This document shows, one piece after another, positions 1 to 64,000 of a DNA stretch of 64,000 nt (positions are counted from its first letter, which is position 1; each line of letters begins with the position of its first letter). Origin of the DNA: Comamonadaceae bacterium OH2545_COT-014 (lineage in GTDB: Bacteria > Pseudomonadota > Gammaproteobacteria > Burkholderiales > Burkholderiaceae_C). The DNA lies in NCBI GenBank assembly GCA_003859965.1, contig RQYR01000004.1:80811-144810 (forward strand), read 5' to 3'. A model generated the notes under the pieces. It was not told the origin of the DNA and searched no databases. It worked only from the letters and a program-made list of their open reading frames with translations. The position numbers were made by a program, and so were the translations under genes.

Positions 1-30
1 GGGCAGGCGCGTGGGCAGTGTGCATGGCGT

Positions 31-753
31 TCAGCGCGAAGGGGTGGCCGGGGCCGCGGCAGACGGGGCGGCAGTGGCGGGCAGTTGGAGCTGGGCGAGC
101 CAGCCGGTCAGCTCGGCAATGGCGGCGTCGCTGGCTTCGGCCAGCGCGCGGGCGCCGCCGGGGGCGTCGGCGGTGGCGGCGGGGCGTTGCACGCTGAAGC
201 TGCGCTGGCCCAGCAGGCGCTGGGCGGCCTGGGGCGCGATGGCGGTGGCGCGCAGGCGCAGCCGGGCATGGCTTTGGCCGGGGGCGTCAAAGACCTGGCT
301 GAATTCGTCCAGATGCACGCGCAGCTCCACAGGGGCCAGCCCTTCGCCGGTGGGCACCACGGGCCGGATGGCCGCCAGGGCGGCGTGCAGGCGCTGCGAG
401 AACAAATCGGCCGGCGTCATGCTCCAGCGGGCCTGGGCATAGGGGCGCAGCTGCTGCGCATGGCCGGCGTAGGCCAGGCGGTACAGCACGGCCTGGGTGT
501 CCAGCACGGCGGGGGCGGTGACGGGGGGCAGCGCGATGGCGCTGGCCTGCGGGGCGGTGTCTGTGGGGGTGGTGGGGGCGGTCGCCGGGCCGAAGTCGTA
601 CGTGGCGGGGCGGGCGGGTTTGTCAGGCAGCGGCAGGGCGCAGCCAGTCAACCCGGCAGCGCAGGCCCAGAGCAGGGCGGCCGCCCACCCGGAGCGATGT
701 GCCGAAAAGGCATTTTGGGCCGTATCCACAGCCTGGGCAGCTATCTTTTTCAT
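31..753 (-). CDS. ABC-type transport auxiliary lipoprotein of an Mla/Pqi-type system
   Basis: A 240-residue lipoprotein. A basic N-terminus and hydrophobic stretch (about residues 23-37) end in the lipobox LTGC, with Cys38 as the lipidation site. The rest fits the PqiC-like auxiliary lipoprotein family, which sits in the periplasm beside MCE proteins. It is the last gene of a minus-strand set of permease, ATPase and MCE protein, 36 bp after the MCE gene, so a role in phospholipid or hydrophobic-compound transport between the membranes is inferred from context. Its start codon lies inside a 17-bp A-rich repeat (740-756) found at six other places here, which may mean the N-terminal residues MKKIA were acquired with the repeat. 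The C-terminus is Ala/Pro-rich. Confidence 0.8.
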   Translation of the reverse strand: MKKIAAQAVDTAQNAFSAHRSGWAAALLWACAAGLTGCALPLPDKPARPATYDFGPATAPTTPTDTAPQASAIALPPVTAPAVLDTQAVLYRLAYAGHAQQLRPYAQARWSMTPADLFSQRLHAALAAIRPVVPTGEGLAPVELRVHLDEFSQVFDAPGQSHARLRLRATAIAPQAAQRLLGQRSFSVQRPAATADAPGGARALAEASDAAIAELTGWLAQLQLPATAAPSAAAPATPSR

Positions 754-756
754 AGT
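740..756 (-). repeat. 17-bp A-rich element, copy 1
   Basis: On the minus strand this reads ACTATGAAAAAGATAGC. It belongs to a seven-member family of 17-mers with TAT near the left end, an A-run in the middle and AGC at the right end. Here its internal ATG is the start codon of the auxiliary lipoprotein. Confidence 0.6.
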
Positions 757-789
757 TTGGCGCGTGTCGCGTTGGATGATGGCGTTGGG

Positions 790-1791
790 TCAGGGCGTGC
801 CGGCGCGGGGCGGGGTAAAGCCGGGTTCGCCGGGGCCGGGGGGGATGGGGCCGTCGCCGTACAGCAGGGCTTGCGGGTTGTCGCTGAGGGTGCCGGCCAT
901 GCGGTCGATGCGGCGCAGCGTGCGGCTGGCGTCTTCGGTCAGGTGCTGAATGCGCGGCAGCGTGGTGGTGGTGATGGTGTGGGCGCTTTCGTTCAGGCGC
1001 TCCAGCGCGCCGCCTTGGCCGGTGAAAGCGCTCATGCCGTTTTTTAGTTCGCTGGCCGCGTCGTCCAGCTTGGCCAGGGTGCGCTGGGCTTGCTGGCCGG
1101 CGCCCTCCACCGATTGCAGCGCGCGGGTGGTTTGGCGCACCAGTTGCGGAATGCTGCTGTGCCGGGGGCCGAACTGCGCTTCAATGGTTTTGTCGGTGTT
1201 GATGGCAAATTGCTGCACGCTGCGGGCGGCGCTGCCCATGTCGCGCGCGGCGTCGCCCAGCGATTGCACGGCGGTCAGCAGGGTTTTCTGGTTCTCGTCG
1301 GCCAGCAGGGTGTTGATGCGCTCGGCGGTGGTGTCGAGCTTGTCCACCAGCGCTTGCGCACGGTCGGTGATTTCGCCCAGCAGGCCGGCGCGCAGCGGAA
1401 TGCGCGGGGGGCCGCCTTCGTGCGATTCGGGCGGTTCGGTGCTGCTGCCGTCGTCATCGAGCTGCACGAAGGACAGGCCGGTGACGCCCTGGAAGTTGAG
1501 CGTGGCGTAGGTGGAGCGGGTGACGGGCGCGTCCTTGTCCACGGCAATGCGCACCAGCACGTTGCCGCGCTTGGCCGGGTCAAAGCTGATGCGGGTAACT
1601 TTGCCGACCGAGACGCCGCGAAAGCGCACGGGCGCCTGCTCTTGCAGGCCGCTGACGGCTTCGCGGGTGCTCAGCTCGTAGGTGTCGCGTGACGTGGTGT
1701 CGCGCGTGAGCCAGGCGGCCAGCGCAATCAGCATGGCCGAGACAACCAGCACGAACAGGCCGGCGGCCAGCGCATGGGACTTGTTTTCCAT
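790..1791 (-). CDS. MlaD-family MCE-domain protein
   Basis: A 333-residue inner-membrane-anchored MCE protein, the periplasmic substrate-binding part of a lipid ABC transporter. One N-terminal membrane segment (about residues 7-28) is followed by an MCE domain (about 36-115) with the typical FRGVSVGKV motif, then a long Ala/Gln-rich helical region (about 145-300) likely to form a coiled coil, and a Pro/Gly-rich tail. It starts 4 bp after the ATPase gene, so the two are almost certainly co-translated. At 333 residues it is longer than E. coli MlaD (about 180) and resembles single-MCE proteins with a helical tail that could help span the periplasm. The substrate cannot be read from sequence. 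Confidence 0.9.
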   Translation of the reverse strand: MENKSHALAAGLFVLVVSAMLIALAAWLTRDTTSRDTYELSTREAVSGLQEQAPVRFRGVSVGKVTRISFDPAKRGNVLVRIAVDKDAPVTRSTYATLNFQGVTGLSFVQLDDDGSSTEPPESHEGGPPRIPLRAGLLGEITDRAQALVDKLDTTAERINTLLADENQKTLLTAVQSLGDAARDMGSAARSVQQFAINTDKTIEAQFGPRHSSIPQLVRQTTRALQSVEGAGQQAQRTLAKLDDAASELKNGMSAFTGQGGALERLNESAHTITTTTLPRIQHLTEDASRTLRRIDRMAGTLSDNPQALLYGDGPIPPGPGEPGFTPPRAGTP

Positions 1792-1795
1792 GGGG

Positions 1796-2722
1796 CTATT
1801 CTCCTTGCGCGCCCGGCGCCCCCTGCGGGGGCGCGGGCGGGTATGCAGCGGCTTCAGGGGCAGTGGCGGGCGCCGGGGCGGCAGCGGCGCAGGGGCGCCG
1901 CCGGCCCTGCAGCAGCGCCATGGCGCGCTGGCCGCGTTCGCCCAGGAAGAAGTGTTCGATGAACGGGTGCTTGAAGGCCAGCACCTCGGGCACGGGCGCG
2001 GCGATGATGACGTGCTTGTCCGCCAGCACGGCCACGCGGGTGGACAGCTCGAACAGCGTGTCCAGATCGTGCGTGACCATCACCACCGTCAGTCCCAGCT
2101 CCTGGTGCAGCGAGCGCAGCAAGGCGCAAAAGGCGTCGGAGCTGTCGGGGTCCAGCCCGGCGGTGGGCTCGTCCAGCATCAGCAGCGGCGGGTCCATGAT
2201 GAGGGCGCGCGCCAGCGCCACGCGCTTGATCATGCCGCCCGACAGTTCGGCGGGCATCTTGTGGGCGTCGCTGGCCTTCAGTCCCACCATTTGCAGCTTC
2301 AGCAGCGCGGCCTCGCGCGCCAGCTCGTCCGGCAGGGCGCGCAGCTCGCGCAGGGGAAAAGCAATGTTGTCCAGCACGCTGAAGGCCGAGAACAGCGCGC
2401 CTTGCTGAAACAGCATGCCCACGCGCGCGGCGGCGCCAGGGCTGCCCAGCTCGGCCGCGGGCCGCCCCAGCACGGTGACGGCGCCGCGCGCGGGCGTGTT
2501 CAGCCCCAGCATCTGGCGCAGCAGCACCGTTTTGCCGGTGCCGGAGCCGCCCACCAGCGTCAGCACTTCGCCGCGCCGCACGGTCAGGTCCAGATCTTTG
2601 TGCACCACAACTTCGCCGCCGCCGCGCACGGGAAACACGCTCCAGAGGCCGCGCACCTCAATGATGGGCTGCCCCGGTGCGGGCAAGGGGGCGGGCGGCA
2701 GGCGTTGAAAAGCAGCGCGCAT
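1796..2722 (-). CDS. ABC transporter ATP-binding protein, MlaF-like
   Basis: The cytoplasmic ATPase of the lipid transport operon, 308 residues from the chosen start. It has Walker A GGSGTGKT, an ABC signature LSGGMIKR, Walker B LLMLDEPTAGLDP and a switch histidine in MVTHDLD, all intact. The ATG at 2722 (MRAAFQ) is preferred because it follows the permease stop codon after 4 bp; an upstream in-frame ATG at 2758 would overlap the permease. The C-terminal 40 residues are Ala/Pro-rich and lie outside the ATPase fold. Partners are the MlaE-type permease upstream and the MCE protein downstream. Confidence 0.9.
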   Translation of the reverse strand: MRAAFQRLPPAPLPAPGQPIIEVRGLWSVFPVRGGGEVVVHKDLDLTVRRGEVLTLVGGSGTGKTVLLRQMLGLNTPARGAVTVLGRPAAELGSPGAAARVGMLFQQGALFSAFSVLDNIAFPLRELRALPDELAREAALLKLQMVGLKASDAHKMPAELSGGMIKRVALARALIMDPPLLMLDEPTAGLDPDSSDAFCALLRSLHQELGLTVVMVTHDLDTLFELSTRVAVLADKHVIIAAPVPEVLAFKHPFIEHFFLGERGQRAMALLQGRRRPCAAAAPAPATAPEAAAYPPAPPQGAPGAQGE

Positions 2723-2726
2723 GCGG

Positions 2727-3854
2727 TCAGATCCCCACGCTTTTGAACAGCACGGCAAACAGGGCGTCGATCAGGATCACGGCGGTGATGGCCGTGACCA
2801 CCGAGGCTGTGGTGCCGCGCCCCAGGCTCTCGGTATTGGGCTTGACGCGCAGGCCGTAGTGGCAGCCGATTAGCGCAATGGCCACGCCGAACACGGCGGA
2901 TTTGCCGACCGCCAGCGTCAGGTTGGACACCTTCACTACCTTGGGCAGCGCCTCCATGAAAAAGCTGGGCGTGATGCCCAGCGTCATGTCGGCGGCCAGC
3001 ATGCCGCCCAGCAGCGAGGCCAGGCTGGTCCACACCGCGATCAGCGGCATGGCAATGGCCAGCGCCAGCGCGCGCGGCATCACCAGGCGAAAGCCCGTGG
3101 AAATGCCCAGCACGCGCATGGCGTCCAGCTCCTCGGTCACGCGCATCACGCCAATTTGCGCCGTGATGGCCGAGCCGGAACGCCCGGCAATCAGCACCGC
3201 TGCCAGCAGCGGCCCCAGCTCGCGGATGAGCGCCAGCCCCAGGATGTTGACGATGAACGCTTCCGCGCCAAAGTCGCGCAGCACCTGGCTCATCAGGTAG
3301 GCCAGAACCACGCCAATCAGAAAGCCCACCAGCGCCGTGATGGGCAGCGCCTGCGCGCCAATGTTGTACAGGTGGCCGGAGAAGTCGCGCCACGGCCCGC
3401 TGTGCGGCGCGCGCGCCAGGCGCAGCAAGTCCAGCAGCAGCTGGCCCATGAGCTGCACGAAATCGCGCACCTGGGCCAGTGCGCCTTCAACGGCCAGGCC
3501 CAGGGCATCCACGCGCTGGCGCAGCGTGGGCGCGGCTTGCCGGGCGGGCAAGGGCGGGTGGCTGGCCACGCGGGCCAGCAGGGCGCGCTGGTCGTCGCTG
3601 GCATGCAGGGTGGCGGGCCACTGCCGGCCCCAATGGTTCCACAGCAGCAGCGCGCCCAGGTGGTCTAGGGCGGTCAGGCGGCGCAAGTCCCAGCCGGCGG
3701 GGGGCGCTTTGGCCAGCGTGCGCAGGGCGTCTTCCACGCTGCGCAGGCTGCGTTTTTGCGTGAGCGCGGCCGCCGTCCACGCGCCTTCGGGCACGGCCCA
3801 TTCACCGCCCTGGTCGGCGGGCGCGCGGGTCAGACGGGGCGAGAGGCCAGGCAT
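2727..3854 (-). CDS. MlaE-family ABC transporter permease with N-terminal STAS-like domain
   Basis: First gene of the lipid transport operon, 375 residues from ATG 3854. The C-terminal 260 residues have the MlaE/YrbE pattern: several membrane segments, the conserved LIRELGPLLAAVLIAGRSG stretch and an EELDAMRVLGI coupling-helix motif. About 110 soluble residues precede it, including WDLRRLTALDHLGALLLW, which looks like a STAS domain. In E. coli the STAS protein MlaB is separate, so here the MlaB and MlaE functions appear fused, as in several proteobacterial homologues. A TTG at 3899 would add 15 residues, but no good ribosome binding site precedes either start. No separate mlaB gene is seen. 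Confidence 0.88.
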   Translation of the reverse strand: MPGLSPRLTRAPADQGGEWAVPEGAWTAAALTQKRSLRSVEDALRTLAKAPPAGWDLRRLTALDHLGALLLWNHWGRQWPATLHASDDQRALLARVASHPPLPARQAAPTLRQRVDALGLAVEGALAQVRDFVQLMGQLLLDLLRLARAPHSGPWRDFSGHLYNIGAQALPITALVGFLIGVVLAYLMSQVLRDFGAEAFIVNILGLALIRELGPLLAAVLIAGRSGSAITAQIGVMRVTEELDAMRVLGISTGFRLVMPRALALAIAMPLIAVWTSLASLLGGMLAADMTLGITPSFFMEALPKVVKVSNLTLAVGKSAVFGVAIALIGCHYGLRVKPNTESLGRGTTASVVTAITAVILIDALFAVLFKSVGI

Positions 3855-4104
3855 GCGGGTTGTGAAAGGCAGGGGCGCCCGCCGCAAAGCGGCAAGCAAA
3901 AGGACGGTATGGGGCCGGTATAGGGGAAACGGGCAAAAAGTGCAGCAGAAAAAGTGCCAGGCTGCATGGTAGCGCGTGGCAAGCTGTGTCAGGGGGCCGA
4001 AAGTGTGCGCTCCGGTTACGCTTTTTTCCTCTTGTTTGTGCGGGCGGACACAAGGGCGGCAGAGGCAGCCATTAGGATCGTTCGATTATTCATTCATCCA
4101 AGGC

Positions 4105-4110
4105 AAGGAG
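4105..4110 (+). promoter_or_regulatory. Ribosome binding site of the bactofilin gene
   Basis: AAGGAG lies 5 bp upstream of ATG 4116 and fixes that start over the longer open frame reaching back to 3954. Confidence 0.75.
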
Positions 4111-4115
4111 CAAAC

Positions 4116-4640
4116 ATGGCACTGCATTTCGGCAAACGCGACAGCGAACCCACCCCGCCCCGTACCCCTGCCCCCCCGTTGGGGGCTGCCAGCACGCTGG
4201 GGTCGGCCAGCCCGGTGGCGCAGCCGTTTTCCAGTGCGGCCATGCCAAGCAGCGCTGCGGCCACCGCGGCCACGCCTGCCGCGGCCGAAAGCGGCGCCAA
4301 GCTCACCGTGGGCCCCAACATCAAGCTCAAGGGCGTGGAAATCACCGACTGCGATACGCTGGTGGTGGAAGGCACGGTGGAGGCCACGATGGATTCGCGC
4401 GTGATCCAGATCGCCGAAAAGGGCGCGTTCAAAGGCTCGGCCGAGATCGATATCGCCGAAGTGCGTGGCCTGTTCGACGGCACGCTGACCGTGCGCCAGA
4501 AGCTGGTGATCTTTTCCACGGGCAAAGTCACCGGCAAGGTGCGCTACGGCAAGATCGTCATTGAAGAAGGCGGCCAGCTCTCCGGTGAAGTGAGCTTTGG
4601 CGCCACCGGCGGCAAGGAAGCGGCCAAGGACAGCAAGTAA
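4116..4640 (+). CDS. Bactofilin (polymer-forming cytoskeletal protein)
   Basis: A 174-residue bactofilin (DUF583 fold). The first 60 residues are a disordered Ala/Pro/Ser-rich tail. The central region (about 62-160) has the repeating short beta-strand pattern of the bactofilin beta-helix, with phrases such as DTLVVEGTVEA, AEIDIAEVRGLFDG and GKVRYGKIVIEEGGQLSGE. Bactofilins polymerise without nucleotide and scaffold cell-wall or polar structures at the inner membrane. The start is fixed by an AAGGAG ribosome binding site. The gene is monocistronic, divergent from the Mla-type operon, and ends at a strong intrinsic terminator. Confidence 0.9.
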   Translation: MALHFGKRDSEPTPPRTPAPPLGAASTLGSASPVAQPFSSAAMPSSAAATAATPAAAESGAKLTVGPNIKLKGVEITDCDTLVVEGTVEATMDSRVIQIAEKGAFKGSAEIDIAEVRGLFDGTLTVRQKLVIFSTGKVTGKVRYGKIVIEEGGQLSGEVSFGATGGKEAAKDSK

Positions 4641-4683
4641 ACCCTGCTTTCCAGGCGCCCTGGGTGCCCGCGACCGCTGTCCC

Positions 4684-4719
4684 AAGGCTCTTGCAGAAGC
4701 AAGAGCCTTTTTCTTTTTG
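4684..4719 (+). terminator. Intrinsic terminator after the bactofilin gene
   Basis: An 11-bp perfect stem (AAGGCTCTTGC against its complement) with a 4-nt loop AGAA is followed by TTTTCTTTTT. It is 44 bp after the bactofilin stop and is a classical rho-independent terminator. Confidence 0.9.
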
Positions 4720-5012
4720 GACAGGCGCGGCGCGAACCGAACGGTGAAGCCACCAGGCGGGTTGGTAAAAGGCGGGCTGGCGTCGCCGTGGTGGCGAGGC
4801 GCGACCGGCCGTGCTCAAAATGCCTGTGCAAAATCCTTGCAGCCTGCGCCAATGCCCAGCCCCCTGCGCCCACTTTGGCGGCTTGCGCTGAGCAGTCAGC
4901 GTCGTCTTTGAGAAAGACAACACTGCCCAAGTGTGCGCTTTACCCTTCTTTACCCCCGCTTCAACCGCGCGCCGTGCCGCGCGGGCACGATGCCTTCATG
5001 CACGCCCCTGTC

Positions 5013-5717
5013 ATGAGTTCACGCCTTTTGATGATTGAGGACGATGCCCGCCTGGCGGGCATGGTGGGTGAGTACCTCACCCAGTCCGGCTTCACGGTTA
5101 TGCACCGGGGCGACGGCGCCAGCGGCCTGCAGGCGCTGCAAGACAGCGCCCCAAGCCTGGTCATTCTTGACCTGATGCTGCCCGACATGGACGGGCTGGA
5201 GCTGTGCCGCCGCATCCGTGCGCTGCCGGGCGAGGCCGCGCGCGTGCCCGTGCTCATGCTCACCGCCAAGGGCGACGCGATGGACCGCGTGATTGGCCTG
5301 GAAATCGGCGCCGACGATTACCTGCCCAAGCCGTTCGAGCCGCGTGAGCTGCTGGCGCGCATACGCGCGGTGCTGCGCCGCCATGCGCCGGGCGCCGCGC
5401 CCACGCAGCCGGTGCTGCGCTTCGGCAGCCTGGAAATCGACCGCGATGCGCGCACCGTCTGCGTGGGCGGCCAGCCGGCCGAGCTGACCAGCTACCAGTT
5501 CGACCTGCTGGTGACCCTGGCCGAACGCGCCGGCCGCGTGCTCACGCGCGAACAGATCATGGAAGCCGTGCGCGGGCGCGAGCTGGAGGCGTTTGACCGC
5601 TCCATCGACGTGCACATGGGCCGCATCCGCGCCGCCATCGAAGCGGATGTGAAGCACCCCAGGCGCATTCTCACTGTGCGCGGCGTGGGCTACGTCTTCG
5701 CCCGCCAGCAAGACTGA
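5013..5717 (+). CDS. OmpR/RstA-type response regulator
   Basis: A 234-residue two-component regulator. The receiver domain (1-120) has the acidic pair E9-D10-D11, phospho-acceptor Asp53 in VILDLMLPD and the invariant Lys in PKPF. The C-terminal winged helix (about 135-230) ends with RGVGYVF, typical of the OmpR family. Translation could start at ATG 4998 (MHAPVMSS) or 5013 (MSSRLL); 5013 places the receiver domain at the usual distance from the start. The open frame extends to 4788, but that part has no family similarity. It is 19 bp upstream of its sensor kinase, so the two form an operon. The signal is unknown. Confidence 0.88.
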   Translation: MSSRLLMIEDDARLAGMVGEYLTQSGFTVMHRGDGASGLQALQDSAPSLVILDLMLPDMDGLELCRRIRALPGEAARVPVLMLTAKGDAMDRVIGLEIGADDYLPKPFEPRELLARIRAVLRRHAPGAAPTQPVLRFGSLEIDRDARTVCVGGQPAELTSYQFDLLVTLAERAGRVLTREQIMEAVRGRELEAFDRSIDVHMGRIRAAIEADVKHPRRILTVRGVGYVFARQQD

Positions 5718-5736
5718 ACCGACCCGGGGCGCCGGC

Positions 5737-7002
5737 ATGGCCATGCGCGACAACCTGGTAACCCGGCGCCTGTACGTGCGCATCTGGCTGGCCGTGGCCG
5801 CCTGCGTGACCGTGCTGGGCCTGCTCATCGCCTGGGGCTGGCACGCCGCCGAGGCCGAACGCGAACGCCAGCGGGAGCGGGAAAGGGAGCGCGAGGGCGA
5901 CACCGAGCTGCGCCCCGGCGCGCCGCCGCGCACGCTCATCGTGCGCGGCGCAGACGGCCAGCCCGTGGGCCGCGCCGAATGGCAGCGCCGCGGCGGCACG
6001 GCCGAACTCACCCTGACGCTGGCCGATGGCCAGACCCTGCACGTGCAACGCGCGCCGCGTGCCCCGCATGCACCGCCGCACGGCATGCACCGCCGGGGGG
6101 GGCGCGACAACGCGCCGCCGTTCTGGCTGCGCCCGCCTTACGGTTTTTTGTGGGTCATCGCCCTGGCCGGGCTGGCGGTGATGGCCGGCGTGTACCCCGT
6201 GGCGCGCCGCCTCACCCAGCGGCTGGAACGCCTGCAACGCGGCGTGCAGCAGTGGGGCGCGGGTGACTTGGCCGTGCGCGTGCCGGAGGACGGGCATGAC
6301 GAAGTGGCCGATCTCTCACGCCGCTTCAATGCCGCCGCCGCCCGCATCGAGGCGCTGATGGCCGCGCAGCGGTCGCTGCTGGCCAACGCCTCGCACGAGC
6401 TGCGCTCGCCGCTGGCACGCATCCGCATGGCGCTGGAGCTGATGGGCGAGCGCCCCGGCCCCGCCGTGCACGCCGAGCTGGCGCGCAACATTGCCGAGCT
6501 GGATCAGCTCATCGACGAAATCCTGCTGGCCAGCCGCCTGGACGCCCAGGAGGCCGACCTGGGCACGGTGGAGGCGGTGGACCTGACGGGTCTGCTGGCC
6601 GAGGAATGCGCGCGCGTGAGCGCCACCTTCACGCTGGCCCCCGGCACGCCCGCCAGCGCCACCGTGCCCGGCGTGGCCAAGCTGCTGCGCCGCGCCGTGC
6701 GCAACCTGCTGGAAAACGCGGGCCGCCACGGCGCGCCTGACGGCGTGCACGCCGAGCTGGCCTGGCAGGACGGCCATGCGCTGATCCATGTCAGCGACCA
6801 CGGCCCCGGCGTGCCCCCGGCGCTGCGCGAGCGCATCTTCGAGCCGTTTTTCCGCCTGCCCGGCGCCAGCGAGCGTGAAGGCGGCGTGGGGCTGGGCCTG
6901 GCGCTGGTGCGCTCCATCGCCCAGCGCCACGGGGGGCAGGTGCGCTGTGCGGAGCGCCCTGGCGGGGGAGCGCGCTTTACCTTGCGGTTGCCGGTGGCGT
7001 GA
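5737..7002 (+). CDS. Sensor histidine kinase with short charged periplasmic loop
   Basis: A 421-residue membrane histidine kinase paired with the preceding regulator. It has TM1 (about 12-35), a periplasmic loop of about 100 residues, TM2 (about 134-154), HAMP (155-207), a HisKA domain with phospho-His about 220 in ASHELRSPLARIR, and a HATPase_c domain with NLLENAGRH, DHGPGVP and GVGLGLALV. Directly after TM1 there is an Arg/Glu run (ERERQRERERER), and just before TM2 a His-rich segment (HAPPHGMHRR) that could bind metal; this is speculation. The second ATG at 5743 is an alternative start. RstB-like or CpxA-like sensors are the closest general type. Confidence 0.88.
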   Translation: MAMRDNLVTRRLYVRIWLAVAACVTVLGLLIAWGWHAAEAERERQREREREREGDTELRPGAPPRTLIVRGADGQPVGRAEWQRRGGTAELTLTLADGQTLHVQRAPRAPHAPPHGMHRRGGRDNAPPFWLRPPYGFLWVIALAGLAVMAGVYPVARRLTQRLERLQRGVQQWGAGDLAVRVPEDGHDEVADLSRRFNAAAARIEALMAAQRSLLANASHELRSPLARIRMALELMGERPGPAVHAELARNIAELDQLIDEILLASRLDAQEADLGTVEAVDLTGLLAEECARVSATFTLAPGTPASATVPGVAKLLRRAVRNLLENAGRHGAPDGVHAELAWQDGHALIHVSDHGPGVPPALRERIFEPFFRLPGASEREGGVGLGLALVRSIAQRHGGQVRCAERPGGGARFTLRLPVA

Positions 7003-7116
7003 GTGGGGGGCGGGGTTTTTTTCGGGCCGTTGTTGTGAAGCGGTGGCATTGCGCCCGGTAGCAACCTTCCGTGCTTGATCGAAGGGTAGAGGCCGGGATG
7101 TGCGCCCGGCGGCGCA

Positions 7117-7149
7117 CCTACTTTTCTTTTCTTGCCAAAGAAAAGTAGG
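7117..7149. repeat. Palindromic intergenic repeat CCTACTTTTCTTT
   Basis: A perfect 13-bp inverted repeat, CCTACTTTTCTTT and AAAGAAAAGTAGG, encloses a 7-nt loop. It is followed by the tail AAAAGAAAGGCGCCC. Elements of this look occur between genes in several beta- and gammaproteobacterial genomes (from memory). In transcripts it would fold into a stable hairpin and could act as a weak terminator or mRNA stabiliser between these convergent genes. Confidence 0.65.
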
Positions 7150-7276
7150 CAAAAGAAAGGCGCCCCCACTGTCTGCGACCCCCTTCGCTGCGCTACGGGG
7201 CCGCCAGCACAGGCGCAGCCAGAGGGGCGCTTGAATACACTTCGGGCTATCGCTGCGCTCGGCCCTGGGTTTTTCT

Positions 7277-7300
7277 CCCTCTCCCGCTGGCGGGAGAGGG
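7277..7300. repeat. REP-like hairpin CCCTCTCCCGC
   Basis: An 11-bp perfect inverted repeat CCCTCTCCCGC / GCGGGAGAGGG with a 2-nt spacer is followed by TTGGGGTGAGGG, a common dispersed intergenic pattern. It lies 55 bp beyond the stop of the minus-strand FAD dehydrogenase gene. Confidence 0.6.
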
Positions 7301-7354
7301 TTGGGGTGAGGGCGGGGTGCGGGCGCGGCAGTGTGCTTCGGGGCCGTGCCCGGC

Positions 7355-9091
7355 TCAACCCCCCGCCATCGCGCGGGCCACGGCTTCGCCGACCTTGATG
7401 CCGTCCACGCCGGCGGAGAGGATGCCGCCGGCGTAGCCAGCGCCTTCGCCGGCGGGGTAGAGGCCGGGGGTGCTGATGCTCTGGAAATCGTCGCCGCGCG
7501 TGATGCGCAGTGGCGATGAGGTGCGCGTTTCCACGCCGGTGAGCACGGCGTCGGGCAGGTCGAACCCGGCGATCTTGCGGCCGAAGGCGGGCAGGGCCTC
7601 GCGCAGCGCGGCGCTGGCCCAGGGGGGCAGGGCGGGGTTCAGGTCGGTAAGCGTCACGCCCGGCTTGTAGGAAGGCTGCACGCTGCCCAGCGCGGTGGAG
7701 GGGCGCTGCGCCAGAAAGTCGCCCACGCGCTGCGCCGGGGCGTTGTAGTTGCCGCCGCCCAGCACGTAGGCGGCGGATTCGAGCTGGCGCTGCAGCACGA
7801 TGGCGGCCAGCGGGTGCACGGCGCCAGCGGGCAGCGCTTCGGCGCCGAAGCTGGCGCCCAGCGTGGCTTCGAACGCGGCGGCGTCGCGCGGGTAGTCGGC
7901 CGGGGTGATGCCGACCACCAGGCCGGCGTTGGCGTTGCGTTCGGCGCGCGAGTACTGGCTCATGCCGTTGGTGACCACGCGCTGCGGCTCGCTGGTGGCG
8001 GCCACCACGGTGCCGCCCGGGCACATGCAGAAGCTGTAGACGCTGCGGCCGGCGGCCAGCCCCTCGCGCGCGTGGTGCACCAGCCGGTATTCGGCCGCGC
8101 CCAGCAGCGGGTGGCCGGCGTGGCGGCCCCAGCGGGCGCGGTCGATCAGGCTTTGCGGGTGTTCGATGCGAAAGCCCAGCGAGAAGGGCTTGGCCTCCAT
8201 GGCCACGCCGTGCGCGTGCAGCATGCAGAAGGTGTCGCGCGCGCTGTGGCCCAGGGCGATGACCACGTGGTCGCTGCGCAGCTCGTGCGTTTGCTGCGTG
8301 GCCAGGTCCAGCGCGCGCACGCCGCGCACGCGCCCTTGCTCGATGATGAGCCCGCTCAGGCGCTGGCGAAAGCGCACCTCGCCGCCCAGCGCGATGATTT
8401 GCGCGCGCAGGTGCTGCACCATCTTCACCAGCTTGAAGGTGCCGATGTGCGGGTGCGCTTCGTACAGGATTTCGGGCGGCGCGCCCGCGGCCACGAACTC
8501 CTCAAGCACCTTGCGGCCCAGGTGGCGCGGGTCCTTGATCTGGCTGTAGAGCTTGCCATCGCTGAAGGTGCCGGCGCCGCCTTCGCCGAACTGCACGTTG
8601 CTCTCGGGGTCGAGCACGCGGCGGCGCCACAGGCCCCAGGTGTCTTGCGTGCGCTCGCGCACGGCCTTGCCGCGCTCCAGCACGATGGGGCGAAAGCCCA
8701 TTTGCGCCAGCGCCAGCGCGGCAAAGATGCCGCAGGGGCCAAAGCCCACGACGATGGGCCGCTGCGCCAGCGCGGCGGGCGCAGCGGACGCGGCCACGGG
8801 CGGGCGCCAGGCCATGTCGGGCGTGGGCTGCACGTGCGGGTGCGCGGCGTGGCGCGCCAGCAGCGCCGCCGCTTGTGCGGGGTCGGCCAGCGTCACGTCG
8901 AGGATGTACACCGCGCGCGGCTCGGCATGGCGCGCGTCGAAACTGCGCTTGTGCACCTGCACGCGGGCAATGGCGGCCAGCGGCACGCCCAGCGCCTGCG
9001 CGGCCTGCTCGGCCAGGGCGGCTTCGGGGTGCTGATCGGGCTCCAGCGGCAGGGCCGAGAGGGGCAGTTTGATTTCAGACAGGCGAATCAT
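7355..9091 (-). CDS. FAD-dependent dehydrogenase (COG2509-like)
   Basis: A 578-residue flavoprotein. The first 90 residues form the small N-terminal domain of this family, with MIRLSEIKLPL and VQVHKRSFDAR. The dinucleotide-binding motif VVGFGPCGIFAALALA starts near residue 115, and the C-terminus carries the second FAD motif GEGAGYAGGILSAGVDG. Family members are annotated as NAD(P)/FAD-dependent oxidoreductases, but substrates are unproven. ATG 9091 is chosen because the family normally begins MIRL; the frame is open for another 48 codons upstream without similarity. It stands alone, convergent with the kinase operon and divergent from a GNAT gene. Confidence 0.85.
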   Translation of the reverse strand: MIRLSEIKLPLSALPLEPDQHPEAALAEQAAQALGVPLAAIARVQVHKRSFDARHAEPRAVYILDVTLADPAQAAALLARHAAHPHVQPTPDMAWRPPVAASAAPAALAQRPIVVGFGPCGIFAALALAQMGFRPIVLERGKAVRERTQDTWGLWRRRVLDPESNVQFGEGGAGTFSDGKLYSQIKDPRHLGRKVLEEFVAAGAPPEILYEAHPHIGTFKLVKMVQHLRAQIIALGGEVRFRQRLSGLIIEQGRVRGVRALDLATQQTHELRSDHVVIALGHSARDTFCMLHAHGVAMEAKPFSLGFRIEHPQSLIDRARWGRHAGHPLLGAAEYRLVHHAREGLAAGRSVYSFCMCPGGTVVAATSEPQRVVTNGMSQYSRAERNANAGLVVGITPADYPRDAAAFEATLGASFGAEALPAGAVHPLAAIVLQRQLESAAYVLGGGNYNAPAQRVGDFLAQRPSTALGSVQPSYKPGVTLTDLNPALPPWASAALREALPAFGRKIAGFDLPDAVLTGVETRTSSPLRITRGDDFQSISTPGLYPAGEGAGYAGGILSAGVDGIKVGEAVARAMAGG

Positions 9092-9149
9092 GGGCAGGCT
9101 TGTGGCAATCAAGCAAAACGGGGCGGCATCATAGCCGGGCGGCTTGTTT

Positions 9150-9166
9150 GCTATTGAAAAAATAGC
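9150..9166 (+). repeat. 17-bp A-rich element, copy 2
   Basis: GCTATTGAAAAAATAGC lies in the spacer between the divergent FAD dehydrogenase and GNAT genes. It is a near-palindrome with GCTATT and AATAGC arms. Confidence 0.65.
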
Positions 9167-9237
9167 TTCCATGGCCGTATTGACGGCCCCAAAGGCCATT
9201 TTGATGCCCAATGCCGGTTGCGCCATACTCGCCATTC

Positions 9238-9951
9238 ATGACGGTTTGCGATGCCTCTTCCCCTTTCGGCCCGCCCGGCCCCTGGCCCGCCAGCGCCCGG
9301 CTGCGCTTGCGCGAGTTCGACAGCGCCGACATCGCCGACGTGCAGCGCATGCACCAGGACGCCCGCGTGCGCGCGCAGCTGGTGGATGACGTGCCGCTGC
9401 ACGAAGCCGCGCGCGCCGCCGCCTTCGTGCAAGGCATGCGCGCCTTCTACCGCGAACACGAGGGCACCGGCATCTGGTGCGCCGAACGCGCCGTGCCGCC
9501 CGACCCGGACAGCGTGGCCGAGGCGCGCGCCGCCTTTGCTGCCGGCGAGATCGAAGCGCCCCTGCTCGCGCTGGTGGAAGCGCCCACCTGGCGCTTTTGC
9601 GGCTGGTTCAGCCTGGTGCATGTGCAGCACGCGCCGCAGGAGGTGGAAATTGGCGCCCGCCTGCGGCCCGAGGCCTGGTGCGGCACGCTGGCGCTGGACG
9701 GCGGCGAATGGCTGCTGGCGCGCGCCTTCGCCCAGCCCGGCCGGGCGCGCGTGTTCGGCTATTGCGATCCGGCCAACCGCTCGGCCGCGCACTGCCTGCG
9801 CGCCCTGGGCTTCAGCGCCGCGGGCACGGCCCCCTACAACGGCCACACCGCGGCGGCCTTTGTGCTCACGCGCGAGGAGTGGCAGGCCAGCCGCGAGCTG
9901 CCACGGCGCGAACGGTTGCGCCGCGCCAGCTGCACCAGCCGCGCGGCCTGA
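9238..9951 (+). CDS. GNAT-family N-acetyltransferase, RimJ/RimL-like
   Basis: A 237-residue protein with the RimJ/L-type GNAT layout. It starts with a beta strand RLRLREFDSADIADVQRMH, has a mid strand around residues 130-150 (FCGWFSLVH, then EVEIGARLRPEAW), and ends with an acetyl-CoA-side segment NRSAAHCLRALGF, typical of the last helix. The usual Q/RxxGxG/A loop is not clear, because the segment after LRPEAW is divergent. The N-terminal 20 residues are Pro-rich. ATG 9238 is preferred over 9211. The substrate is unknown and may be a protein N-terminus or a small amine. Confidence 0.7.
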   Translation: MTVCDASSPFGPPGPWPASARLRLREFDSADIADVQRMHQDARVRAQLVDDVPLHEAARAAAFVQGMRAFYREHEGTGIWCAERAVPPDPDSVAEARAAFAAGEIEAPLLALVEAPTWRFCGWFSLVHVQHAPQEVEIGARLRPEAWCGTLALDGGEWLLARAFAQPGRARVFGYCDPANRSAAHCLRALGFSAAGTAPYNGHTAAAFVLTREEWQASRELPRRERLRRASCTSRAA

Positions 9952-10006
9952 AGCCTGGCGGCCTGTGCCGTGCTGCGCTGTGGCCAGCGCCGCCGTCAGC
10001 GCACCA

Positions 10007-10933
10007 TCAAGGCGCGGGCAGGGCCATGACCATGCCCGAAGCCCGGGTGGAATCGGCCGGAAAGCCTTCGTTGATGACCAGTGCCAGGCCTTTCGCGTCG
10101 GCGGGCAGCACGCCCTGAAAGCGCAGATCGCCCGTGAATGTGCTGTTGTTGGCCAGGGGCAGCGTGGGGCTGTCGGGCGGGCGCTGCAGCATGAAGCGCT
10201 GGCCGGAGGCGGTGCGCAAATAGGTTTCGCCGCCCGCCAGTTGCGTGCCCTCGGGGCGGCGGCGGTGGCTGTAGGCCACGCTCACGGCCAGCCGGGTGTG
10301 GTTGGCTTCGCGGTGGACGGATTGAACCTGCACCAGCAGGCCGCCCGCGTTGCCCGCCTGCACCGGGTAGCGCGCCGAGGCGTCGAGCGTGGCCGGGTCG
10401 GCGCCCACGCGCCGCACCTTCAGCTGCGCCTGCAAGGGGGGCGGCAAGGCGATGGGCAGACGCAGGCTGGGGCCGCGCACGCTGTCGGCGGCATTGCCTT
10501 CGTTGACGACAAGCGTGACGTGCTGCGTGCCGGCCGGAATGGCGCCCAGAAAGGTCAGCGTCTTTTCCACGGAGGCGTTGTTGGCGATTTGCAGCACGCG
10601 GTCATCGTCTGGACGCTTGAGCCACAGGCGCTCGCCGTGGTCGGTGAGCAAAAAGGTGTCGCTGTTGGCCAGTTGCGCTCCCTGGGGCCGGCGCTGGTTG
10701 GCGAAGGAAACGTGCAGGTGCAGCACCGTGTGGTCGGGCTGCGCGGCCAGGCTCTTGGCGCGCAGGTGCCAGCCGCCTTGGCTGCTGGTTTGCGCCTGCA
10801 GCGGCACGGGCTGGGCCGGCGCTGGCTGGGCATGGGCGGTTTGCCAGGGCAAGGTGGCCATGCAAACCAGTGCGGCGGCCAGCCATGTGCCGGATGGGAG
10901 CCGCCGGGCGGCTTGGCTGCGAAAGTGTTTCAT
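10007..10933 (-). CDS. Exported protein with two tandem homologous domains
   Basis: A 308-residue protein with a Sec signal peptide, cleavage predicted after AHA35. I do not recognise a named family. The mature part holds two similar beta-rich domains (about 50-165 and 190-305). Both share RRP-x-G-x-QLA, a T-F/Y-L-x-T strand, an aromatic RP-D/P segment, LANN/IANN, and near the end LVxNEG-x3-DS-x-R. That points to an internal duplication. The fold resembles small periplasmic Ig-like modules, possibly binding a partner or ligand outside the inner membrane. AGGAAGG lies upstream of the ATG. It is monocistronic and divergent from the acyl-CoA-synthetase/GNAT gene. Confidence 0.7.
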   Translation of the reverse strand: MKHFRSQAARRLPSGTWLAAALVCMATLPWQTAHAQPAPAQPVPLQAQTSSQGGWHLRAKSLAAQPDHTVLHLHVSFANQRRPQGAQLANSDTFLLTDHGERLWLKRPDDDRVLQIANNASVEKTLTFLGAIPAGTQHVTLVVNEGNAADSVRGPSLRLPIALPPPLQAQLKVRRVGADPATLDASARYPVQAGNAGGLLVQVQSVHREANHTRLAVSVAYSHRRRPEGTQLAGGETYLRTASGQRFMLQRPPDSPTLPLANNSTFTGDLRFQGVLPADAKGLALVINEGFPADSTRASGMVMALPAP

Positions 10934-11264
10934 GCGCGTGCCTTCCTGTGAGGAGATGGGGGAAGCCTGGCTTGCGCCAGCGCATCGGCGGCAACGGAGA
11001 CGCCGCAGCCGCCGTCTGGCGTGCCAGAAAGCGCTGGCAGTCTATGCCCCGTCCGGGGTGGATGCAAGGCAGGGCAGGGCGGGCGAGCCTGCGGCAGATG
11101 GGCTGCTGGCCCCCGCCCTCTTGCGCCGGCGCACGCCCAGGGCGGCGACCGGCGTGAACGGCGGCCGGGTAGGTATGCTGGCGGCAGGCCAAGGCGGGGC
11201 GCTGGTTCGGCGCCATGGCCCATGATCTGCGCCTCCGGCATGTCTTGAAGGGAAATATGGTCGC
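10934..11264. other. Divergent intergenic spacer without recognised genes
   Basis: A 331-bp GC-rich spacer between the divergent exported-protein and acyl-CoA-synthetase genes. It must contain both promoters, but I see no clear -35/-10 pair, operator or small gene. GAAGGGA at 11247-11253 is the likely ribosome binding site of the plus-strand gene. Confidence 0.4.
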
Positions 11265-14042
11265 ATGAGTACCCGACATCTCGAATCCTTGTTTGCCCCC
11301 CGTTCCGTGGCCGTCATTGGCGCGTCCAGCCGGCCGGCCAGCGTGGGCAGCACGCTGTGGCGCAACGTGCGGCAGGGCGGCTTTCAGGGGGCCATTTACC
11401 CCGTCAACCCCAAATACAAGGCGCTGGACGGCGTGCCCTGCCATGCCAGCGTGGCCGATTTGCCCGAGGCGCCCGAGCTGGCCGTGATCTGCACGCCGCC
11501 GGCCACCGTGGTCAAACTGGTGCGGCAACTGGCCGCGCGGGGCGCCCGGGCGGTGGTGGTCATCACCGCCGGGCTGAGCCGCAAGGACAAGCAGGCCATG
11601 CTGGAGGCCGCGCGGCCCACGCTGATGCGCATCCTCGGCCCCAATTGCGTGGGCCTGCTGGCGCCGCACGCGGGGCTGAACGCCAGCTTCGCGCATATCA
11701 GCGCGCGGCGTGGCGAAATGGCGTTTGTCTCGCAATCGGGCGCGCTGGTCACGGCCCTGCTCGACTGGGCCGAGGCGCGCGACATCGGCTTTTCGCACTT
11801 TGTTTCGCTGGGCGAGCACGCCGACGTGGACTTTGGCGACATGCTCGACTTTCTGGCCAGCGACCCGCGCACGCGCGCCATCTTGCTCTACGTTGAAGCG
11901 GTGACGCATGCGCGCAAGTTCATGTCGGCCGCACGCGCGGCGGCGCGCAACAAGCCGGTGATCGTGGTCAAGGCCGGGCGCAGCGCGCAGGGCCAGAAGG
12001 CCGCCGCCTCGCACACCGGCGCGCTGGCCGGGGCCGATGCGGTGTACGACGCGGCCATTGCCCGCGCCGGCATGCTGCGGGTGGACAGCCTGGACGAGCT
12101 GTTTCTGGCCGCCGAGGCGCTGACGCGCTACCGCGCGCCGGTGGGCGAGGTCATGACCATCCTCACCAACGGCGGCGGCGCGGGCGTGATGGCCGCCGAC
12201 GCGGCCGAGCGCTACGGCGTGCCCCTGGCCGAGCTGCCGCCTGCGCTGGTACGCGAGCTGGACCAGGCGCTGCCCGGCAACTGGTCGCGCGGCAACCCGG
12301 TGGACATCATTGGCGACGCGCCGGCCGAACGCTACGTGGCCGCGCTGCAGGCGCTGGCCCGCCACCGGCAAGCCACGGGCACCATCTTGTTCATTCATGC
12401 GCCCACGGCCATCGTACCGTCCGATGACATCGCGCAGGCGCTGGCCCCGGTGATCCGTCCCCCCGCAGGCGCGGCGCTGCCGGTCATCAGCAGCTGGATG
12501 GGCGGGCCGGCCGTGGCCGCGGCCCGGCGCCGCTTCACCCGCGCCGGCATTGCCTGCTACGACATGCCCGAGCAGGCCGTGCACGCCATCGGCCTGCTGC
12601 AAGCCCACGCCCGCAACCAGGCCGAGCTGGCCGAGGCGCCGCCCGCCGTGCAGGTGCAGGGCGGCGCGCCGCCCGACACCGCCGCCGTGCGCGCCATCGT
12701 GCGGCAGGTGCTCGATGGCGGGCGCGAAATGCTCACCGAGCCCGAGGCCAAGGCCGTGTGCGCGGCCTACCGCATCCCGGTGGCGGCCACCTCCAGCGTG
12801 GGGCCGGACGCCGAAGCCGCCGCCGCCGAGGCCACGCGCATCGGCTACCCGGTGGTGCTCAAAATCCTGTCGGAAGACATTTCGCACAAGTCCGACGTGG
12901 GCGGCGTGGCGCTGGGCCTGGACGACGAGACCGCCGTGCGCGATGCCGCCCGCGCCATGCTGGCGCGCGTGCGGCGGCTGCAGCCCCAGGCGCGCATCGA
13001 CGGCTTTACCGTGCAGCAGATGGTGCGCCGCCAGCAGGCGCAAGAGCTGATCGTGGGCGCCAGCATCGACCCGACCTTTGGCCCCGTCATCCTGTTCGGC
13101 CAGGGCGGCACGGCGGTGGAGGTGACGAAAGACAGCGCCATGGCCCTGCCCCCGCTCAACCCGCCGCTGGCGCGCGCGCTGATCCGGCGCACCCGCGTGG
13201 CCCGCCTGCTGGCCGGCTACCGCGACGTGCCGCCCGCCGACATGGGCGCCATCGTCGGCGTGCTGCAAGCGGTGTCGCAGCTGCTGGCGGACGTGCCGGA
13301 AGTGGCCGAGCTGGACATCAACCCCCTGATCGTCAATGCCGAAGGCGCCATCGCGCTGGATGCCCGCGTGCGCGTGAGCCGCGCGCAGCCAGCCGGCGCC
13401 GCCAATTTCGCCATCCGGCCCTATCCGGCCCAGCTCATCGAGGCCGTGCCCTGGGCGGGGGGCGGCGCGGTCACCCTGCGCCCCATCCGCCCCGAGGACG
13501 AAGCGCAGCACCGCGCCTTCATCGACAGCCTGGCGCCGGAAGACATGCGCATGCGCATGTTCCACAGCCGCCGCATGCTCGAGCGCAGCGAACTGGCGCG
13601 GCTGGTGCAGATCGACTACGCGCGCGAGATGGCCTTCATCGCCACCGCGCTGGATGAAAACGGCGTGGAGCGCACCCTGGGCGTGGCCCGCGCGCTGGCC
13701 GACCCCGACAACGCCAGTGCCGAATTCGGCATCATCACCCGCCCCGAATGCAAGGGCAGCGGCCTGGGCAGCCTGCTGATGGAAAAGCTCATCGCCTACC
13801 AGCGCGCCGCCGGCACCCAGCGCCTGGTGGCGCTGGTGCTGGCCGAAAACGAACGCATGCGCCGCCTGGGCCGCAAGTTCGGCTTTGCCGAGCTGCCCAC
13901 GCCTGGCGACGCCAGCACGGTCGAGCTGAGCCTGGCGCTGCAACCGGCGGCGGCCCCGCCCCGGCGCGGCGTGCTGGACGGCCTCCAGAAAGGGCTGTCG
14001 GCCCGGCGCGCCAGAAAACAGGGCCGCCCGCCCCCGCCTTGA
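11265..14042 (+). CDS. NDP-forming acyl-CoA synthetase fused to GNAT acetyltransferase (Pat/YfiQ-like)
   Basis: A 925-residue protein. In order it has a CoA-binding Rossmann domain (about 10-135, starting [13 protein letters not shown]), a succinyl-CoA-ligase-like domain (about 150-460) with His250 in [10 protein letters not shown] at the position of the phospho-His of ADP-forming acetyl-CoA synthetases, an ATP-grasp domain (about 490-710), and a C-terminal GNAT domain (about 735-900) with [14 protein letters not shown] for acetyl-CoA. This is the architecture of the protein lysine acetyltransferase Pat/YfiQ, which acetylates acetyl-CoA synthetase and other enzymes. Unlike YfiQ, the catalytic-type His appears retained, so ligase activity cannot be excluded. 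It is not followed by a co-directional partner within an operon distance other than htpG, 89 bp downstream. Confidence 0.87.
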
Positions 14043-14131
14043 ACCCGACGACCGCGCCCCCAAATGGCGCAGGTTGTATGACGCGGGTTGCTTTTCATCC
14101 CCCCCTTTCCTCCCCTTTCATCACACCACGC

Positions 14132-16228
14132 ATGAGCACGCAAAAACACGCCTTCCAGGCCGAGGTGGCGCAACTGCTACACCTGGTCACGCATTCGCTG
14201 TATTCCAACCCTGAGATCTTCCTGCGTGAGCTGATCTCCAACGCCTCCGACGCCTGCGACAAGCTGCGCTTCGAGGCGCTGGCCGACCCCTCGCTCTACG
14301 GCGAGCAGCCCGCGCTGGAAGTGCGCATCAGCTTCGACAAAACCGCCCGCACCCTCACGGTGACGGACACCGGCATCGGCATGAGCGAGGCCGAGGCCGT
14401 GCAGCACCTGGGCACCATCGCCAAAAGCGGCACGCGCGACTTCATGGCGCGCCTGTCGGGCGACCAGAAGGCCGACGCCCAACTCATCGGCCAGTTCGGC
14501 GTGGGCTTTTACTCCGGCTTCATCGTGGCCGAGCGGATCACCGTCGAATCGCGCCGCGCCGGCCTGCCGCCCGAAGCCGGCGTGCGCTGGCAAAGCAGCG
14601 GCGCGGGCGACTTCACGGTGGAGCCCATCACCCGCGCCGAGCGCGGCACCAGCGTCACGCTGCATCTGCGCGAGGACGCGCTGGGCTTTGCCGACGGCTG
14701 GCGCCTGAAAGAGCTGATTGGCAAATATTCCGACCACATCGCCCTGCCCATCAAGATGGAAGGCGAGCAATGGCAAGACAGCCCCGAGGAAGGCCAGCCC
14801 GGCCAGATGGTGAAAACCGGCGAGTGGGAAACCGTCAACCAGGCCACCGCCCTGTGGACGCGCCCGCGCAAGGACATCACCGAAGCGCAGTACCAGGACT
14901 TCTACAAACAACTCGCGCACGACTGGGACAACCCGCTCACCTGGAGCCACAACCGCGTGGAAGGCAGCACCGAATACACCCAGTTGCTCTACATTCCGCA
15001 GCACGCCACGCATGATTTGTGGGACCGCGAGCACAAGGCCGGCATCAAGCTGTACGTGCGCCGCGTGTTCATCATGGACGACGCCGAGCAGCTCATGCCG
15101 CGCTACCTGCGCTTCGTCAAGGGCGTGGTCGATTCGGCCGACCTGCCGCTGAACGTGAGCCGCGAGCTGCTGCAGGAAAGCCGCGATGTCAAGGCCATTC
15201 GCGACGGCAACACGCGCCGCGTGCTGACCATGCTGGAAGAGCTGGCCAAGGCCGATGCCGCCGCCCCCATCCCCGCAGCCGACGGCCCGCAGGACGGCCC
15301 GGCCCCCGGCGGCAAGGTGGACATTGGCACCGGCGACGCCACGCCCGCGCCCGAGCCGACCGAGCGGCCCGCCGATGGCGCGACCGACGTGGTGGACAAG
15401 AACGACGCCCCCACCGCCGCCGGCACGGCCGCCCGGTTCGCTGAAGCCCAGGCCCAAACGCCAGACGCCGGCCGCTACGCGCGCTTCTGGCGCGCCTTTG
15501 GCGCCGTGCTGAAAGAGGGGCTGGGCGAAGACCATGCCCACCGCGAACGCCTGCTCAAGCTGCTGCGCTACGCCTCTACCGCCAGCGAAGGCGGCGCCAG
15601 CGTCTCACTGGCCGACTACAAGGCGCGCATGAAGCCGGGGCAGAAAGCCATCTACTACCTCACCGCCGAAACGCCCGCCGCCGCCCGCAGCAGCCCGCAG
15701 CTTGAAGTGTTCCGCCAGAAGGGCATCGAAGTGCTGCTGATGACCGACCGCGTGGACGAATGGGCCATGAACTTCGTGCACGAATTCGACGGCACGCCGA
15801 TGCAGTCGGTGGCGCGCGGCGCGGTGGATTTGGGCGAGCTGCAGGACGAGGCCGAGAAAAAAGCCGCGGAAGCCGCCAGCGCCGCCGCCGCGCCGCTGCT
15901 GGCCCGGCTGAAAGAAGCGCTCAAGGACAAGGCCGCCGACGTGCGCGCCACCACCCGCCTGGTCGATTCGCCCGCCTGCCTGGTGACCGAAGGCGGCGGC
16001 ATGAGCCTGCAACTGGCCCGCATGCTGCGCCAGGCCGGCCAGCAGGCGCCGGAGGTGCGGCCCGTGCTGGAAATCAACCCCGCGCACCCGCTCGTCAAGC
16101 GGCTGGAAGGCGGCGAGCACTTCGAGGCGCTCGCTCACATCCTGTTCGACCAGGCGCTGCTGGCCGAAGGCGGCCTGCCCGAAGACCCCGCCGCTTATGT
16201 GCAGGGGGTCAACGCGCTGCTGGCCTGA
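14132..16228 (+). CDS. htpG: HSP90-family chaperone HtpG with an insertion in the middle domain
   Basis: A 698-residue bacterial Hsp90. The N-terminal GHKL ATPase motifs are intact: [33 protein letters not shown] and [11 protein letters not shown]. The middle domain ([20 protein letters not shown]) and C-terminal dimerisation domain ([13 protein letters not shown]) also match. Between the equivalents of E. coli LAKDDA and KYQTFW there is an extra segment of about 70 residues (about 376-447) rich in Ala, Pro, Asp and Gly, which explains the length above the usual 620-650. ATG 14132 is the family start. A terminator hairpin follows 23 bp after the stop codon. Confidence 0.95.
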
Positions 16229-16251
16229 CGACCGGCGGTCCTGCCTGTTCT

Positions 16252-16290
16252 AAGCGCCTGCGGCTTTGCCATGAAGCCCAGGCGCTTTTT
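16252..16290 (+). terminator. Intrinsic terminator after htpG
   Basis: AAGCGCCTG pairs perfectly with CAGGCGCTT (9 bp) across an 18-nt loop that can pair further (GGCTT/AAGCC), followed by a run of five T. Confidence 0.85.
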
Positions 16291-16341
16291 CATGCCCGTC
16301 CCGCGCGCTTTTCCTGAAGGCCGGTGCGTCAAAAGCTGTTC

Positions 16342-16370
16342 AAAAAAATTTCAAATTTTTTTTCGTAACC
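16342..16370 (+). promoter_or_regulatory. Candidate ECF-type promoter with A/T palindrome ahead of the bufferin-like operon
   Basis: A pure A/T palindrome (AAAAAAATTT-C-AAATTTTTTT, 16342-16362) resembles an UP element, striking in this GC-rich DNA. Directly behind it is GTAACC (16365-16370), the -35 hexamer used by several ECF sigma factors that control MNIO operons, such as Caulobacter SigF. A matching -10 is not obvious (CGCC at 16386-16389 is the nearest candidate), so this stays tentative. Confidence 0.35.
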
Positions 16371-16461
16371 CGTGTCAGGTTTTGCCGCCTGGCCCGACAT
16401 GGCTGGTGTGCGGCGTGTTTGCCGCATGCTTTTTTCAATTTTTTTGATCTGGAGAACCCTC

Positions 16462-16743
16462 ATGAGCCAACTGAAAAACATCGCCGCCCTGGCTGCTTCG
16501 CTGATTGCCGCTTCCGCCTTCACCACTGCCCACGCGGCTGAGCAAAAGTGCGGCGCCGGCACCTGCGGCAAGAAGGAAAGCGCGGCCCCCGCCAAGGGCG
16601 CCAAGGAAGCCGCTTGCTCCAAGAAAGAAGCCGGCTGCGGCAAGAAAGAGGCTTCTTGCTCCAAGAAAGAAGGCAAGGAGGCCGCTTGCTCCAAGAAGGA
16701 AGCTGGCTGCTCCAAGAAAGAAGCGGCCTGCTCCAAGAAGTAA
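16462..16743 (+). CDS. Bufferin/GigP-like precursor peptide with Cys-Lys-Lys-Glu repeats
   Basis: A 93-residue secreted peptide. A Sec signal peptide (1-25, ending TTAHA) is followed by a low-complexity region made only of small residues, Lys, Glu and Cys. Eight cysteines lie at 30, 35, 52, 59, 66, 76, 83 and 90. Six of them sit in a [S/G]KKEA[A/G/S]C repeat with 7-residue spacing, broken once by the insertion GKE. It is followed by genes for an MNIO (DUF692) enzyme and a DUF2063 protein, the machinery that in bufferins oxidises cysteines to thiooxazole-type heterocycles for copper binding. That this peptide is modified in the same way is inferred. ATG 16462 follows GGAG at 16451-16454. Confidence 0.8.
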   Translation: MSQLKNIAALAASLIAASAFTTAHAAEQKCGAGTCGKKESAAPAKGAKEAACSKKEAGCGKKEASCSKKEGKEAACSKKEAGCSKKEAACSKK

Positions 16744-16792
16744 TCGCCTCATCGCATCACCACGCACGCAAGTCACACAGGCAGGAATCACC

Positions 16793-17650
16793 ATGATCGG
16801 ACTGGGCTACCGGCGCGAAATGCGCGATTGGGACGTTGCCGCCCTGAACGCCGACTTTTTTGAAGTGGCGCCGGAGAACTGGCTGCGCCGCTCGCGCGAG
16901 CCGCTGCACCAATTGCTGGCGCTGGGCCGGCCCGTGTTCCTGCATGGCGTGTCGCTCAACCTGGGCGGCACTTCGGAGATTTCTGCCGACTTCGTGCGTG
17001 GCGTGCGCGACTTGCTGGCCGAACTGGGCACCGACCGCTATTCCGACCACCTGGCCGCCAGCGGCGACGCGCACCAGCTCTACGACCTGTTTCCCATCCC
17101 CTTCACACTGGGCGAGGCGCGCCGCGTGGCCGAGCGCATCAGCCGCGTGCAAGACCTGCTGGGCCAGCGCATGGCCATCGAAAACAGCAGTTGGTACACC
17201 AACGTGGGCGAGATGAGCGAGCCGGAATTTCTGATGGAAGTGGTACGCCGCGCCGACTGCCGCATCCTGCTCGATCTGAACAACATCGACGTCAACAACA
17301 AGAACCACGGCGGCCCCGACCTGGATGCCTACGTGGCGCAGGTGGACCTCTCGCGCGTGAGCTACATGCACGTGGCCGGGCACGAGTTCGACGAACGCTT
17401 TGGCATGCACGTGGACACGCACAGCCAGCCCGTGGAGCCGCATACCGCGCGCAAGGCGCGCGCGCTGCACGCCGCGCACGGCCTGCCCATCCTGCTGGAG
17501 TGGGACAACGACATCCCCGACGCCGCCACGCTCAACCGCGAGCTGGCCAGCCTGCGCCAGCCGCTGCCGGCGGCCGCTCCTCTCACGGCGGCTACCGCTG
17601 GCGTGCCCCGCAGCGACCCCGCCCGCCGCCGCGCCAAGGAGCTGGCATGA
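16793..17650 (+). CDS. MNIO-family (DUF692) iron enzyme modifying the Cys-rich peptide
   Basis: A 285-residue TIM-barrel enzyme of the multinuclear non-heme iron oxidative family. Conserved metal-ligand segments are present in order: FLHGVSLNLGG, YSDHLA, MAIENSSWY, LLDLNNIDVNNKNHGG, YMHVAGHEF, DTHSQPVEPHT and ILLEWDNDIP. Such enzymes use iron and oxygen to convert peptidyl cysteines. The gene starts 49 bp after the precursor gene behind an AGGAA sequence, and its stop overlaps the partner gene by 4 bp (ATGA). The longer frame open to 16505 overlaps the peptide gene and is not the real start. The C-terminal 30 residues are Ala/Arg-rich and nonconserved. Confidence 0.92.
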   Translation: MIGLGYRREMRDWDVAALNADFFEVAPENWLRRSREPLHQLLALGRPVFLHGVSLNLGGTSEISADFVRGVRDLLAELGTDRYSDHLAASGDAHQLYDLFPIPFTLGEARRVAERISRVQDLLGQRMAIENSSWYTNVGEMSEPEFLMEVVRRADCRILLDLNNIDVNNKNHGGPDLDAYVAQVDLSRVSYMHVAGHEFDERFGMHVDTHSQPVEPHTARKARALHAAHGLPILLEWDNDIPDAATLNRELASLRQPLPAAAPLTAATAGVPRSDPARRRAKELA

Positions 17651-17979
17651 ACGCCGCCGCCACCCTGCCGCTGCCGCCCCAGGCCCAACAAAACCAGACC
17701 GAAGCCAGCACCGCCGCCTTCTACGACTACGTGCGCGGCCGCACGGACACCGTGCCGCCCGGCTACACCGAAGCGGGCCTGCGCGTGTACCGCTACCTCG
17801 TCTATCTGGGCGCCAGCCAGATGATCGAAGCCCACCACCCCGCGCTGCGCGAGCAACTGGGCGAGCAGGATTGGCGCACCCTGATCGAAGCCTTCGTGCG
17901 CGACTCACGCTGGCAATCGAATTTTTATGAAGACCTCAACGATGCATTCACCGACTTTCTCGCCCGCGCCAGCCAGTGA
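17647..17979 (+). CDS. Short DUF2063-like partner protein of the MNIO enzyme
   Basis: A 110-residue protein that overlaps the MNIO gene by 4 bp. The sequence TAAFYDYVRGRTDTVPP, then GLRVYRYLVYLGASQMIEAHHP and FVRDSRWQSNFYEDLNDAF, corresponds to the helical N-terminal DUF2063 domain. In bufferin systems this protein binds the precursor and guides it to the MNIO enzyme. Typical BufC proteins are about 250 residues with a second domain; this one ends after the first, so it is a short form and not obviously damaged, because the reading frame and downstream overlap are intact. Function is assigned from context and domain. Confidence 0.75.
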   Translation: MNAAATLPLPPQAQQNQTEASTAAFYDYVRGRTDTVPPGYTEAGLRVYRYLVYLGASQMIEAHHPALREQLGEQDWRTLIEAFVRDSRWQSNFYEDLNDAFTDFLARASQ

Positions 17980-18469
17980 GGCCACAGCCTGCCAGGGCTG
18001 CGCTGTGCTCGGCGGCCTGCGCCGCCTGCTGCAAGACGCCGGCCTGCTGGGCCTGCGCCTGTGGGCCGGGCAGGAATTCATCCGTGCCGGGCTGACCAAG
18101 CTGCAAGGCAGCGGCGGCGCGCCCGAGTGGTTTGCCGGGCTGGACTTTCCCTTTCCCAACAGCCTGCTCAGCGCCGACTTCAACTGGCTGGCCGCCGGCT
18201 GGGGCGAGCTGCTGCTGGGCGCGGCCCTGGCGCTGGGCCTGGGCAGCCGCCTGGCCGCGCTGGGCCTGCTCTACATCACCTGGGTGGCCGTGTACACCGT
18301 GCATTTCGATCTGGGCTGGGCGGGCTGGAACCAGATCGACACCGACGAAGGTCAGGGCTTCAAAGTGCCGCTGATGCTGGGCCTGATGCTGTTTGCCGTA
18401 CTCACCCAGGGCGGCGGGCGCTGGTCGCTCGACCGGCTGCTGCTGCGCCGCCGCTGCCAAGGCGCCTAG
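17942..18469 (+). CDS. DoxX-family membrane protein of the bufferin-like operon
   Basis: A 175-residue inner-membrane protein with four predicted membrane segments and the DoxX pattern GLRLWAGQEFIRAGLTKLQG, then a periplasmic loop and LAAGWGELLLGAALALG. The cytoplasmic N-terminus has a CxxC pair (ACQGC). Alternatively it begins at ATG 17927 (five residues longer). Either start overlaps the DUF2063 gene by 38-53 bp, so translation is likely coupled. DoxX proteins accompany MNIO/DUF2063 pairs in bufferin and gold-induced gig operons; a role in quinone-linked redox chemistry or in supplying electrons is possible but unproven. Confidence 0.82.
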   Translation: MHSPTFSPAPASEATACQGCAVLGGLRRLLQDAGLLGLRLWAGQEFIRAGLTKLQGSGGAPEWFAGLDFPFPNSLLSADFNWLAAGWGELLLGAALALGLGSRLAALGLLYITWVAVYTVHFDLGWAGWNQIDTDEGQGFKVPLMLGLMLFAVLTQGGGRWSLDRLLLRRRCQGA

Positions 18470-18512
18470 GGCCTGGCCCCGACCCGTGCAGCGGGCGACA
18501 TAATGCGCGGCC

Positions 18513-19118
18513 ATGACCCAGCCGTCCTCTCCCGCCATCGACGCGGCGGCGCTGGCCGACGCCTGGCGCCAGCCCATGCTGCGCTTTGCCCTGCTGCATC
18601 TGCAACCGCCTGAAGAAGCCGAGGACGCCGTGCAAGACGCCCTGCTCGCCCTGCTCAACGCCCAGCCCGCCGCCCTCACGCAGGGCGATCCCCGGCACTA
18701 CCTGTTCGGCATCCTCAAGCACAAGATCACCGACCGCCTGCGCGCCAAGTACCGCCCCGAAGTGGGCTACCAGGAAGCCTTCGAGGACGAGCTGGACAAC
18801 GTGCTGTTCGACGCGCGCGGCCACTGGCAACCCGGCGTGGCCCCTGCCCCCTGGAGCAGCCCCGAAGGCGCACTGCAAAACAGCCAGTTCTTCGCCATCG
18901 TCGATCTGTGCGTGCACAAGCTGCCGCCCAAGGTAGCGCGCGTGTTCAGCATGAAAGAGCTGCTGGAATGCGACAGCGCCGAGGTGTGCGACACCCTGGG
19001 GCTGACCAAGACCGACTATTGGCAATGCATGAGCCGTGCGCGCAAGCAGCTGCAAATCTGCCTGCACCAGCACTGGTTCGGCACACAGAACCCTGGCGCA
19101 CGGGAGCGCGCGGCATGA
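18513..19118 (+). CDS. ECF-type RNA polymerase sigma factor
   Basis: A 201-residue sigma-70-family factor with region 2 (about 20-90: EEAEDAVQDALLALL, then RHYLFGILKHKITDRLR) and region 4 (about 135-190: KELLECDSAEVCDTLGLTK, then RARKQLQICL). It lacks regions 1 and 3, so it is of the ECF class. It is 43 bp downstream of the DoxX gene and overlaps a zinc-finger anti-sigma gene by 4 bp (ATGA). It very probably controls the bufferin-like operon, comparable to RpoQ, which has been described for the gig operon of Cupriavidus metallidurans. Cys residues in region 4 and at 100-180 may sense metal, but that is conjecture. Confidence 0.88.
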   Translation: MTQPSSPAIDAAALADAWRQPMLRFALLHLQPPEEAEDAVQDALLALLNAQPAALTQGDPRHYLFGILKHKITDRLRAKYRPEVGYQEAFEDELDNVLFDARGHWQPGVAPAPWSSPEGALQNSQFFAIVDLCVHKLPPKVARVFSMKELLECDSAEVCDTLGLTKTDYWQCMSRARKQLQICLHQHWFGTQNPGARERAA

Positions 19119-19366
19119 ACTGCCAGCAATACCTGTTCAAGCTCACCTCGGGGCAGCTGCAGGATGCCCCGGCCAGCGAACGCATGCAGGCCGCGCTGCA
19201 CCGCCTCGTGTGCCGCCACTGCCGCGACTTCACGCACAACGACGCCATGCTGGACCAGGCGCTGGGCGCCTGGCGCGCCCGCCTGCAAGAAGCGCCGCCC
19301 GCTGCGCCACCCGATGGGGACGCCGCGCCACCGGCGGCGTCGCCACGCAGCTCGGCCTCGCCCTAG
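19115..19366 (+). CDS. Zinc-finger (zf-HC2) anti-sigma factor
   Basis: An 83-residue soluble protein that overlaps the sigma gene by 4 bp. It has the anti-sigma zinc motif H-x3-C-x2-C in LHRLVCRHCRDF near residue 30 and an extra Cys at position 3. The helical half ends near residue 60 and is followed by an Ala/Pro-rich tail. No membrane segment is present, so it would act as a cytoplasmic ZAS-type anti-sigma that releases the sigma factor when zinc or a thiol is disturbed. Its stop codon lies at the edge of a 180-bp spacer repeat (19364-19542). Confidence 0.8.
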   Translation: MNCQQYLFKLTSGQLQDAPASERMQAALHRLVCRHCRDFTHNDAMLDQALGAWRARLQEAPPAAPPDGDAAPPAASPRSSASP

Positions 19367-19542
19367 AACTTGTTCAACATCCCCGCGCGGCGGGCCATCC
19401 AACGGATGGGGGCGGTCTGCTTCCGTGGGGCCAAGCCTCGCCCTGGCACGGGCCACGGCAAGCTCGGTGCGTGGTGGCGCCTTGCATCCCATCCCCAGCC
19501 GCTTTTGCCCCCTGTCACGCAGGGATGTTGAACAGGCTCTTA
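19364..19542 (-). repeat. Spacer element A with 13-bp terminal inverted repeats
   Basis: TGTTCAACATCCC (19371-19383) is inverted as GGGATGTTGAACA (19522-19534). Read on the minus strand, the element starts TAAGAGCCTGTTCAACATCC and resembles a second element at 51613-51775. It overlaps the anti-sigma stop codon and has no ORF, so it is MITE-like or a dispersed intergenic repeat. Confidence 0.5.
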
Positions 19543-19604
19543 CGGCGCTACCCATGCAGTCACCCGGCAACGGGGCGGCGGCTGCGCTACAGTCGCGGCG
19601 CCTC

Positions 19605-20018
19605 ATGAAACCCCCGATCCGCCCCGTTCCCAACCCGGCCCGCGTGCAGTGGCGTCGCCGCATGGCCATGCTGCTGTGGCGCGCCCTGGCTGTGGTCAGC
19701 CTGATACTGGCCGCAGCGGGCATGGCGTTGCCGGTGCTGCCCACCGTGCCCTTTGTGCTGCTGGCCGCCTGGGCGGCAGGCAAGGGCTGGCCACGGCTGG
19801 AGCAGTGGATGCTGGCCCACCCGCTGTTTGGCGCGCACATCCGCCGCTGGCGTGAACGCGGCGTGGTGCCGCGCCGGGCCAAATGGCTGGCCACGATCAT
19901 GATGAGCATCAGTGCCACCGGGCTTCAGTTCATGCCCTTGCCGCTCTGGCTGCGCCTGGGCGTGCCGGCCGTCATGCTGGCGGTCGCCATTTGGCTGTGG
20001 CAGCGCCCCGAGGACTAA
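19605..20018 (+). CDS. YbaN/DUF454-family inner-membrane protein
   Basis: A 137-residue protein with the DUF454 pattern: a first membrane helix, the turn GMALPVLPTVPFVLLAAWAAGKG, then W-x2-HPLFGAHIRRW and two C-terminal membrane helices. The physiological role of the family is unknown. It is monocistronic between the repeat element and the liuR promoter region. The ATG at 19605 is the last in-frame start before the conserved region. The longer frame open from 19164 overlaps the anti-sigma gene and is not used. Confidence 0.82.
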   Translation: MKPPIRPVPNPARVQWRRRMAMLLWRALAVVSLILAAAGMALPVLPTVPFVLLAAWAAGKGWPRLEQWMLAHPLFGAHIRRWRERGVVPRRAKWLATIMMSISATGLQFMPLPLWLRLGVPAVMLAVAIWLWQRPED

Positions 20019-20086
20019 AGCGCATCGCGTCAGTGCGTACCAATAAAGGCCAGTAGGTATTTGAGGCCGTAGATACGCCCTGAAGT

Positions 20087-20103
20087 GCTATATTTTTGAT
20101 AAT
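20087..20103 (-). repeat. 17-bp A-rich element, copy 7
   Basis: The minus strand reads ATTATCAAAAATATAGC. It is the most divergent family member at its left end but agrees with the others through TATCAAAAATA and AGC. It lies 31 bp upstream of the putative liuR promoter. Confidence 0.5.
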
Positions 20104-20133
20104 TCATGACGGGGCTGCGCGGCCCGGCTTGCG

Positions 20134-20163
20134 TTGACACCCGCCACGGCCGCTCGGTACGAT
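20134..20163 (+). promoter_or_regulatory. Putative sigma-70 promoter of liuR
   Basis: TTGACA (20134-20139) and TACGAT (20158-20163) with an 18-bp spacer, 30 bp upstream of the liuR ATG. Extended spacers are usual at MerR-regulated promoters, so autoregulation is possible, but no clear operator palindrome is visible here. Confidence 0.5.
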
Positions 20164-20192
20164 GGATGCGTCCATTGCCCTCTGGTTCGCTC

Positions 20193-20672
20193 ATGAGCAA
20201 CGCATCCACTTACACCATTGGCGATTTGGCGCGCGAGTTTGACCTGACCACGCGCGCCATGCGTTTTTATGAAGACATGGGCTTGCTGCAACCCGCGCGC
20301 ACCGGCCCTGGCGGGCGGCAGCGCCAGTACAGCGCACGTGATCGCACACGCCTGAAGCTCACGCTGCGCGCCAAGCGGCTGGGCTTGTCGCTCACGGAGG
20401 CCAAGGCGCTGATCGACATGTACGACAGCCCGCGAGACACCGTGGCCCAGCTGGAGCGGTTTTTGCAAGTGCTGGCCGCCCACCGGCGCCAGATTGAAGC
20501 GCAGCTGGCCGAGTTGCAGGCCACGCTGCGCGAGGTCAAGGCGCATGAGAAAGAGGCGCGTGCCGCGCTGCTGTCTGCCGCGCCCGCCATGGCCGCCCGG
20601 TGTACGACAGGCCAGCCGGGCCGGCGCGGTGCTGGCAACGGCGATAATGGGTTGACGTTCACGTCAACGTAA
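20193..20672 (+). CDS. liuR: MerR-family transcriptional regulator, LiuR-type
   Basis: A 159-residue regulator. The N-terminal MerR winged helix (YTIGDLAREFDLTTRAMRFY, then LLQPARTG) is followed by a long helix (about 80-150) for dimerisation. LiuR proteins repress leucine and isovalerate degradation genes, and this one is directly upstream of isovaleryl-CoA dehydrogenase, which supports the name. The C-terminus is poor in conserved residues. The last eight codons (NGLTFTST) overlap a perfect TTGACGT-TC-ACGTCAA palindrome, so the operator for the next gene seems to be embedded in the coding end. ATG 20193 is chosen because the family begins shortly before the YTIGDLA motif. Confidence 0.85.
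   Translation: MSNASTYTIGDLAREFDLTTRAMRFYEDMGLLQPARTGPGGRQRQYSARDRTRLKLTLRAKRLGLSLTEAKALIDMYDSPRDTVAQLERFLQVLAAHRRQIEAQLAELQATLREVKAHEKEARAALLSAAPAMAARCTTGQPGRRGAGNGDNGLTFTST
20652..20667 (+). promoter_or_regulatory. Putative LiuR operator upstream of isovaleryl-CoA dehydrogenase
   Basis: A perfect 16-bp palindrome, TTGACGT-TC-ACGTCAA, followed by CGTAACG. It has the form of described LiuR sites with TTxACGT half-sites. It lies 157 bp before the ivd start and within the last codons of liuR. A dedicated promoter for ivd is expected close by, but I cannot pick a -10. Confidence 0.7.
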
Positions 20673-20823
20673 CGGCGTCCAGTCCGTGCCAGCCCGGCAA
20701 GTCTTGCCTTGTGCCTTTTCGCATGCCGTGCAGGGCATAAAGCCAGGCGTGGGATGCAAAACCCTCCTGCCAGGTCACAGCGCTCGCCGTTGATTCATAC
20801 CTTCAAATCCAGGAGACAAACCC

Positions 20824-22005
20824 ATGAGCAACCTGCCCGGCCTGAACTTCCAGCTTGGCGAAGACATCGACGCGCTGCGCGACGCCGTGCGCACCTTCGC
20901 CGAAGCCGAAATCGCTCCGCGCGCGGCCGAGATCGACAAGAGCGACCAGTTCCCCATGGACCTGTGGCCCAAGATGGGCGAGCTGGGCGTGCTGGGCATC
21001 ACCGTGCCCGAAGCCTACGGCGGTGCCGACATGGGCTACCTGGCGCACATGATCGCCATGGAAGAAATCAGCCGCGCCAGCGCCAGCGTGGGCCTGTCCT
21101 ACGGCGCGCACTCCAACCTGTGCGTGAACCAGATCAAGCGCAACGGCAACGAGGAGCAGAAAAAGAAATACCTGCCCAGGCTGATCAGTGGCGAGCACAT
21201 CGGCGCGCTGGCCATGAGCGAGCCCGGCGCAGGCAGCGACGTGGTGAGCATGAAGCTCAAGGCCGAGGACAAGGGCGGCTACTACCTGCTCAACGGCAGC
21301 AAGATGTGGATCACCAACGGCCCGGACGCCGACACCATGGTCGTTTACGCCAAGACCGAGCCTGAGCTGGGCGCGCGCGGCATCACCGCCTTCATCGTCG
21401 AAAAAGGCATGAAAGGCTTTGACACCGCGCAAAAGCTGGACAAGCTGGGCATGCGCGGCAGCCACACTGGCGAGATGGTGTTCGACAACGTGGAAGTGCC
21501 CGCCGAGAACGTCATGGGCGGCCTCAACAATGGCGTGAAAGTGCTGATGAGCGGCCTGGACTACGAGCGCGCCGTGCTGGCTGCCGGCCCCATCGGCATC
21601 ATGCAGGCCGTGATGGACAACGTCGTGCCCTACATCCACGACCGCAAGCAGTTTGGCCAGAGCATTGGCGAATTCCAGCTCGTGCAGGGCAAGGTGGCCG
21701 ACATGTACACCGTGCTGCAAGCGGGCCGGGCCTTTCTCTACACCATCGGCAAGAACCTGGACGTGCTGGGCACTGAGCACGTGCGCCAGGTGCGCAAGGA
21801 CTGCGCTTCCGTCATCCTCTGGTGCGCTGAGCAGGCCACCAAAATGGCCGGCGACGGCATCCAGCTCTTTGGCGGCAACGGCTACATCAACGAATACCCG
21901 CTGGGCCGCCTGTGGCGCGACGCCAAGCTGTACGAAATCGGCGCGGGCACCAGCGAAATCCGCCGCATGCTCATCGGCCGCGAGCTGTTTGCCGAGACGA
22001 TGTGA
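20824..22005 (+). CDS. ivd: Isovaleryl-CoA dehydrogenase
   Basis: A 393-residue acyl-CoA dehydrogenase that oxidises isovaleryl-CoA to 3-methylcrotonyl-CoA in leucine breakdown, using FAD and passing electrons to ETF. Family hallmarks are [31 protein letters not shown] (FAD side), [11 protein letters not shown] and the substrate-specific [13 protein letters not shown] segment. The latter holds the catalytic Glu at the position used by isovaleryl-CoA dehydrogenases, not the usual C-terminal one. The C-terminus [17 protein letters not shown] fits. A strong ribosome binding site AGGAG precedes the ATG. The stop codon overlaps the next GNAT gene by one base, so they are cotranscribed. The carboxylase genes of the pathway are not in this window. 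Confidence 0.93.
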
Positions 22006-22598
22006 TGACGTCGAATGCTTGCCGCCCTCAGGCGTTGGCCTTGCCTGTTCTGCCGCTTGGACTGGACGGTTGGTGTCTGCGCGGTTGGCAAGCCTCCGAT
22101 GCAGCCAGCCTGCATCTGCACATCAACCAACCCGATGTCACCCGCTGGCTGGGCGACTGGATGCCCGACGAATACACCCTGGAAATGGCCCAGGATTGGG
22201 TCAGTGGCGGTGCGCTGGCCATGCCGGGCCGTAGTTGGGCCGTCGCTCACGGTGCGCAGGCCGTGGGGTCGGCAGGCATACACCCCCATGGCGATGCGTG
22301 CAATGCCATGATCGGTTACTGGCTGGGCCGCTCTTTCTGGGGCCAGGGTGTGGGCACGCACATCGTGCGCTGCCTGACGACAGAGGCATTTCAAGACCCT
22401 TGCGTCATGCGTGTGGTGGCCCCCATTCGCCCGGAAAACATCGCCTCACAGCGGGTGTGCGAAAAAAACGGCTTTGTGCGCGAGGGGCTGCTGCGCATGA
22501 GTGCGCTCAAGAAAGGACGTCCCGTCGATACCGTGTTATGGGCCGCCTACCGGGACACCTGGGCGGGAGGGCTCAAGCCGCCCCTCAACCAAATTTGA
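22005..22598 (+). CDS. GNAT-family N-acetyltransferase, RimJ/RimL-like
   Basis: A 197-residue GNAT enzyme. Features are GLDGWCLRGWQASDAASLHL at the N-terminus, a central strand AMIGYWLGRSFWGQGVGTHI that carries the GQGVGT acetyl-CoA loop, and a C-terminal NIASQRVCEKNGFVREG helix. It overlaps the isovaleryl-CoA dehydrogenase stop by one base, so it is coexpressed with that gene. The substrate is unknown; an acyl-transfer role linked to leucine catabolism is only suggested by position. Confidence 0.83.
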   Translation: MTSNACRPQALALPVLPLGLDGWCLRGWQASDAASLHLHINQPDVTRWLGDWMPDEYTLEMAQDWVSGGALAMPGRSWAVAHGAQAVGSAGIHPHGDACNAMIGYWLGRSFWGQGVGTHIVRCLTTEAFQDPCVMRVVAPIRPENIASQRVCEKNGFVREGLLRMSALKKGRPVDTVLWAAYRDTWAGGLKPPLNQI

Positions 22599-22609
22599 AA
22601 GCCCAGGGC

Positions 22610-22714
22610 ATGACTTCTTCCATTCAATACCTCATCGACGCCAACCACGCCTGGGTGCCGGCCCACGCCCCATGGCGGGGCGCAAAAACCGGGCCGGGGC
22701 TGCCCTCGTTTTAG
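22610..22714 (+). pseudogene. Truncated duplicate of the carbonic anhydrase 5' end
   Basis: This 34-codon frame (MTSSIQYLIDANHAW, then unrelated VPAHAPWRGAKTG and a stop) repeats the start of the carbonic anhydrase gene 0.8 kb downstream. A 27-nt stretch, 22629-22655, is identical to 23449-23475. After that the sequences diverge completely. It most likely is a remnant of a duplicated or rearranged carbonic anhydrase gene, lying between the GNAT gene and the hemerythrin gene. Expression as a functional peptide is unlikely. Confidence 0.65.
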
Positions 22715-23256
22715 CGTGAGCGTCCGGTATGGGCAGTGGCGCGCCGCACGGCGGGGGTGTCGGTTTGCCCGGCGCGCTCGGCGGCATAGCCCCAATCGGC
22801 CGCGTACTTGCGCTTCATGCGCGCGTAGTCGCGCAGGTATTGCGAACCCAGGCGGGTTTTTTGCGCGTCGGTCAGGATCTTGCCGCTGACCTGGAAAAAA
22901 CCGCGCTCCTCTTCTTTGAGGTGGTGCCGCACCTCGTGCGCCAGCGCCTTGGCTTTTTCGCCCCAGGCCTGGCCTTCGGGTGCCAGCGCGCCCAGCTCGG
23001 CCACCAGCTCGTCCAGCTCGTGATGCTCGGCCAGGGCGTGGCGCGCGCTGTCCAGGCCCATGTCGTCCATCATCATGGGCGAATACAGAAAACGCTCCTC
23101 GGCGGCCGCGTGGGCGGCCAATTCCAGCTTGAGCGTCAAAAAGGCATCACGCCGCCCCTGCGGGTTGGTGGCGCGGGTGCGCGTCAGGCGGGTGCACCAT
23201 TCGCGCTGGATGTCGTGGCTTTCGCGCAGGGCTTCGTAAATCGTGGGGGAGGTCAT
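22711..23256 (-). CDS. Hemerythrin-like HHE domain protein
   Basis: A 181-residue four-helix protein with the HHE pattern. Histidine and acidic ligands appear in ESHDIQREW, HAAAEERFLY, HHELDELV and HHLKEEERGFF. Such proteins bind a di-iron centre for O2 or NO sensing, storage or repair. The frame is open further to 23286, but ATG 23256 (MTSPTIYEAL) fits the family. The C-terminal 30 residues are basic and Ala-rich. Its stop codon overlaps the end of the carbonic anhydrase remnant, so the rearrangement may have joined the two genes. Confidence 0.82.
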   Translation of the reverse strand: MTSPTIYEALRESHDIQREWCTRLTRTRATNPQGRRDAFLTLKLELAAHAAAEERFLYSPMMMDDMGLDSARHALAEHHELDELVAELGALAPEGQAWGEKAKALAHEVRHHLKEEERGFFQVSGKILTDAQKTRLGSQYLRDYARMKRKYAADWGYAAERAGQTDTPAVRRATAHTGRSR

Positions 23257-23423
23257 GAGCGGGCTGCTTTCATCAAGGGAGAACACAGGGCTTGAGCCAG
23301 ACGCACGGCCCGTCTTGATGAAGCGACACGTGCGCAGGCTTGGCGGCGCGTCCCATTGTTTCTGTGTTCATTTGGCCACTCTGTAGGATGAACCCTTTTC
23401 GTTCCCAGCTTCCGCATTGCCTG

Positions 23424-24125
23424 ATGCCCGAATCCAGCATCCTCCAACACCTCATCGACGCCAACCACGCCTGGGCCGAGCAGGTGGCGCGCGACAAGCC
23501 CGGCTTTTTTGAAAAGCTGGCGCAGCAGCAAACGCCCAAATACCTGTGGATCGGCTGCTCCGACAGCCGCGTGCCCGCCAACCAGGTCGTGGCGCTGGCG
23601 CCGGGCGAAGTCTTCGTGCACCGCAACGTCGCCAACGTCGTCGTGCACTCCGACCTGAACGCGCTCTCGGTCATCCAGTACGCGGTCGATTTCCTCAAGG
23701 TCGAGCACATCATGGTCGTGGGCCACTACGGCTGCGGCGGCGTGCTGGCCGCGCTGCACGGCACGCGCGTGGGCCTGGCCGACAACTGGCTGCGCCACGT
23801 GCACGACGTGAAAATGCGCCACCGCGGCCGCCTCATGCACCTGTGCCGCCACGAGCAGGAAGACGCGCTGTGCGAGATGAACGTCATCGAACAAGTTGGC
23901 CACATTGCCATGAGCAACGTCATGCAAGACGCCTGGGCGCGCGGCCAGCAAGTGGCCGTGCACGGCTGGTGCTACGGCCTCAAGGACGGCAAGGTCAAGG
24001 ACTTGGGCGTGACCATGACCCGCGCGCAAGATGTTGTGGATGTGTACCGCACCGCCATCAAGCGCTACCCGCGCGCGCCTGGCCTGGAAACCGCCGGGCC
24101 GGAAGATTTGCCGGAGGAACCATGA
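23424..24125 (+). CDS. can: Beta-class carbonic anhydrase
   Basis: A 233-residue cytoplasmic zinc enzyme that interconverts CO2 and bicarbonate. Zinc ligands are the Cys of WIGCSDSRVP and the His and Cys of VVGHYGCGGV; the Asp and Arg of the SDSR dyad are present. ATG 23424 (MPESSILQHL) agrees with relatives; earlier in-frame codons lack similarity. The stop overlaps the aceK start by 4 bp (ATGA), an unusual pairing that makes the two a translationally coupled operon. The first part is duplicated as a pseudogene fragment at 22610. Confidence 0.93.
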   Translation: MPESSILQHLIDANHAWAEQVARDKPGFFEKLAQQQTPKYLWIGCSDSRVPANQVVALAPGEVFVHRNVANVVVHSDLNALSVIQYAVDFLKVEHIMVVGHYGCGGVLAALHGTRVGLADNWLRHVHDVKMRHRGRLMHLCRHEQEDALCEMNVIEQVGHIAMSNVMQDAWARGQQVAVHGWCYGLKDGKVKDLGVTMTRAQDVVDVYRTAIKRYPRAPGLETAGPEDLPEEP

Positions 24126-26005
24126 AAACCACTCTGCCCGTGGTGCCGCGCGTCGATTCGCCGCTGGCGCATGAGATTGCCAGCGCCATGATGGAAGGCT
24201 TCAACCGCCACTACCGCCTGTTCCGTCAGGAGACGGCGCGCGCCAAGCACCGTTTCGAGACGGCCGATTGGCATGGCCAGCAGCGCGGCCAGCGCGAGCG
24301 CATCGAGTTCTACGACGTGCGCGTGCGCGAGTGCGTGCAGCGGCTGGAAAAAGAGTTTCGCGCCGGTTCGCAGCCCATGGAGGTCTGGTACGAGGCCAAG
24401 CTGCTGTACATCGGCCTGCTGGTGGGGCATTTCCAGCCGGAGCTGGCCGAGACCTTCTTCAACTCGGTGACGACCAAGATCCTGCACCGCACGTATTTCC
24501 AGAACAGTTTCCTGTTCGTGCGCCCGGCCATCAGCACGGAGTACATCCAGATCGACGAGCCCTCGGAATCGACCACCTTCCGCTGCTATTACCCGCGGCG
24601 CGATGCGCTGGAGGAGGTGGTGGCGCAGATGCTGGAGGACTGCCGCCTGCAGCGCGCCTTCACCGACCGCGCGCGCGATGTGCGGCGCGTGGCGCAGGCG
24701 CTGTCGGCGCTGCTGGGCGATGCCAAGATCCGCACCAATTTCCAGATTCAGGTGCTCTCCAGCCTGTTCTACCGCAACAAGGGCGCATACCTGGTGGGCA
24801 AGCTCATCAACGGCTTTGACGAGATGCCCATTTGCCTGCCCATCCTGCACGACGAGCACGGCGGCCTGTACGTGGATGGGCTGCTGCACACCGAGCGCGA
24901 CATGCACACGCTGTTCTCGTTCTCGCGCGCCTATTTCATGGTGGACATGGAAATCCCCTCGGCCTACGTGCAGTTTCTGCGCAGCATCATGCCGCGCAAG
25001 CCGCGCAACGAGATCTACAACTCGCTGGGCCTGGCCAAGCAGGGCAAGAACCTGTTCTACCGCGACTTTCTCAGCCACCTGCGCAGCTCCACCGACAAGT
25101 TCCGCATTGCGCCGGGCATCAAGGGCATGGTGATGCTGGTGTTCGACCTGCCCAGCTTTCCCTACGTGTTCAAGCTCATCAAGGACTACTACCCGCCGCA
25201 GAAGGAGACCACGCGCGAGCAGATCAAGGGCAAGTACCGTCTGGTCAAGCAGCACGACCGCGTGGGCCGCATGGCCGACACCATGGAGTACAGCGAGGTG
25301 GCCTTCCCGCGCGCGCGCTTCGAGGACGAGCTGATCGCGGAAATCCAGAAGTTCGCCCCCAGCCAGCTGGAGATCTCCGACCGCGACGGCGACGGCAACA
25401 TCGAGGTCATCCTCAAGCACCTGTACATCGAGCGGCGCATGATCCCGCTGAACATCTACCTGCAGGAAACCTTCGACGCTGGCGAGGGCGACGCGCGCGC
25501 CCAGCGCCAGATGGAGCACGCCGTCATCGAATACGGCAACGCCATCAAGGACCTGGTGGCGGCCAACATCTTCCCCGGCGACATGCTGTGGAAGAACTTC
25601 GGCGTCACCCGCCACGGCAAGGTGGTGTTCTACGACTACGACGAGATCGAATACATCACCGACTGCAACTTCCGCAAAGTGCCCGCGCCGCGCAACGAGG
25701 AAGAGGAGATGAGCGGCGAGATCTGGTACAGCGTGGCCAAGAACGACGTCTTCCCCGAGACCTTCGGCCCCTTCTTGCTGGGCAACCCGCGCGTGCGCGA
25801 CATCTTCATGCAGCACCACGGCGATTTGCTTGAGCCGCAGTTCTGGCAGCAGCACAAGGAGCGCATCCAGCAAGGCCATGTGTACGATGTGTTCCCCTAC
25901 GACGGCAGCAGCCGCTTTGCCGACGAAGGCGGCGCAGCGCCTGCCGATGCCGCCGCACTGGCTCCGCCCGGTGGCACGGCCCAGAGCGGCAATGTGCCCG
26001 CCTGA
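24122..26005 (+). CDS. aceK: Isocitrate dehydrogenase kinase/phosphatase
   Basis: A 627-residue bifunctional enzyme that phosphorylates and dephosphorylates isocitrate dehydrogenase, setting the split between the TCA cycle and the glyoxylate shunt. It has the regulatory N-terminal domain (about 10-310) and a kinase-like C-terminal domain starting near residue 315 with the ATP loop APGIKGMVMLVFDL. The catalytic-type segment VTRHGKVVFYDYDEIEY lies near residue 500. E. coli AceK is 578 residues; the surplus is an Ala/Pro-rich C-terminal tail of about 40. It overlaps the carbonic anhydrase gene by 4 bp. No glyoxylate shunt gene (aceA, aceB) lies nearby. Confidence 0.95.
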   Translation: MKTTLPVVPRVDSPLAHEIASAMMEGFNRHYRLFRQETARAKHRFETADWHGQQRGQRERIEFYDVRVRECVQRLEKEFRAGSQPMEVWYEAKLLYIGLLVGHFQPELAETFFNSVTTKILHRTYFQNSFLFVRPAISTEYIQIDEPSESTTFRCYYPRRDALEEVVAQMLEDCRLQRAFTDRARDVRRVAQALSALLGDAKIRTNFQIQVLSSLFYRNKGAYLVGKLINGFDEMPICLPILHDEHGGLYVDGLLHTERDMHTLFSFSRAYFMVDMEIPSAYVQFLRSIMPRKPRNEIYNSLGLAKQGKNLFYRDFLSHLRSSTDKFRIAPGIKGMVMLVFDLPSFPYVFKLIKDYYPPQKETTREQIKGKYRLVKQHDRVGRMADTMEYSEVAFPRARFEDELIAEIQKFAPSQLEISDRDGDGNIEVILKHLYIERRMIPLNIYLQETFDAGEGDARAQRQMEHAVIEYGNAIKDLVAANIFPGDMLWKNFGVTRHGKVVFYDYDEIEYITDCNFRKVPAPRNEEEEMSGEIWYSVAKNDVFPETFGPFLLGNPRVRDIFMQHHGDLLEPQFWQQHKERIQQGHVYDVFPYDGSSRFADEGGAAPADAAALAPPGGTAQSGNVPA

Positions 26006-26106
26006 GCGTCAGCGCGCGCCGCGCCGTCTGGCGTTGGCAGATGCGCTTTGAGTCTTATGAATAGCCCTCTTGCTTGCCGCGCCTGCCTGCTAGCCGCCTT
26101 GCAACC

Positions 26107-26847
26107 ATGACATTGCCCACTGCGCAACCCCAGACCATCTGGCGCATCAACGCCTACCTCATCCTCATCACCTGTGCGCTGGCTTCGGTGCTGCTGCTCG
26201 TGGGCCTGGCCCTGCTGGCTTGGGAATGGCGGCGTGCGCGCCCGGTGCCGGTGGTTAACCTGGTGGCCACGGACGTGAGCGGCCATGTACAGCGCGAGCG
26301 CCTGTCCTACCGCCTGCGCCATACTCAGGGCCAGGTGGTGGTGCTGGACGTGGTGGCCGACCAGCAGATCGAGCAGGCGCTGGGCTCCAAAACAGCCTCG
26401 GGCGTCATGCGCAACCAGTTGTTCGTGAACGTGGCCGATGGCAGCAGCGCGCGCCTGTTGCCCGATGATCGCGGCTTGGTCGTGCAAGTCTGGGCCGTAC
26501 GTGGTGACGGCGCGGTGAGCAGAACCTATGGGCCTGAAACCGATGAGCGGCCGCCGCCTGCCGTGCGCGCACGCCTTTATGAAGTGGTGAGTCAAGATAG
26601 CAACGGCGATGGCCGCCTAAGCCCCAGCGACCAGCGCCGCCTGCTGCTGGCGCGCGCCGACGGCAGCGCGCCCGTTACCCTGGTCGAAGGCATGGCCCGC
26701 ATGGACGGCGCCGCGCTGGACGCTGCGGACGAACTGCGCCTGACCGCCGTCCTTACCGGCGGCGGCATGCAGCTATACCGTTTTGATCTTTCACGTTGGG
26801 CGGCCTTGCCGCCCGTTTCCCTTCCCTCATTGCCAAAGGAGCACTGA
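26107..26847 (+). CDS. Membrane-anchored protein with one EF-hand-like loop
   Basis: A 246-residue protein of unknown function. One N-terminal membrane segment (about 12-38, ILITCALASVLLLVGLALLA) is followed by a periplasmic region with beta-strand character. Near residue 168 is DSNGDGRLSPSD, a canonical EF-hand calcium loop. It ends with PPVSLPSLPKEH. The thiolase gene starts only 4 bp after its stop, yet no functional link with thiolase is evident. ATG 26107 is preferred over 26074 because the shorter form starts with a normal membrane anchor. Confidence 0.65.
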   Translation: MTLPTAQPQTIWRINAYLILITCALASVLLLVGLALLAWEWRRARPVPVVNLVATDVSGHVQRERLSYRLRHTQGQVVVLDVVADQQIEQALGSKTASGVMRNQLFVNVADGSSARLLPDDRGLVVQVWAVRGDGAVSRTYGPETDERPPPAVRARLYEVVSQDSNGDGRLSPSDQRRLLLARADGSAPVTLVEGMARMDGAALDAADELRLTAVLTGGGMQLYRFDLSRWAALPPVSLPSLPKEH

Positions 26848-26851
26848 ACCC

Positions 26852-28033
26852 ATGTCCGAATCCATCGTCATCGTCTCCGCCGCCCGCACCCCCATGGGCA
26901 GCTTTCAGGGCGACTTCGCCGCGCTGGCCGCGCACGATCTGGGCGGCGCCGCCATCCAGGCCGCCGTTCAGCGCGCCGGTGTCAAACCCGAGCAGGTCGA
27001 TGAAGTCATCTTCGGCAACGTGCTGATGGCCGGCCAGGGCCAGGCCCCGGCGCGCCAGGCCACGCTCAAGGGCGGGCTGCCGCTGTCCACCGGCGCTGTG
27101 ACCGTGCACAAGGTCTGCGGCTCGGCCATGAAAACCATCATGATGGCCGCCGACATGCTCAAGGCCGGCTCGGCCGAGGTCATCGTCGCCGGCGGCATGG
27201 AGAGCATGACCAACGCCCCCTACCTGCTGAAAAAAGGCCGCGGCGGCTACCGCCTGGGCCACGACAAGGTCTATGACCACATGATGCTCGACGGCCTGGA
27301 AGACGCCTATGAAGAAGGCCGCAGCATGGGCACCTTCGGCGAGGACTGCGCCGAGAAATACAACTTCACGCGCCAGGCGCAGGACGAGTTCGCCATGGCC
27401 AGCGTCAAGCGCGCCCAGGCCGCCATCGCCAACGGCGCGTTCAAGGAAGAGATCACCCCCGTCACCGTCAAGGAGCGCAAGGGCGAGCGCGTGGTCGATA
27501 CCGACGAAGGCCCCGGCCGCATCAACCCCGAGAAGATCCCCACCCTCAAGCCCGCTTTCAAGAAGGACGGCACCATCACCGCCGCGGCCAGCTCCAGCAT
27601 CAACGACGGCGCCGCCGCCGTGGTGCTGATGACCGAAAGCAAAGCCAAGGCCCTGGGCCTGACGCCCCTGGCGCGCATCGTCAGCTACGCCACGCACGCG
27701 CAAGAGCCCGGCTGGTTCACCACCGCCCCCGTGCCCGCCAGCCAGAAAGCGCTGGACAAGGCCGGCTGGAAGGTCGAGGACGTGGACCTGTGGGAAATCA
27801 ACGAAGCCTTCGCCGTCGTGCCCATGGCGCTGATGCATGAGCTGAACGTGCCGCACGACAAAGTCAACGTCAACGGCGGCGCCTGCGCCCTGGGCCACCC
27901 CATCGGCGCCAGCGGCGCGCGCATCCTGGTCACGCTGCTGTACGCCCTCAAGGCGCGTGGCCTGAAAAAAGGCCTGGCCACGCTGTGCATCGGCGGCGGC
28001 GAGGGCACGGCGCTGACGGTGGAGATGCTGTAA
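26852..28033 (+). CDS. Acetyl-CoA C-acyltransferase (thiolase)
   Basis: A 393-residue thiolase. The nucleophilic Cys sits near residue 90 in HKVCGSAMKT, the His in GGACALGHPIGASGAR near 349, and the second Cys in LCIGGGEGTA near 379. Length and the SAARTPMGSFQGDF start match biosynthetic/degradative acetoacetyl-CoA thiolases of the AtoB/PhaA/BktB group. Chain-length preference cannot be read from sequence. It could complete leucine or fatty acid degradation together with the acyl-CoA dehydrogenases here. AAAGGAG is 13 bp upstream of the ATG. It is followed by a double hairpin terminator. Confidence 0.93.
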   Translation: MSESIVIVSAARTPMGSFQGDFAALAAHDLGGAAIQAAVQRAGVKPEQVDEVIFGNVLMAGQGQAPARQATLKGGLPLSTGAVTVHKVCGSAMKTIMMAADMLKAGSAEVIVAGGMESMTNAPYLLKKGRGGYRLGHDKVYDHMMLDGLEDAYEEGRSMGTFGEDCAEKYNFTRQAQDEFAMASVKRAQAAIANGAFKEEITPVTVKERKGERVVDTDEGPGRINPEKIPTLKPAFKKDGTITAAASSSINDGAAAVVLMTESKAKALGLTPLARIVSYATHAQEPGWFTTAPVPASQKALDKAGWKVEDVDLWEINEAFAVVPMALMHELNVPHDKVNVNGGACALGHPIGASGARILVTLLYALKARGLKKGLATLCIGGGEGTALTVEML

Positions 28034-28092
28034 GCAGCACGGCATGCCCGCATGCCTGACCGGGGCGTGCCCCAGGCCGCATCAAGGCCATG

Positions 28093-28122
28093 GAGGAGCC
28101 CGGAAAGTGCCGGGCTGCTCCT
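28093..28122 (+). terminator. First hairpin after the thiolase gene
   Basis: GGAGGAGCCCGG pairs with CCGGGCTGCTCC (one mismatch) around the loop AAAGTG. It is directly followed by the A-rich start of the second, larger hairpin. Confidence 0.6.
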
Positions 28123-28125
28123 GAA

Positions 28126-28170
28126 AAAAATAGCGCCATCGCCCCACTGGCGGGCGATGGCGCTATTTTT
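28126..28170. terminator. Bidirectional intrinsic terminator
   Basis: A perfect 18-bp inverted repeat, AAAAATAGCGCCATCGCC against GGCGATGGCGCTATTTTT, with a 9-nt loop. The arms bring their own A- and T-runs, so it can terminate in both directions; here it serves the thiolase gene. Confidence 0.9.
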
Positions 28171-28209
28171 CATCCGCATGCCACCCAAGCAAGAAAGGCC
28201 CGCCCCGCC

Positions 28210-28851
28210 ATGATCGAATCACTGCAAGCCCTGCGCCAGCTCTACCCGCAAGCCTCGGCGCGCTCGCGCGCCAAGCAGCTGGACCATCTGGACGCCACCA
28301 TGCGCCGCTTCATCGCCCACGCGCCGCTGTGCATCCTCGCCAGCGCGGGCGCGAACGGGCAGGGCCTGCTGGACGCCTCGCCGCGCGGCGGCCTGCCCGG
28401 CTTCGTGCAAGTGCCCGATGCGCGCACCCTGCTCATCCCCGACGCCACGGGCAACAACCGCCTGGACACGCTGGAAAACCTGCTGGCCGACCCGCGCCTG
28501 GGCCTGCTGTTTCTGCTGCCCGGTGTGGACGAGGTGCTGCGCGTCAACGGCACGGCGCGCCTGCGTGACGAAGCCGCCTTCACCCAGCGCTTTGCGGCAG
28601 GCGGCATCCGGCCGCCGCGCCTGGTGATCGAAATGGCCGTGCAAGAGGCCTACCTGCACTGCCCCAAGGCACTGATGCGCGCCCGCCTGTGGCGGCCCGA
28701 GGCGCAGGCGGCGCCTGGCGCCTTCCCCAGCATGAACGCCATGCTGCGCGCCCAGCTCGGCGCGCAGGTCGTGCCTGAAACGGAAGAAGAAGCCCGCCAG
28801 CGCTACCGCGCCCAGCTGAGCGAGGAAGGCCTGGGCCAGCACGTGGACTGA
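28210..28851 (+). CDS. Pyridoxamine 5'-phosphate oxidase-family FMN protein
   Basis: A 213-residue protein with the split-barrel flavin fold typical of PPOX-like proteins of the MSMEG_1061 type. Recognisable parts are FIAHAPLCILASAGANGQG (strand 1), DASPRGGLPGFVQVPDART, a core LLIPDATGNNRLDTLENLL (the GNNR/DTL flavin-phosphate segment) and a C-terminal YLHCPKALMRARLW. The substrate and electron donor are unknown. It is monocistronic behind the bidirectional terminator, ahead of a 255-bp spacer in which I see nothing. Confidence 0.82.
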   Translation: MIESLQALRQLYPQASARSRAKQLDHLDATMRRFIAHAPLCILASAGANGQGLLDASPRGGLPGFVQVPDARTLLIPDATGNNRLDTLENLLADPRLGLLFLLPGVDEVLRVNGTARLRDEAAFTQRFAAGGIRPPRLVIEMAVQEAYLHCPKALMRARLWRPEAQAAPGAFPSMNAMLRAQLGAQVVPETEEEARQRYRAQLSEEGLGQHVD

Positions 28852-29106
28852 GCCTGCGGCATGGCCGCCCTGCCCGCCTTGGGACAGGTCACAATTGGCA
28901 AGGGGCTTGGGGGATAGAAGGCTAGCGGCCCGGGGCGCGCCGCCTGGCCGGTGGGCCAGCGGCGAGCCACCTGGGCAGTGGCCCGCCAGCATCCAGACCG
29001 AGGCCCTGCCGCTGGCGGAAGGGCGGTTGGGTGCAGACGGGGCCAGATGGCGGCTGCTGCGCTCCCACTATGCGCCGGCTGTGGGTGGCGCGGCCCACAC
29101 GGTGGC

Positions 29107-30069
29107 TTACGGGCGCTTGGGCTGGCCCTGGGACGCCTTGACGTCCTTGTTCTTGGCGTCTTTGCTCTTGGGCGGAGCGACGTCGGCAGCCGTGACCTTG
29201 CCGTCCTGGTTGCGGTCCACGCGCTTGAACATCTGCTGGCCGGTGCGCACGTATTCGTCGGCGTCGATGCGGTCGTCCTTGTTGTCATCCAGCACGCCAA
29301 AGCGCACGCGCGCCTGGCGCATTTCGCGCGTCATCAGCTCGTGCAGGCGGGCGTCCACGCGCTGCTGGAATTCGGTTGCATACTCGGCGCGGCTCAGGCG
29401 GCCATCGCGGTTGATGTCGGTGCGCTTGAATTGCTCGTCGCGAACCAGGTCGAATTCTTCGCGTGTGAGCTGGCCGTCCAGGTTGCGGTCGTACAGGGCC
29501 AGCATGCCTTCCTTGGTGTGGTTGGTCGGCATTTGCAGCGCACTGCGGCGCTGGCCAGGCTGCCGTGGCAGGGCGGCGGGCAGCTTGCCCTGTGCGTAGG
29601 CGCTGAAGGCGCGCTCGCCTGCCTGGTCATAACGGCTGCGGCTGATGTGGCTCTGCTTGCCGGACAGGGACTCGAAGCGCACGTCCGTCATGCGGTTGAT
29701 CTCACCCATTTCGTCCTGTATGCGGCCCTGCATGCGCTGGCGGAACTCGTCCACGTATTCCTGCATGTCGATGCCGCCATCGCCGTTGCGGTCCACGGTG
29801 GCGAAGTGCTGGCGGCGCTGCTTTTCGACTTCATCCGGGGTCACGGCGCCGTCCTGGTTCAAATCCATGACCTGGATGTACACATCCACGTTGTTGCCGT
29901 GGCCCACGGAAACGGGTTTTTTGGCTTGCCCGGCCTGGCTCGTGCCAGCAGCGGCCACGGCATGGGCCTGCGGGGCGGCAGCGCCTGACTGGTGTGGAGC
30001 GGTCGGTGCGCAGGCCGCCAGCGGCAGCAGGCACAGCAAAAGGGGGCGGCGGATGGAGGGGCGGCTCAT
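29107..30069 (-). CDS. EF-hand-repeat lipoprotein
   Basis: A 320-residue lipoprotein with lipobox LAAC (Cys20) and six EF-hand calcium loops: DLNQDGAVTPDE, DRNGDGGIDMQE, DRNLDGQLTREE, DINRDGRLSRAE, DDNKDDRIDADE and DRNQDGKVTAAD. They occur in pairs separated by Arg/Gln-rich helices, so the protein is a periplasmic or surface calcium-binding protein of calmodulin-like build. The C-terminus is Lys-rich. The frame is open to 30219, but those residues have no signal peptide, so ATG 30069 is used. No partner gene adjoins it. The role is unknown. Confidence 0.8.
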   Translation of the reverse strand: MSRPSIRRPLLLCLLPLAACAPTAPHQSGAAAPQAHAVAAAGTSQAGQAKKPVSVGHGNNVDVYIQVMDLNQDGAVTPDEVEKQRRQHFATVDRNGDGGIDMQEYVDEFRQRMQGRIQDEMGEINRMTDVRFESLSGKQSHISRSRYDQAGERAFSAYAQGKLPAALPRQPGQRRSALQMPTNHTKEGMLALYDRNLDGQLTREEFDLVRDEQFKRTDINRDGRLSRAEYATEFQQRVDARLHELMTREMRQARVRFGVLDDNKDDRIDADEYVRTGQQMFKRVDRNQDGKVTAADVAPPKSKDAKNKDVKASQGQPKRP

Positions 30070-30197
30070 GGGTTTTTGCTCCTTGAAAAGTCCTTGCGCT
30101 TGGGCGCGATTGAAAAAAGCTTGAGAAAAATCAGGCAGGCACAGGGCGGCTTTCCGTAGAGTGTGTGCACCGGCGTGCAGCCGTGTCCGCGCCCAGC

Positions 30198-30220
30198 AAC
30201 GAGAATTATTATTATTCACG
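30198..30220. promoter_or_regulatory. A/T-rich Fur-box-like tract
   Basis: AACGAGAATTATTATTATTC resembles an iron-regulated Fur operator (GAATTATTATTATTC). It lies 129 bp upstream of the EF-hand lipoprotein start (minus) and 119 bp upstream of the acyl-CoA dehydrogenase (plus). No match is perfect, and the tract could also be a simple A/T run. Confidence 0.3.
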
Positions 30221-30338
30221 ATTCATGGCGCTCTGTAACATTCAGGTGGTGCCCCGGGCGTAAACCAGGACGTCTGCCCAGGTGAGATCTTCATCACCAA
30301 CCTGCTTCCACAGCTGAAAACAAGAAAGGAAACGCTCC

Positions 30339-31475
30339 ATGCTTCTGACCCAAGACCAGCAAATGATTCGCGACGCGGTGCGCGCTTTTGCCCAGGAACA
30401 ACTGTGGCCCCATGCCGCCCAGTGGGACAAGGAACATCACTTTCCCAAAGAGGCCCACCAAGGCCTGGCCGAGCTGGGCTGCTATAGCATTTGCGTGCCT
30501 GAGGCCTATGGCGGCGCCGGTCTGGACTACGTGACGCTGGCGCTGGTGCTGGAGGAAATTGCCGCGGGCGACGGCGGCACCAGCACGGCCATCAGCGTCA
30601 CCAACTGCCCCTACAACGCCATCCTGATGAAGTACGGCAACGAGGCGCAAAAGCAGAAGTGGCTGGCGCCCGCCGCGCGCGGCGAGTACCTGGGCGCCTT
30701 CTGTCTGACCGAGCCGCACGTGGGCAGCGATGCCTCGGCCATTCGCACCACGGCGGTGAAGGAAGGCAATGAATATGTGCTGAACGGCACCAAGCAGTTC
30801 ATCACCAGCGGCCAGAACGGTCAGGCCGCCGTGGTCATTGCCGTGACCGACAAGGCTGCGGGCAAGAAGGGGCTGTCGGCCTTCATCGTGCCCACGCACA
30901 ACCTGGGCAATGCTGGCTGGAAAGTCGCCAGCCTGGAGCACAAACTGGGCCAGCACAGCAGCGACACGGCGCAAATCCTGCTGGAAAACTGCCGCATTCC
31001 GGCGGAAAACCTGATTGGCGAAGAAGGCGAGGGCTACAAGATTGCCCTGAGCGCGCTGGAAGGCGGGCGCATCGGCATTGCGTCGCAAAGCGTGGGCATG
31101 GCGCGCAGCGCGCTGGAATTCGCCATCCAGTATGCCAAGGAGCGCGAAGCCTTTGGCACGGCCATCTTCAACCACCAGGCTGTTTCTTTCCGCCTGGCGG
31201 ATTGCGCCACCCGGCTGGAAGCGGCACGCCAGCTCATCTGGCACGCTGCCAGCCTGCGCGACGCGGGCCTGCCCTGCCTGAAAGAAGCGGCCATGGCCAA
31301 GCTGTTTGCCAGCGAGGTGGCGGAGTACGTGTGCTCGGCCGCCATCCAGACTTTGGGCGGCTACGGCGTGACGGCGGACTTCCCTGTCGAGCGCATTTAC
31401 CGCGACGTGCGCGTGTGCCAGATCTACGAAGGCACCAGCGACGTGCAGAAGATCATCATCACGCGGGCGCTGTAA
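30339..31475 (+). CDS. Acyl-CoA dehydrogenase
   Basis: A 378-residue FAD-dependent acyl-CoA dehydrogenase of the short/medium-chain type. Features are LLTQDQQMIRDAVRAFAQEQ, LTEPHVGSDASAIRTTA (FAD binding), GTKQFITSGQNGQAA, ALEGGRIGIASQSVGMARSA and QIYEGTSDVQKIII near the end, where the Glu is the probable catalytic base. The substrate chain length is not evident. It is monocistronic with a terminator downstream. It may act in butyryl- or branched-chain acyl-CoA oxidation. Confidence 0.92.
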   Translation: MLLTQDQQMIRDAVRAFAQEQLWPHAAQWDKEHHFPKEAHQGLAELGCYSICVPEAYGGAGLDYVTLALVLEEIAAGDGGTSTAISVTNCPYNAILMKYGNEAQKQKWLAPAARGEYLGAFCLTEPHVGSDASAIRTTAVKEGNEYVLNGTKQFITSGQNGQAAVVIAVTDKAAGKKGLSAFIVPTHNLGNAGWKVASLEHKLGQHSSDTAQILLENCRIPAENLIGEEGEGYKIALSALEGGRIGIASQSVGMARSALEFAIQYAKEREAFGTAIFNHQAVSFRLADCATRLEAARQLIWHAASLRDAGLPCLKEAAMAKLFASEVAEYVCSAAIQTLGGYGVTADFPVERIYRDVRVCQIYEGTSDVQKIIITRAL

Positions 31476-31505
31476 TCCGCCCGCGGCGGCAGCCGCCCGC
31501 CTGGG

Positions 31506-31535
31506 GGCTCCCTATTTGCGCAGGGAGCCTTTTTC
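31506..31535 (+). terminator. Intrinsic terminator after acyl-CoA dehydrogenase gene
   Basis: GGCTCCCT / AGGGAGCC (8 bp) with an 8-nt loop ATTTGCGC and a TTTTT-C tail. Confidence 0.85.
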
Positions 31536-31628
31536 TTGCCTACGGAGCCGGGGGGCAGGGGAATGGCGGCAACGCCATCGTGTTCAAGCGTCTTGGCGCC
31601 GAACGGCGCGGCCCAAGGCCGCAGCGGA

Positions 31629-32549
31629 TCACGCCCCCGGATAAAACGGCTTGCCCAGCGAAGCCGGCATGTTGGCCCGGATCCACGCCGGATTGCGTGA
31701 AATCAGCGCCAGCACGGCAATGGTGGCCAGATAGGGCAACATGGTCATGAACTGGCTGGGCCACTGCACGCCCTGGCCCTGCAAGTGCAACTGCAGCATG
31801 GTCACGCCGCCAAAAAGGTAGGCGCCCAGCAGCACGCGACCAGGCCGCCAGGTGGCGAAGGTGGTCAGCGCCAGTGCGATCCAGCCCTTGCCCGCCACCA
31901 TGCCTTCCACCCACAGCGGCGTGTAAACCACGGAAAGATACGCCCCGGCCAGGCCGCACAGCGCGCCGCCCAGCACCACCGCGCCCAGGCGGATGCGCCG
32001 TACCGGATAACCCAGCGCGTGCGCCGAGGGAGGCGACTCACCCACCGCGCGCAGCACCAGGCCGCCACGCGTGCGCCAGAGAAACCAGGCCAGCGCCAGC
32101 GCCAGCGCCATGGCGCCATACACCAGCGGATGCTGGCGGAACAGGGCCGGGCCGATGAACGGCAGGTCGCCCAGCACGGGCCAGGCAAACGTCCCGCGCT
32201 CCGGCAGCTTGGCCTGCACGTAGCCAATGCCGGCGAAGGCCGAAAACCCCGCGCCGAACATGCTCAATGCCAGCCCGGTGGCGTACTGGTTGGTGTTCAG
32301 CCAAATCACGAGCCAGCCGAATACCGCGGCCAGCGCCGCGCCGGCGGCCATGCCGGCCGCAAAACCGGCCCAGTCGCTGCCGGTGTGCACCACGGCGGCA
32401 AAGCCGGCCAGCGCCGCGCACAGCATGATGCCTTCGGCCCCCAGGTTGACAATGCCCGCCTTCTCGTTGATGAGCAGGCCCAGCGAGGCAATGGCCAGCA
32501 CGGTGCCCGCGTTCAGCGTGGCGGCGATCAGCAGCGCCCAAGCGTCCAT
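31629..32549 (-). CDS. ABC transporter permease 2 (BMP-type nucleoside importer)
   Basis: A 306-residue inner membrane permease of the branched-chain/BMP-type nucleoside importer family. It has eight to ten membrane segments and the signature GLLINEKAGIVNLGAEGIML near the N-terminus, typical of the second permease of guanosine/uridine importers such as NupQ/YufQ. It overlaps the first permease by one base, so the two are coupled. ATG 32549 is used because the upstream frame overlaps the other permease. Confidence 0.88.
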   Translation of the reverse strand: MDAWALLIAATLNAGTVLAIASLGLLINEKAGIVNLGAEGIMLCAALAGFAAVVHTGSDWAGFAAGMAAGAALAAVFGWLVIWLNTNQYATGLALSMFGAGFSAFAGIGYVQAKLPERGTFAWPVLGDLPFIGPALFRQHPLVYGAMALALALAWFLWRTRGGLVLRAVGESPPSAHALGYPVRRIRLGAVVLGGALCGLAGAYLSVVYTPLWVEGMVAGKGWIALALTTFATWRPGRVLLGAYLFGGVTMLQLHLQGQGVQWPSQFMTMLPYLATIAVLALISRNPAWIRANMPASLGKPFYPGA

Positions 32550-33610
32550 CAACGCGCCCTCCCCAGGCGGATACGGTAGTTCACCAGTGTGTCGCAGGCC
32601 AGCAAGGCAAACAGCAACAGCCCCTGGAACACGCCGGTGATTGATTTGGGCAGCCCCAGGCGCGACTGGGCCAGCTCGCCGCCGATGTAGAACATGCTCA
32701 TCAGCACCGCCGCCAGCACCATGCCCAGCGGGTGCAGCCGCCCCACAAAGGCGACGATGATGGCCGCGAAGCCGTAGCCCGCCGGCACGTAGGGCGTGAG
32801 CTGGCCAATGGGCCCGGCCGCTTCCAAAGCCCCTGCCAGCCCGGCAGCGCCGCCGGACACCAGCAGCGCCACCCAAAGCGCCCGGCGCGATGAAAAGCCC
32901 GCGTAGCGCGCCGCCGCGGGCGCCAGCCCGCCCACCTGCTGCGCAAAGCCGCCGCGCGTGCGGAACAAAAACACCCACAGCAACGCGCTGCCCGCCAGCG
33001 CCAGCAGCAGCCCGGCATGCACGCGCGAGCCGCTTATCAAGCGCGGAATTTGCGTCACGGCGTCGAAATTGCGCGTTTGCGGAAAGTTGTAGCCAGCCGG
33101 ATCCTTCCACGGGCCGTACACCAGGTAGCCCAGCACCTGCACGGCCACGTACACCAGCATCAGGCTCACCAGAATCTCGCTGGCGTTGCATTTGTCGCGC
33201 AGCAGCGCCACCAGGGCGGCCCAGGCCACGCCGCCCAGCACGCCAGCGGCCAGCAGGGCGGGCACGATCCAGCGCCCCGTGCCGGGGCCGGCCAGCAGCG
33301 CCACGCCGCTGGCGGCGATGGCGCCAATGATGAATTGCCCTTCGGCCCCGATGTTCCACACGTTGGAGCGGAACGCCACGGCCAGTCCCAGCGCAATCAG
33401 CAGCAGCGGCGTGGCCTTGACGCCCAGCTCGCCCAGGGCATAGGTGTTTTTCACAGGCTCCCAGAAAAACACCTGCAGGCCGCGCACCGGGTCTTTGCCC
33501 AGCACCGCGAACAGCAGCACGCCGATCAGCACGGTGAGCGCCAGTGCCAGAAGGGGCGATGCCCAGGTCCAGGCGCGCGAGGGGGCAGGTCGGGCTTCAA
33601 GGCGCAGCAT
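32549..33610 (-). CDS. ABC transporter permease 1 (BMP-type nucleoside importer)
   Basis: A 353-residue permease with eight or more membrane segments and the signature AVAFRSNVWNIGAEGQFIIG, matching the YufP/NupP group. It pairs with the second permease and the two-domain ATPase. ATG 33610 sits 8 bp behind a strong AGGAAGGA ribosome binding site inside the 3' end of the ATPase gene and is chosen over an upstream TTG at 33628. The substrate is inferred as purine or pyrimidine nucleosides from family, not from a motif. Confidence 0.88.
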   Translation of the reverse strand: MLRLEARPAPSRAWTWASPLLALALTVLIGVLLFAVLGKDPVRGLQVFFWEPVKNTYALGELGVKATPLLLIALGLAVAFRSNVWNIGAEGQFIIGAIAASGVALLAGPGTGRWIVPALLAAGVLGGVAWAALVALLRDKCNASEILVSLMLVYVAVQVLGYLVYGPWKDPAGYNFPQTRNFDAVTQIPRLISGSRVHAGLLLALAGSALLWVFLFRTRGGFAQQVGGLAPAAARYAGFSSRRALWVALLVSGGAAGLAGALEAAGPIGQLTPYVPAGYGFAAIIVAFVGRLHPLGMVLAAVLMSMFYIGGELAQSRLGLPKSITGVFQGLLLFALLACDTLVNYRIRLGRAR

Positions 33611-35204
33611 GCGCAAATCCTTCCTCAAGCGAGCAGGCCGGCGCCTGTGCGGCTGGCGATGCCATTTGGCCCAGGTGCTGCTGTACGTCGGTGTGCCACA
33701 GGCCGCTCATCCAGGCGCCGATGCGCTCGACCGTGGCTTCGGCGCGCATCACGCTGGGCGAGAGCTGCCCCTTGGCCATCACATACAGGCGATCGCACAG
33801 GGCGAACAGTTCGTCCAGCTCCTCGCTGAATACCAGCACCGCGCAGCCCTCGGCGGCCAGTGCCAGCAAGGCGTCATGAATCTGCGCGGCCGCGCCCACG
33901 TCCACGCCCCAGGTGGGCTGCGAAACGATGAGCAGCGTCGGCCGCGCATCGATTTCCCGGCCCATGATGAATTTCTGCAGGTTGCCGCCAGACAGCGCGC
34001 GCGCGGGCGCATGCGGCCCGGCGGCTTTCACGCCGAAGCGGGTCATGATGTCCTGCGCCTGCCGCTGCAGCGCGCGGGTGCGCAGCCAGCCCAGCGGCCC
34101 TACGGCCTCGCGCCGTGTCAGCAGCAGGTTGCTGGCCAGGCTCAGTTCGGGCACGGCGCCGCGGCCCAGCCGCTCTTCGGGCACGAAATGCAGGCCCAGC
34201 GCCCGGCGTCGGCCGGGCGGCAGGCGGCCGGCGGGCTGGCCCGCGATGGTGATGGCGCCGGGCGCCGCGCGTGTGTCTTCGCCTGACAGGGCGGCCAGCA
34301 ACTCCCGCTGGCCATTGCCCGACACCCCGGCGATGCCCACCACTTCGCCGGCGCGCACGGTCAAGTGCATGTCCACCAGGTCCGCGCCAAAAGCCGTGTC
34401 GCGCGGCAGGTTGAGCGCCTGCACGTCCAGCACCACATCGCCGCGCGGGTGCGGGCGCACCGTGAGTGCCGGCGGATCGGCCCCAATCATCATGCGGCCC
34501 AACGAGGCGTTGCTTTCCGTGCGGGGATCGCAAAAACCCGTGACCCGGCCACCACGCAGCACCGTGCAGGCGCTGCACAAGGCGCGGATTTCATGCAGCT
34601 TGTGGCTGATGTAGAGAATGCTGCAGCCCTGCTGGCTGAGCTGGCGCAGCGTGACGAACAGCTTTTCAACGGCTTGCGGGGTCAAGACGGAGGTGGGCTC
34701 GTCCAGAATGAGCAGGCGCGGGTTGGCCAGCAGCGCGCGAATGATCTCGACCCGCTGCATTTCACCCACGCTGAGCGAATGAACGGGGCGGGTGGCGTCC
34801 AGCGGCAAGCCGTAGGCGCTGGCCACCTCATGAATGCGGTGGGTGACTTCGACCAGCGGTATCTGCCGGTCCAGGCCCAGCCACACGTTTTCGGCGACGG
34901 TCAGGGTGTCGAACAGGCTGAAGTGCTGAAACACCATGGCAATGCCCAAGCGCCGCGCCTCTTGCGGGTTGCGGATGTGCACGGGCTGGCCATCGAAGCG
35001 CACCTCTCCCGCATCGGGCGCGGTGGCGCCGTAGATGATCTTCATCAACGTGCTTTTGCCCGCGCCGTTTTCACCCAGCACGGCATGGATCTCTCCGGGT
35101 TGCACGGTCAGCGAGACGCCGTCGTTGGCCACCACGCCGGGATAGCGCTTGGTAATGCCGGCAAGCTCAAGCCGCGGCACGGAGGAAGCTGGCAATGGGG
35201 TCAT
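33597..35204 (-). CDS. ABC transporter ATP-binding protein with two nucleotide-binding domains
   Basis: A 535-residue ATPase, the YufO/NupO type with two ABC domains. Domain 1 (about 10-240) has GENGAGKST, LSVGEMQRVEIIRALL and LLILDEPTSVLTP. Domain 2 (about 260-500) has VSGNGQRE in place of a normal Walker A, LSGGNLQKFIMGREI, and the Walker B position LLIVSQPTWGVDVGA with SQP instead of DEP; degeneration of the second domain is usual for this family. It overlaps the first permease by 14 bp. No BMP-type substrate-binding lipoprotein is visible upstream or downstream, so it must be encoded elsewhere or is missing. ATG 35204 is preferred over the longer frame to 35351. Confidence 0.88.
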   Translation of the reverse strand: MTPLPASSVPRLELAGITKRYPGVVANDGVSLTVQPGEIHAVLGENGAGKSTLMKIIYGATAPDAGEVRFDGQPVHIRNPQEARRLGIAMVFQHFSLFDTLTVAENVWLGLDRQIPLVEVTHRIHEVASAYGLPLDATRPVHSLSVGEMQRVEIIRALLANPRLLILDEPTSVLTPQAVEKLFVTLRQLSQQGCSILYISHKLHEIRALCSACTVLRGGRVTGFCDPRTESNASLGRMMIGADPPALTVRPHPRGDVVLDVQALNLPRDTAFGADLVDMHLTVRAGEVVGIAGVSGNGQRELLAALSGEDTRAAPGAITIAGQPAGRLPPGRRRALGLHFVPEERLGRGAVPELSLASNLLLTRREAVGPLGWLRTRALQRQAQDIMTRFGVKAAGPHAPARALSGGNLQKFIMGREIDARPTLLIVSQPTWGVDVGAAAQIHDALLALAAEGCAVLVFSEELDELFALCDRLYVMAKGQLSPSVMRAEATVERIGAWMSGLWHTDVQQHLGQMASPAAQAPACSLEEGFAHAAP

Positions 35205-35414
35205 GCGGGAGGGGTGGATGGCGTCTTGGACGGGGGCGTGCAAAGGCGTTGGCTGGGCTGCGCGGCACATGCGGGGCAGCCCCGTCCGCGCGGTGCAGGC
35301 GGCCTCAACAAAAACACCAGGCCGGCAAGCGCTAAGACATACGCTCAGCAAAACCCGTGATTATCGCCAAGGCTGGCAAGGCGCGCTGGCCATGGGCGCG
35401 GCTTGGCGTTCAAA

Positions 35415-35447
35415 CAAGAAAGCCCGGTGCGGCGGACGCACCGGGCT
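35415..35447 (-). terminator. Intrinsic terminator after the H1-like gene
   Basis: An 11-bp perfect stem AGCCCGGTGCG / CGCACCGGGCT with a 5-nt loop. On the minus strand it is followed by TTTCTT, so it terminates the H1-like gene 45 bp after its stop. Confidence 0.85.
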
Positions 35448-35491
35448 GTTGGCCATTGAGCCGCTGGGTGCAGCGGCTTGCCTGCTCAGGG

Positions 35492-36151
35492 TCAGGGCTT
35501 GGTGGTGGTGGGGAAAGGCCACGCCGCTTGCGGCGCCAAAGTGGTTTTGGCCGTTTTCTTGACCGCGGGCTTCTTGGCGGCGGCCTTGGGGGCCGTGGCC
35601 TTTTTCGCCGGTGCGGCGGCTTTCTTGGCGGGCGCAGCGGCTTTGGCGGCGGGCTTGGCGGGCGTCGCCTTCTTCGCCGGCGCGGCTGCTTTCTTGACGG
35701 CGGCCTTGGGGGCCGCGGCTTTTTTCTCGGGCGCGGCAGCCTTCTTGGCTGGTGCAGTGGCTTTCTTGGCCGGCGCGGCGGGCTGCTTCACGGGAGCGGC
35801 TGCTTTCTTGGCCGGCGTTGCCTTCTTGGCGGGCGCAGCGGCTTTTTTGGCCGGTGTGGCTGCTTTCTTCACGGCCGGCGTGGCTTTGGGGCTGGCCGTT
35901 TTGGGGGCGGCGGCCTTCTTGGCCGGCGCAGCAGTTTTCTTGGCCGCAGCCTTGGGGGCTGCTTCAGCCTTCTTCACGGGTGCGGCCTTCTTGGCCGGTG
36001 CGGTGGCCTTTTTGGCGGGCACAGCGACCTTCTTCACGGGGGTGGCCGCTTTCTTGGCGGTGGCCTTGGTGTTGTCGGCTGTTTTCTTGGCCGGTGCGGC
36101 GGCCTTTTTGGCGGGCGCTTTTTTGGCGGCCGGTTTCTTTGCAGTTGCCAT
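35492..36151 (-). CDS. Histone H1-like, AlgP-type Lys/Ala/Pro-rich DNA-binding protein
   Basis: A 219-residue low-complexity protein built of variable KKAAAPAKK-type repeats, about a quarter Lys, without acidic clusters. It resembles AlgP/H1-like nucleoid proteins of pseudomonads and relatives that bind DNA nonspecifically. Only the last 18 residues (TLAPQAAWPFPTTTKP) are different and might form a short conserved tail. AAGGAG precedes the ATG at 36151. Repeat number varies between strains in such genes, so the length is probably unstable. It is monocistronic with an intrinsic terminator behind it. Confidence 0.82.
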   Translation of the reverse strand: MATAKKPAAKKAPAKKAAAPAKKTADNTKATAKKAATPVKKVAVPAKKATAPAKKAAPVKKAEAAPKAAAKKTAAPAKKAAAPKTASPKATPAVKKAATPAKKAAAPAKKATPAKKAAAPVKQPAAPAKKATAPAKKAAAPEKKAAAPKAAVKKAAAPAKKATPAKPAAKAAAPAKKAAAPAKKATAPKAAAKKPAVKKTAKTTLAPQAAWPFPTTTKP

Positions 36152-36361
36152 GGTTTTCTCCTTGATCAAGTAGCACTGTCAACAGAGTACGCCCCGCCGC
36201 CGAGCGGTCGGGCCTGGGGCGATCCAGGGCACTGCACGCGCGGCGCAACGCCATGAATACGGGGAAAAGCCGCCCGCCGGCCGGCTTGGGCCTGAAGCGC
36301 CAGCGCGCCCGAATGTTCCGGGCAGGCGCAACGCAGGTGGGCCGTCCGCGTCATGGCCGGG

Positions 36362-37549
36362 CTAGTCCCACGAGAGCGCGCCGCCCGACTGGTACTCGAT
36401 TACCCGGGTTTCAAAGAAATTGCGCTCTTTCTTCAGGTCGATCATCTCGCTCATCCAGGGGAAGGGGTTTTCTTCGTTGGGGTAGAGCGGCTCCAGGCCG
36501 ATCTGCGTGGCGCGCCGGTTGGCGATATAGCGCAGATAGCCCTTGAACATGGAGGCATTGAGGCCGAGCACGCCGCGCGGCATGGTGTCTTCGGCGTAGC
36601 GGTATTCGAGCTCGACGGCCTTTTCGAACAAGGCCCGGATCTCGGCCTTGAACGCGGGCGTCCACAGCTGCGGGTTTTCCAGCTTGATCTGGTTGATCAG
36701 GTCGATGCCGAAGTTGCAGTGCATGGACTCGTCGCGCAGGATGTACTGGTACTGCTCGGCCGCGCCGGTCATCTTGTTCTGCCGGCCCAGCGCCAGGATT
36801 TGCGTGAAGCCGACGTAGAAGAACAGCCCTTCCATCAGGCAGGCGAAGACGATCAGGCTCTTGAGCAGGGTCTGGTCGGCCTCGGGCGTGCCGGTGACGA
36901 AGGCCGGGTCCATGATGGCGTCGATGAACGGGATCAGGAACTCGTCCTTGTCGCGGATGGAGGCGACTTCGTGGTAGGCGTTGAAGATCTCGCTTTCGTC
37001 CAGGCCCAGCGATTCGACGATGTACTGGTAGGCATGGGTGTGGATGGCTTCCTCGAACGCCTGGCGCAGCAGGAACTGGCGGCACTCGGGCGCGGTGATG
37101 TGGCGGTAGGTGCCCAGCACGATGTTGTTGGCCGCCAGCGAGTCGGCGGTGACGAAAAAGCCCAGGTTGCGCTTGACGATGCGGCGCTCGTCTTCGGTCA
37201 GGCCGCCCGGGTCTTTCCACAGCGCGATGTCGCGCGTCATGTTCACTTCCTGCGGCATCCAGTGGTTGGCGCAGGTGGCCAGATACTTTTCCCAAGCCCA
37301 CTTGTACTTGAAGGGAACGAGCTGGTTGACGTCGGTCTGGCCGTTGATGATGCGCTTGTCGGCCACGTTCACGCGGCGCTGGCTTTGCTGCCCGGCCGCG
37401 CCTTGAAAGCTGGCGGGGGCGGCCGGGGCGTGGTGCACGGCGGTGGCTGGTGCGTGCGCGGCGGGCGACAGGTTGGCCACCGGCTGCAGGCGCGGCACGG
37501 CGCGCGGTTGCACGGTGGCGGGGGTGGTGTCGTCGTCCCAAGTCAACAT
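36362..37549 (-). CDS. nrdB: Class Ia ribonucleotide reductase small subunit
   Basis: A 395-residue radical-generating R2 subunit. Diiron ligands and the radical Tyr are recognisable: Asp in [10 protein letters not shown], Glu and His in EEAIHTHAY whose Tyr holds the radical, Glu in EGLFFY and Glu/His in RDESMHCNF. It supplies the radical to NrdA for making deoxyribonucleotides. The N-terminal 60 residues are Pro/Ala-rich. ATG 37549 is preferred over the upstream frame. It lies 146 bp downstream of nrdA, in the same direction, so it is probably transcribed from the NrdR-controlled promoter. Confidence 0.94.
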
Positions 37550-37695
37550 GGTGTTTCCAATGCTCCGATTATGGGAGCAACGCGATGGAATGCAAAGCAC
37601 TCATGCGCGCTGTCCGCGGGTTTGAAGGGCGAATGTGTTGCGGCACGGCATCGCGCCCGCGGGGGCAGGCGGGCGGGCGGCGCCGTGGCGGCGGC

Positions 37696-40581
37696 TCACT
37701 GGCAGGCTTCGCAGCCGGGGTCGTCGATGGCGCAGAACTTCACGTCGGTGGCGGGTTCGGCGGCCGCGGCTGGCGCCGCGCCGTGGCTGGCGCCGGCTTG
37801 CGGCACGGCGTTCAGGCGGCCAGATTGCACGGTGGATTTTTCGGCCTGCGTGGCGCTGGTGGTGCGCAGGTAGTAGGTGGTCTTCAGCCCGCGCAGCCAG
37901 GCGAGCTTGTAGGTCTCGTCCAGCTTCTTGCCGCTGGCGCCGGCCATGTAGATGTTCAGGCTCTGCGCCTGGTCGATCCACTTCTGGCGGCGCGCGGCGG
38001 CTTCCACCAGCCACTTGGGCTCGATTTCGAAGGCGGTGGCGTACAGCTGCTTGATGTCAGCCGGCACGCGGTCGATGGGGGCGAGCGAGCCGTCGAAGTG
38101 CTTGAGGTCCATCACCATCACATCGTCCCACAGGCCCAGGCGCTTGAGATCCTGCACCAGGTACTGGTTGATGACGGTGAACTCGCCCGAGAGGTTGCTC
38201 TTGACCGAGAGGTTGCCGAAGCACGGCTCGATGGAGGCATCCACGCCGACGATGTTGCTGATGGTGGCGGTGGGGGCGATGGCCACGCAGTTACTGTTGC
38301 GCATGCCGTCGCGCGCTATTTTTATGCGCAGCGCGTCCCAGTCCAGCGTGGCGGCGCGGTCCACGTCCACGTGGCCGCCGCGCGCCTGTTCCAGCAGGCT
38401 GAGCGTGTCCAGCGGCAGCACGCCCTGGTCCCACAGCGAGCCCTTGTAGCTGGAGTAGCGCCCGCGCTCGGCGGCCAGCTCGGTGCTGGCCCAGTAGGCG
38501 TGGTAGCAGATGGCTTCCATGGACTGGTCGGCGAACTGCACGGCGGCTTCGGAGCCGTAGGGAATGCGCAGCGCGTACAGCGCGTCCTGAAAGCCCATCA
38601 GGCCCAGGCCCACGGGGCGGTGGCGCAGGTTGGCGTCGCGCGCCTTCTTCACGGCGTAGTAGTTGATGTCGATCACGTTGTCGAGCATGCGCATCGCGGT
38701 GGCGATGGTGCGCCCTAGCTTGTCGTGGTCGAGCGCGCCGTCCTTCAGGTGGCGCGGCAGGTTCACGCTGCCCAGGTTGCAGACGGCGGTTTCGCTGTCG
38801 CTGGTGTTCAGGGTGATCTCGGTGCACAGGTTGCTGGAATGCACCACGCCGGCGTGCTGCTGCGGTGAGCGGATGTTGCAGGCGTCCTTGAAGGTGATCC
38901 AGGGGTGGCCCGTCTCGAACAGCATGGAGAGCATCTTGCGCCACAGGTCCACTGCGGGCAGGGTCTTGCTGGGCTGAATCTCGCCGCGCGCGGCCTTTTC
39001 TTCGCAGGCCAGGTAGGCGGCTTCAAACTCGGCGCCGAACTTGTCGTGCAAATCGGGCACGCTGCTGGGGGAAAACAGCGTCCACTGGCCCTTTTCCATC
39101 ACGCGCTTCATGAACAGGTCGGGAATCCAGTTGGCCGTGTTCATGTCGTGCGTGCGGCGGCGGTCGTCGCCGGTGTTCTTGCGCAGTTCCAGAAACTCCT
39201 CGATGTCCAGGTGCCAAGTTTCCAGATAGGTGCAGACCGCGCCCTTGCGCTTGCCGCCCTGGTTGACGGCCACGGCCGTGTCGTTGACCACTTTCAGGAA
39301 AGGCACCACGCCTTGCGACTCGCCGTTGGTGCCCTTGATGTGGCTGCCCAGGGCGCGCACGCGCGTCCAGTCGTTGCCCAGGCCGCCGGCGAACTTGGAC
39401 AGCAGCGCGTTTTCCTTGATGCTTTCGTAGATGCCGTCCAGGTCGTCCGGCACCGTGGTCAGGTAGCAGCTCGACAGCTGCGGGCGGCGCGTGCCGCTGT
39501 TGAACAGCGTGGGCGTGCTGCTCATGAAGTCGAAGCTGGAGAGCGCCTCGTAGAATTCGATGGCGCGCGCCTCGCGGTCGATCTCGTTGAGCGCCAGTCC
39601 CATGGCTACGCGCATGAAGAAGGCCTGCGGCAGCTCGATGCGCTGCTTGCGCACGTGCAGGAAGTAGCGGTCGTACAGTGTTTGTAGGCCCAGGTAGTCG
39701 AACTGCATGTCGCGCTCGGGCTTGAGGGCCGCGCCCAGGCGCGCCAGGTCGAATTGCAGCAGGCGCTCGTCCAGCAGCTCGTGCGCCACGCCCTTTTTGA
39801 TGAACTGCGGGAAATAGTCCGCATAGCGCCTGGCCAGGCTGGCCGGGGTCACGGCCTCGCCCAGCACCTCGGCGGCGATGGTGTGCAGCAGCAGGCGCGC
39901 CGTGGCGTAGGTGTAGCCGGGGTCTTTCTCGATCAACGTGCGCGCGGCCAGGATGGCGGCCTTGTACACCTCTTCCTCCGGCACGCCGTCGTACAGGTTG
40001 CGCAGCGTCTCGGCCAGGATGGGGGCGCTTTTCACGTCATCGCCCAGCCCCTGGCAGGCCTGGTCGAAAAGGGCTTGCAGGGCAGGTATATCAAGCGCAA
40101 CGCGCTCTCCTTTTCGTAGCGCATGCAGCGCCGGCGCGGCTGGCGCCTGCGCCGCCTGCTGCTGCGCGCGCTCCTGCGCGCGGCGCTCGCGGTAGAGCAC
40201 GTAGGCGCGCGCCACCTCGTGGTGGCCGCTGCGCATCAGGCCCAGCTCCACCTGGTCCTGCACGTCCTCGATGTGGAAGGTGCCGCCCGCCGGGCGCGAG
40301 CGCATCAGCGCGCGCACCACGCCCTGCGTCAGCCCGTCCACCACCTCGCGCACGCTGGCCGAGGCTGCGCCCTGCGTGCCGTGCACGGCCAGAAAGGCCT
40401 TCATCATGGCCACGGCGATCTTGCTCGGCTCGAAGGCCACCACGGCGCCATTGCGGCGGATGATCTGGTAGTGCGCCATCAGCTCCTGCGCTTCAGGCGA
40501 AGCGCCACCGGAAGCCAAAGCGGGCGAGGCGGACGAGGCGGTAGCGGGCGTGGCAGGCGGCGCACGGAAAGCGGTTTGCAT
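37696..40581 (-). CDS. nrdA: Class Ia ribonucleotide reductase large subunit with two ATP-cones
   Basis: A 961-residue R1 subunit that reduces ribonucleotides to deoxyribonucleotides. It starts with an ATP-cone (about 40-140, IIRRNGAVVAFEPSKIAVA) and then a second, degenerate cone (about 150-245), so it is the long form known from Pseudomonas. Active-site segments are SSCYLTTV (redox Cys), SNLCTEI with the thiyl-radical Cys and Glu, and ETAVCNLGSVN (second redox Cys). The C-terminal shuttle cysteines are in CAIDDPGCEAC. E. coli NrdA is 761 residues. ATG 40581 is preferred over 40659. Transcription likely starts at the promoter at 40686-40714. Confidence 0.95.
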   Translation of the reverse strand: MQTAFRAPPATPATASSASPALASGGASPEAQELMAHYQIIRRNGAVVAFEPSKIAVAMMKAFLAVHGTQGAASASVREVVDGLTQGVVRALMRSRPAGGTFHIEDVQDQVELGLMRSGHHEVARAYVLYRERRAQERAQQQAAQAPAAPALHALRKGERVALDIPALQALFDQACQGLGDDVKSAPILAETLRNLYDGVPEEEVYKAAILAARTLIEKDPGYTYATARLLLHTIAAEVLGEAVTPASLARRYADYFPQFIKKGVAHELLDERLLQFDLARLGAALKPERDMQFDYLGLQTLYDRYFLHVRKQRIELPQAFFMRVAMGLALNEIDREARAIEFYEALSSFDFMSSTPTLFNSGTRRPQLSSCYLTTVPDDLDGIYESIKENALLSKFAGGLGNDWTRVRALGSHIKGTNGESQGVVPFLKVVNDTAVAVNQGGKRKGAVCTYLETWHLDIEEFLELRKNTGDDRRRTHDMNTANWIPDLFMKRVMEKGQWTLFSPSSVPDLHDKFGAEFEAAYLACEEKAARGEIQPSKTLPAVDLWRKMLSMLFETGHPWITFKDACNIRSPQQHAGVVHSSNLCTEITLNTSDSETAVCNLGSVNLPRHLKDGALDHDKLGRTIATAMRMLDNVIDINYYAVKKARDANLRHRPVGLGLMGFQDALYALRIPYGSEAAVQFADQSMEAICYHAYWASTELAAERGRYSSYKGSLWDQGVLPLDTLSLLEQARGGHVDVDRAATLDWDALRIKIARDGMRNSNCVAIAPTATISNIVGVDASIEPCFGNLSVKSNLSGEFTVINQYLVQDLKRLGLWDDVMVMDLKHFDGSLAPIDRVPADIKQLYATAFEIEPKWLVEAAARRQKWIDQAQSLNIYMAGASGKKLDETYKLAWLRGLKTTYYLRTTSATQAEKSTVQSGRLNAVPQAGASHGAAPAAAAEPATDVKFCAIDDPGCEACQ

Positions 40582-40683
40582 GCGGTTCCTTCGAGGGCAG
40601 TCAACGGAGAAAGCGCCGCAGCAAGGCGGCGCCAGAAAAGCGGGCAAGACACGCGCCAAGGCGTGCCTATCTTGAGACGAGGG

Positions 40684-40699
40684 GCACTATATATAGCGT
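40684..40699. promoter_or_regulatory. NrdR box 1 upstream of nrdA
   Basis: GCACTATATATAGCGT agrees closely with the NrdR consensus ACACWATATATWGTGT. It covers the putative -10 of the nrdA promoter, so NrdR binding would block transcription. Confidence 0.75.
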
Positions 40700-40714
40700 T
40701 TTGCATAAGTTCAA
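40686..40714 (-). promoter_or_regulatory. Putative sigma-70 promoter of nrdA
   Basis: Read on the minus strand: -35 TTGAAC (40709-40714), 17-bp spacer, -10 TATAGT (40686-40691). Start would lie about 90-100 bp upstream of the nrdA ATG. Confidence 0.65.
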
Positions 40715-40729
40715 TACGCTATAGGTAGT
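40714..40729. promoter_or_regulatory. NrdR box 2 upstream of nrdA
   Basis: ATACGCTATAGGTAGT is a weaker NrdR box, centred 30 bp from box 1 and upstream of the -35. Paired boxes about three helical turns apart are the rule for NrdR. Confidence 0.55.
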
Positions 40730-40839
40730 AGTTTTGGCGAAGCGACGGCCCGTGCGGCCTGGGCGGCTTTTTGGCCCGCGAAGCCGCGCAATTGCTGGTG
40801 CGCGCGGCGCAGATGCCCGGCTGGCCGTGGCGGGCGACT

Positions 40840-40856
40840 GCTATTGAAAAAGTAGT
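40840..40856 (+). repeat. 17-bp A-rich element, copy 3
   Basis: GCTATTGAAAAAGTAGT, one of seven family members, lies between ampD and nrdA. Confidence 0.6.
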
Positions 40857-40883
40857 TGTGCGAACCGAGGGGAATTGGGCGGC

Positions 40884-41495
40884 TCAGGGAAATTGCCAGC
40901 CGGGCCGGCCGGTCAGGCGCCGCAGGCGCGGCCAGTCGAAGCCGGGGCCGGGATCTTGCTTGCGGCCGGGGGCAATGTGCTCGTGCCCGGCCACGGCGCG
41001 GATGGGGTGCTGCGTGCCAATGGCGCGGCACAGGGCGGCCAGCGCGGCGTATTGCACGGCCTCGAACATGTGGCCCTCCAGGCCCTCCAGTTCGATGCCC
41101 ACGGAAAAGTCGTTGCAGTTGGCACGCCCCCGGTGGCTGGACGCGCCGGCGTGCCAGGCGCGCGCCTGGGTGCTGGCGAACTGCCACAGCGCCCCGTCGC
41201 GCCGGATGAAGAAGTGGGCCGACACTTGCAGCCCGCGTATCTGCTGGAAATAGGGGTGCGCGTCCCAGTCCAGCGTGTTGGTGAACAGGCGCGGCACTGC
41301 GTCGCCGCCGTATTCGCCCGGCGGCAGGCTGATGGAATGGATAACCAGCAGATCGACGGCCACGCCGGCGGGGCGCTCGCCCACGTTGGGCGAAGGACAG
41401 CGGCGCGCGGGGGCGTACCAGCCCGCTTGCCAGAGCGGCGCAGGCGCCACGGGCCTGGCGGCGGCGCGGCTGTGTTCAGGTGGCGTCGCTGGCAT
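40884..41495 (-). CDS. ampD: 1,6-anhydro-N-acetylmuramyl-L-alanine amidase AmpD
   Basis: A 203-residue cytoplasmic zinc amidase that cleaves anhydromuropeptides in cell-wall recycling; its loss induces AmpC-type beta-lactamases in other species. Features are LLVIHSISLPPGEYGG with the first zinc His, the loop RANCNDFSVGIELEG, and AVAGHEHIAPGRKQDPGPGF with the second His and Asp. It overlaps the pilR stop by 20 bp and is the last gene of the pilS-pilR-ampD run. No ampR or ampC gene is seen nearby. Confidence 0.92.
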   Translation of the reverse strand: MPATPPEHSRAAARPVAPAPLWQAGWYAPARRCPSPNVGERPAGVAVDLLVIHSISLPPGEYGGDAVPRLFTNTLDWDAHPYFQQIRGLQVSAHFFIRRDGALWQFASTQARAWHAGASSHRGRANCNDFSVGIELEGLEGHMFEAVQYAALAALCRAIGTQHPIRAVAGHEHIAPGRKQDPGPGFDWPRLRRLTGRPGWQFP

Positions 41496-43098
41496 CGGGG
41501 GTTTCGTCGCCGGCGCTGCCGGGCGGCGTGATGCCCAGGCGCGACATGCGGTAACGGATTTGCCGCAGGTTCAAACCCAGGCGGGCCGCGGCGGCCGTGC
41601 GGTTGAAGCCGGTTTCATGGAGGGCGCGCACCAGCACGGCGCGCTCCTGCTGGTCAAGCCAGGCCTCCAGGTTGTCAGGCAGGGGGGCGTCTGGCGCGGG
41701 CAGGGAAGGCGCGGCGGGCGGCGGGCTGTCGCCTGGCGGTGTCTGCGCGGCGGCCTCCAAAGCGGCTGGCGCCGATACCGCTGGCGCAGCGGGCAAGGCG
41801 GGCGCGGCGGGCGCCGTGGCCCAGTCGGCGGAGGTTGCCGGGGCGCTGCCGCGTTCCACCACTTCGCCCAGCGCCACGGCGCGGTGCAGCAGGTTTTCCA
41901 GCTCGCGCACATTGCCTTCCAGCGGCTGGGCGGCAATGTCCTGCATGAGCGCCGGGGTCAGCGCCAGCGGCGGGCTGCCAGACTCGTGGGCGATGCGCGC
42001 CAGCAGCGCCTCGCACAGCGCGGGCAGGTCTTCGCGCCGCTCGCGCAGCGGAGGCACGGTGATTTCGATGACGTTCAGGCGGTAATACAGGTCTTGCCGG
42101 AAGCGGCCGGCCTGCACTTCGGCCGCCAGATCCTTGTGGGTGGCGCTGACGATGCGCACGTCCACCGGCTCTTCCTGTGTGGCGCCCAGCGGGCGCACGC
42201 GCCGCTCCTGAATGGCGCGCAGCAGCTTGGCCTGCATGGCCAGCGGCAAGTCGCCAATTTCGTCCAGAAACAGGGTGCCGCCCTGCGCTGCCTGGAAAAA
42301 GCCGTCGCGGTCTTGCGCCGCGCCGGTGTAGGAGCCTTTGCGCGCGCCGAAGAACTCGGCCTCCAGCAAGTTCTCGGGGATGGCGCCGCAGTTCACCGGC
42401 ACGAAAGGGCCGCTGGCGCGGTGGCTGCAGGCGTGCACGGCGCCCGCTACCAGCTCCTTGCCCGTGCCGGATTCGCCATGCACCAGCACCGGCGCCATGC
42501 TGCGCGCCACCTTGGCAATGCGCTGCTTGACGCCCTGCATGGCGGCGGATTGGCCCACCAAGCGCGCGAGCGCACCAGCGCCCGCCGAGTCCTCGCCAGC
42601 GGCCACGCACGGCGCGGATACGGGGGGCGTGGATACGGCGGGCGGCACGGGGGCTGGGTGCGCGGCGGGCGGCGTGGCCGGGGCGGGCGCGCTGGCGGGA
42701 GCGGGCCGGGCTGCCGGGCCGCTTTGCAGGGCCGAGGCCACCACGCTGCGCAGCTGCTTGGGGTCAACCGGCTTGGTCAGGTAGTCGAACGCGCCAGCCT
42801 TCAGCGCTTCGACCGCGTTTTCGGCCGAGCCGTAGGCGGTCACCATGATGCTGCGCTCGGGCCGCTGCGCGGCGGCCAGTTCGTGCAGCAGCGACAGGCC
42901 CACGCCGTCAGGCAGGCGCATGTCGGTAATCAGCACGTCGAATGCCGACGTGGCCAGCAGATCGCGCGCTTCGGCCAGCGAACCGGCCGCTTGCACCTGG
43001 TGGCCTTCGCGCAGCAGCGCCAGCTCGTACAGGGTGCGCAGGTCAGGCTCGTCATCCACGACCAGGATGCGGGCGGCTGGGGAGTGGGGCACGGTCAT
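41476..43098 (-). CDS. pilR: Sigma-54-dependent response regulator, PilR-like
   Basis: A 540-residue NtrC-family regulator. The receiver domain (1-120) has the Asp in VLITDMRLPDG. The AAA+ domain (about 190-415) has GESGTGKE, a GSYTGA loop in the place of GAFTGA, and LDEIGDLP. A Fis-type helix-turn-helix (about 490-525, RTAAAARLGLNLRQIRYRM) closes it. Between receiver and AAA+ is a 60-residue Ala/Pro linker. The neighbouring kinase is PilS-like, and together they would activate pilA transcription with sigma-54. The ATG 43098 follows a 94-bp gap to pilS. Confidence 0.87.
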   Translation of the reverse strand: MTVPHSPAARILVVDDEPDLRTLYELALLREGHQVQAAGSLAEARDLLATSAFDVLITDMRLPDGVGLSLLHELAAAQRPERSIMVTAYGSAENAVEALKAGAFDYLTKPVDPKQLRSVVASALQSGPAARPAPASAPAPATPPAAHPAPVPPAVSTPPVSAPCVAAGEDSAGAGALARLVGQSAAMQGVKQRIAKVARSMAPVLVHGESGTGKELVAGAVHACSHRASGPFVPVNCGAIPENLLEAEFFGARKGSYTGAAQDRDGFFQAAQGGTLFLDEIGDLPLAMQAKLLRAIQERRVRPLGATQEEPVDVRIVSATHKDLAAEVQAGRFRQDLYYRLNVIEITVPPLRERREDLPALCEALLARIAHESGSPPLALTPALMQDIAAQPLEGNVRELENLLHRAVALGEVVERGSAPATSADWATAPAAPALPAAPAVSAPAALEAAAQTPPGDSPPPAAPSLPAPDAPLPDNLEAWLDQQERAVLVRALHETGFNRTAAAARLGLNLRQIRYRMSRLGITPPGSAGDETPDASDAT

Positions 43099-43192
43099 GG
43101 CATTCAGATGCAGGGTGTCACGGGGATGGCGCCACGCGCCAGCAGCGCTGGCCGGGCCAGTGGCGAGGGGGGCGAAACAGCGGTCATCACGG

Positions 43193-44935
43193 TCATGAAA
43201 GAGAGGCTGTCTTTTGCAGGGTGACGAAAAACTCATTGCCCTCGGTGCAGGCGCCCTGGCGTTCGCGCGAAGTGCGCTCGTAGGCAATGGCGGCGGCGTG
43301 GCGCTCGCACAGCTCGCGGCAGATGTACAGGCCCAGGCCGCTGGAACGGCTTTCAGACGAGAAGAACGGCTCGAACAGGTGGCGCTGCACGGCAGGCTCC
43401 AGGGCGGCGGCATCGCTCCACACGGCCAGCCGCGCCTGGCCGCCCGGCAGCGACTGCGTGCTGACCTGAATGGCGCCTTCATCGCGCCCGGCATAGCGCA
43501 GCGCGTTGTCCAGCAGGTTGACGAGCACGCGGCGCAGGTGGTCGGTGGCAAAGCGCACCTGCACGCCGGGCGCTGCCAGCGTGATGCGCAAGGCGCCTTT
43601 GATGCCGTGCTGGCGCGCCCAGTCGGCGCAGATGGCGGCGGCTTCGTCATCCAGCGCCAGATGCTGGCGCTCGCCCGCGCCGCCGCCCTGGTGCTGCACG
43701 CGGGCGATGTCAAGCACGTCATCGACGATGCGGCCCAGGCGCTGCGCGTTTTGCGCCACCATGTCGGCCAGGCGGCGCTGCGCCGGTGCGTCCAGCTCTT
43801 CCAGCAAGAGCGCATTGGCCTGGCTGATGGCGGCCAGCGGGTTGCGGATTTCATGCGCCACGGCGGCCGACATGCGGCCCATGGCGGCCAGCTTTTCGGT
43901 GCGCACGCGCGCCTCCAGTTCGCGTAAATCCTGCATGAACAGCACGCACAACCCTTTGCCGCGCGCGCCGGGCGCGGGGGTGCGCTGCACGCGCACCTGT
44001 GCATGGCTGCGGGCGCGGCCACGGTGGTTCAGCGTGACTTCGGCGGTTTGCACTTCGTCACTGGCAAAGGCCTGGCGCACCAGGTCGGCCAGCGGCGTCC
44101 AGGCGGGCTCGTCGTCCAGGCTGAAGCGGTGCGGCGTCACCTCGTCGTCAGAGCCCAGCATCAGCCGGGCGGCCGGGTTGGCGGCGCGCACGGTGCGGGC
44201 CTCGTCCACCACCAGCACGCCTTCGGGCAGGTGCTCGATCACCAGGTCGTTCACCAGCGACTGCACCTGCGCCTCGGCGCGGCTGCGGTACGCCAGGTCT
44301 TCCTGGCGTGCCAGCCGCGCTGATAGCTGGCTGGTCAGCAAGGCGAGCAGAAACAGCCCGGTGCCGGTCAGGGCCGCCTGCGTGACGCTGGTCACTGAAT
44401 CGGTCCAGGCCAGCAGATTCACCCAGGCCGCGTGGCCCAGCAGCAGCAGCGTGGCGGCGGCGGCCACGCCCAGCGCCATGGCGCGGCTGCCCAGCATGGC
44501 AGTCATCAGCACGGGCAGCACGAATAGCGGGGTGTAGTTCACCGCGCCGGTCTGGCCCAGTTGCAGCAGCGTGAACATGGCCAGATCGATCCCCACCAGC
44601 CACAAGCCATGCCAGGGCATGCCCAGGGCGCGGCTGCGGGGCTTCAGCCACAGGCGTGCGGCCAGCGTCAGCAGCAGATACGCCATGCAGGCCCACGTCA
44701 GCCAGGCCGCCGGATAGCGCCCCATGCCGTAGGCCATGCCCTGCAGGGCCAGCAAGGCCACGGCCACCAGCAGGCGCGCCGACATGAAGGTTTGCCACAG
44801 GCGCGCAAAGCCGGCTTCGGCCGCCGGTGCCAGCGGGGGGGCGGCGCTGGCGGCGGGCGGCTGGGTGTCCAGCGTGGTCAGCCCGGCGTCATTCACCGGG
44901 AAAGCGGGGGCCTGGCTGCCGCTGTGCACAGGCAT
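43193..44935 (-). CDS. pilS: Sensor histidine kinase, PilS-like
   Basis: A 580-residue membrane kinase. About six membrane segments (about 45-220) are followed by a PAS-like domain (about 235-340), a HisKA domain with the phospho-His in AAVAHEIRNPLAA near 370 and a HATPase domain with LLDNALRYAG and SSGLGLYICRE. The topology is that of PilS, which monitors pilin in the membrane. It is 3 bp downstream of the PP0621-like gene and 94 bp upstream of pilR. The N-terminal 40 residues are Ala/Pro-rich. Confidence 0.85.
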   Translation of the reverse strand: MPVHSGSQAPAFPVNDAGLTTLDTQPPAASAAPPLAPAAEAGFARLWQTFMSARLLVAVALLALQGMAYGMGRYPAAWLTWACMAYLLLTLAARLWLKPRSRALGMPWHGLWLVGIDLAMFTLLQLGQTGAVNYTPLFVLPVLMTAMLGSRAMALGVAAAATLLLLGHAAWVNLLAWTDSVTSVTQAALTGTGLFLLALLTSQLSARLARQEDLAYRSRAEAQVQSLVNDLVIEHLPEGVLVVDEARTVRAANPAARLMLGSDDEVTPHRFSLDDEPAWTPLADLVRQAFASDEVQTAEVTLNHRGRARSHAQVRVQRTPAPGARGKGLCVLFMQDLRELEARVRTEKLAAMGRMSAAVAHEIRNPLAAISQANALLLEELDAPAQRRLADMVAQNAQRLGRIVDDVLDIARVQHQGGGAGERQHLALDDEAAAICADWARQHGIKGALRITLAAPGVQVRFATDHLRRVLVNLLDNALRYAGRDEGAIQVSTQSLPGGQARLAVWSDAAALEPAVQRHLFEPFFSSESRSSGLGLYICRELCERHAAAIAYERTSRERQGACTEGNEFFVTLQKTASLS

Positions 44936-44938
44936 GCC

Positions 44939-45178
44939 TCATGCGTGGCCGGTGTCGCCGGCCTGCGCCCGGTGCGCCGCGCTGCAATAAGCGCCGTGCG
45001 CGCCGTGGGCGGCCTCGCTTTCGGGCACATGCGTACCGCAAACGTGGCAGCGCAGCATGGTTTGCACGCGGGGCGGCGGCCGCACGGACGCGGCTTGCCG
45101 CGCCAGGCGACGGCCACGCCGCCACAGCCACACGCCGGCCAGCACGGCCAGCAGCACGATCAGCAGCTTGCCGCTCAT
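44939..45178 (-). CDS. Small PP0621-like protein with Cys motif
   Basis: A 79-residue protein. An N-terminal hydrophobic segment (about 3-18, LLIVLLAVLAGVWLWRR) anchors a short soluble part with CHVCGTHVPESEA and AYCSAAHR. The two CxxC/CxxxH-like elements look like a zinc ribbon. Such proteins are regularly found between ccsA and pilS homologues. It overlaps the ccsA-like gene by 4 bp (ATGA), so it is coupled with it. Function is unknown. Confidence 0.75.
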   Translation of the reverse strand: MSGKLLIVLLAVLAGVWLWRRGRRLARQAASVRPPPRVQTMLRCHVCGTHVPESEAAHGAHGAYCSAAHRAQAGDTGHA

Positions 45179-45984
45179 GCCGCGCGCCCCAGCAGCACTT
45201 CCATCACGAAGCGTGAGCCCACATAGGCCAGCAGCAGCAGCGCCGCGCCCGCGTACAGCACGCGCACCGCGCGCTTGCCGCGCCAGCCCAGGCGCCAGCG
45301 CCCCCACAGCAGCACGGCGAACGTGAGCCAGGACAGCAGCGCGAACATGCGCTTGTGGTCCCAGCGCCAGCCGGTGTAGAGACTGCCGTAGAGCTGCTCG
45401 CCAAACAGCGCCCCGGCCAGCAGCGTGGCCGACAGCGCCACGAAGCCGGCGGTGACCAGGCGGAACATGAGCCGTTCCAGCGTCAGCAGCGGCACGCCGC
45501 TGGCGTTGTCCGCGCCCTGGCGAAAGCGCTCTTCGGCGCGGGTCATGAGCCAGCCATGCGCCACGGCCGCGGCGAACAGACCGTAGGCGGCGATGCCCAG
45601 CGCCCAGTGCAATGGCAGCAGGGCCGAGTGCGTGGGCGGCAGCTTCTGCCCCGGAAACAGCAGCGCCAGCAGCACCGCCGCCGTGCCAAAGCCGGCCAGC
45701 GTCCAGCGCGTGCGCAACTGCGGCAGCGCCTGGCTTTCGACCACGTACACCGTCATCACCAGCCAGGCCGTGACCGACAGCGCCTGCGCAAAGCCAAAGC
45801 GCGGCCCCCCGTCGCCCAGCAGCGCCCAGGCCAGCACGGCGGCATGCAGGATCCAGGCCACCAGCAGCGCGGCGCGCGCGTGGCGCGCCCCCAGCGCCCG
45901 CCAAGCCAGCGCCGGCACGGCATAGGCCAGCGCCGCGCCCGCGCTGAGCAGGGCGGCCGCAGGGGTGGGGCTGGCTAAAATCAT
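45175..45984 (-). CDS. Cytochrome c assembly/CcsA-family inner membrane protein (YpjD-like)
   Basis: A 269-residue protein with eight membrane segments. The C-terminal half has PLHWALGIAAYGLFAAAVAHG and GSLYTGWRWDHKRMFALLSW, the His and Trp/Asp pattern of CcsA/CcmC-type haem-handling proteins. It is the YpjD type, common directly divergent from ffh in Burkholderiales. Whether it works in cytochrome c maturation is not proven. ATG 45984 is used; the longer frame crosses ffh. It overlaps the PP0621-like gene by 4 bp. Confidence 0.82.
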   Translation of the reverse strand: MILASPTPAAALLSAGAALAYAVPALAWRALGARHARAALLVAWILHAAVLAWALLGDGGPRFGFAQALSVTAWLVMTVYVVESQALPQLRTRWTLAGFGTAAVLLALLFPGQKLPPTHSALLPLHWALGIAAYGLFAAAVAHGWLMTRAEERFRQGADNASGVPLLTLERLMFRLVTAGFVALSATLLAGALFGEQLYGSLYTGWRWDHKRMFALLSWLTFAVLLWGRWRLGWRGKRAVRVLYAGAALLLLAYVGSRFVMEVLLGRAA

Positions 45985-46174
45985 GCGGCCAAGTTTAGCG
46001 GCTTGGTGGTCGGGCAGCCCGCCTGGCGTGGCGGGCGAGGGCGCACCGCCGCTTGCCATGCCGCACGGCTTGCCGCACGCGTGGCAAGTCCTCAATGCGC
46101 CTGGCGGCGGACGGCTTCGTCGCCCTCTCTTTCCAGGCCGCGTTTTCCGCTTCTTTTTCTGCTTTTTTTCCCGC

Positions 46175-47590
46175 ATGGCTTCCGCTCTTACCGAAAAACT
46201 CTCGCGCCTGGTCAAGCAGATGAGCGGCCAGGCCCGCATCACCGAAAGCAACGTGGCCGACATGCTGCGCGAAGTGCGCATGGCGCTGCTGGAGGCCGAC
46301 GTGGCCCTGCCCGTGGTGCGCGACTTCGTCGCCCGCGTGAAGGAAAAGGCCATGGGCCAGGAGGTGCTGGGCAGCCTCAAGCCCGGCCAGGCGCTGGTGG
46401 GCATCGTCAACCGCGAGTTGGCCGCCACCATGGGTGAGGGCGTGTCCGACCTGAACCTGGCCGCGCAGCCGCCCGCCGTGATCCTGATGGCCGGCCTGCA
46501 AGGCGCGGGCAAGACCACCACCTGCGCCAAGCTGGCGCGCCACCTGGTGCAAAGGCGCAAGAAGAAGGTGCTCACCGTCTCGGGCGACGTGTACCGGCCT
46601 GCGGCCATCGAGCAGCTCAAGACCGTCACCGCCCAGGCCGGGGCCGACTGGTTCCCCTCCAGCCCCGACCAAAAGCCGCTGGACATTGCCCGCGCCGCGC
46701 TGGACCACGCGAAAAAGCAGTATTACGACGTGCTCATCGTCGATACCGCAGGCCGCCTGGCCATTGACGAGGCGCTGATGCAGGAAATCAAGACCCTGCA
46801 CGCCGCGCTGAATCCGGTGGAAACCCTGTTCGTGGTCGATGCCATGCAGGGCCAGGACGCGGCCAACACCGCCAAGGCCTTCAAGGAGGCGCTGCCGCTC
46901 ACCGGCATCGTGCTGACCAAGATGGACGGCGACTCGCGCGGCGGCGCGGCGCTGTCGGTGCGGCAGATCACCGGCGCGCCCATCAAGTTCGCCGGCGTGA
47001 GCGAGAAGATCGACGGGCTGGAAGTGTTCGATGCCGAACGCCATGCCGGCCGCATCCTGGGCATGGGCGACATCGTGGCCCTGGTCGAGCAGGTGGCCGA
47101 AGGCGTGGACCTGGCCGCCGCCCAGAAGCTGGCCGAGAAGGTGAAAAAGGGCGACGGCTTTGATTTGCAGGACTTCCTCGGCCAGCTCCAGCAAATGAAG
47201 CAAATGGGCGGCCTGGGCGGCTTCATCGACAAGCTGCCCACCGAAATCGCCGGCAAGGCCACCGAGGCCGACCTCTCCCGCGCCGAAAAAGACATCCGCC
47301 GCAAGGAAGGCATCATCAACAGCATGACGCCCGAGGAGCGCCGCAAGCCCGAGCTGCTCAAGGCCAGCCGCAAGCGCCGCATCGCTGCCGGCGCCGGCGT
47401 GCAGGTGCAGGAAGTCAACCGCCTGCTCAAGGAATTCGAGCAGATGCAGGGCATGATGAAACAGTTCAAAGGCGGCGGCCTGATGAAGATGGTGCGCCGC
47501 ATGGGCGGCATGAAGGGGCTGGGCAAGCTCATGGGCGGCATGGGCGGCGGCATGCCCCCGCTGCCGCCGGGCGGCAAGCTGCCTTTCTGA
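46175..47590 (+). CDS. ffh: Signal recognition particle GTPase
   Basis: A 471-residue SRP54 homologue that with 4.5S RNA targets membrane proteins to the FtsY receptor. It has the N-domain (1-90), GTPase motifs G1 GLQGAGKTTT, G3 DTAGR, and G4 TKMDGDSRGG, and a Met-rich M-domain (about 300-471) with FEQMQGMMKQF and a Gly/Met-rich end MGGMGGGMPPLPPGG. ATG 46175 is chosen because the family starts MxxxLTEKLSRLVK. It is divergent from the ccsA-like gene and 54 bp upstream of the phosphatase gene. The 4.5S RNA gene is not in the window. Confidence 0.97.
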   Translation: MASALTEKLSRLVKQMSGQARITESNVADMLREVRMALLEADVALPVVRDFVARVKEKAMGQEVLGSLKPGQALVGIVNRELAATMGEGVSDLNLAAQPPAVILMAGLQGAGKTTTCAKLARHLVQRRKKKVLTVSGDVYRPAAIEQLKTVTAQAGADWFPSSPDQKPLDIARAALDHAKKQYYDVLIVDTAGRLAIDEALMQEIKTLHAALNPVETLFVVDAMQGQDAANTAKAFKEALPLTGIVLTKMDGDSRGGAALSVRQITGAPIKFAGVSEKIDGLEVFDAERHAGRILGMGDIVALVEQVAEGVDLAAAQKLAEKVKKGDGFDLQDFLGQLQQMKQMGGLGGFIDKLPTEIAGKATEADLSRAEKDIRRKEGIINSMTPEERRKPELLKASRKRRIAAGAGVQVQEVNRLLKEFEQMQGMMKQFKGGGLMKMVRRMGGMKGLGKLMGGMGGGMPPLPPGGKLPF

Positions 47591-47641
47591 TGGAGTGCCG
47601 CATAAAAAACGGCCTTCAGGCACGCCCCGTCTGCCTAAGCA

Positions 47642-47658
47642 GCTATGAAAAATGAAGC
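47642..47658 (+). repeat. 17-bp A-rich element, copy 4
   Basis: GCTATGAAAAATGAAGC. Its ATG at 47645 is the start codon of the following phosphatase gene. Confidence 0.6.
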
Positions 47659-48181
47659 AATCAAGCCCGGGCCGGCATTGATCCACCTGACGCCCGGCCA
47701 GACCGTGCGCGTGCTCATGGTCTGCATGGGAAACATCTGCCGCAGCCCCACCGCGCATGGCGTGCTGCAACAGCGGGTGGACGAGGCCGGACTGACCGGC
47801 CGCATCCGCGTGGACTCGGCCGGCACCCACGGCTACCACGCAGGCGAGCCGCCCGACGACCGCGCCCAGGCCCACGCCGCCCGGCGCGGCTATGACCTGA
47901 GCCGCCAGCGCGCCCGGCAACTGCTCGCGCGCGACTTCCTGGATTTCGACCTGGTGCTAGTGATGGACGCCGCCAACGAGCGCGCTGCGCGCGCCTTGTG
48001 CCCGCCCGGCCAGCAGCACAAGCTGCACCGCCTCACGGCCTTCTGCACCCGCCATGCCGCGCACGAAGTGCCCGACCCCTACTACGGCGGCGCCGATGGC
48101 TTCGAGCAAGTGCTGGACCTGGTGGAGGACGCCTGCGCTGGCCTGCTGCAACAGATTCGGCAGGCTGCGCCGAGCGCCTGA
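47645..48181 (+). CDS. Low-molecular-weight protein-tyrosine phosphatase
   Basis: A 178-residue LMW-PTP. The catalytic P-loop is VCMGNICRSPTA with the Cys-x5-Arg-Ser signature, and the general-acid loop is VPDPYYGG with Asp. Family members dephosphorylate tyrosine residues on enzymes or arsenate-like substrates. It starts in a 17-bp repeat element, which provides the ATG and the first five residues MKNEA; the protein core begins at about residue 20 (QTVRVLMVC). An internal start is conceivable but no better candidate is evident. It lies 54 bp after ffh. Confidence 0.92.
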   Translation: MKNEAIKPGPALIHLTPGQTVRVLMVCMGNICRSPTAHGVLQQRVDEAGLTGRIRVDSAGTHGYHAGEPPDDRAQAHAARRGYDLSRQRARQLLARDFLDFDLVLVMDAANERAARALCPPGQQHKLHRLTAFCTRHAAHEVPDPYYGGADGFEQVLDLVEDACAGLLQQIRQAAPSA

Positions 48182-48316
48182 GTTAGTGGCCGGGGCAGGC
48201 GGTCTGTGCGGCCCGCAAATCGCCTGATCGGGAAACGGGCGCGCCCGCCCGGGCCAGTGGTGTGGGGGCCATACTTTGCCGCGCCGCCGTGGCCCCGCTT
48301 GGTTGTTTGGGCATGC

Positions 48317-49465
48317 TCAGGGCGAGCCGCGGGGCGCGGAGGCGGTGCCCGCCGTAGCCGCGGGGCTGGGGAGCGGCGGGCTGGCGGCCAGCTCGCGGTA
48401 GAGGTAGCGCAGGGCATCGCTCATGGCCGTGAACATCACGGTGCCGTGGGTTTCGCCCGGATATTCATGAAACTCTGCCGCCAGCCCCGGCGCTTGCAGC
48501 GCCTGCAGGCGTTCGGCCAGCGCGCGGGCCTGGCTGACCATGCCGCGCGCCTGCAGCTGTTGCTGGCGCTGCGGATTGGGTGGCAGGCGGGGGCTCATCT
48601 TTTCTTCCAGCTCCGCTGCCGTGATGCGGACGCGCAGTGGCTCGCCCTTGAGGGCGGGCAGGCGCTCAGTGGCAAAGGCTTTCTCGTCTTGCAGGATGCG
48701 CCGCCCGTTCCACCAGATCGACGGGCTGGAGATCAGGTGGTAGCGGTAGGCGCCCGGGTGGTTCAGCAGCGCGTGCAGCGCGAACAAACCGCCGTAGGAG
48801 TGGCCCAGAATGGCCTGCTGCTGTGCGTTGACGGGCAGGGTGCGGGCGATTTCAGGCTTGAGTTCTTCCTCGATGAAGCGGTGAAAGCGCGCCGCGCCGC
48901 CAAAGCGCTGGCTTAGCCGGTCGCCTGTGTGCGCGTAATCGTCCGAAGGCGGCGTCAAGTCCTCGGCGCGGGCGTGCAGGTCCAGCAATGCCCCGCCGGG
49001 GTAGCCAATGCCCACCACCGCCAGCGGCTGCGCGCCCGTTTCCGCCGCGCGGTACTGCCAAGCCTGGGCCAGCAGCGCCAGCACCGGGAACATGGCATCG
49101 CCATCCAGCACATACACCACCGGGTAGCCGCCCGGCGGCGCCTTGCCGCTGGTGGCGATCTGGATGCGGTAGGGGCGCCCGGTGATTTGGCTGTGCATGA
49201 CGCGCTCGCGCGCGCCCACCAGCGTGGCGGCTTGCCAGCTGGAAGCGGCTGGCAAGGGCGCGGAAGCGGCGGCGGCCTGGCCTGGTGCGCTGGCATTCGC
49301 CATGGGAGCTGGCGCGGGCGCTTGCGCCCAGGCGGGTGCTGCGGCCAGGGCACACAACGCCCATGCGGCGGCCCGCCGGGCAGAGAAGCCGCGTGCATGA
49401 CATGCTTGGCGCGTGTGGTGATGCCCGGAAGGGAATGGGGCCTGTGAGAAAGAAATGAATGCCAT
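48317..49465 (-). CDS. Putative alpha/beta-hydrolase esterase (siderophore-esterase-like)
   Basis: A 382-residue exported hydrolase of the putative esterase family (PF00756, esterase D / Fes / IroE-like). An N-terminal signal (about residues 25-48, ending APAWA) is followed by an Ala/Pro linker. The nucleophile is Ser in GHSYGGLFALHALL, the acid may be in the LPPNP region, and His is in ETHGTVMF. VYVLDGDAMFPVLALL and SPSIWWNGR are family motifs. It may hydrolyse siderophore or acyl esters, with no adjacent siderophore genes. ATG 49465 is used. It is convergent with the phosphatase gene. Confidence 0.8.
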   Translation of the reverse strand: MAFISFSQAPFPSGHHHTRQACHARGFSARRAAAWALCALAAAPAWAQAPAPAPMANASAPGQAAAASAPLPAASSWQAATLVGARERVMHSQITGRPYRIQIATSGKAPPGGYPVVYVLDGDAMFPVLALLAQAWQYRAAETGAQPLAVVGIGYPGGALLDLHARAEDLTPPSDDYAHTGDRLSQRFGGAARFHRFIEEELKPEIARTLPVNAQQQAILGHSYGGLFALHALLNHPGAYRYHLISSPSIWWNGRRILQDEKAFATERLPALKGEPLRVRITAAELEEKMSPRLPPNPQRQQQLQARGMVSQARALAERLQALQAPGLAAEFHEYPGETHGTVMFTAMSDALRYLYRELAASPPLPSPAATAGTASAPRGSP

Positions 49466-49637
49466 GAGGGTCGGTTCACCACGTCCGTGCATGACGGGCA
49501 GGGGCGTGCAAAAAGCGCGCAGTGTGGCACGGTGACACGGCCCACCCGGAGATGGCCCTGCCACTCGCAAGGGCAAACGGCGGGTGGGTCGCCGGGTGGC
49601 CCGGCCAGCAAGCCCCCCTGCCCGCTTTCGTGCCCAA

Positions 49638-50612
49638 TCAGCGGGCCGGAGAGGCCCAAGCGCGCGCAGGCGTTGGCGGAGAGGCCGGCCATGCAAGGCA
49701 GCGGCCTTGCCGTGCCATTTGTTCGAAGCCGGCGGCCAGGGCATCCAGCACTTGCCGCACGGCGGGGCGCATGCCGCGCCGGGTGGCAAAGGCGGCCTGA
49801 ACCTGCCCGGCAGGGGGTGCCCAGCCCGGCAGCAGTTCCAGCAAGTCGCCGCGTGCCAGCGCTTCGAAGGCCAGCAGGCGCGGCAGCACGGCGCAGCCCA
49901 CGCCTGCGCGGGCGGCGCACAGCAGGGCGGCCATGTCATCCACCATCAGGCGCGGGCGGTGCGGCAGCGTCACGGTTTCGCCGTCCGGGCCGTGCAGCGT
50001 CCACACCGCGTCGTCAGGCAAGGCGCCCATGCCCAGTGTGGGCAGGTGCAGCAGGTCGTGTGGCGTGGCAGGCGGGGCGGCGCTGGTGAGCAGGGCGGGG
50101 GCGGCCACCAGCAGATGGGGGCTGAGCGCCAGCGGTTTCACGGTTTCTTCAGCCGGCAGCAAGGTGCCGGGCGTGCGCACGCGCAGCGCCAGGTCCACGC
50201 CGCCTTCCCACACGTCCACCGGGCGGTTGGTGGCCTGCACTTGCAGGCTGATTTGCGGCCAGGCGTTGAGCAGGTGCGCCAGCATGTCGCCCACCGCGGC
50301 GTGCAGCAGCGCGGGCGGGCAAGCCAGGCGAACGGTGCCGCGCGGTGCGCCAGATTGTTCGGCCACCAGGGCTTCGGCGGCCTGGGCCTCGGCCAGCATG
50401 GCGTGGCAGTGGCGCAAAAAGGCCGCGCCCGTTTCCGTGATGGCGAAGCGGCGCGTGGTGCGGTGCAGCAAGCGCACGCCCAGGCGTGCTTCCAGCAAGG
50501 CCACGCGGCGGCTCAGTTTGGATTTGGGCAGCCCCAGAACCCGGCTGGCCGGGGCAAAGCCGCCGTGGTCGGCCACGGCGGCGAAATAAGCGAGGTCATT
50601 TAAGTCTTGCAT
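49638..50612 (-). CDS. LysR-family transcriptional regulator
   Basis: A 324-residue LysR regulator. The winged helix-turn-helix (about 1-65) contains SRVLGLPKSKLSRRVALLE and GVRLLHRTTRR. The effector domain (about 90-300) shows the usual two-lobe pattern. It is divergent from the pirin gene across a 121-bp spacer, the standard arrangement for such regulators, so it probably controls pirin. A GTTC-N8-GAAC sequence at 50621-50636 lies 8 bp ahead of its own start and may be part of the operator. The C-terminus is basic. Confidence 0.88.
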   Translation of the reverse strand: MQDLNDLAYFAAVADHGGFAPASRVLGLPKSKLSRRVALLEARLGVRLLHRTTRRFAITETGAAFLRHCHAMLAEAQAAEALVAEQSGAPRGTVRLACPPALLHAAVGDMLAHLLNAWPQISLQVQATNRPVDVWEGGVDLALRVRTPGTLLPAEETVKPLALSPHLLVAAPALLTSAAPPATPHDLLHLPTLGMGALPDDAVWTLHGPDGETVTLPHRPRLMVDDMAALLCAARAGVGCAVLPRLLAFEALARGDLLELLPGWAPPAGQVQAAFATRRGMRPAVRQVLDALAAGFEQMARQGRCLAWPASPPTPARAWASPAR

Positions 50613-50733
50613 GGCTTATTGTTCTTTTTTTGGAACGATGTGGACTGAATTACAGCCTTTGATCCTTGATCGTTGCGCCATAACATTCAATCAACGCCGA
50701 TTGCGAGGCGGTTTTTTTGAAAAGGAGCTTTCC

Positions 50734-51615
50734 ATGTCTATCCCCCTGAAAACGGTTCGCCAGGTGCAAGCGGCCCCGGGCCGCCACTGGGTGGGCGATG
50801 GCTTTCCCGTGCACGGCCTGTTTGGCTACAGCGGCGATGGCGTGGCGCTTCGCAGCCCGTTTCTGATGCTGGACTATGCAGCCCCGACCCACTTCCCGCC
50901 CCGCACCGGCCACCGCCGGGGCGTGGGCCGGCACCCGCACCGTGGCTTTGAAACCGTGACCATCGTCTATGAAGGCGAGGTGGAGCACCGCGACTCCACC
51001 GGCGCGGGTGGAGTCATCGGCAAGGGCGATGTGCAATGGATGACCGCGGGCGGCGGCATCATTCATGAGGAATTCCATTCCGAACGCTACAGCCGCGAAG
51101 GTGGCCCGTTCGAGATGGTGCAGCTCTGGGTGAACCTGCCCCGGAAAGACAAGATGACGCCCGCGCATTACCAGGGCGTGACCGATGCGCAAATTCCGGC
51201 AGTGGCGCTCCCCGGCGATGCGGGCCAGGTACGGGTGATTGCCGGGCGCTACGGCCAAGCCCAGGGGCCGGCGCGAACCTACAGCCCGATGAACGTGTGG
51301 GACGTGCGCCTGAACGCCGGCCAGAGCGCCACGCTGGATCAGCCCGAAGGCTGGAGCACGCTGGTGCTGGTGCTGGATGGCGCCGTCCAGATCAACGCGG
51401 ACACCGTGCTGCGCCAGGCCGAAGTGGCCACGCTCTCGCACGAAGGCAGCGGGCTGTGCATCGAAGCGCAGGCCCAGGCCAAGCTGCTGCTGCTGGCTGG
51501 CGAGCCGATCAACGAGCCCGTGGTGGGCTACGGCCCGTTCGTGATGAACAGCCAGGCTGAAATTGCGCAGGCGATTGACGACTTCAACAGCGGGCGCTTT
51601 GGCCGCCTGGGCTAA
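50734..51615 (+). CDS. Pirin-family protein
   Basis: A 293-residue bicupin of the pirin family. Metal ligands are the His residues of HPHRGFETVTIVYEG and the His/Glu of IIHEEFHSER in the N-terminal cupin. Bacterial pirins are linked to quercetin dioxygenase activity and to redox-dependent regulation. The ATG at 50734 is fixed by AAAGGAG upstream. It is divergent from a LysR regulator that likely controls it. The stop codon TAA overlaps the start of repeat element B (51613-51775). Confidence 0.9.
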   Translation: MSIPLKTVRQVQAAPGRHWVGDGFPVHGLFGYSGDGVALRSPFLMLDYAAPTHFPPRTGHRRGVGRHPHRGFETVTIVYEGEVEHRDSTGAGGVIGKGDVQWMTAGGGIIHEEFHSERYSREGGPFEMVQLWVNLPRKDKMTPAHYQGVTDAQIPAVALPGDAGQVRVIAGRYGQAQGPARTYSPMNVWDVRLNAGQSATLDQPEGWSTLVLVLDGAVQINADTVLRQAEVATLSHEGSGLCIEAQAQAKLLLLAGEPINEPVVGYGPFVMNSQAEIAQAIDDFNSGRFGRLG

Positions 51616-51775
51616 GAGCCTGTTAAAGCCCTGCGCGGCAGGCCAGCAAGCGGATTGGGGCGCGGCCTGCCTGCATTGCAAATGCCTGGCCGGGCCACGA
51701 GGCCCGGCTGTGTTTGGCGCCTTCCATCCCACCCAAACCGCTGTTGCCCACCCGCGCCGAGAACTTGAACAGCTT
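51613..51775 (+). repeat. Spacer element B
   Basis: Starts TAAGAGCCTGTT at the pirin stop codon, ends GAACTTGAACAG, and contains the hairpin GCCGGGCC-ACGA-GGCCCGGC (51689-51708). It is related to element A (19364-19542 read in reverse), sharing the first 12 bases, CCCTGCG-x-G-x2-CAGG and GCGG-x-TGGGG. Confidence 0.45.
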
Positions 51776-51808
51776 CCAGGCAACGGAGGGCTGTTCCACA
51801 GCGTTGGG

Positions 51809-52846
51809 TCAATGCGGCGCCGGCCCGGCCGCGGTGGCGGCAGAAGCCACGGGCACAGCCTCTGGTTGCAGCAGGCTGCCATTGCGCAGCCCCTTGACGG
51901 TGGCCAGGCCCAGCACCGCCACGACCAGCGAGGCCAAAGCCAGGCTCAGCAGCGCCAGCGTGCCGAAAGCCGCACCGGCATCGCCCTGCGCGGCCAGCCG
52001 CAGCGACAGCACGGCAAAAGCCGCCAGCGGGAAAGACAGCGCCCACGCCGTCACCGCCAGCGGCTGCGCCAACATGCGGCGCGCCACGGTGGCGCTCCAC
52101 AGCAGGAAAAACAGGGCGGTGCCCCAGGCCATCCACCCGGCCATCACCGGCCAGCCCAGCTGCAGCGCCGCCACCCCCGCCACGGCCGGGGGGGCGATGG
52201 TGATGAAAGTCAGCGGCAGAAGCCGTTCGGCCCAAAGCCCTTGTGCGGCCACGCGCGCCAGCAGCAACGCTAGCAGCACCGGCCACAGAACCAGCCCCAA
52301 ACCAAATTGCGCCACGGCCCACGGCCCGGCCCCTACGGCCACGCCGGCCAGCGGCGCCAGCACGTTGCCGACCACGGGGATGAACAGCGCCGGCGTCACC
52401 GGCGGCCAGCCGGCGGCTTGTCCGCCCCCCTTGCCAGCCCGCAGCCAGCGCCCCAGCACCCAGACCGTGGCGCCCAGCTGTGCCAGCGAACCCGCCCACC
52501 ACAGCGCCGCCACCCAGCCCCCGGTATCGCCCAGCACATTCACGGCCACATTGGCCAGCAGCAGCAGCGACACCGCGGGCGCAGCCACGAAGGCATGCCG
52601 CACGGGGTGCGCCAGGTCAGCCGCCAGCGCCTGCGGGTGGCGCTGCCAGCGCAGCCAGGACAACCCGGCCAGCGCCACGAATACCAGCGCCGCCAGCGCC
52701 CCCAGCACCAGTGCCCCGGCGCCGGCCAGCGGCCCCATCAGCGCCGAAGCGCGCGCCCAGGCCAGCGCCAGCCCCGCCAAGCCCATAACGATGGCGAACC
52801 AGCCCGGGTGAAGGTATTGCAGCGGATCTTGGGGGCGCATGGACAT
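51809..52846 (-). CDS. SLAC1/TehA-family transporter
   Basis: A 345-residue inner-membrane protein with ten predicted helices. It opens with LHPGWFAIVMGLAGLALAW, the typical first helix of the TDT/SLAC1 family (tellurite/dicarboxylate or anion channels). The last 30 residues are Ala/Pro-rich. Transport substrate is unknown; family members export C4-dicarboxylates, sulfite or anions. It is monocistronic. Confidence 0.83.
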   Translation of the reverse strand: MSMRPQDPLQYLHPGWFAIVMGLAGLALAWARASALMGPLAGAGALVLGALAALVFVALAGLSWLRWQRHPQALAADLAHPVRHAFVAAPAVSLLLLANVAVNVLGDTGGWVAALWWAGSLAQLGATVWVLGRWLRAGKGGGQAAGWPPVTPALFIPVVGNVLAPLAGVAVGAGPWAVAQFGLGLVLWPVLLALLLARVAAQGLWAERLLPLTFITIAPPAVAGVAALQLGWPVMAGWMAWGTALFFLLWSATVARRMLAQPLAVTAWALSFPLAAFAVLSLRLAAQGDAGAAFGTLALLSLALASLVVAVLGLATVKGLRNGSLLQPEAVPVASAATAAGPAPH

Positions 52847-53147
52847 GGCGTGAAGGCAGAACAGGCAAGCGGCGGCGGTTGGCCAGGCAGCGGGTGAAAG
52901 AAGCAGCGCAAATTCGCTTCTGAATTGATAGCATCATACCGCACCACCACTGCCGCGGTGGCCTGCAGGGCCATCTGCCTGGCGCGCGGCGCGCCAACCG
53001 GGGGCTGGGTGCTCGCCGGAGCCGGGGTGCTGCTGGGGCGCTTTTAGGCGGCCAGGATGACTCCGCCGGCCCACGCCTGGGCGCATCGGGCAGGCGGAAC
53101 CAGGCAACTACCGCGACCGTGCCCGCCTTGCCCTGTGCCGTGTTCTG
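52847..53147. other. Gene-free spacer
   Basis: A 301-bp spacer upstream of the SLAC1-type gene. It holds copy 6 of the 17-bp element (52916-52932) and must contain the promoter of the transporter. No RNA gene or convincing ORF is seen. Confidence 0.4.
52916..52932 (-). repeat. 17-bp A-rich element, copy 6
   Basis: The minus strand reads GCTATCAATTCAGAAGC. It is a diverged copy with the GCTATCAA left half and AAGC right end. Confidence 0.5.
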
Positions 53148-53759
53148 TCACGGCGCCGCCGGGCAGTTGCGCCGTTGCAGCACGCCCCAAGCCAGGCGCT
53201 CGTTTTGCGCGAGGGCTGCCGCGTTTTCGTAGAGAGACACTTCCAGCTCGCACGGCTGGCCATCCGGCTGGGCCAGCCGCAGGTGAGACAGGCGCGTGCC
53301 ATCCAGCGTGCAGCCAGGCGGGCCAGAAGGCGCCAGCAAGGCGGTGAGCGCGGGGGTGGTTGCCCCGCCGGCTTCTTGCGTGCCTGGCGGCGGGGCCGCG
53401 GGCGCCACGGGCTCTTGGGCCGCCATGACGGCATGCGGCGCCGCGCCGCAGATGGACCACTGCACGGTCTGGGCGGCCAGCGTGACCGTGCCCAGCGAGG
53501 CCAGGGCGCGGCTCAGCGGTTCCCAGGAGCCGTGCCAAGCAGCTGGCAGCACTGCGGCCGGGGCCGCGCGCGTGGCGACGGAGGGGCGCGGCGCACTGGC
53601 CGCAGTGGCGGCTGGCGGCCGGGCGGGCAGCGGGGCGGCCGTATGGGCGGTCTGGGCCATGCTGGCCAGTGGCCACCATCCGGCTGCGGCCAGCACGCCA
53701 AGGGCGGCCAGGCCCACGCCGGGCTGGCGGCGAGTCAGCAGAGGGCGGCGCCGGCTCAT
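53148..53759 (-). CDS. Exported protein of unknown function
   Basis: A 203-residue protein. It starts MSRRRPLLTRRQPG with a basic, Arg-rich n-region, then a hydrophobic core (about 15-34) and a signal-peptidase-like site near SMAQTAHT. The Arg pairs could also be a loose twin-arginine signal. The rest is Ala/Pro-rich with four Cys residues in three segments (VQWSICGAAP, PPGCTLDGTRL, QPCELEVSLYE, RRNCPAA), which suggests disulfides and a folded C-terminal half. I do not recognise the family. It overlaps the upstream exported protein by 4 bp (ATGA), so the two are a coupled pair. Confidence 0.6.
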   Translation of the reverse strand: MSRRRPLLTRRQPGVGLAALGVLAAAGWWPLASMAQTAHTAAPLPARPPAATAASAPRPSVATRAAPAAVLPAAWHGSWEPLSRALASLGTVTLAAQTVQWSICGAAPHAVMAAQEPVAPAAPPPGTQEAGGATTPALTALLAPSGPPGCTLDGTRLSHLRLAQPDGQPCELEVSLYENAAALAQNERLAWGVLQRRNCPAAP

Positions 53760-54211
53760 GGCAGCAGCGCCGCAGGCGCCTGGTATTGCGCGGCCCAGCC
53801 TTGCCAGGCCACATCGGTCGGGCCCACGGCCAGCGCCACGACCTTCCAGGCGCCATCGGACTGGCGTTGCAGCAGTGCCACGCACCGGTCGGATTTGGCG
53901 CCCGCCTGGGCTGCGGCATGTTGGTCCGTGCCGGCGTAGTCGAAACGCTGGCCGTTGTTGGCATCACGCAGGCGCGCGGTCAGAAACGCCCAGTCGTCTT
54001 GCGTGCGCAGCGCCTCCAGTTGCAGCACGGGGCCCTGCTGCAGGCCCAGGTGTTCGGCCGTGGCGGAGCGAGCGGTGAGCACCATGGCATCGCGTTCGGC
54101 CGGGGTCAGCCCGGCATCGGCTGCGCTGGCGGGCAGGGCGTGGCACAGCGCCAGGCCCAGCAGCCAGCGGGTGGGGTGAAAGACAAAGCGTTTCACGGGC
54201 GTTCCTTTCAA
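53756..54211 (-). CDS. Small exported protein of unknown function
   Basis: A 151-residue protein with a Sec signal (about 1-30, ending PASA). The mature part has helix-strand sequence RDAMVLTARSATAEHLGL followed by WAFLTARLRDANNGQRFDYAGT and ends with CVALLQRQSDGAWKVVALAVG, similar to small NTF2-like or Cys-containing secreted proteins. No named family was identified. It overlaps the following exported protein by 4 bp. ATG 54211 (MKGTPVKRF) is used; a GTG at 54196 is an alternative. Confidence 0.6.
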   Translation of the reverse strand: MKGTPVKRFVFHPTRWLLGLALCHALPASAADAGLTPAERDAMVLTARSATAEHLGLQQGPVLQLEALRTQDDWAFLTARLRDANNGQRFDYAGTDQHAAAQAGAKSDRCVALLQRQSDGAWKVVALAVGPTDVAWQGWAAQYQAPAALLP

Positions 54212-54235
54212 CGGATCAATGGGGGAAGCGGCAGC

Positions 54236-54282
54236 GGAAAAAGCCAGCCCCGGCAGGCGTTATAGCCGCCGCGGGCTGGCTT
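54236..54282 (-). terminator. Intrinsic terminator after the peptidoglycan hydrolase gene
   Basis: A 10-bp perfect stem AAGCCAGCCC / GGGCTGGCTT encloses a 22-nt GC-rich loop. On the minus strand it is followed by a T-run at 54236-54240. Confidence 0.75.
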
Positions 54283-54322
54283 GGGCGGGCTGTTCGGGCC
54301 CGCGCGAAGGCATCAACCGGCC

Positions 54323-55804
54323 TCAGTTGGGCGGCGTCAGGATGACCATGTTGGTCCAGCTACCGTCGTCGTAGCCAATGCGCTGGCTGCCGTCGGGATT
54401 GCTGTTGTTGGAGCCGACCAGCTGGAACTCGCCGTTGGCGTTTTTGACCACCATTTCGACGTGGCCGTTGTTGTTCATCAGCACCACGTCACCCGGCTTG
54501 GCCTCGGCAGGGCTGACTTCGCGCCAGCCCTTGTTGCGCAGCGTCTGATCCAGCTGCGGCACCCAGCTGGTGTGCTCGCTCGGGTCGAGTTGGCCGTTCT
54601 TGATCAGCACGGCCGAGATGAAGTTGGCGCAGCACACGTCGTTAGGGATGCTGCTGTCCATCGGCAGCGCGCCGCTGCCTTTCAGCTCGGAGGCGTTCTG
54701 GCCGACAAAGCTCTCGGCAATGGCAGCGGCGTTGGCGCCCGTGCCATTGCCGGCCGGCGTGGGAGCGCCGGTGCCCGTGGGGCCGCCCACGCCACCAGGG
54801 CCGCCCGCTTCGCCGCCATCCAGCGGGACGGGCTTGCCAGCGCCGGGCGGCAGGTTGACCTTGTCGCCGGGGTAGATCAGGTCGGGGTTGGCAATTTGCG
54901 GGTTGGCGGCAATCAGATCCTGCAAGGAAACGCCATTGGCCTTGGCGATGTCCCACAGCGTGTCGCCCGGCACCACGGTGTGCACCATCTTGGCCGGCTG
55001 GGGCGGCGGCAATGTGTCAATCAGGTTGGGCGGCACTTTGCCCTCGGCCAGCCCATTCGTGCCCGCGCTGCCGTCAGGCGCCTGGTTGCCGAACATGGCC
55101 GCTTCCTGCTCGCGGCGCGTGACCAGGCCGGGCAGCACTTCGCCACCGGCATGCACCCAGCCCTTGAGCGCTTCCTGGGCGCCGGCGTAGTCACCGGCGT
55201 TGAGCTTTTGCAGCACGTCTGACTCGGCGAACGCGCCCGCGCCCATGTTGTAGGTAAAGCTCACCAGCGCGTCGAACTGGCCCTGGGTGATGGGCACCTT
55301 GACGTTCTGGCGCACGGCGTCTTCGGCCCAGCTCACGTCTTGGCGCAGCAGGTCTTCGGCCTGCGCTTCGCTGATTTGCTGGCCCACTTGCACGTCCGGC
55401 CCGGTGTGGCCGTAGCCGATGGTGGGTACGCCCACCGGATCCAGGTAGCCGGTGGTACGCAGCCCTTCGCTGGCCTTCAAGTGATCCAGGCCGGCCTGGC
55501 TCACGCTCATGTTCGCGGCCGAGCCGCCACCGGCAGCGGCCGCGCTCTGCGCGGAAGCCGCCGCAGGCGCGGCCCCGCTGGCGGCGGAGGCCTGGGCGCC
55601 CGCCGGCATTTGAATCAGGTCGCCCGGCCCAATGCGATCCGGATTGGCAATTTGCGGGTTGGCCGCAATCAGGTCTTTCAGCGAAACACCCATGCGGGCG
55701 GCAATACTGGACAAAGTGTCGCTGCGCTCTACCGTAACGGCAGGCGTGGAAGAAGCCGTCTGCCCCAGGCGGCTGGCCGGATTGGCAAAAGAAACAGCAG
55801 TCAT
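54323..55804 (-). CDS. LysM-lysozyme-LysM-NlpC/P60-like peptidoglycan hydrolase
   Basis: A 493-residue multidomain cell-wall enzyme. In order it has LysM 1 (about 22-66), an Ala linker, a phage-type GH24 lysozyme (about 99-245) with the E-D-T triad in ASEGLRTTGYLDPVGVPTIG, LysM 2 (about 275-322), a Gly/Pro linker, and a C-terminal NlpC/P60- or CHAP-like domain (about 355-493) with Cys in PNDVCCANFISAV and His in NGHVEMVVK. Two unrelated hydrolytic domains in one protein are unusual. The N-terminus, MTAVSFANPASRLGQTA, is Ser/Thr/Ala-rich and is not a Sec signal. It is divergent from the type III secretion gene run, so it could be exported by, or prepare the wall for, that system. AAGGAAGG lies upstream of the ATG. 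Confidence 0.82.
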   Translation of the reverse strand: MTAVSFANPASRLGQTASSTPAVTVERSDTLSSIAARMGVSLKDLIAANPQIANPDRIGPGDLIQMPAGAQASAASGAAPAAASAQSAAAAGGGSAANMSVSQAGLDHLKASEGLRTTGYLDPVGVPTIGYGHTGPDVQVGQQISEAQAEDLLRQDVSWAEDAVRQNVKVPITQGQFDALVSFTYNMGAGAFAESDVLQKLNAGDYAGAQEALKGWVHAGGEVLPGLVTRREQEAAMFGNQAPDGSAGTNGLAEGKVPPNLIDTLPPPQPAKMVHTVVPGDTLWDIAKANGVSLQDLIAANPQIANPDLIYPGDKVNLPPGAGKPVPLDGGEAGGPGGVGGPTGTGAPTPAGNGTGANAAAIAESFVGQNASELKGSGALPMDSSIPNDVCCANFISAVLIKNGQLDPSEHTSWVPQLDQTLRNKGWREVSPAEAKPGDVVLMNNNGHVEMVVKNANGEFQLVGSNNSNPDGSQRIGYDDGSWTNMVILTPPN

Positions 55805-56384
55805 GGTTGACCTTCCTTTCGGGACGCAAGTGAAAGATAAATCGCCCGACAGCCCCGGCGCCACGGCAGCTGTAAGCGAGCAGGCACTTGCATCCTAGGT
55901 GGCCCCGGCAGGCCATGAAAGCTGGTGAGACTTCTAATGAAATACCCTTTTGCCACTCTTTTTTGCATGACCAATAGGGTCATAATTCATCAAATGATGA
56001 TGAATTGAATTTCATAAATTCAAAAAATATTTTTTGGCCATTGATTGATGTAGGTGTGATTACCTGGTCTGCAGCCCGGATTTGTTTTCATCATTTGTTT
56101 CAAATCATTCTGTCGAATACCAAATTTACCCAGGGACAAATAAAGAACCTCATTGCAAACCTATTTACATTGATTTTCAGCATCAAGAAATTGCGCAAGA
56201 GCGGCGGCATGGGATGAGAGATGCCCTTGGGCCCGCTTCATTGGCACAAGCCGCGCCTCCACTGCCAACGCAACAGCGGGCGGCGCTTTGGGGCCAGAAG
56301 CAGGAGAGACAGGCAAGGGCAGCCCCGGTAGTAACGCTCCCATCTGTTCAAATCGTGCGCTCTGTCACACACTGCGCCCCCAGC
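55805..56384. other. A/T-rich divergent control region of the T3SS island
   Basis: A 580-bp gene-free region whose middle (about 55925-56210) is strongly A/T-rich, in contrast to the GC-rich surroundings. Two inverted repeats, ATGACC-5-GGTCAT (55967-55983) and AATTCATCA-5-TGATGAATT (55984-56006), lie side by side and look like operators. It separates the hydrolase from the sctQ-like gene and is probably a regulatory region. The TTG-started frame 56005-56217 is not considered coding. Confidence 0.55.
55967..56006. promoter_or_regulatory. Paired inverted repeats, candidate operator
   Basis: ATGACC-AATAG-...GGTCAT (6-bp arms) is directly followed by AATTCATCA-AATGA-TGATGAATT (9-bp perfect arms). 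The regulator is not known. Confidence 0.45.
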
Positions 56385-57323
56385 ATGAATTGGCACTCTC
56401 CCTTTGACTCGCCTGGCAGCGATGCCGGGCCGGAAGCGGCGCCGCCCGTGGAAGCGGCCTCAGCGCCAGTACCGTTGCACTACAGCGGCGCCACTGCCCG
56501 TGGCTGGCTGCATGTGAGCGTGCCGCGTGCCGCCGGGCCGGACGGCATGGCCGGCACACCCACCGGGGTTGAGCAGGTGCTTCAATTGGCCGAGGCTGAA
56601 GCCTTGCTGGCCGATGTGGAAGCCTGGCTGCACACCGGGTGGGATCCGGCGCCCGCGCACGCCGTGGACGCGCCCGCCAGCGCGCTGACCGCCGAAGTCC
56701 GCGACCCGGCCTTGGCGCCCCCCGGCACCCGGCTGGTTCTGCCGCCCCAGGCCTTGCATGGCATGACCCCGCCCGACACGCTGCTGGCGCCGCGCCTGGC
56801 ATGGAGCGCCGTGGTCGGGCAGGTGCATCTGGGCGCGGTGCCTGTGGAAGCGCTGGCGCAGCTGGAAGTAGGCGCCCTGCTCTGGCTGCCCGCTTCTTTT
56901 GCCGAGCGCTGGCCGGTGGCGCTGCATGACCGAGCGGGCCGTTTGCCGCCTTCGGCGGGCTGGCTCGATCTGGCCGCCGCCCGCCTGGTGCTGGACGCCA
57001 GCGCCCCACCGCCTGAAGTCGATCCCAACGCCCCCCATGTGGTGCTGCGCCAGCCGGTGCGCGCGCCGTTGGACGCCTGGCTGGGCTGGCCGCGCGCCGA
57101 TGGCGCCACCGGCGCCAGCCCCGGCTGGCCCCTGCCCGCGCCGTGGCAGGCAGAGCTGCGCACGGGCCAAACCATGCACGCGCGCGGTGCGCTGCTGGCG
57201 CTGGGCGGCGGCTGCGGCCTGCGCATTGACACGCTGGGCACGGCGCCCTCCCGCGCCGTCACGCCATCACCGCAAGAAGCATTGGCCCCCGGGGCCGATT
57301 CATACTGCCCTGAAAGCGATTGA
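56385..57323 (+). CDS. sctQ: SctQ-like type III secretion C-ring protein
   Basis: A 312-residue protein. The last part, RTGQTMHARGALLALGGGCG and RIDTLG, fits the C-terminal SpoA (surface presentation of antigens) domain pattern; an internal segment, VVGQVHLGAVPVEALAQLEV and LLWLPASFAE, fits a first SpoA domain. The N-terminal 150 residues are divergent, as usual for SctQ. It forms the cytoplasmic sorting platform of the export apparatus. Position directly upstream of sctR supports this. ATG 56385 is the start best fitting the domain limits, although the frame is open from 56082. Confidence 0.65.
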   Translation: MNWHSPFDSPGSDAGPEAAPPVEAASAPVPLHYSGATARGWLHVSVPRAAGPDGMAGTPTGVEQVLQLAEAEALLADVEAWLHTGWDPAPAHAVDAPASALTAEVRDPALAPPGTRLVLPPQALHGMTPPDTLLAPRLAWSAVVGQVHLGAVPVEALAQLEVGALLWLPASFAERWPVALHDRAGRLPPSAGWLDLAAARLVLDASAPPPEVDPNAPHVVLRQPVRAPLDAWLGWPRADGATGASPGWPLPAPWQAELRTGQTMHARGALLALGGGCGLRIDTLGTAPSRAVTPSPQEALAPGADSYCPESD

Positions 57324-57368
57324 ATTCATCGTAAGCGGGGCGCTTGGCCGACCCGCCTGCCGCGACCT

Positions 57369-58019
57369 ATGGACCTGACCCAGTTTTCCCCCTCATCCGC
57401 GCTGATTACCGTCATCCTGGTGGCGCTGGCGCCCTTCGTGGGCGTGATGATTACTTCGTTCACCAAGATCATCGTGGTGCTCAGCCTGCTGCGCAACGCG
57501 CTGGGGCTGCAGCAGGTGCCGCCCAACGTGGTGCTCAATGGCATGGCGCTGGTGCTCACCATCTACGTCATGCTGCCGGTGGGGCTGGAAGCCTTTTCGC
57601 GCGTGGACAGCCTGCCCAAGGCCATGAACAGCACCGACAACATGATGCAGGCCGCCGACGCCGCCAAGGAGCCGCTGCGCGACTTTCTGGTCAAACACTC
57701 CAGCCCGCGCGAGCGCAATTTCTTCCTGAAAACGGCGCAGAAGAACCTGCCGCCCGAGCGCGCCGCGCAGTTGACCGAGCGCGACTTCGTCGTGGTCGTG
57801 CCCGCCTTCACCGTGAGCGAGCTGGCGGCAGCGTTCCAGATCGGCTTTCTGATCTTCCTGCCCTTTCTCATCATCGACCTCATCATCGCCAACATCCTGA
57901 TGGCCATGGGCATGATGATGCTGTCGCCCACCACCATTTCGCTGCCCTTCAAGCTGCTGCTGTTTGTGCTGGTGGACGGCTGGGTCAAGCTCTCGCATGG
58001 GCTGGTGCTCTCGTACTGA
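57369..58019 (+). CDS. sctR: SctR-family type III secretion export apparatus protein
   Basis: A 216-residue membrane protein with four helices, homologous to YscR/HrcR and the flagellar FliP. The segment SFTKIIVVLSLLRNALGLQQ, then PPNVVLNGMALVLTIYVMLP, is the SctR signature, and the C-terminal GFLIFLPFLIIDLIIANILM is also typical. It forms the core of the export gate with SctS and SctT. The absence of a long cleaved signal peptide and sequence PPNVVLNG favour the virulence-type SctR over FliP. It starts 45 bp after sctQ. Confidence 0.92.
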   Translation: MDLTQFSPSSALITVILVALAPFVGVMITSFTKIIVVLSLLRNALGLQQVPPNVVLNGMALVLTIYVMLPVGLEAFSRVDSLPKAMNSTDNMMQAADAAKEPLRDFLVKHSSPRERNFFLKTAQKNLPPERAAQLTERDFVVVVPAFTVSELAAAFQIGFLIFLPFLIIDLIIANILMAMGMMMLSPTTISLPFKLLLFVLVDGWVKLSHGLVLSY

Positions 58020-58051
58020 GCGCACGGATCCGTGTCACGAAAGGTTTGAAC

Positions 58052-58324
58052 ATGCTTGACAGTGAAGCCCTGCAACTCGTTTACCAGGCGCTGTGGCTGG
58101 TGCTGCTGCTGTCGGCGCCGCCCGTGCTGGTGGCCGCCCTGGTAGGTCTGCTCATCGCGCTGGTGCAGGCAGCCACGCAGATTCAGGAGCAGACGCTGCA
58201 ATACGCGCTGAAGTTCTTCGCCATCGTGCTCACCATCTTCATCACCGCCTCGCTGCTGGGCAGCTCGCTCTACCGCTTTGCCGACCGGGTGATGACCGAG
58301 TTTCCGGCCATGGTGAAGAAATGA
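58052..58324 (+). CDS. sctS: SctS-family type III secretion export apparatus protein
   Basis: A 90-residue protein with two membrane helices. The pattern LVLLLSAPPVLVAALVGLLIALVQAATQIQEQTL is YscS/FliQ-like. It is 32 bp after sctR and encodes the small component of the export gate. Confidence 0.92.
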   Translation: MLDSEALQLVYQALWLVLLLSAPPVLVAALVGLLIALVQAATQIQEQTLQYALKFFAIVLTIFITASLLGSSLYRFADRVMTEFPAMVKK

Positions 58325-58425
58325 GGCAACGCCTGGCACGTCCGCCACGCCGCCGCGCCAGCGGCCAGCCACGGCCTGCGGTGGGCCGTGGGCCGCAGGC
58401 TGCGCCGGCCGCCCGGGAGCGCTAG

Positions 58426-59223
58426 ATGGGTGAGGCTTTCGGCGCCATTGGCAACCTGGGCGATTTGGCGCTGCTGGCGGCGCTGGCCAGCACGCGCTTT
58501 GCCGTGGCCTTTTTGCTGTTGCCCATCCTGGCGCAGGAAACGGTGCCAGCCACCGTGCGCAGCGCCATCTTTCTGGGCTTTGGCGTCATCACGCTGGCGG
58601 TGCAGCCGCAAATTGACGTGCACGACTGGGGCACGCAGCAGTGGCTGATGCTGTTTGCCAAGGAAGCCTTTCTGGGCCTGGCCATGGGCACGCTGCTGGC
58701 GGCCATTTTGTGGGCCTTTCACGCCGCTGGCGAAGTGGTGGATGGCGCCAGCGGCATGGGCATGGCGCAAATCGTTGACCCGCTATCGGGGCGGCAGACC
58801 TCTCTGACTGGCGCTTTTCTTGGACGTCTGTCGGTCTACCTGTTCATGGCCACCGGCGGCATGCTGCTGTGGGTGGGCGCGCTGCTGGAGAGCTTTGCGC
58901 TATGGCCGCTGGCGCAGGGCGGCCTGCTGCCCCGGCGCGAGAGCGTGGTGCTGTTCGAATCGGCCTTCGCGCAATTTGCCGGGCTGATGTTCGTGCTGGC
59001 CGCGCCGGCGCTGGTGGTGTTGTACATGATCGACCTCTCGCTCGGCCTCATGAACCGTTATGCGCCGCAGCTCAACCTGATCTCCATCTCCATCTCACTC
59101 AAGGGGCTAGCGGCCGTGCTGGTGTGGCTGGTGATGCTGGCCACCGTGGTGCAAACGCTGATGGACCAAGTCAGTGAACTGATGCCCCAGCTCTTGCAGA
59201 AAGTCCAGGCCACTCTGGCATAG
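58426..59223 (+). CDS. sctT: SctT-family type III secretion export apparatus protein
   Basis: A 265-residue protein with six to eight membrane helices homologous to YscT/HrcT and FliR. Hallmarks are the segment ILWAFHAAGEVVDGASGMGM followed by AQIVDPLSGRQTSLTGAFLG, and LYMIDLSLGLMNRYAPQLNL. It completes the R-S-T export gate. It is 101 bp after sctS. Its usual neighbour sctU is not downstream. Confidence 0.9.
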   Translation: MGEAFGAIGNLGDLALLAALASTRFAVAFLLLPILAQETVPATVRSAIFLGFGVITLAVQPQIDVHDWGTQQWLMLFAKEAFLGLAMGTLLAAILWAFHAAGEVVDGASGMGMAQIVDPLSGRQTSLTGAFLGRLSVYLFMATGGMLLWVGALLESFALWPLAQGGLLPRRESVVLFESAFAQFAGLMFVLAAPALVVLYMIDLSLGLMNRYAPQLNLISISISLKGLAAVLVWLVMLATVVQTLMDQVSELMPQLLQKVQATLA

Positions 59224-59270
59224 GTACACTTACTAAAAAGCCTTTCCAGTCAGAATACAAGCCAAAGTTT

Positions 59271-59287
59271 GCTATCAAAAATAAAGC
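59271..59287 (+). repeat. 17-bp A-rich element, copy 5
   Basis: GCTATCAAAAATAAAGC lies in the A/T-rich spacer between sctT and the next small gene. Confidence 0.6.
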
Positions 59288-59416
59288 AAACGGGGCTCCA
59301 GAGGTGTTTCTGCATGTGACATGCATCACACAAATTAGGAACGATCCTAGTAGCGCAACCGGGGCCACGCACGTAGCATTCAGTTCTCTTTTCAATCAAA
59401 CGGTCTTTCTGACGCC

Positions 59417-59644
59417 ATGAACCTTTCCACGCTATCCACACCACTCACCGGCCTTGCGGGCGGCGCAGGGTGGGCGCGGGCGGCGGGCGGACCGTCGTCC
59501 GCCAGCCATGTGCCAGACGCGGCCACGGCATTCGGCTTTCATGCCAGCGGCCCGGCCCGCACGCTCTCCGTGCCGCCATCCAGCGGTGAGACCGCAGCGC
59601 AGCTGGAATCGCGCTTTCTGGCCCACCTGTTCGAACGGCGCTGA
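59417..59644 (+). CDS. Small Ser/Ala-rich protein of the T3SS island
   Basis: A 75-residue protein of unknown function. The N-terminal 40 residues are rich in Ser, Thr, Gly and Ala without a signal peptide, and the last 20 residues form a charged helix (ETAAQLESRFLAHLFERR). That design is typical of type III early substrates such as needle or rod proteins, or of a secretion signal, but no named family can be assigned. A separate spacer with inverted repeats around 59311-59345 precedes it, so it may have its own promoter. The next gene begins 84 bp later. Confidence 0.45.
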   Translation: MNLSTLSTPLTGLAGGAGWARAAGGPSSASHVPDAATAFGFHASGPARTLSVPPSSGETAAQLESRFLAHLFERR

Positions 59645-59728
59645 CAGCGCTGGCATTCGTGCGCCGCGGGTGCCCGGCGTGGCCCGGGCACTGGCGGTAG
59701 CCGGGCGGCCCATGCATACTGCGGCCCC

Positions 59729-60412
59729 GTGAATCCATCTTCCCCATCGCTCGTGCTGCGCGCCGAGCCAGACTGGTCCAGCGCCGCCGAGGTGCTGATT
59801 GAAGGCTGTGCCCACCTGCCCACGCAAGATGAGCGTGTGCGCTGGCTGGAGCGGCTGTGCCTTTCACTGGGTGATGCCCTTTACCCCGCCTTCCTGCATG
59901 TACTGTGCCGCATTGGCGAGCACGGCGACGCCGACGCACAGCGCGCCGTGGCCGAGACACTGGTGCATGCGCTGGAAAGCGGCCGCATCCCTTCGGGCCG
60001 CCATGCAGCCTGGGGTGCGGCGGAATACGTGGGTGGATCGCGCGCCATGGGGCCCATTGAATACCTGTGCGCCTGGCATGCCCAGCCGGATGCCCGTGGC
60101 CCGCTCAGCGCCACCGCGTTCGACCGTGCCGCCCGCGCACTATTGGGCCTGGTGTCGCACAGCGACACCGCGCGCCGCCTCTACTGCACCAAGCTGCTGG
60201 CCGACGCGGAGGATCCGCTGGGCGGCTCCTGGTCACGCCGCACGCGGTCTGCCCTGCGCGCCATGGCTGAACGCTGGCGCAACGCGGGCGGCATGCCGCC
60301 CACGCGCGCCGCTGCCGAGGCGGTGGATGCCTTTCTGGCCGCATTGCAGCAGGCACAAGGTGATACGTTGGCCAGCATGGTCAGCCAGTGGGGGACGCCG
60401 CCGCTGCGCTGA
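59729..60412 (+). CDS. Alpha-helical protein of unknown function in the T3SS island
   Basis: A 227-residue soluble helical protein. Sequence such as ALYPAFLHVLCRIGEHGDAD and AQRAVAETLVHALESG has a HEAT-like or TPR-like look, and a second half (AARRLYCTKLLADAEDPLGG reduced here to DTARRLYCTKLLADAED) also consists of helices. No named family was recognised. It is the last plus-strand gene of the type III island. It could be a chaperone or regulator for the small protein upstream. Confidence 0.5.
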   Translation: MNPSSPSLVLRAEPDWSSAAEVLIEGCAHLPTQDERVRWLERLCLSLGDALYPAFLHVLCRIGEHGDADAQRAVAETLVHALESGRIPSGRHAAWGAAEYVGGSRAMGPIEYLCAWHAQPDARGPLSATAFDRAARALLGLVSHSDTARRLYCTKLLADAEDPLGGSWSRRTRSALRAMAERWRNAGGMPPTRAAAEAVDAFLAALQQAQGDTLASMVSQWGTPPLR

Positions 60413-60509
60413 AGCGGCGGCAGGCTGCTAGGCCGCTTACCGAAACCTGGCCTTGCCTCCCAGCCATCCAGGCGTGGCGGGCCGCCCGGTCAAGCCAAGC
60501 GCCGTCGCG

Positions 60510-61430
60510 TCATGCTTCAGGCAGATAGCCTTCCACCGACCAGTAGCGTTCGCCCGTGTCGTAGTTGAAGCCCAGCACGCGGCTGCCTGTGGGAAGTTCT
60601 GGCAATTTCTGGGCAATGGCGGCCAGCGTGGCGCCGCTGCTGATGCCCACCAGCATGCCTTCTTCACGCGCGCTGCGGCGGCCGTATTCGCGGGCGGCCT
60701 CGGCATCGACCTGGATCACGCCGTCCAGCAACCGGGTGTCCAGGTTGTCAGGCACAAAGCCAGCGCCAATGCCCTGAATGGGGTGCGGCGCGGCCTGGCC
60801 GCCACTGATGACGGGCGATTGCGACGGCTCCACCGCAAACACCTTGAGCTGCGGCCATTGGGCCTTCAGCGCCTGGGCCACGCCGGAAAGGTGGCCGCCC
60901 GTGCCCACGCCGGTCACCAGCGCATCCAGCCCCTCGGGAAAGTCGTCCAGAATTTCCTGCGCCGTGGTGCGGGCGTGCACGGCGGGGTTGGATGCGTTGC
61001 TGAACTGCTGCGGCATCCAGGCGCCCGGGGTCTGGGCCACCAGCGCCTCGGCACGGGCAATGGCGCCCTTCATGCCTTTTTCGCGGGGCGTGAGATCGAA
61101 CGTGGCGCCATAAGCCAGCATCAGGCGGCGGCGCTCCACGCTCATGCTCTCGGGCATCACCAGAACCAGCCGGTAGCCCTTGACGGCGGCCACCATGGCC
61201 AGACCCACGCCGGTGTTGCCGCTGGTCGGCTCGATGATGGTGCCGCCGGGCTGGAGCAGGCCGGCTTTTTCGGCGTCCTCGATCATGGCCAGCGCAATGC
61301 GGTCCTTGATGGAGCCGCCCGGGTTGGCGTGCTCGGCCTTCACCCACACCTGCGCATCAGGGCCAAACAGGCGGTTGATGCGCACGTGCGGCGTGCGGCC
61401 AATGGTGTCCAGAATGGTGCGGGCTTTCAT
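60510..61430 (-). CDS. cysK: Cysteine synthase A
   Basis: A 306-residue PLP enzyme that makes cysteine from O-acetylserine and sulfide. The PLP-lysine is in [14 protein letters not shown], the substrate loop is [13 protein letters not shown], the phosphate loop [12 protein letters not shown], and [13 protein letters not shown] closes the fold. ATG 61430 ([14 protein letters not shown]) is the standard start; the longer frame to 61517 is not used. It is on the minus strand, convergent with the T3SS island, and appears monocistronic. Confidence 0.93.
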
Positions 61431-61635
61431 GAGGCGGCTCCTGTCGTGCATGAGTGAAGGAGCGGCCATTCTGGCGCAGGGCATGTGTGCGTTTGGGCAT
61501 ATGGATATGCCTGCCAAAGCGGGCGGGCCTGTAGGCGCCCGTTGCCATCCATGCGCTTGCCATGGCCGGCGGGGCTACAGCAATCCCATTTGTCTGCCTA
61601 TCTCACCGGGGGGTTTGTTGGATGCCCTCCGGTTT

Positions 61636-64000
61636 TCAGTTGACCCGGAAGTCAGGCATGTTTTCGCCGTTGTGCTTGTTGCCCTGGCTGCTGACGCGGG
61701 CGTTGTAGGTTTCCAGCCAGCGCTGGGTGCGCATGAATAGCGGCGCCGATTCGGTGAAAAAGGCATTCCGGGTGATCTGCACCACTGGTTTGTGAGGAGC
61801 TGGCGGGCGAATGATGAGCACGGGGTTGCCAATGTGCCCTTTGCTGATGCGCAGGGTGTTGCCCTCTATCACCTGCCGGGGCGCGTTGCTGCCCAGCTCG
61901 AAGCCTTCCGACCAGCCATCGTTGGAATGGGTTTGCATCACAAAGTGATTCTGGGTCAGGCTGATGCTGCCACGGGGCTTGGAGCCTGCCCCCGTTTCTT
62001 GCACTATGACGGGCATGCCAATGCGCACCACACCCATGTTGGCAGTGTTCCCGTGAACGCGAATAGTGCCCGAACCGGCACCGGGTTGGGCCGTGGCGCC
62101 TGATGCCAAGGTTCCGGTTTCATTGAAGATGGCAATCAGATAGGCGCTGCTTTTGCCACGGATATCGTTTTGAAGAATATCAAGCGTGTAATCAATCTGG
62201 GGTTCGTAGTTCCGGAATTCGATGCCATACGTGTGGCCTGCGTCGCGGAAAATATCCAGTCCGTCAATCTTGTTGTTCAGGATTTCGAACTTCCCAGGCG
62301 ACGCGCTGCGCAGGTCGCGGCGCTGTGTATTGGTAGCCAGATGAATGCCCGCAACGCCGTGATATTTGGTCTTTTTGTCATCGGGAACCAGGTCGTCATC
62401 CACCGGGAGCCGGAAGTCAGGGTCGAGCTGGATGGTGTTATTGGCAATACGCACCTGAGTCATTGAAAATCCGCGGTTGTAAACCGCGATGCCGTAAAGG
62501 CGGTCGCCAACCACCGTGTTGTGTTCAATGACGATGCGGTTGCCGTCGTGCACGTCCAACCCCTTGCGGTAATTGTGGTCTGTCGTGTTGTGCCGGAAGG
62601 CCACGCCGAAGTTGTAGCTGCCCGCCATGGTGGCAATGCCGTAGCCTGTGCCACCGTCTTTGGCATGGCCATTGCGCGCCAAGTGGTTGCGCTCGGCCGT
62701 GAAGTTGCGCTGATAGGCCACCAGAATGCCCGCGACGCGGTTTTCGTGCAGGTGGCTGTCAATGACCCGGTTGTTGTTGCCTGCCGGCACGTCCTTTTCA
62801 GCGATCTCACCGCGAATCAGGCGGGCTTTGTACGTCCGCCCCTGAGGGCTGGACGGATCTTTTGCCAGCGCCTTGGTGGAAGAAAGGTAAATGCCGGCAC
62901 GGTTGGCACCTTTGACCCACACGCGCTGCACGGTGGTGTGGCTGGCATCGTTGATGTAAATACCGTTGACGCGGCCAAAATAGCTTTCGCCGGGGCGATA
63001 AAACTCGCCCGTGTATTCCACAGCCAGGTCGCCAATGATCTTGCCATTTTGCCCATCGACCAAAAGTCCGGCGAAATCACGGGAGTCGGTTTCATTGGTC
63101 TGGGGGTTGTGTGTACTCACCTGGGGCTTGTTGAAGATCACTTTGGTCTTTTCCCGCCCTTCGCCAAAAATGGCGGTTACCTGCGCGTTGCTGGCATCAA
63201 TGCGAATCTGCTCGGAAATTCGCAAATGGCCATGCAAATACAGCGCGGCCTTTTGCTCATGAGCCGCAGCCAGCGCTTTGCGGATGGCACCAATACTGTC
63301 CGTCTTGCCAGTTGGATCCGCGCCAAACTCCCGGGCATCCACATATTTGCCATATTCAGGATGCTGGTGCACGTGGTAGCCCCCCACGGTGGGCTGCCCG
63401 TCATGCAGCACAAGGCTGGTAGGCACACTGGTAATGGCCTCCGGGTAGCCTGAGCCATCCGTGTAGCGGACGTGGACGGCGATGACCTTGCCCGCGTCAC
63501 CGTACGTGATCTGGTAGCGGGATGCCGTGGCGCCTGCAATGGGTTGGCCGTCCAGCAGCCACTGATAGGCGATGCTTGCTGGCAGGCCATCGGCATCGGC
63601 CACTTGTGCGCTCAAGGTCTGTCCCACCTTGGCGATCCCCTGAATGCTGACGCTGCCAGGCAGGTTGTGCGGCGCCACGGCATCCGTGGCTGCGCTGACG
63701 ATGTTTTCATGGTGCCCGCGGTGGTCCGTATATGACACCCGTACGCTGATGCGCTGGCCGACATGCTTCGATGGCAACGGGTAGCTCTGGCTATTGGCAT
63801 CTGGGATGGGCTGAGCATCGGCCAGCCATTGGTAAATGACGCTTGCCTCGAAAACACCATCAGCATCCGTGACAAGGGCCGTCAAGGTGCGCCCCACCCG
63901 GGCCTCGCCATTGATGGCCACCTGACCAGCGTGGTTGCCAGGTAGCGGCAGGCTTGGCGTGGGTGCGGTGGGCGGTACAGGTGCGGGGGCGGGGGCGGGG
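61636..64000 (-). CDS. Large right-handed beta-helix protein with Ig-like repeats (5' end outside the window)
   Basis: At least 787 residues; the reading frame stays open to the window edge at 64000, so the N-terminus is missing. The visible part starts with a Pro-rich linker, then two repeats of an Ig/cadherin-like module (SVSIQGIAKVGQTLSA, then IAYQWLLDGQPIAGA; and IYQWLADAQPIPDA), about 100 residues each. After that is a pectate-lyase-type start, YVDAREFGADPTGKTDSIGA, and a long right-handed beta-helix to about residue 760. The C-terminus ends NMPDFRVN. Such proteins degrade or modify polysaccharides or act as surface adhesins; no active-site motif is decisive. Confidence 0.75.
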   Translation of the reverse strand, partial: PAPAPAPVPPTAPTPSLPLPGNHAGQVAINGEARVGRTLTALVTDADGVFEASVIYQWLADAQPIPDANSQSYPLPSKHVGQRISVRVSYTDHRGHHENIVSAATDAVAPHNLPGSVSIQGIAKVGQTLSAQVADADGLPASIAYQWLLDGQPIAGATASRYQITYGDAGKVIAVHVRYTDGSGYPEAITSVPTSLVLHDGQPTVGGYHVHQHPEYGKYVDAREFGADPTGKTDSIGAIRKALAAAHEQKAALYLHGHLRISEQIRIDASNAQVTAIFGEGREKTKVIFNKPQVSTHNPQTNETDSRDFAGLLVDGQNGKIIGDLAVEYTGEFYRPGESYFGRVNGIYINDASHTTVQRVWVKGANRAGIYLSSTKALAKDPSSPQGRTYKARLIRGEIAEKDVPAGNNNRVIDSHLHENRVAGILVAYQRNFTAERNHLARNGHAKDGGTGYGIATMAGSYNFGVAFRHNTTDHNYRKGLDVHDGNRIVIEHNTVVGDRLYGIAVYNRGFSMTQVRIANNTIQLDPDFRLPVDDDLVPDDKKTKYHGVAGIHLATNTQRRDLRSASPGKFEILNNKIDGLDIFRDAGHTYGIEFRNYEPQIDYTLDILQNDIRGKSSAYLIAIFNETGTLASGATAQPGAGSGTIRVHGNTANMGVVRIGMPVIVQETGAGSKPRGSISLTQNHFVMQTHSNDGWSEGFELGSNAPRQVIEGNTLRISKGHIGNPVLIIRPPAPHKPVVQITRNAFFTESAPLFMRTQRWLETYNARVSSQGNKHNGENMPDFRVN

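What the first reader, a model, noticed from the sequence alone, without database searches (positions are those of the whole stretch)
16342..19366. Bufferin/Gig-like RiPP operon with its own ECF sigma and zinc-finger anti-sigma
Seen: precursor with signal peptide and Cys/Lys repeats, MNIO (DUF692) enzyme, DUF2063 partner, DoxX-family protein, then an ECF sigma factor and an H-x3-C-x2-C anti-sigma, all co-directional with 4-bp overlaps or short gaps. Established knowledge: MNIO plus DUF2063 pairs convert cysteines of bufferin precursors to copper-binding heterocycles, and a similar gold-induced operon (gig) is controlled by RpoQ. Inference: this operon is a metal-responsive RiPP system with a new precursor type.
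Basis: partly seen in the sequence, partly recalled or inferred. Interest (0 to 1): 0.75.

Follow-up and report, generated by a model that had tools for sequence, protein, structure and literature searches.

The report
Stripped-down copper-peptide operon with stress switch
This is a six-gene bacterial operon encoding a small cysteine-rich peptide, predicted to be exported and likely turned into a copper-binding peptide by an iron enzyme whose partner protein lacks the usual substrate-gripping half; its own stress sigma factor would switch it on together with genes that repair oxidised proteins outside the cytoplasm.

Summary
The operon is real: precursor, MNIO, DUF2063 protein, DoxX/HvfX, ECF sigma and ZAS anti-sigma, all co-directional. 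By anatomy it resembles HvfABCX/oxazolin and Neisseria NMB2140-2145 (sigma-E/MseR), not Buf1/Buf2 or gig. Three features set it apart. (1) The precursor has a KCGAG[TS]CGKK-type head and C[SAG]KK repeats, and matches no Pfam or NCBIfam model. (2) The partner is the DUF2063 half alone: 9 of 9 MNIOs at 49% identity or more have it, whereas of 22 MNIOs at 44% or less, 17 have full-length partners, 2 are fused to one and 3 could not be read. (3) The MNIO clade (32 rows, support 100/99) has E-W-D-N where relatives have E-R-D-F/D. A TGTCAGG-N15/16-CGAC promoter precedes the precursor in 17 of 17 loci with an adjacent sigma gene, and also periplasmic trx-MsrAB (4 of 4 genomes) or msrP (3 of 10). Best reading: a captophorin-like copper-binding peptide made during periplasmic oxidant/copper stress. 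Modification, copper binding and inducer are untested. The block was probably acquired horizontally. It may overlap the 'adjamnio-3' group of Antoine 2025, whose alignment I could not see.

The parts
16373..16398 (+). Predicted ECF promoter: -35 TGTCAGGTTT, -10 CGAC, 15 nt between TGTCAGG and CGAC
   Evidence: Exact match in window; same motif upstream of the precursor in 17 of 17 loci with an adjacent sigma gene
16405..16430 (+). Stem-loop (11 pairs) followed by a T run in the 5' leader; possible attenuator or stabiliser
   Evidence: z -3.9; leader hairpins of varying strength in relatives; no Rfam match
16462..16743 (+). Precursor, 93 aa: Sec-type signal peptide by eye, head KCGAGTCGKK, then C[SG]KK repeats; 8 Cys
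   Evidence: no Pfam or NCBIfam match
16793..17650 (+). MNIO (DUF692) maturase of a distinct clade (E236-W-D238-N239)
   Evidence: PF05114 238 bits; 3bww E 1.4e-41; tree; active-site columns
17647..17979 (+). Partner protein, 110 aa: DUF2063 (MNIO-docking) half only, no RRE half
   Evidence: PF09836 51.7 bits; HvfC model 3-88 of 237; structure model and comparison; controls
17927..18469 (+). DoxX-family membrane protein (HvfX)
   Evidence: NF050144 87.4 bits, over cut-off 80
18513..19118 (+). ECF sigma factor
   Evidence: TIGR02943 170.5 bits, over cut-off 162.2; Pfam r2 and r4
19115..19366 (+). Soluble ZAS-motif anti-sigma factor, 83 aa (C3-x25-H29-x3-C33-x2-C36)
   Evidence: sequence; motif in 19 of 19 relatives' proteins; NF052368 27 bits, below cut-off 50

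Best explanation
The six co-directional genes encode a Cys-rich precursor with a predicted Sec signal, an MNIO enzyme, a DUF2063 partner without the RRE half, a DoxX/HvfX protein, an ECF sigma factor and a ZAS-motif anti-sigma, and they likely make a periplasmic thiooxazole-bearing, copper-binding peptide when oxidant or thiol-reactive metal stress is predicted to release the sigma factor. Steps. (1) Inferred: oxidation or metalation of the Cys3/His29/Cys33/Cys36 zinc site of the anti-sigma frees the sigma factor. (2) Sequence-supported, untested: the sigma reads TGTCAGG-N15/16-CGAC at its own operon, at trx-MsrAB and at a DsbD-family gene. (3) Inferred by homology: MNIO plus partner oxidise cysteines of the precursor by -4 Da each, up to 8. 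(4) Inferred: because the partner has no RRE, it only docks on the MNIO and tunes its iron cofactor, and the enzyme reads the C[SAG]KK repeats directly through its altered E-W-D-N site. (5) Inferred: the product is exported by Sec and binds Cu(I) while MsrAB/MsrP and DsbD repair oxidised periplasmic proteins.
Confidence: 0.66

Rival explanations
1. The precursor is an unmodified or only lightly modified metallothionein-like or sacrificial thiol peptide; the MNIO acts on few cysteines (for instance only the KCG/TCG head) and the repeats act as plain thiols against oxidants.
For: Only the head (KCGAG[TS]CG) resembles known KCG substrates; the C[SAG]KK repeats are new. The co-regulated genes are methionine-sulfoxide and disulfide repair genes.
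Against: Nearly every Cys after the first head Cys is in the same C[SAG]KK frame in 29 precursors, as expected for an iteratively modified repeat; the MNIO clade has its own conserved active-site change.
Confidence: 0.17
2. Substrate recognition is not RRE-free: an RRE is supplied in trans by an unlinked protein, or the short partner itself binds the leader.
For: RRE sequences diverge widely (recalled); the PF22106 search of the genome had no working built-in control. Antoine 2025 speculates that the partner binds the signal peptide.
Against: The NCBIfam HvfC model finds one place in the window's genome, the short partner. PF22106 detects the RRE half in a full-length partner and in two natural fusions but in none of five short partners scanned.
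Confidence: 0.2
3. The operon is a dedicated metal (Cu/Au/Ag) detoxification unit and the sigma pair senses metal directly.
For: Bufferins, gig operons and oxazolins are tied to copper or gold; a zinc-thiol site can be metalated.
Against: Regulon content (MsrAB, MsrP, DsbD-family) and the H. influenzae HOCl precedent favour oxidant damage. Flanks gave three protein clusters in 4 or more loci; I did not name them and none was recognised as a metal gene.
Confidence: 0.2
4. The MNIO installs a different modification (for example oxazolone/thioamide or another oxidation).
For: Clade-specific E-W-D-N in place of E-R-D-F/D and divergence from HvfB and BufB models.
Against: Gadgil 2026 reports that all characterised MNIO-PME1 pairs install 5-thiooxazole, and FonB F250 variants still did so.
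Confidence: 0.12

Closest known systems
HvfABCX / oxazolin operon of Haemophilus influenzae with RpoE2-HrsE (PMC7907618, PMC13419390, PMC13097082)
   Same: Sec-type precursor, MNIO, DUF2063 partner, HvfX; control by an ECF sigma with a small ZAS anti-sigma; msrAB in the same regulon
   Different: EGKCG repeats and an RRE-containing partner there; C[SAG]KK repeats and a DUF2063-only partner here; sigma gene lies with msrAB there (section titles), in the operon here
Neisseria rpoE operon NMB2140-NMB2145 with MseR; gonophorin (PMC2893595, PMC13097082)
   Same: Six genes with the same functions in one sigma-controlled operon; ZAS motif with an extra N-terminal Cys; -35 motif and 12-13 nt spacer; trx-msrAB co-regulated
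   Different: Gene order as I read it from the locus numbers (DoxX first there); -10 is CGTCTAAH there, CGAC here; NGO1945 partner has the RRE half; EGKCG precursor
Bufferins 1 and 2 and gig operons (PMC12452194)
   Same: Core of precursor, MNIO, DUF2063, DoxX; Buf1 clusters can carry sigma genes
   Different: No DUF2282 match, no CxGxNxCKG pattern; anti-sigma is ZAS, not NrsF; partner half-sized
adjamnio-3 group of Antoine 2025 (PMC12452194)
   Same: Signal-peptide precursors predicted to be unstructured, bufferin-like clusters, DUF2063 partners
   Different: Cannot tell: its alignment is in a supplement that I could not open; the text says its partners are bona fide PME-type 1

Membership tests
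MNIO superfamily (PF05114) | Profile match over the curated cut-off and conserved metal-site residues | tested here: met
   238 bits, cut-off 25; invariant H/E/D/N positions across 54 rows
HvfB or BufB equivalogs | NF003818 360 bits / NF050167 310 bits | tested here: not met
   236.2 and 198.9 bits
HvfC / PME-type 1 partner | DUF2063 plus RRE (NGO1945_C) halves | tested here: not met
   HvfC model 54 bits (cut-off 142), positions 3-88 of 237; full-length controls G087 and G184 match 1-237; PF22106 in L070 partner, none in 5 short partners
HvfX | NF050144 over 80 bits | tested here: met
   87.4 bits
Captophorins (Gadgil 2026) | MNIO with PME1 containing DUF2063 and RRE | tested here: not met
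   RRE half absent
Captophorins (Gadgil 2026) | DUF2282, Lys-Cys 5-mer repeats, or multiple Cys-Lys motifs | tested here: not met
   No DUF2282 match; one KCG in the head only; repeats are C-x-K-K
Captophorins (Gadgil 2026) | 5-thiooxazoles and copper binding | not testable with these tools
   needs mass spectrometry, NMR and metal assays
Bufferin 1 | DUF2282 precursor | tested here: not met
   no Pfam match
Bufferin 2 | Buf_6/12Cys profile | tested here: inconclusive
   profile not in the libraries; by eye no CxGxNxCKG pattern as in Buf2-like comparators
TIGR02943 ECF sigma factors | score over 162.2 bits | tested here: met
   170.5 bits
ZAS anti-sigma factors (MseR/HrsE type) | C/H-x23-26-H-x3-C-x2-C | tested here: met
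   window sequence and 19 of 19 relatives; the NF052368 model itself scores 27 of 50 bits
ZAS anti-sigma factors (MseR/HrsE type) | zinc binding and inhibition of the cognate sigma | not testable with these tools
   bench assay needed

The most novel reading that the evidence does not exclude
A natural separation of function in MNIO partners: this clade has discarded the RRE half, so the DUF2063 half alone docks on the MNIO and sets its active mixed-valent iron state, and the enzyme, through an altered E-W-D-N active-site motif, chooses its cysteines by reading C[SAG]KK repeats without leader recognition. The product is a new captophorin-like class co-expressed with periplasmic methionine-sulfoxide repair.
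Probability: 0.4. Interest if true: 0.7.

Novelty: new variant of a known kind. Interest (0 to 1): 0.52.

Why it matters
HvfC is thought to do two jobs: bind the substrate through its RRE, and bring HvfB's iron cluster to the active mixed-valent state (PMC13419390, passages). A compact partner that keeps only the DUF2063 half would let these jobs be separated with a natural protein and would offer a minimal, RRE-free RiPP maturase. The shared promoter also ties such peptides to periplasmic methionine and disulfide repair in Burkholderiales, which makes the question 'copper or oxidant?' testable with one reporter.

Tried and rejected
Bufferin 1 (no DUF2282). Plasmid-borne copies: none in the plasmid collection. 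tRNA genes as an insertion site: none in window 8000-28000. Conserved metal genes in the flanks: three protein clusters recur in 4 or more of 30 loci; I did not name them. Rfam match in the leader: none. The leader stem-loop as a conserved RNA: hairpins near the -10 fold in many of 22 leaders, but z-scores run from -4.0 to +1.2, so I make no claim; my first leader alignment was badly placed, and one of the two stretches folded (L033) was cut inside the hairpin and gave z +0.9. Sigma genes beside msr or DsbD loci: none in the 14 loci scanned. Clean empty site in three congeners: not found; similarity stops at the end of htpG. Fold search of the partner: Foldseek alone was weak (3dee first, E 1.8, prob 0.92, no row at E <= 0.001). 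PDB search with the anti-sigma: only a chance row (E 0.29). Paper search for the repeat motif: no relevant paper in the ten listed of 11,438 that hold a term, so this is no proof of absence. The random-stretch null was contaminated by the operon promoters themselves (99% quantile 25.8), so I rely on the cytoplasmic msr controls. Selection to declare: the 30 loci were found with an alignment of short partners, so '30 of 30 short' is partly by construction; the MNIO search is the less biased test. A1 used 21 of 219 and A2 23 of 138 homologues, picked by hand. The 14 genomes were chosen because they hold the operon.
Full report
Observation. The six genes are as described, with coordinates refined. 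Pfam and NCBIfam identify the MNIO (PF05114), DUF2063 (PF09836), HvfX (NF050144, over cut-off) and TIGR02943 sigma factor (over cut-off). The precursor has no match. The anti-sigma matches NF052368 only below cut-off, but carries C3-x25-H29-x3-C33-x2-C36. The window's genome has one MNIO and one DUF2063 protein.

Precursor family. A database search gave 138 homologues at E <= 1e-3 from 268 candidates, 120 listed. An alignment of the window's protein with 23 of them shows a signal-like N-terminus, a head KCGAG[TS]CGKK and repeats of 7-mer type (x-x-C-S-K-K-E/D). In 29 precursors from fetched loci the head is exactly KCGAG[TS]C[GS]KK in 19 and a variant in 10; after the first head Cys nearly every Cys sits in C[SAG]K[KR] (precursors were taken from the longest open frame, so some Cys counts there include residues before the real start). 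None of 24 members matches a captophorin-related NCBIfam model (best E 0.012, unrelated names). KCG-type precursors next to MNIOs at 39-44% identity (L010, L018) carry DGKCGEAKCG followed by EASCG/DASCG-KK. The new type therefore looks like a derivative of the KCG line, not an unrelated invention. The signal peptide is judged by eye; no predictor was run.

Enzyme. In a 54-row tree the clade of 32 is separated with support 100/99; one member, L069, is a long branch and the root is only a midpoint. Positions E130, D161, N164, H193, D208, H210, E236 and D238 are invariant in 54 of 54 and H51 in 53 of 53. The clade has W237 in 32 of 32 (R in 22 of 22 others) and N239 in 31 of 32; the site is F in 2 of 2 KCG-type MNIOs and D in 17 of 20 others. 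I equate D238-N239 with FonB D249-F250 by motif position; the FonB sequence itself was not fetched. Gadgil 2026 tie that site to the residues around the modified Cys (Phe in Lys-Cys, Asp in Cys-Lys enzymes; Results part 3). The second Arg of the RR pair they discuss is kept in 25 of 31 clade rows.

Promoter and regulon. Upstream of the precursor, TGTCAGG-N15/16-CGAC occurs in 17 of 17 loci with an adjacent sigma gene (close relatives included), 3 of 10 with room but no sigma gene (one of them as TGTAAGG), and 2 of 2 truncated contigs; chance expectation 0.02 of 29, one-sided Fisher 1.4e-4. L051, left out of that count, also has the motif without an adjacent sigma, which would make it 4 of 11. 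Allowing one mismatch, about one match is expected per window by chance; the site itself has none. In the window's genome the N15 form has five exact matches, reversed control none: the operon; about 55 bp before a Trx-MsrA-MsrB protein; about 127 bp before a DsbD-family protein; one inside a gene; and one with no evident target. In 14 chosen genomes, the operon promoter is present in all; trx-MsrAB has it in 4 of 4 and MsrP in 3 of 10, while 21 cytoplasmic msrA/msrB loci score at most 10.8 against 22.9 or more. The MsrAB and MsrP genomes are complementary (4 and 10). The Neisseria sigma-E consensus is -35 GTMAGBWTT, -10 CGTCTAAH, spacer 12-13 nt, with the rpoE operon and msrA/msrB as the only targets found (PMC2893595, section 11 and passages). 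GTCAGGTTT-N13-CGAC in the window fits the -35 and the spacer, but not the -10 exactly. H. influenzae RpoE2 controls msrAB and the DoxX/MNIO operon under HOCl (PMC7907618, abstract and two sections). Against an oxidant signal, meningococcal sigma-E did not respond to H2O2, diamide or singlet oxygen.

Wider context. TIGR02943 sigma factors pass the cut-off in 86 of 200 genomes of the order. Of the 30 best loci, 8 show an MNIO above 30 bits within the fetched stretch, 5 of these a KCG-repeat ORF, and 28 of 30 an HxxxCxxC ORF. Sigma-linked KCG clusters are thus not rare, although Antoine 2025 mention sigma genes with Buf1 and not with Buf2; what is unusual here is the C[SAG]KK precursor with the half-size partner.

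Origin. DNA similarity to Vandammella loci (87%) is confined to 16343-19269. The neighbouring htpG is 75% identical to Vandammella and 80% to three congeneric genomes, which are listed without an MNIO match, and MsrAB is 78% identical. This favours horizontal acquisition of the whole block. No clean empty site was found.

Literature and novelty. Seen: PMC12452194 (abstract, Results parts 1-3 of 4, Discussion, passages), PMC13097082 (abstract, Results parts 1-3 of 4, passages), PMC13419390 (abstract, passages), PMC7907618 and PMC2893595 as above, PMC9302797 (abstract). The gig/RpoQ papers were seen as search listings only. In these and in searches I found no description of the C[SAG]KK precursor or of a DUF2063-only partner for signal-peptide precursors. 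Antoine 2025 in fact report a narrow size distribution for DUF2063-RRE partners and full-type partners for such precursors. The adjamnio-3 group could be this clade; its alignment is in a supplement I had no access to. Verdict: it works like a captophorin system, but by the RRE and repeat criteria I do not file it as one; a new variant of a known kind.

Noticed in passing
window 16405-16430: 11-pair stem-loop followed by a T run between the predicted -10 and the precursor start; terminator-like, might attenuate or stabilise the transcript.
   Followed up: partly
L011:1348-3294 and L029:1246-3105: Natural single ORFs holding MNIO, DUF2063 and NGO1945_C domains, a natural counterpart of the engineered HvfBC fusion.
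   Followed up: partly
window 16343-19269: Operon block shares 87% DNA identity with Vandammella although flanks are unrelated and three congeneric genomes show no MNIO match: likely horizontal transfer.
   Followed up: partly
L046 and L059: Macromonas nakdongensis holds two copies of the cluster, one with and one without sigma genes and promoter.
   Followed up: no
L078 (own genome C2:134617): Near-identical copy of the operon promoter, spacer included, about 127 bp before a DsbD-family thiol:disulfide reductase.
   Followed up: partly
L010 and L018: KCG-type precursors whose tails (EASCG/DASCG-KK) look intermediate between EGKCG and C[SAG]KK repeats.
   Followed up: partly
L043, L055, L056 (Bordetella): Bordetella relatives carry precursors with few Cys; of the three, only B. 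trematum (L056) has the sigma, anti-sigma and promoter beside the cluster.
   Followed up: no
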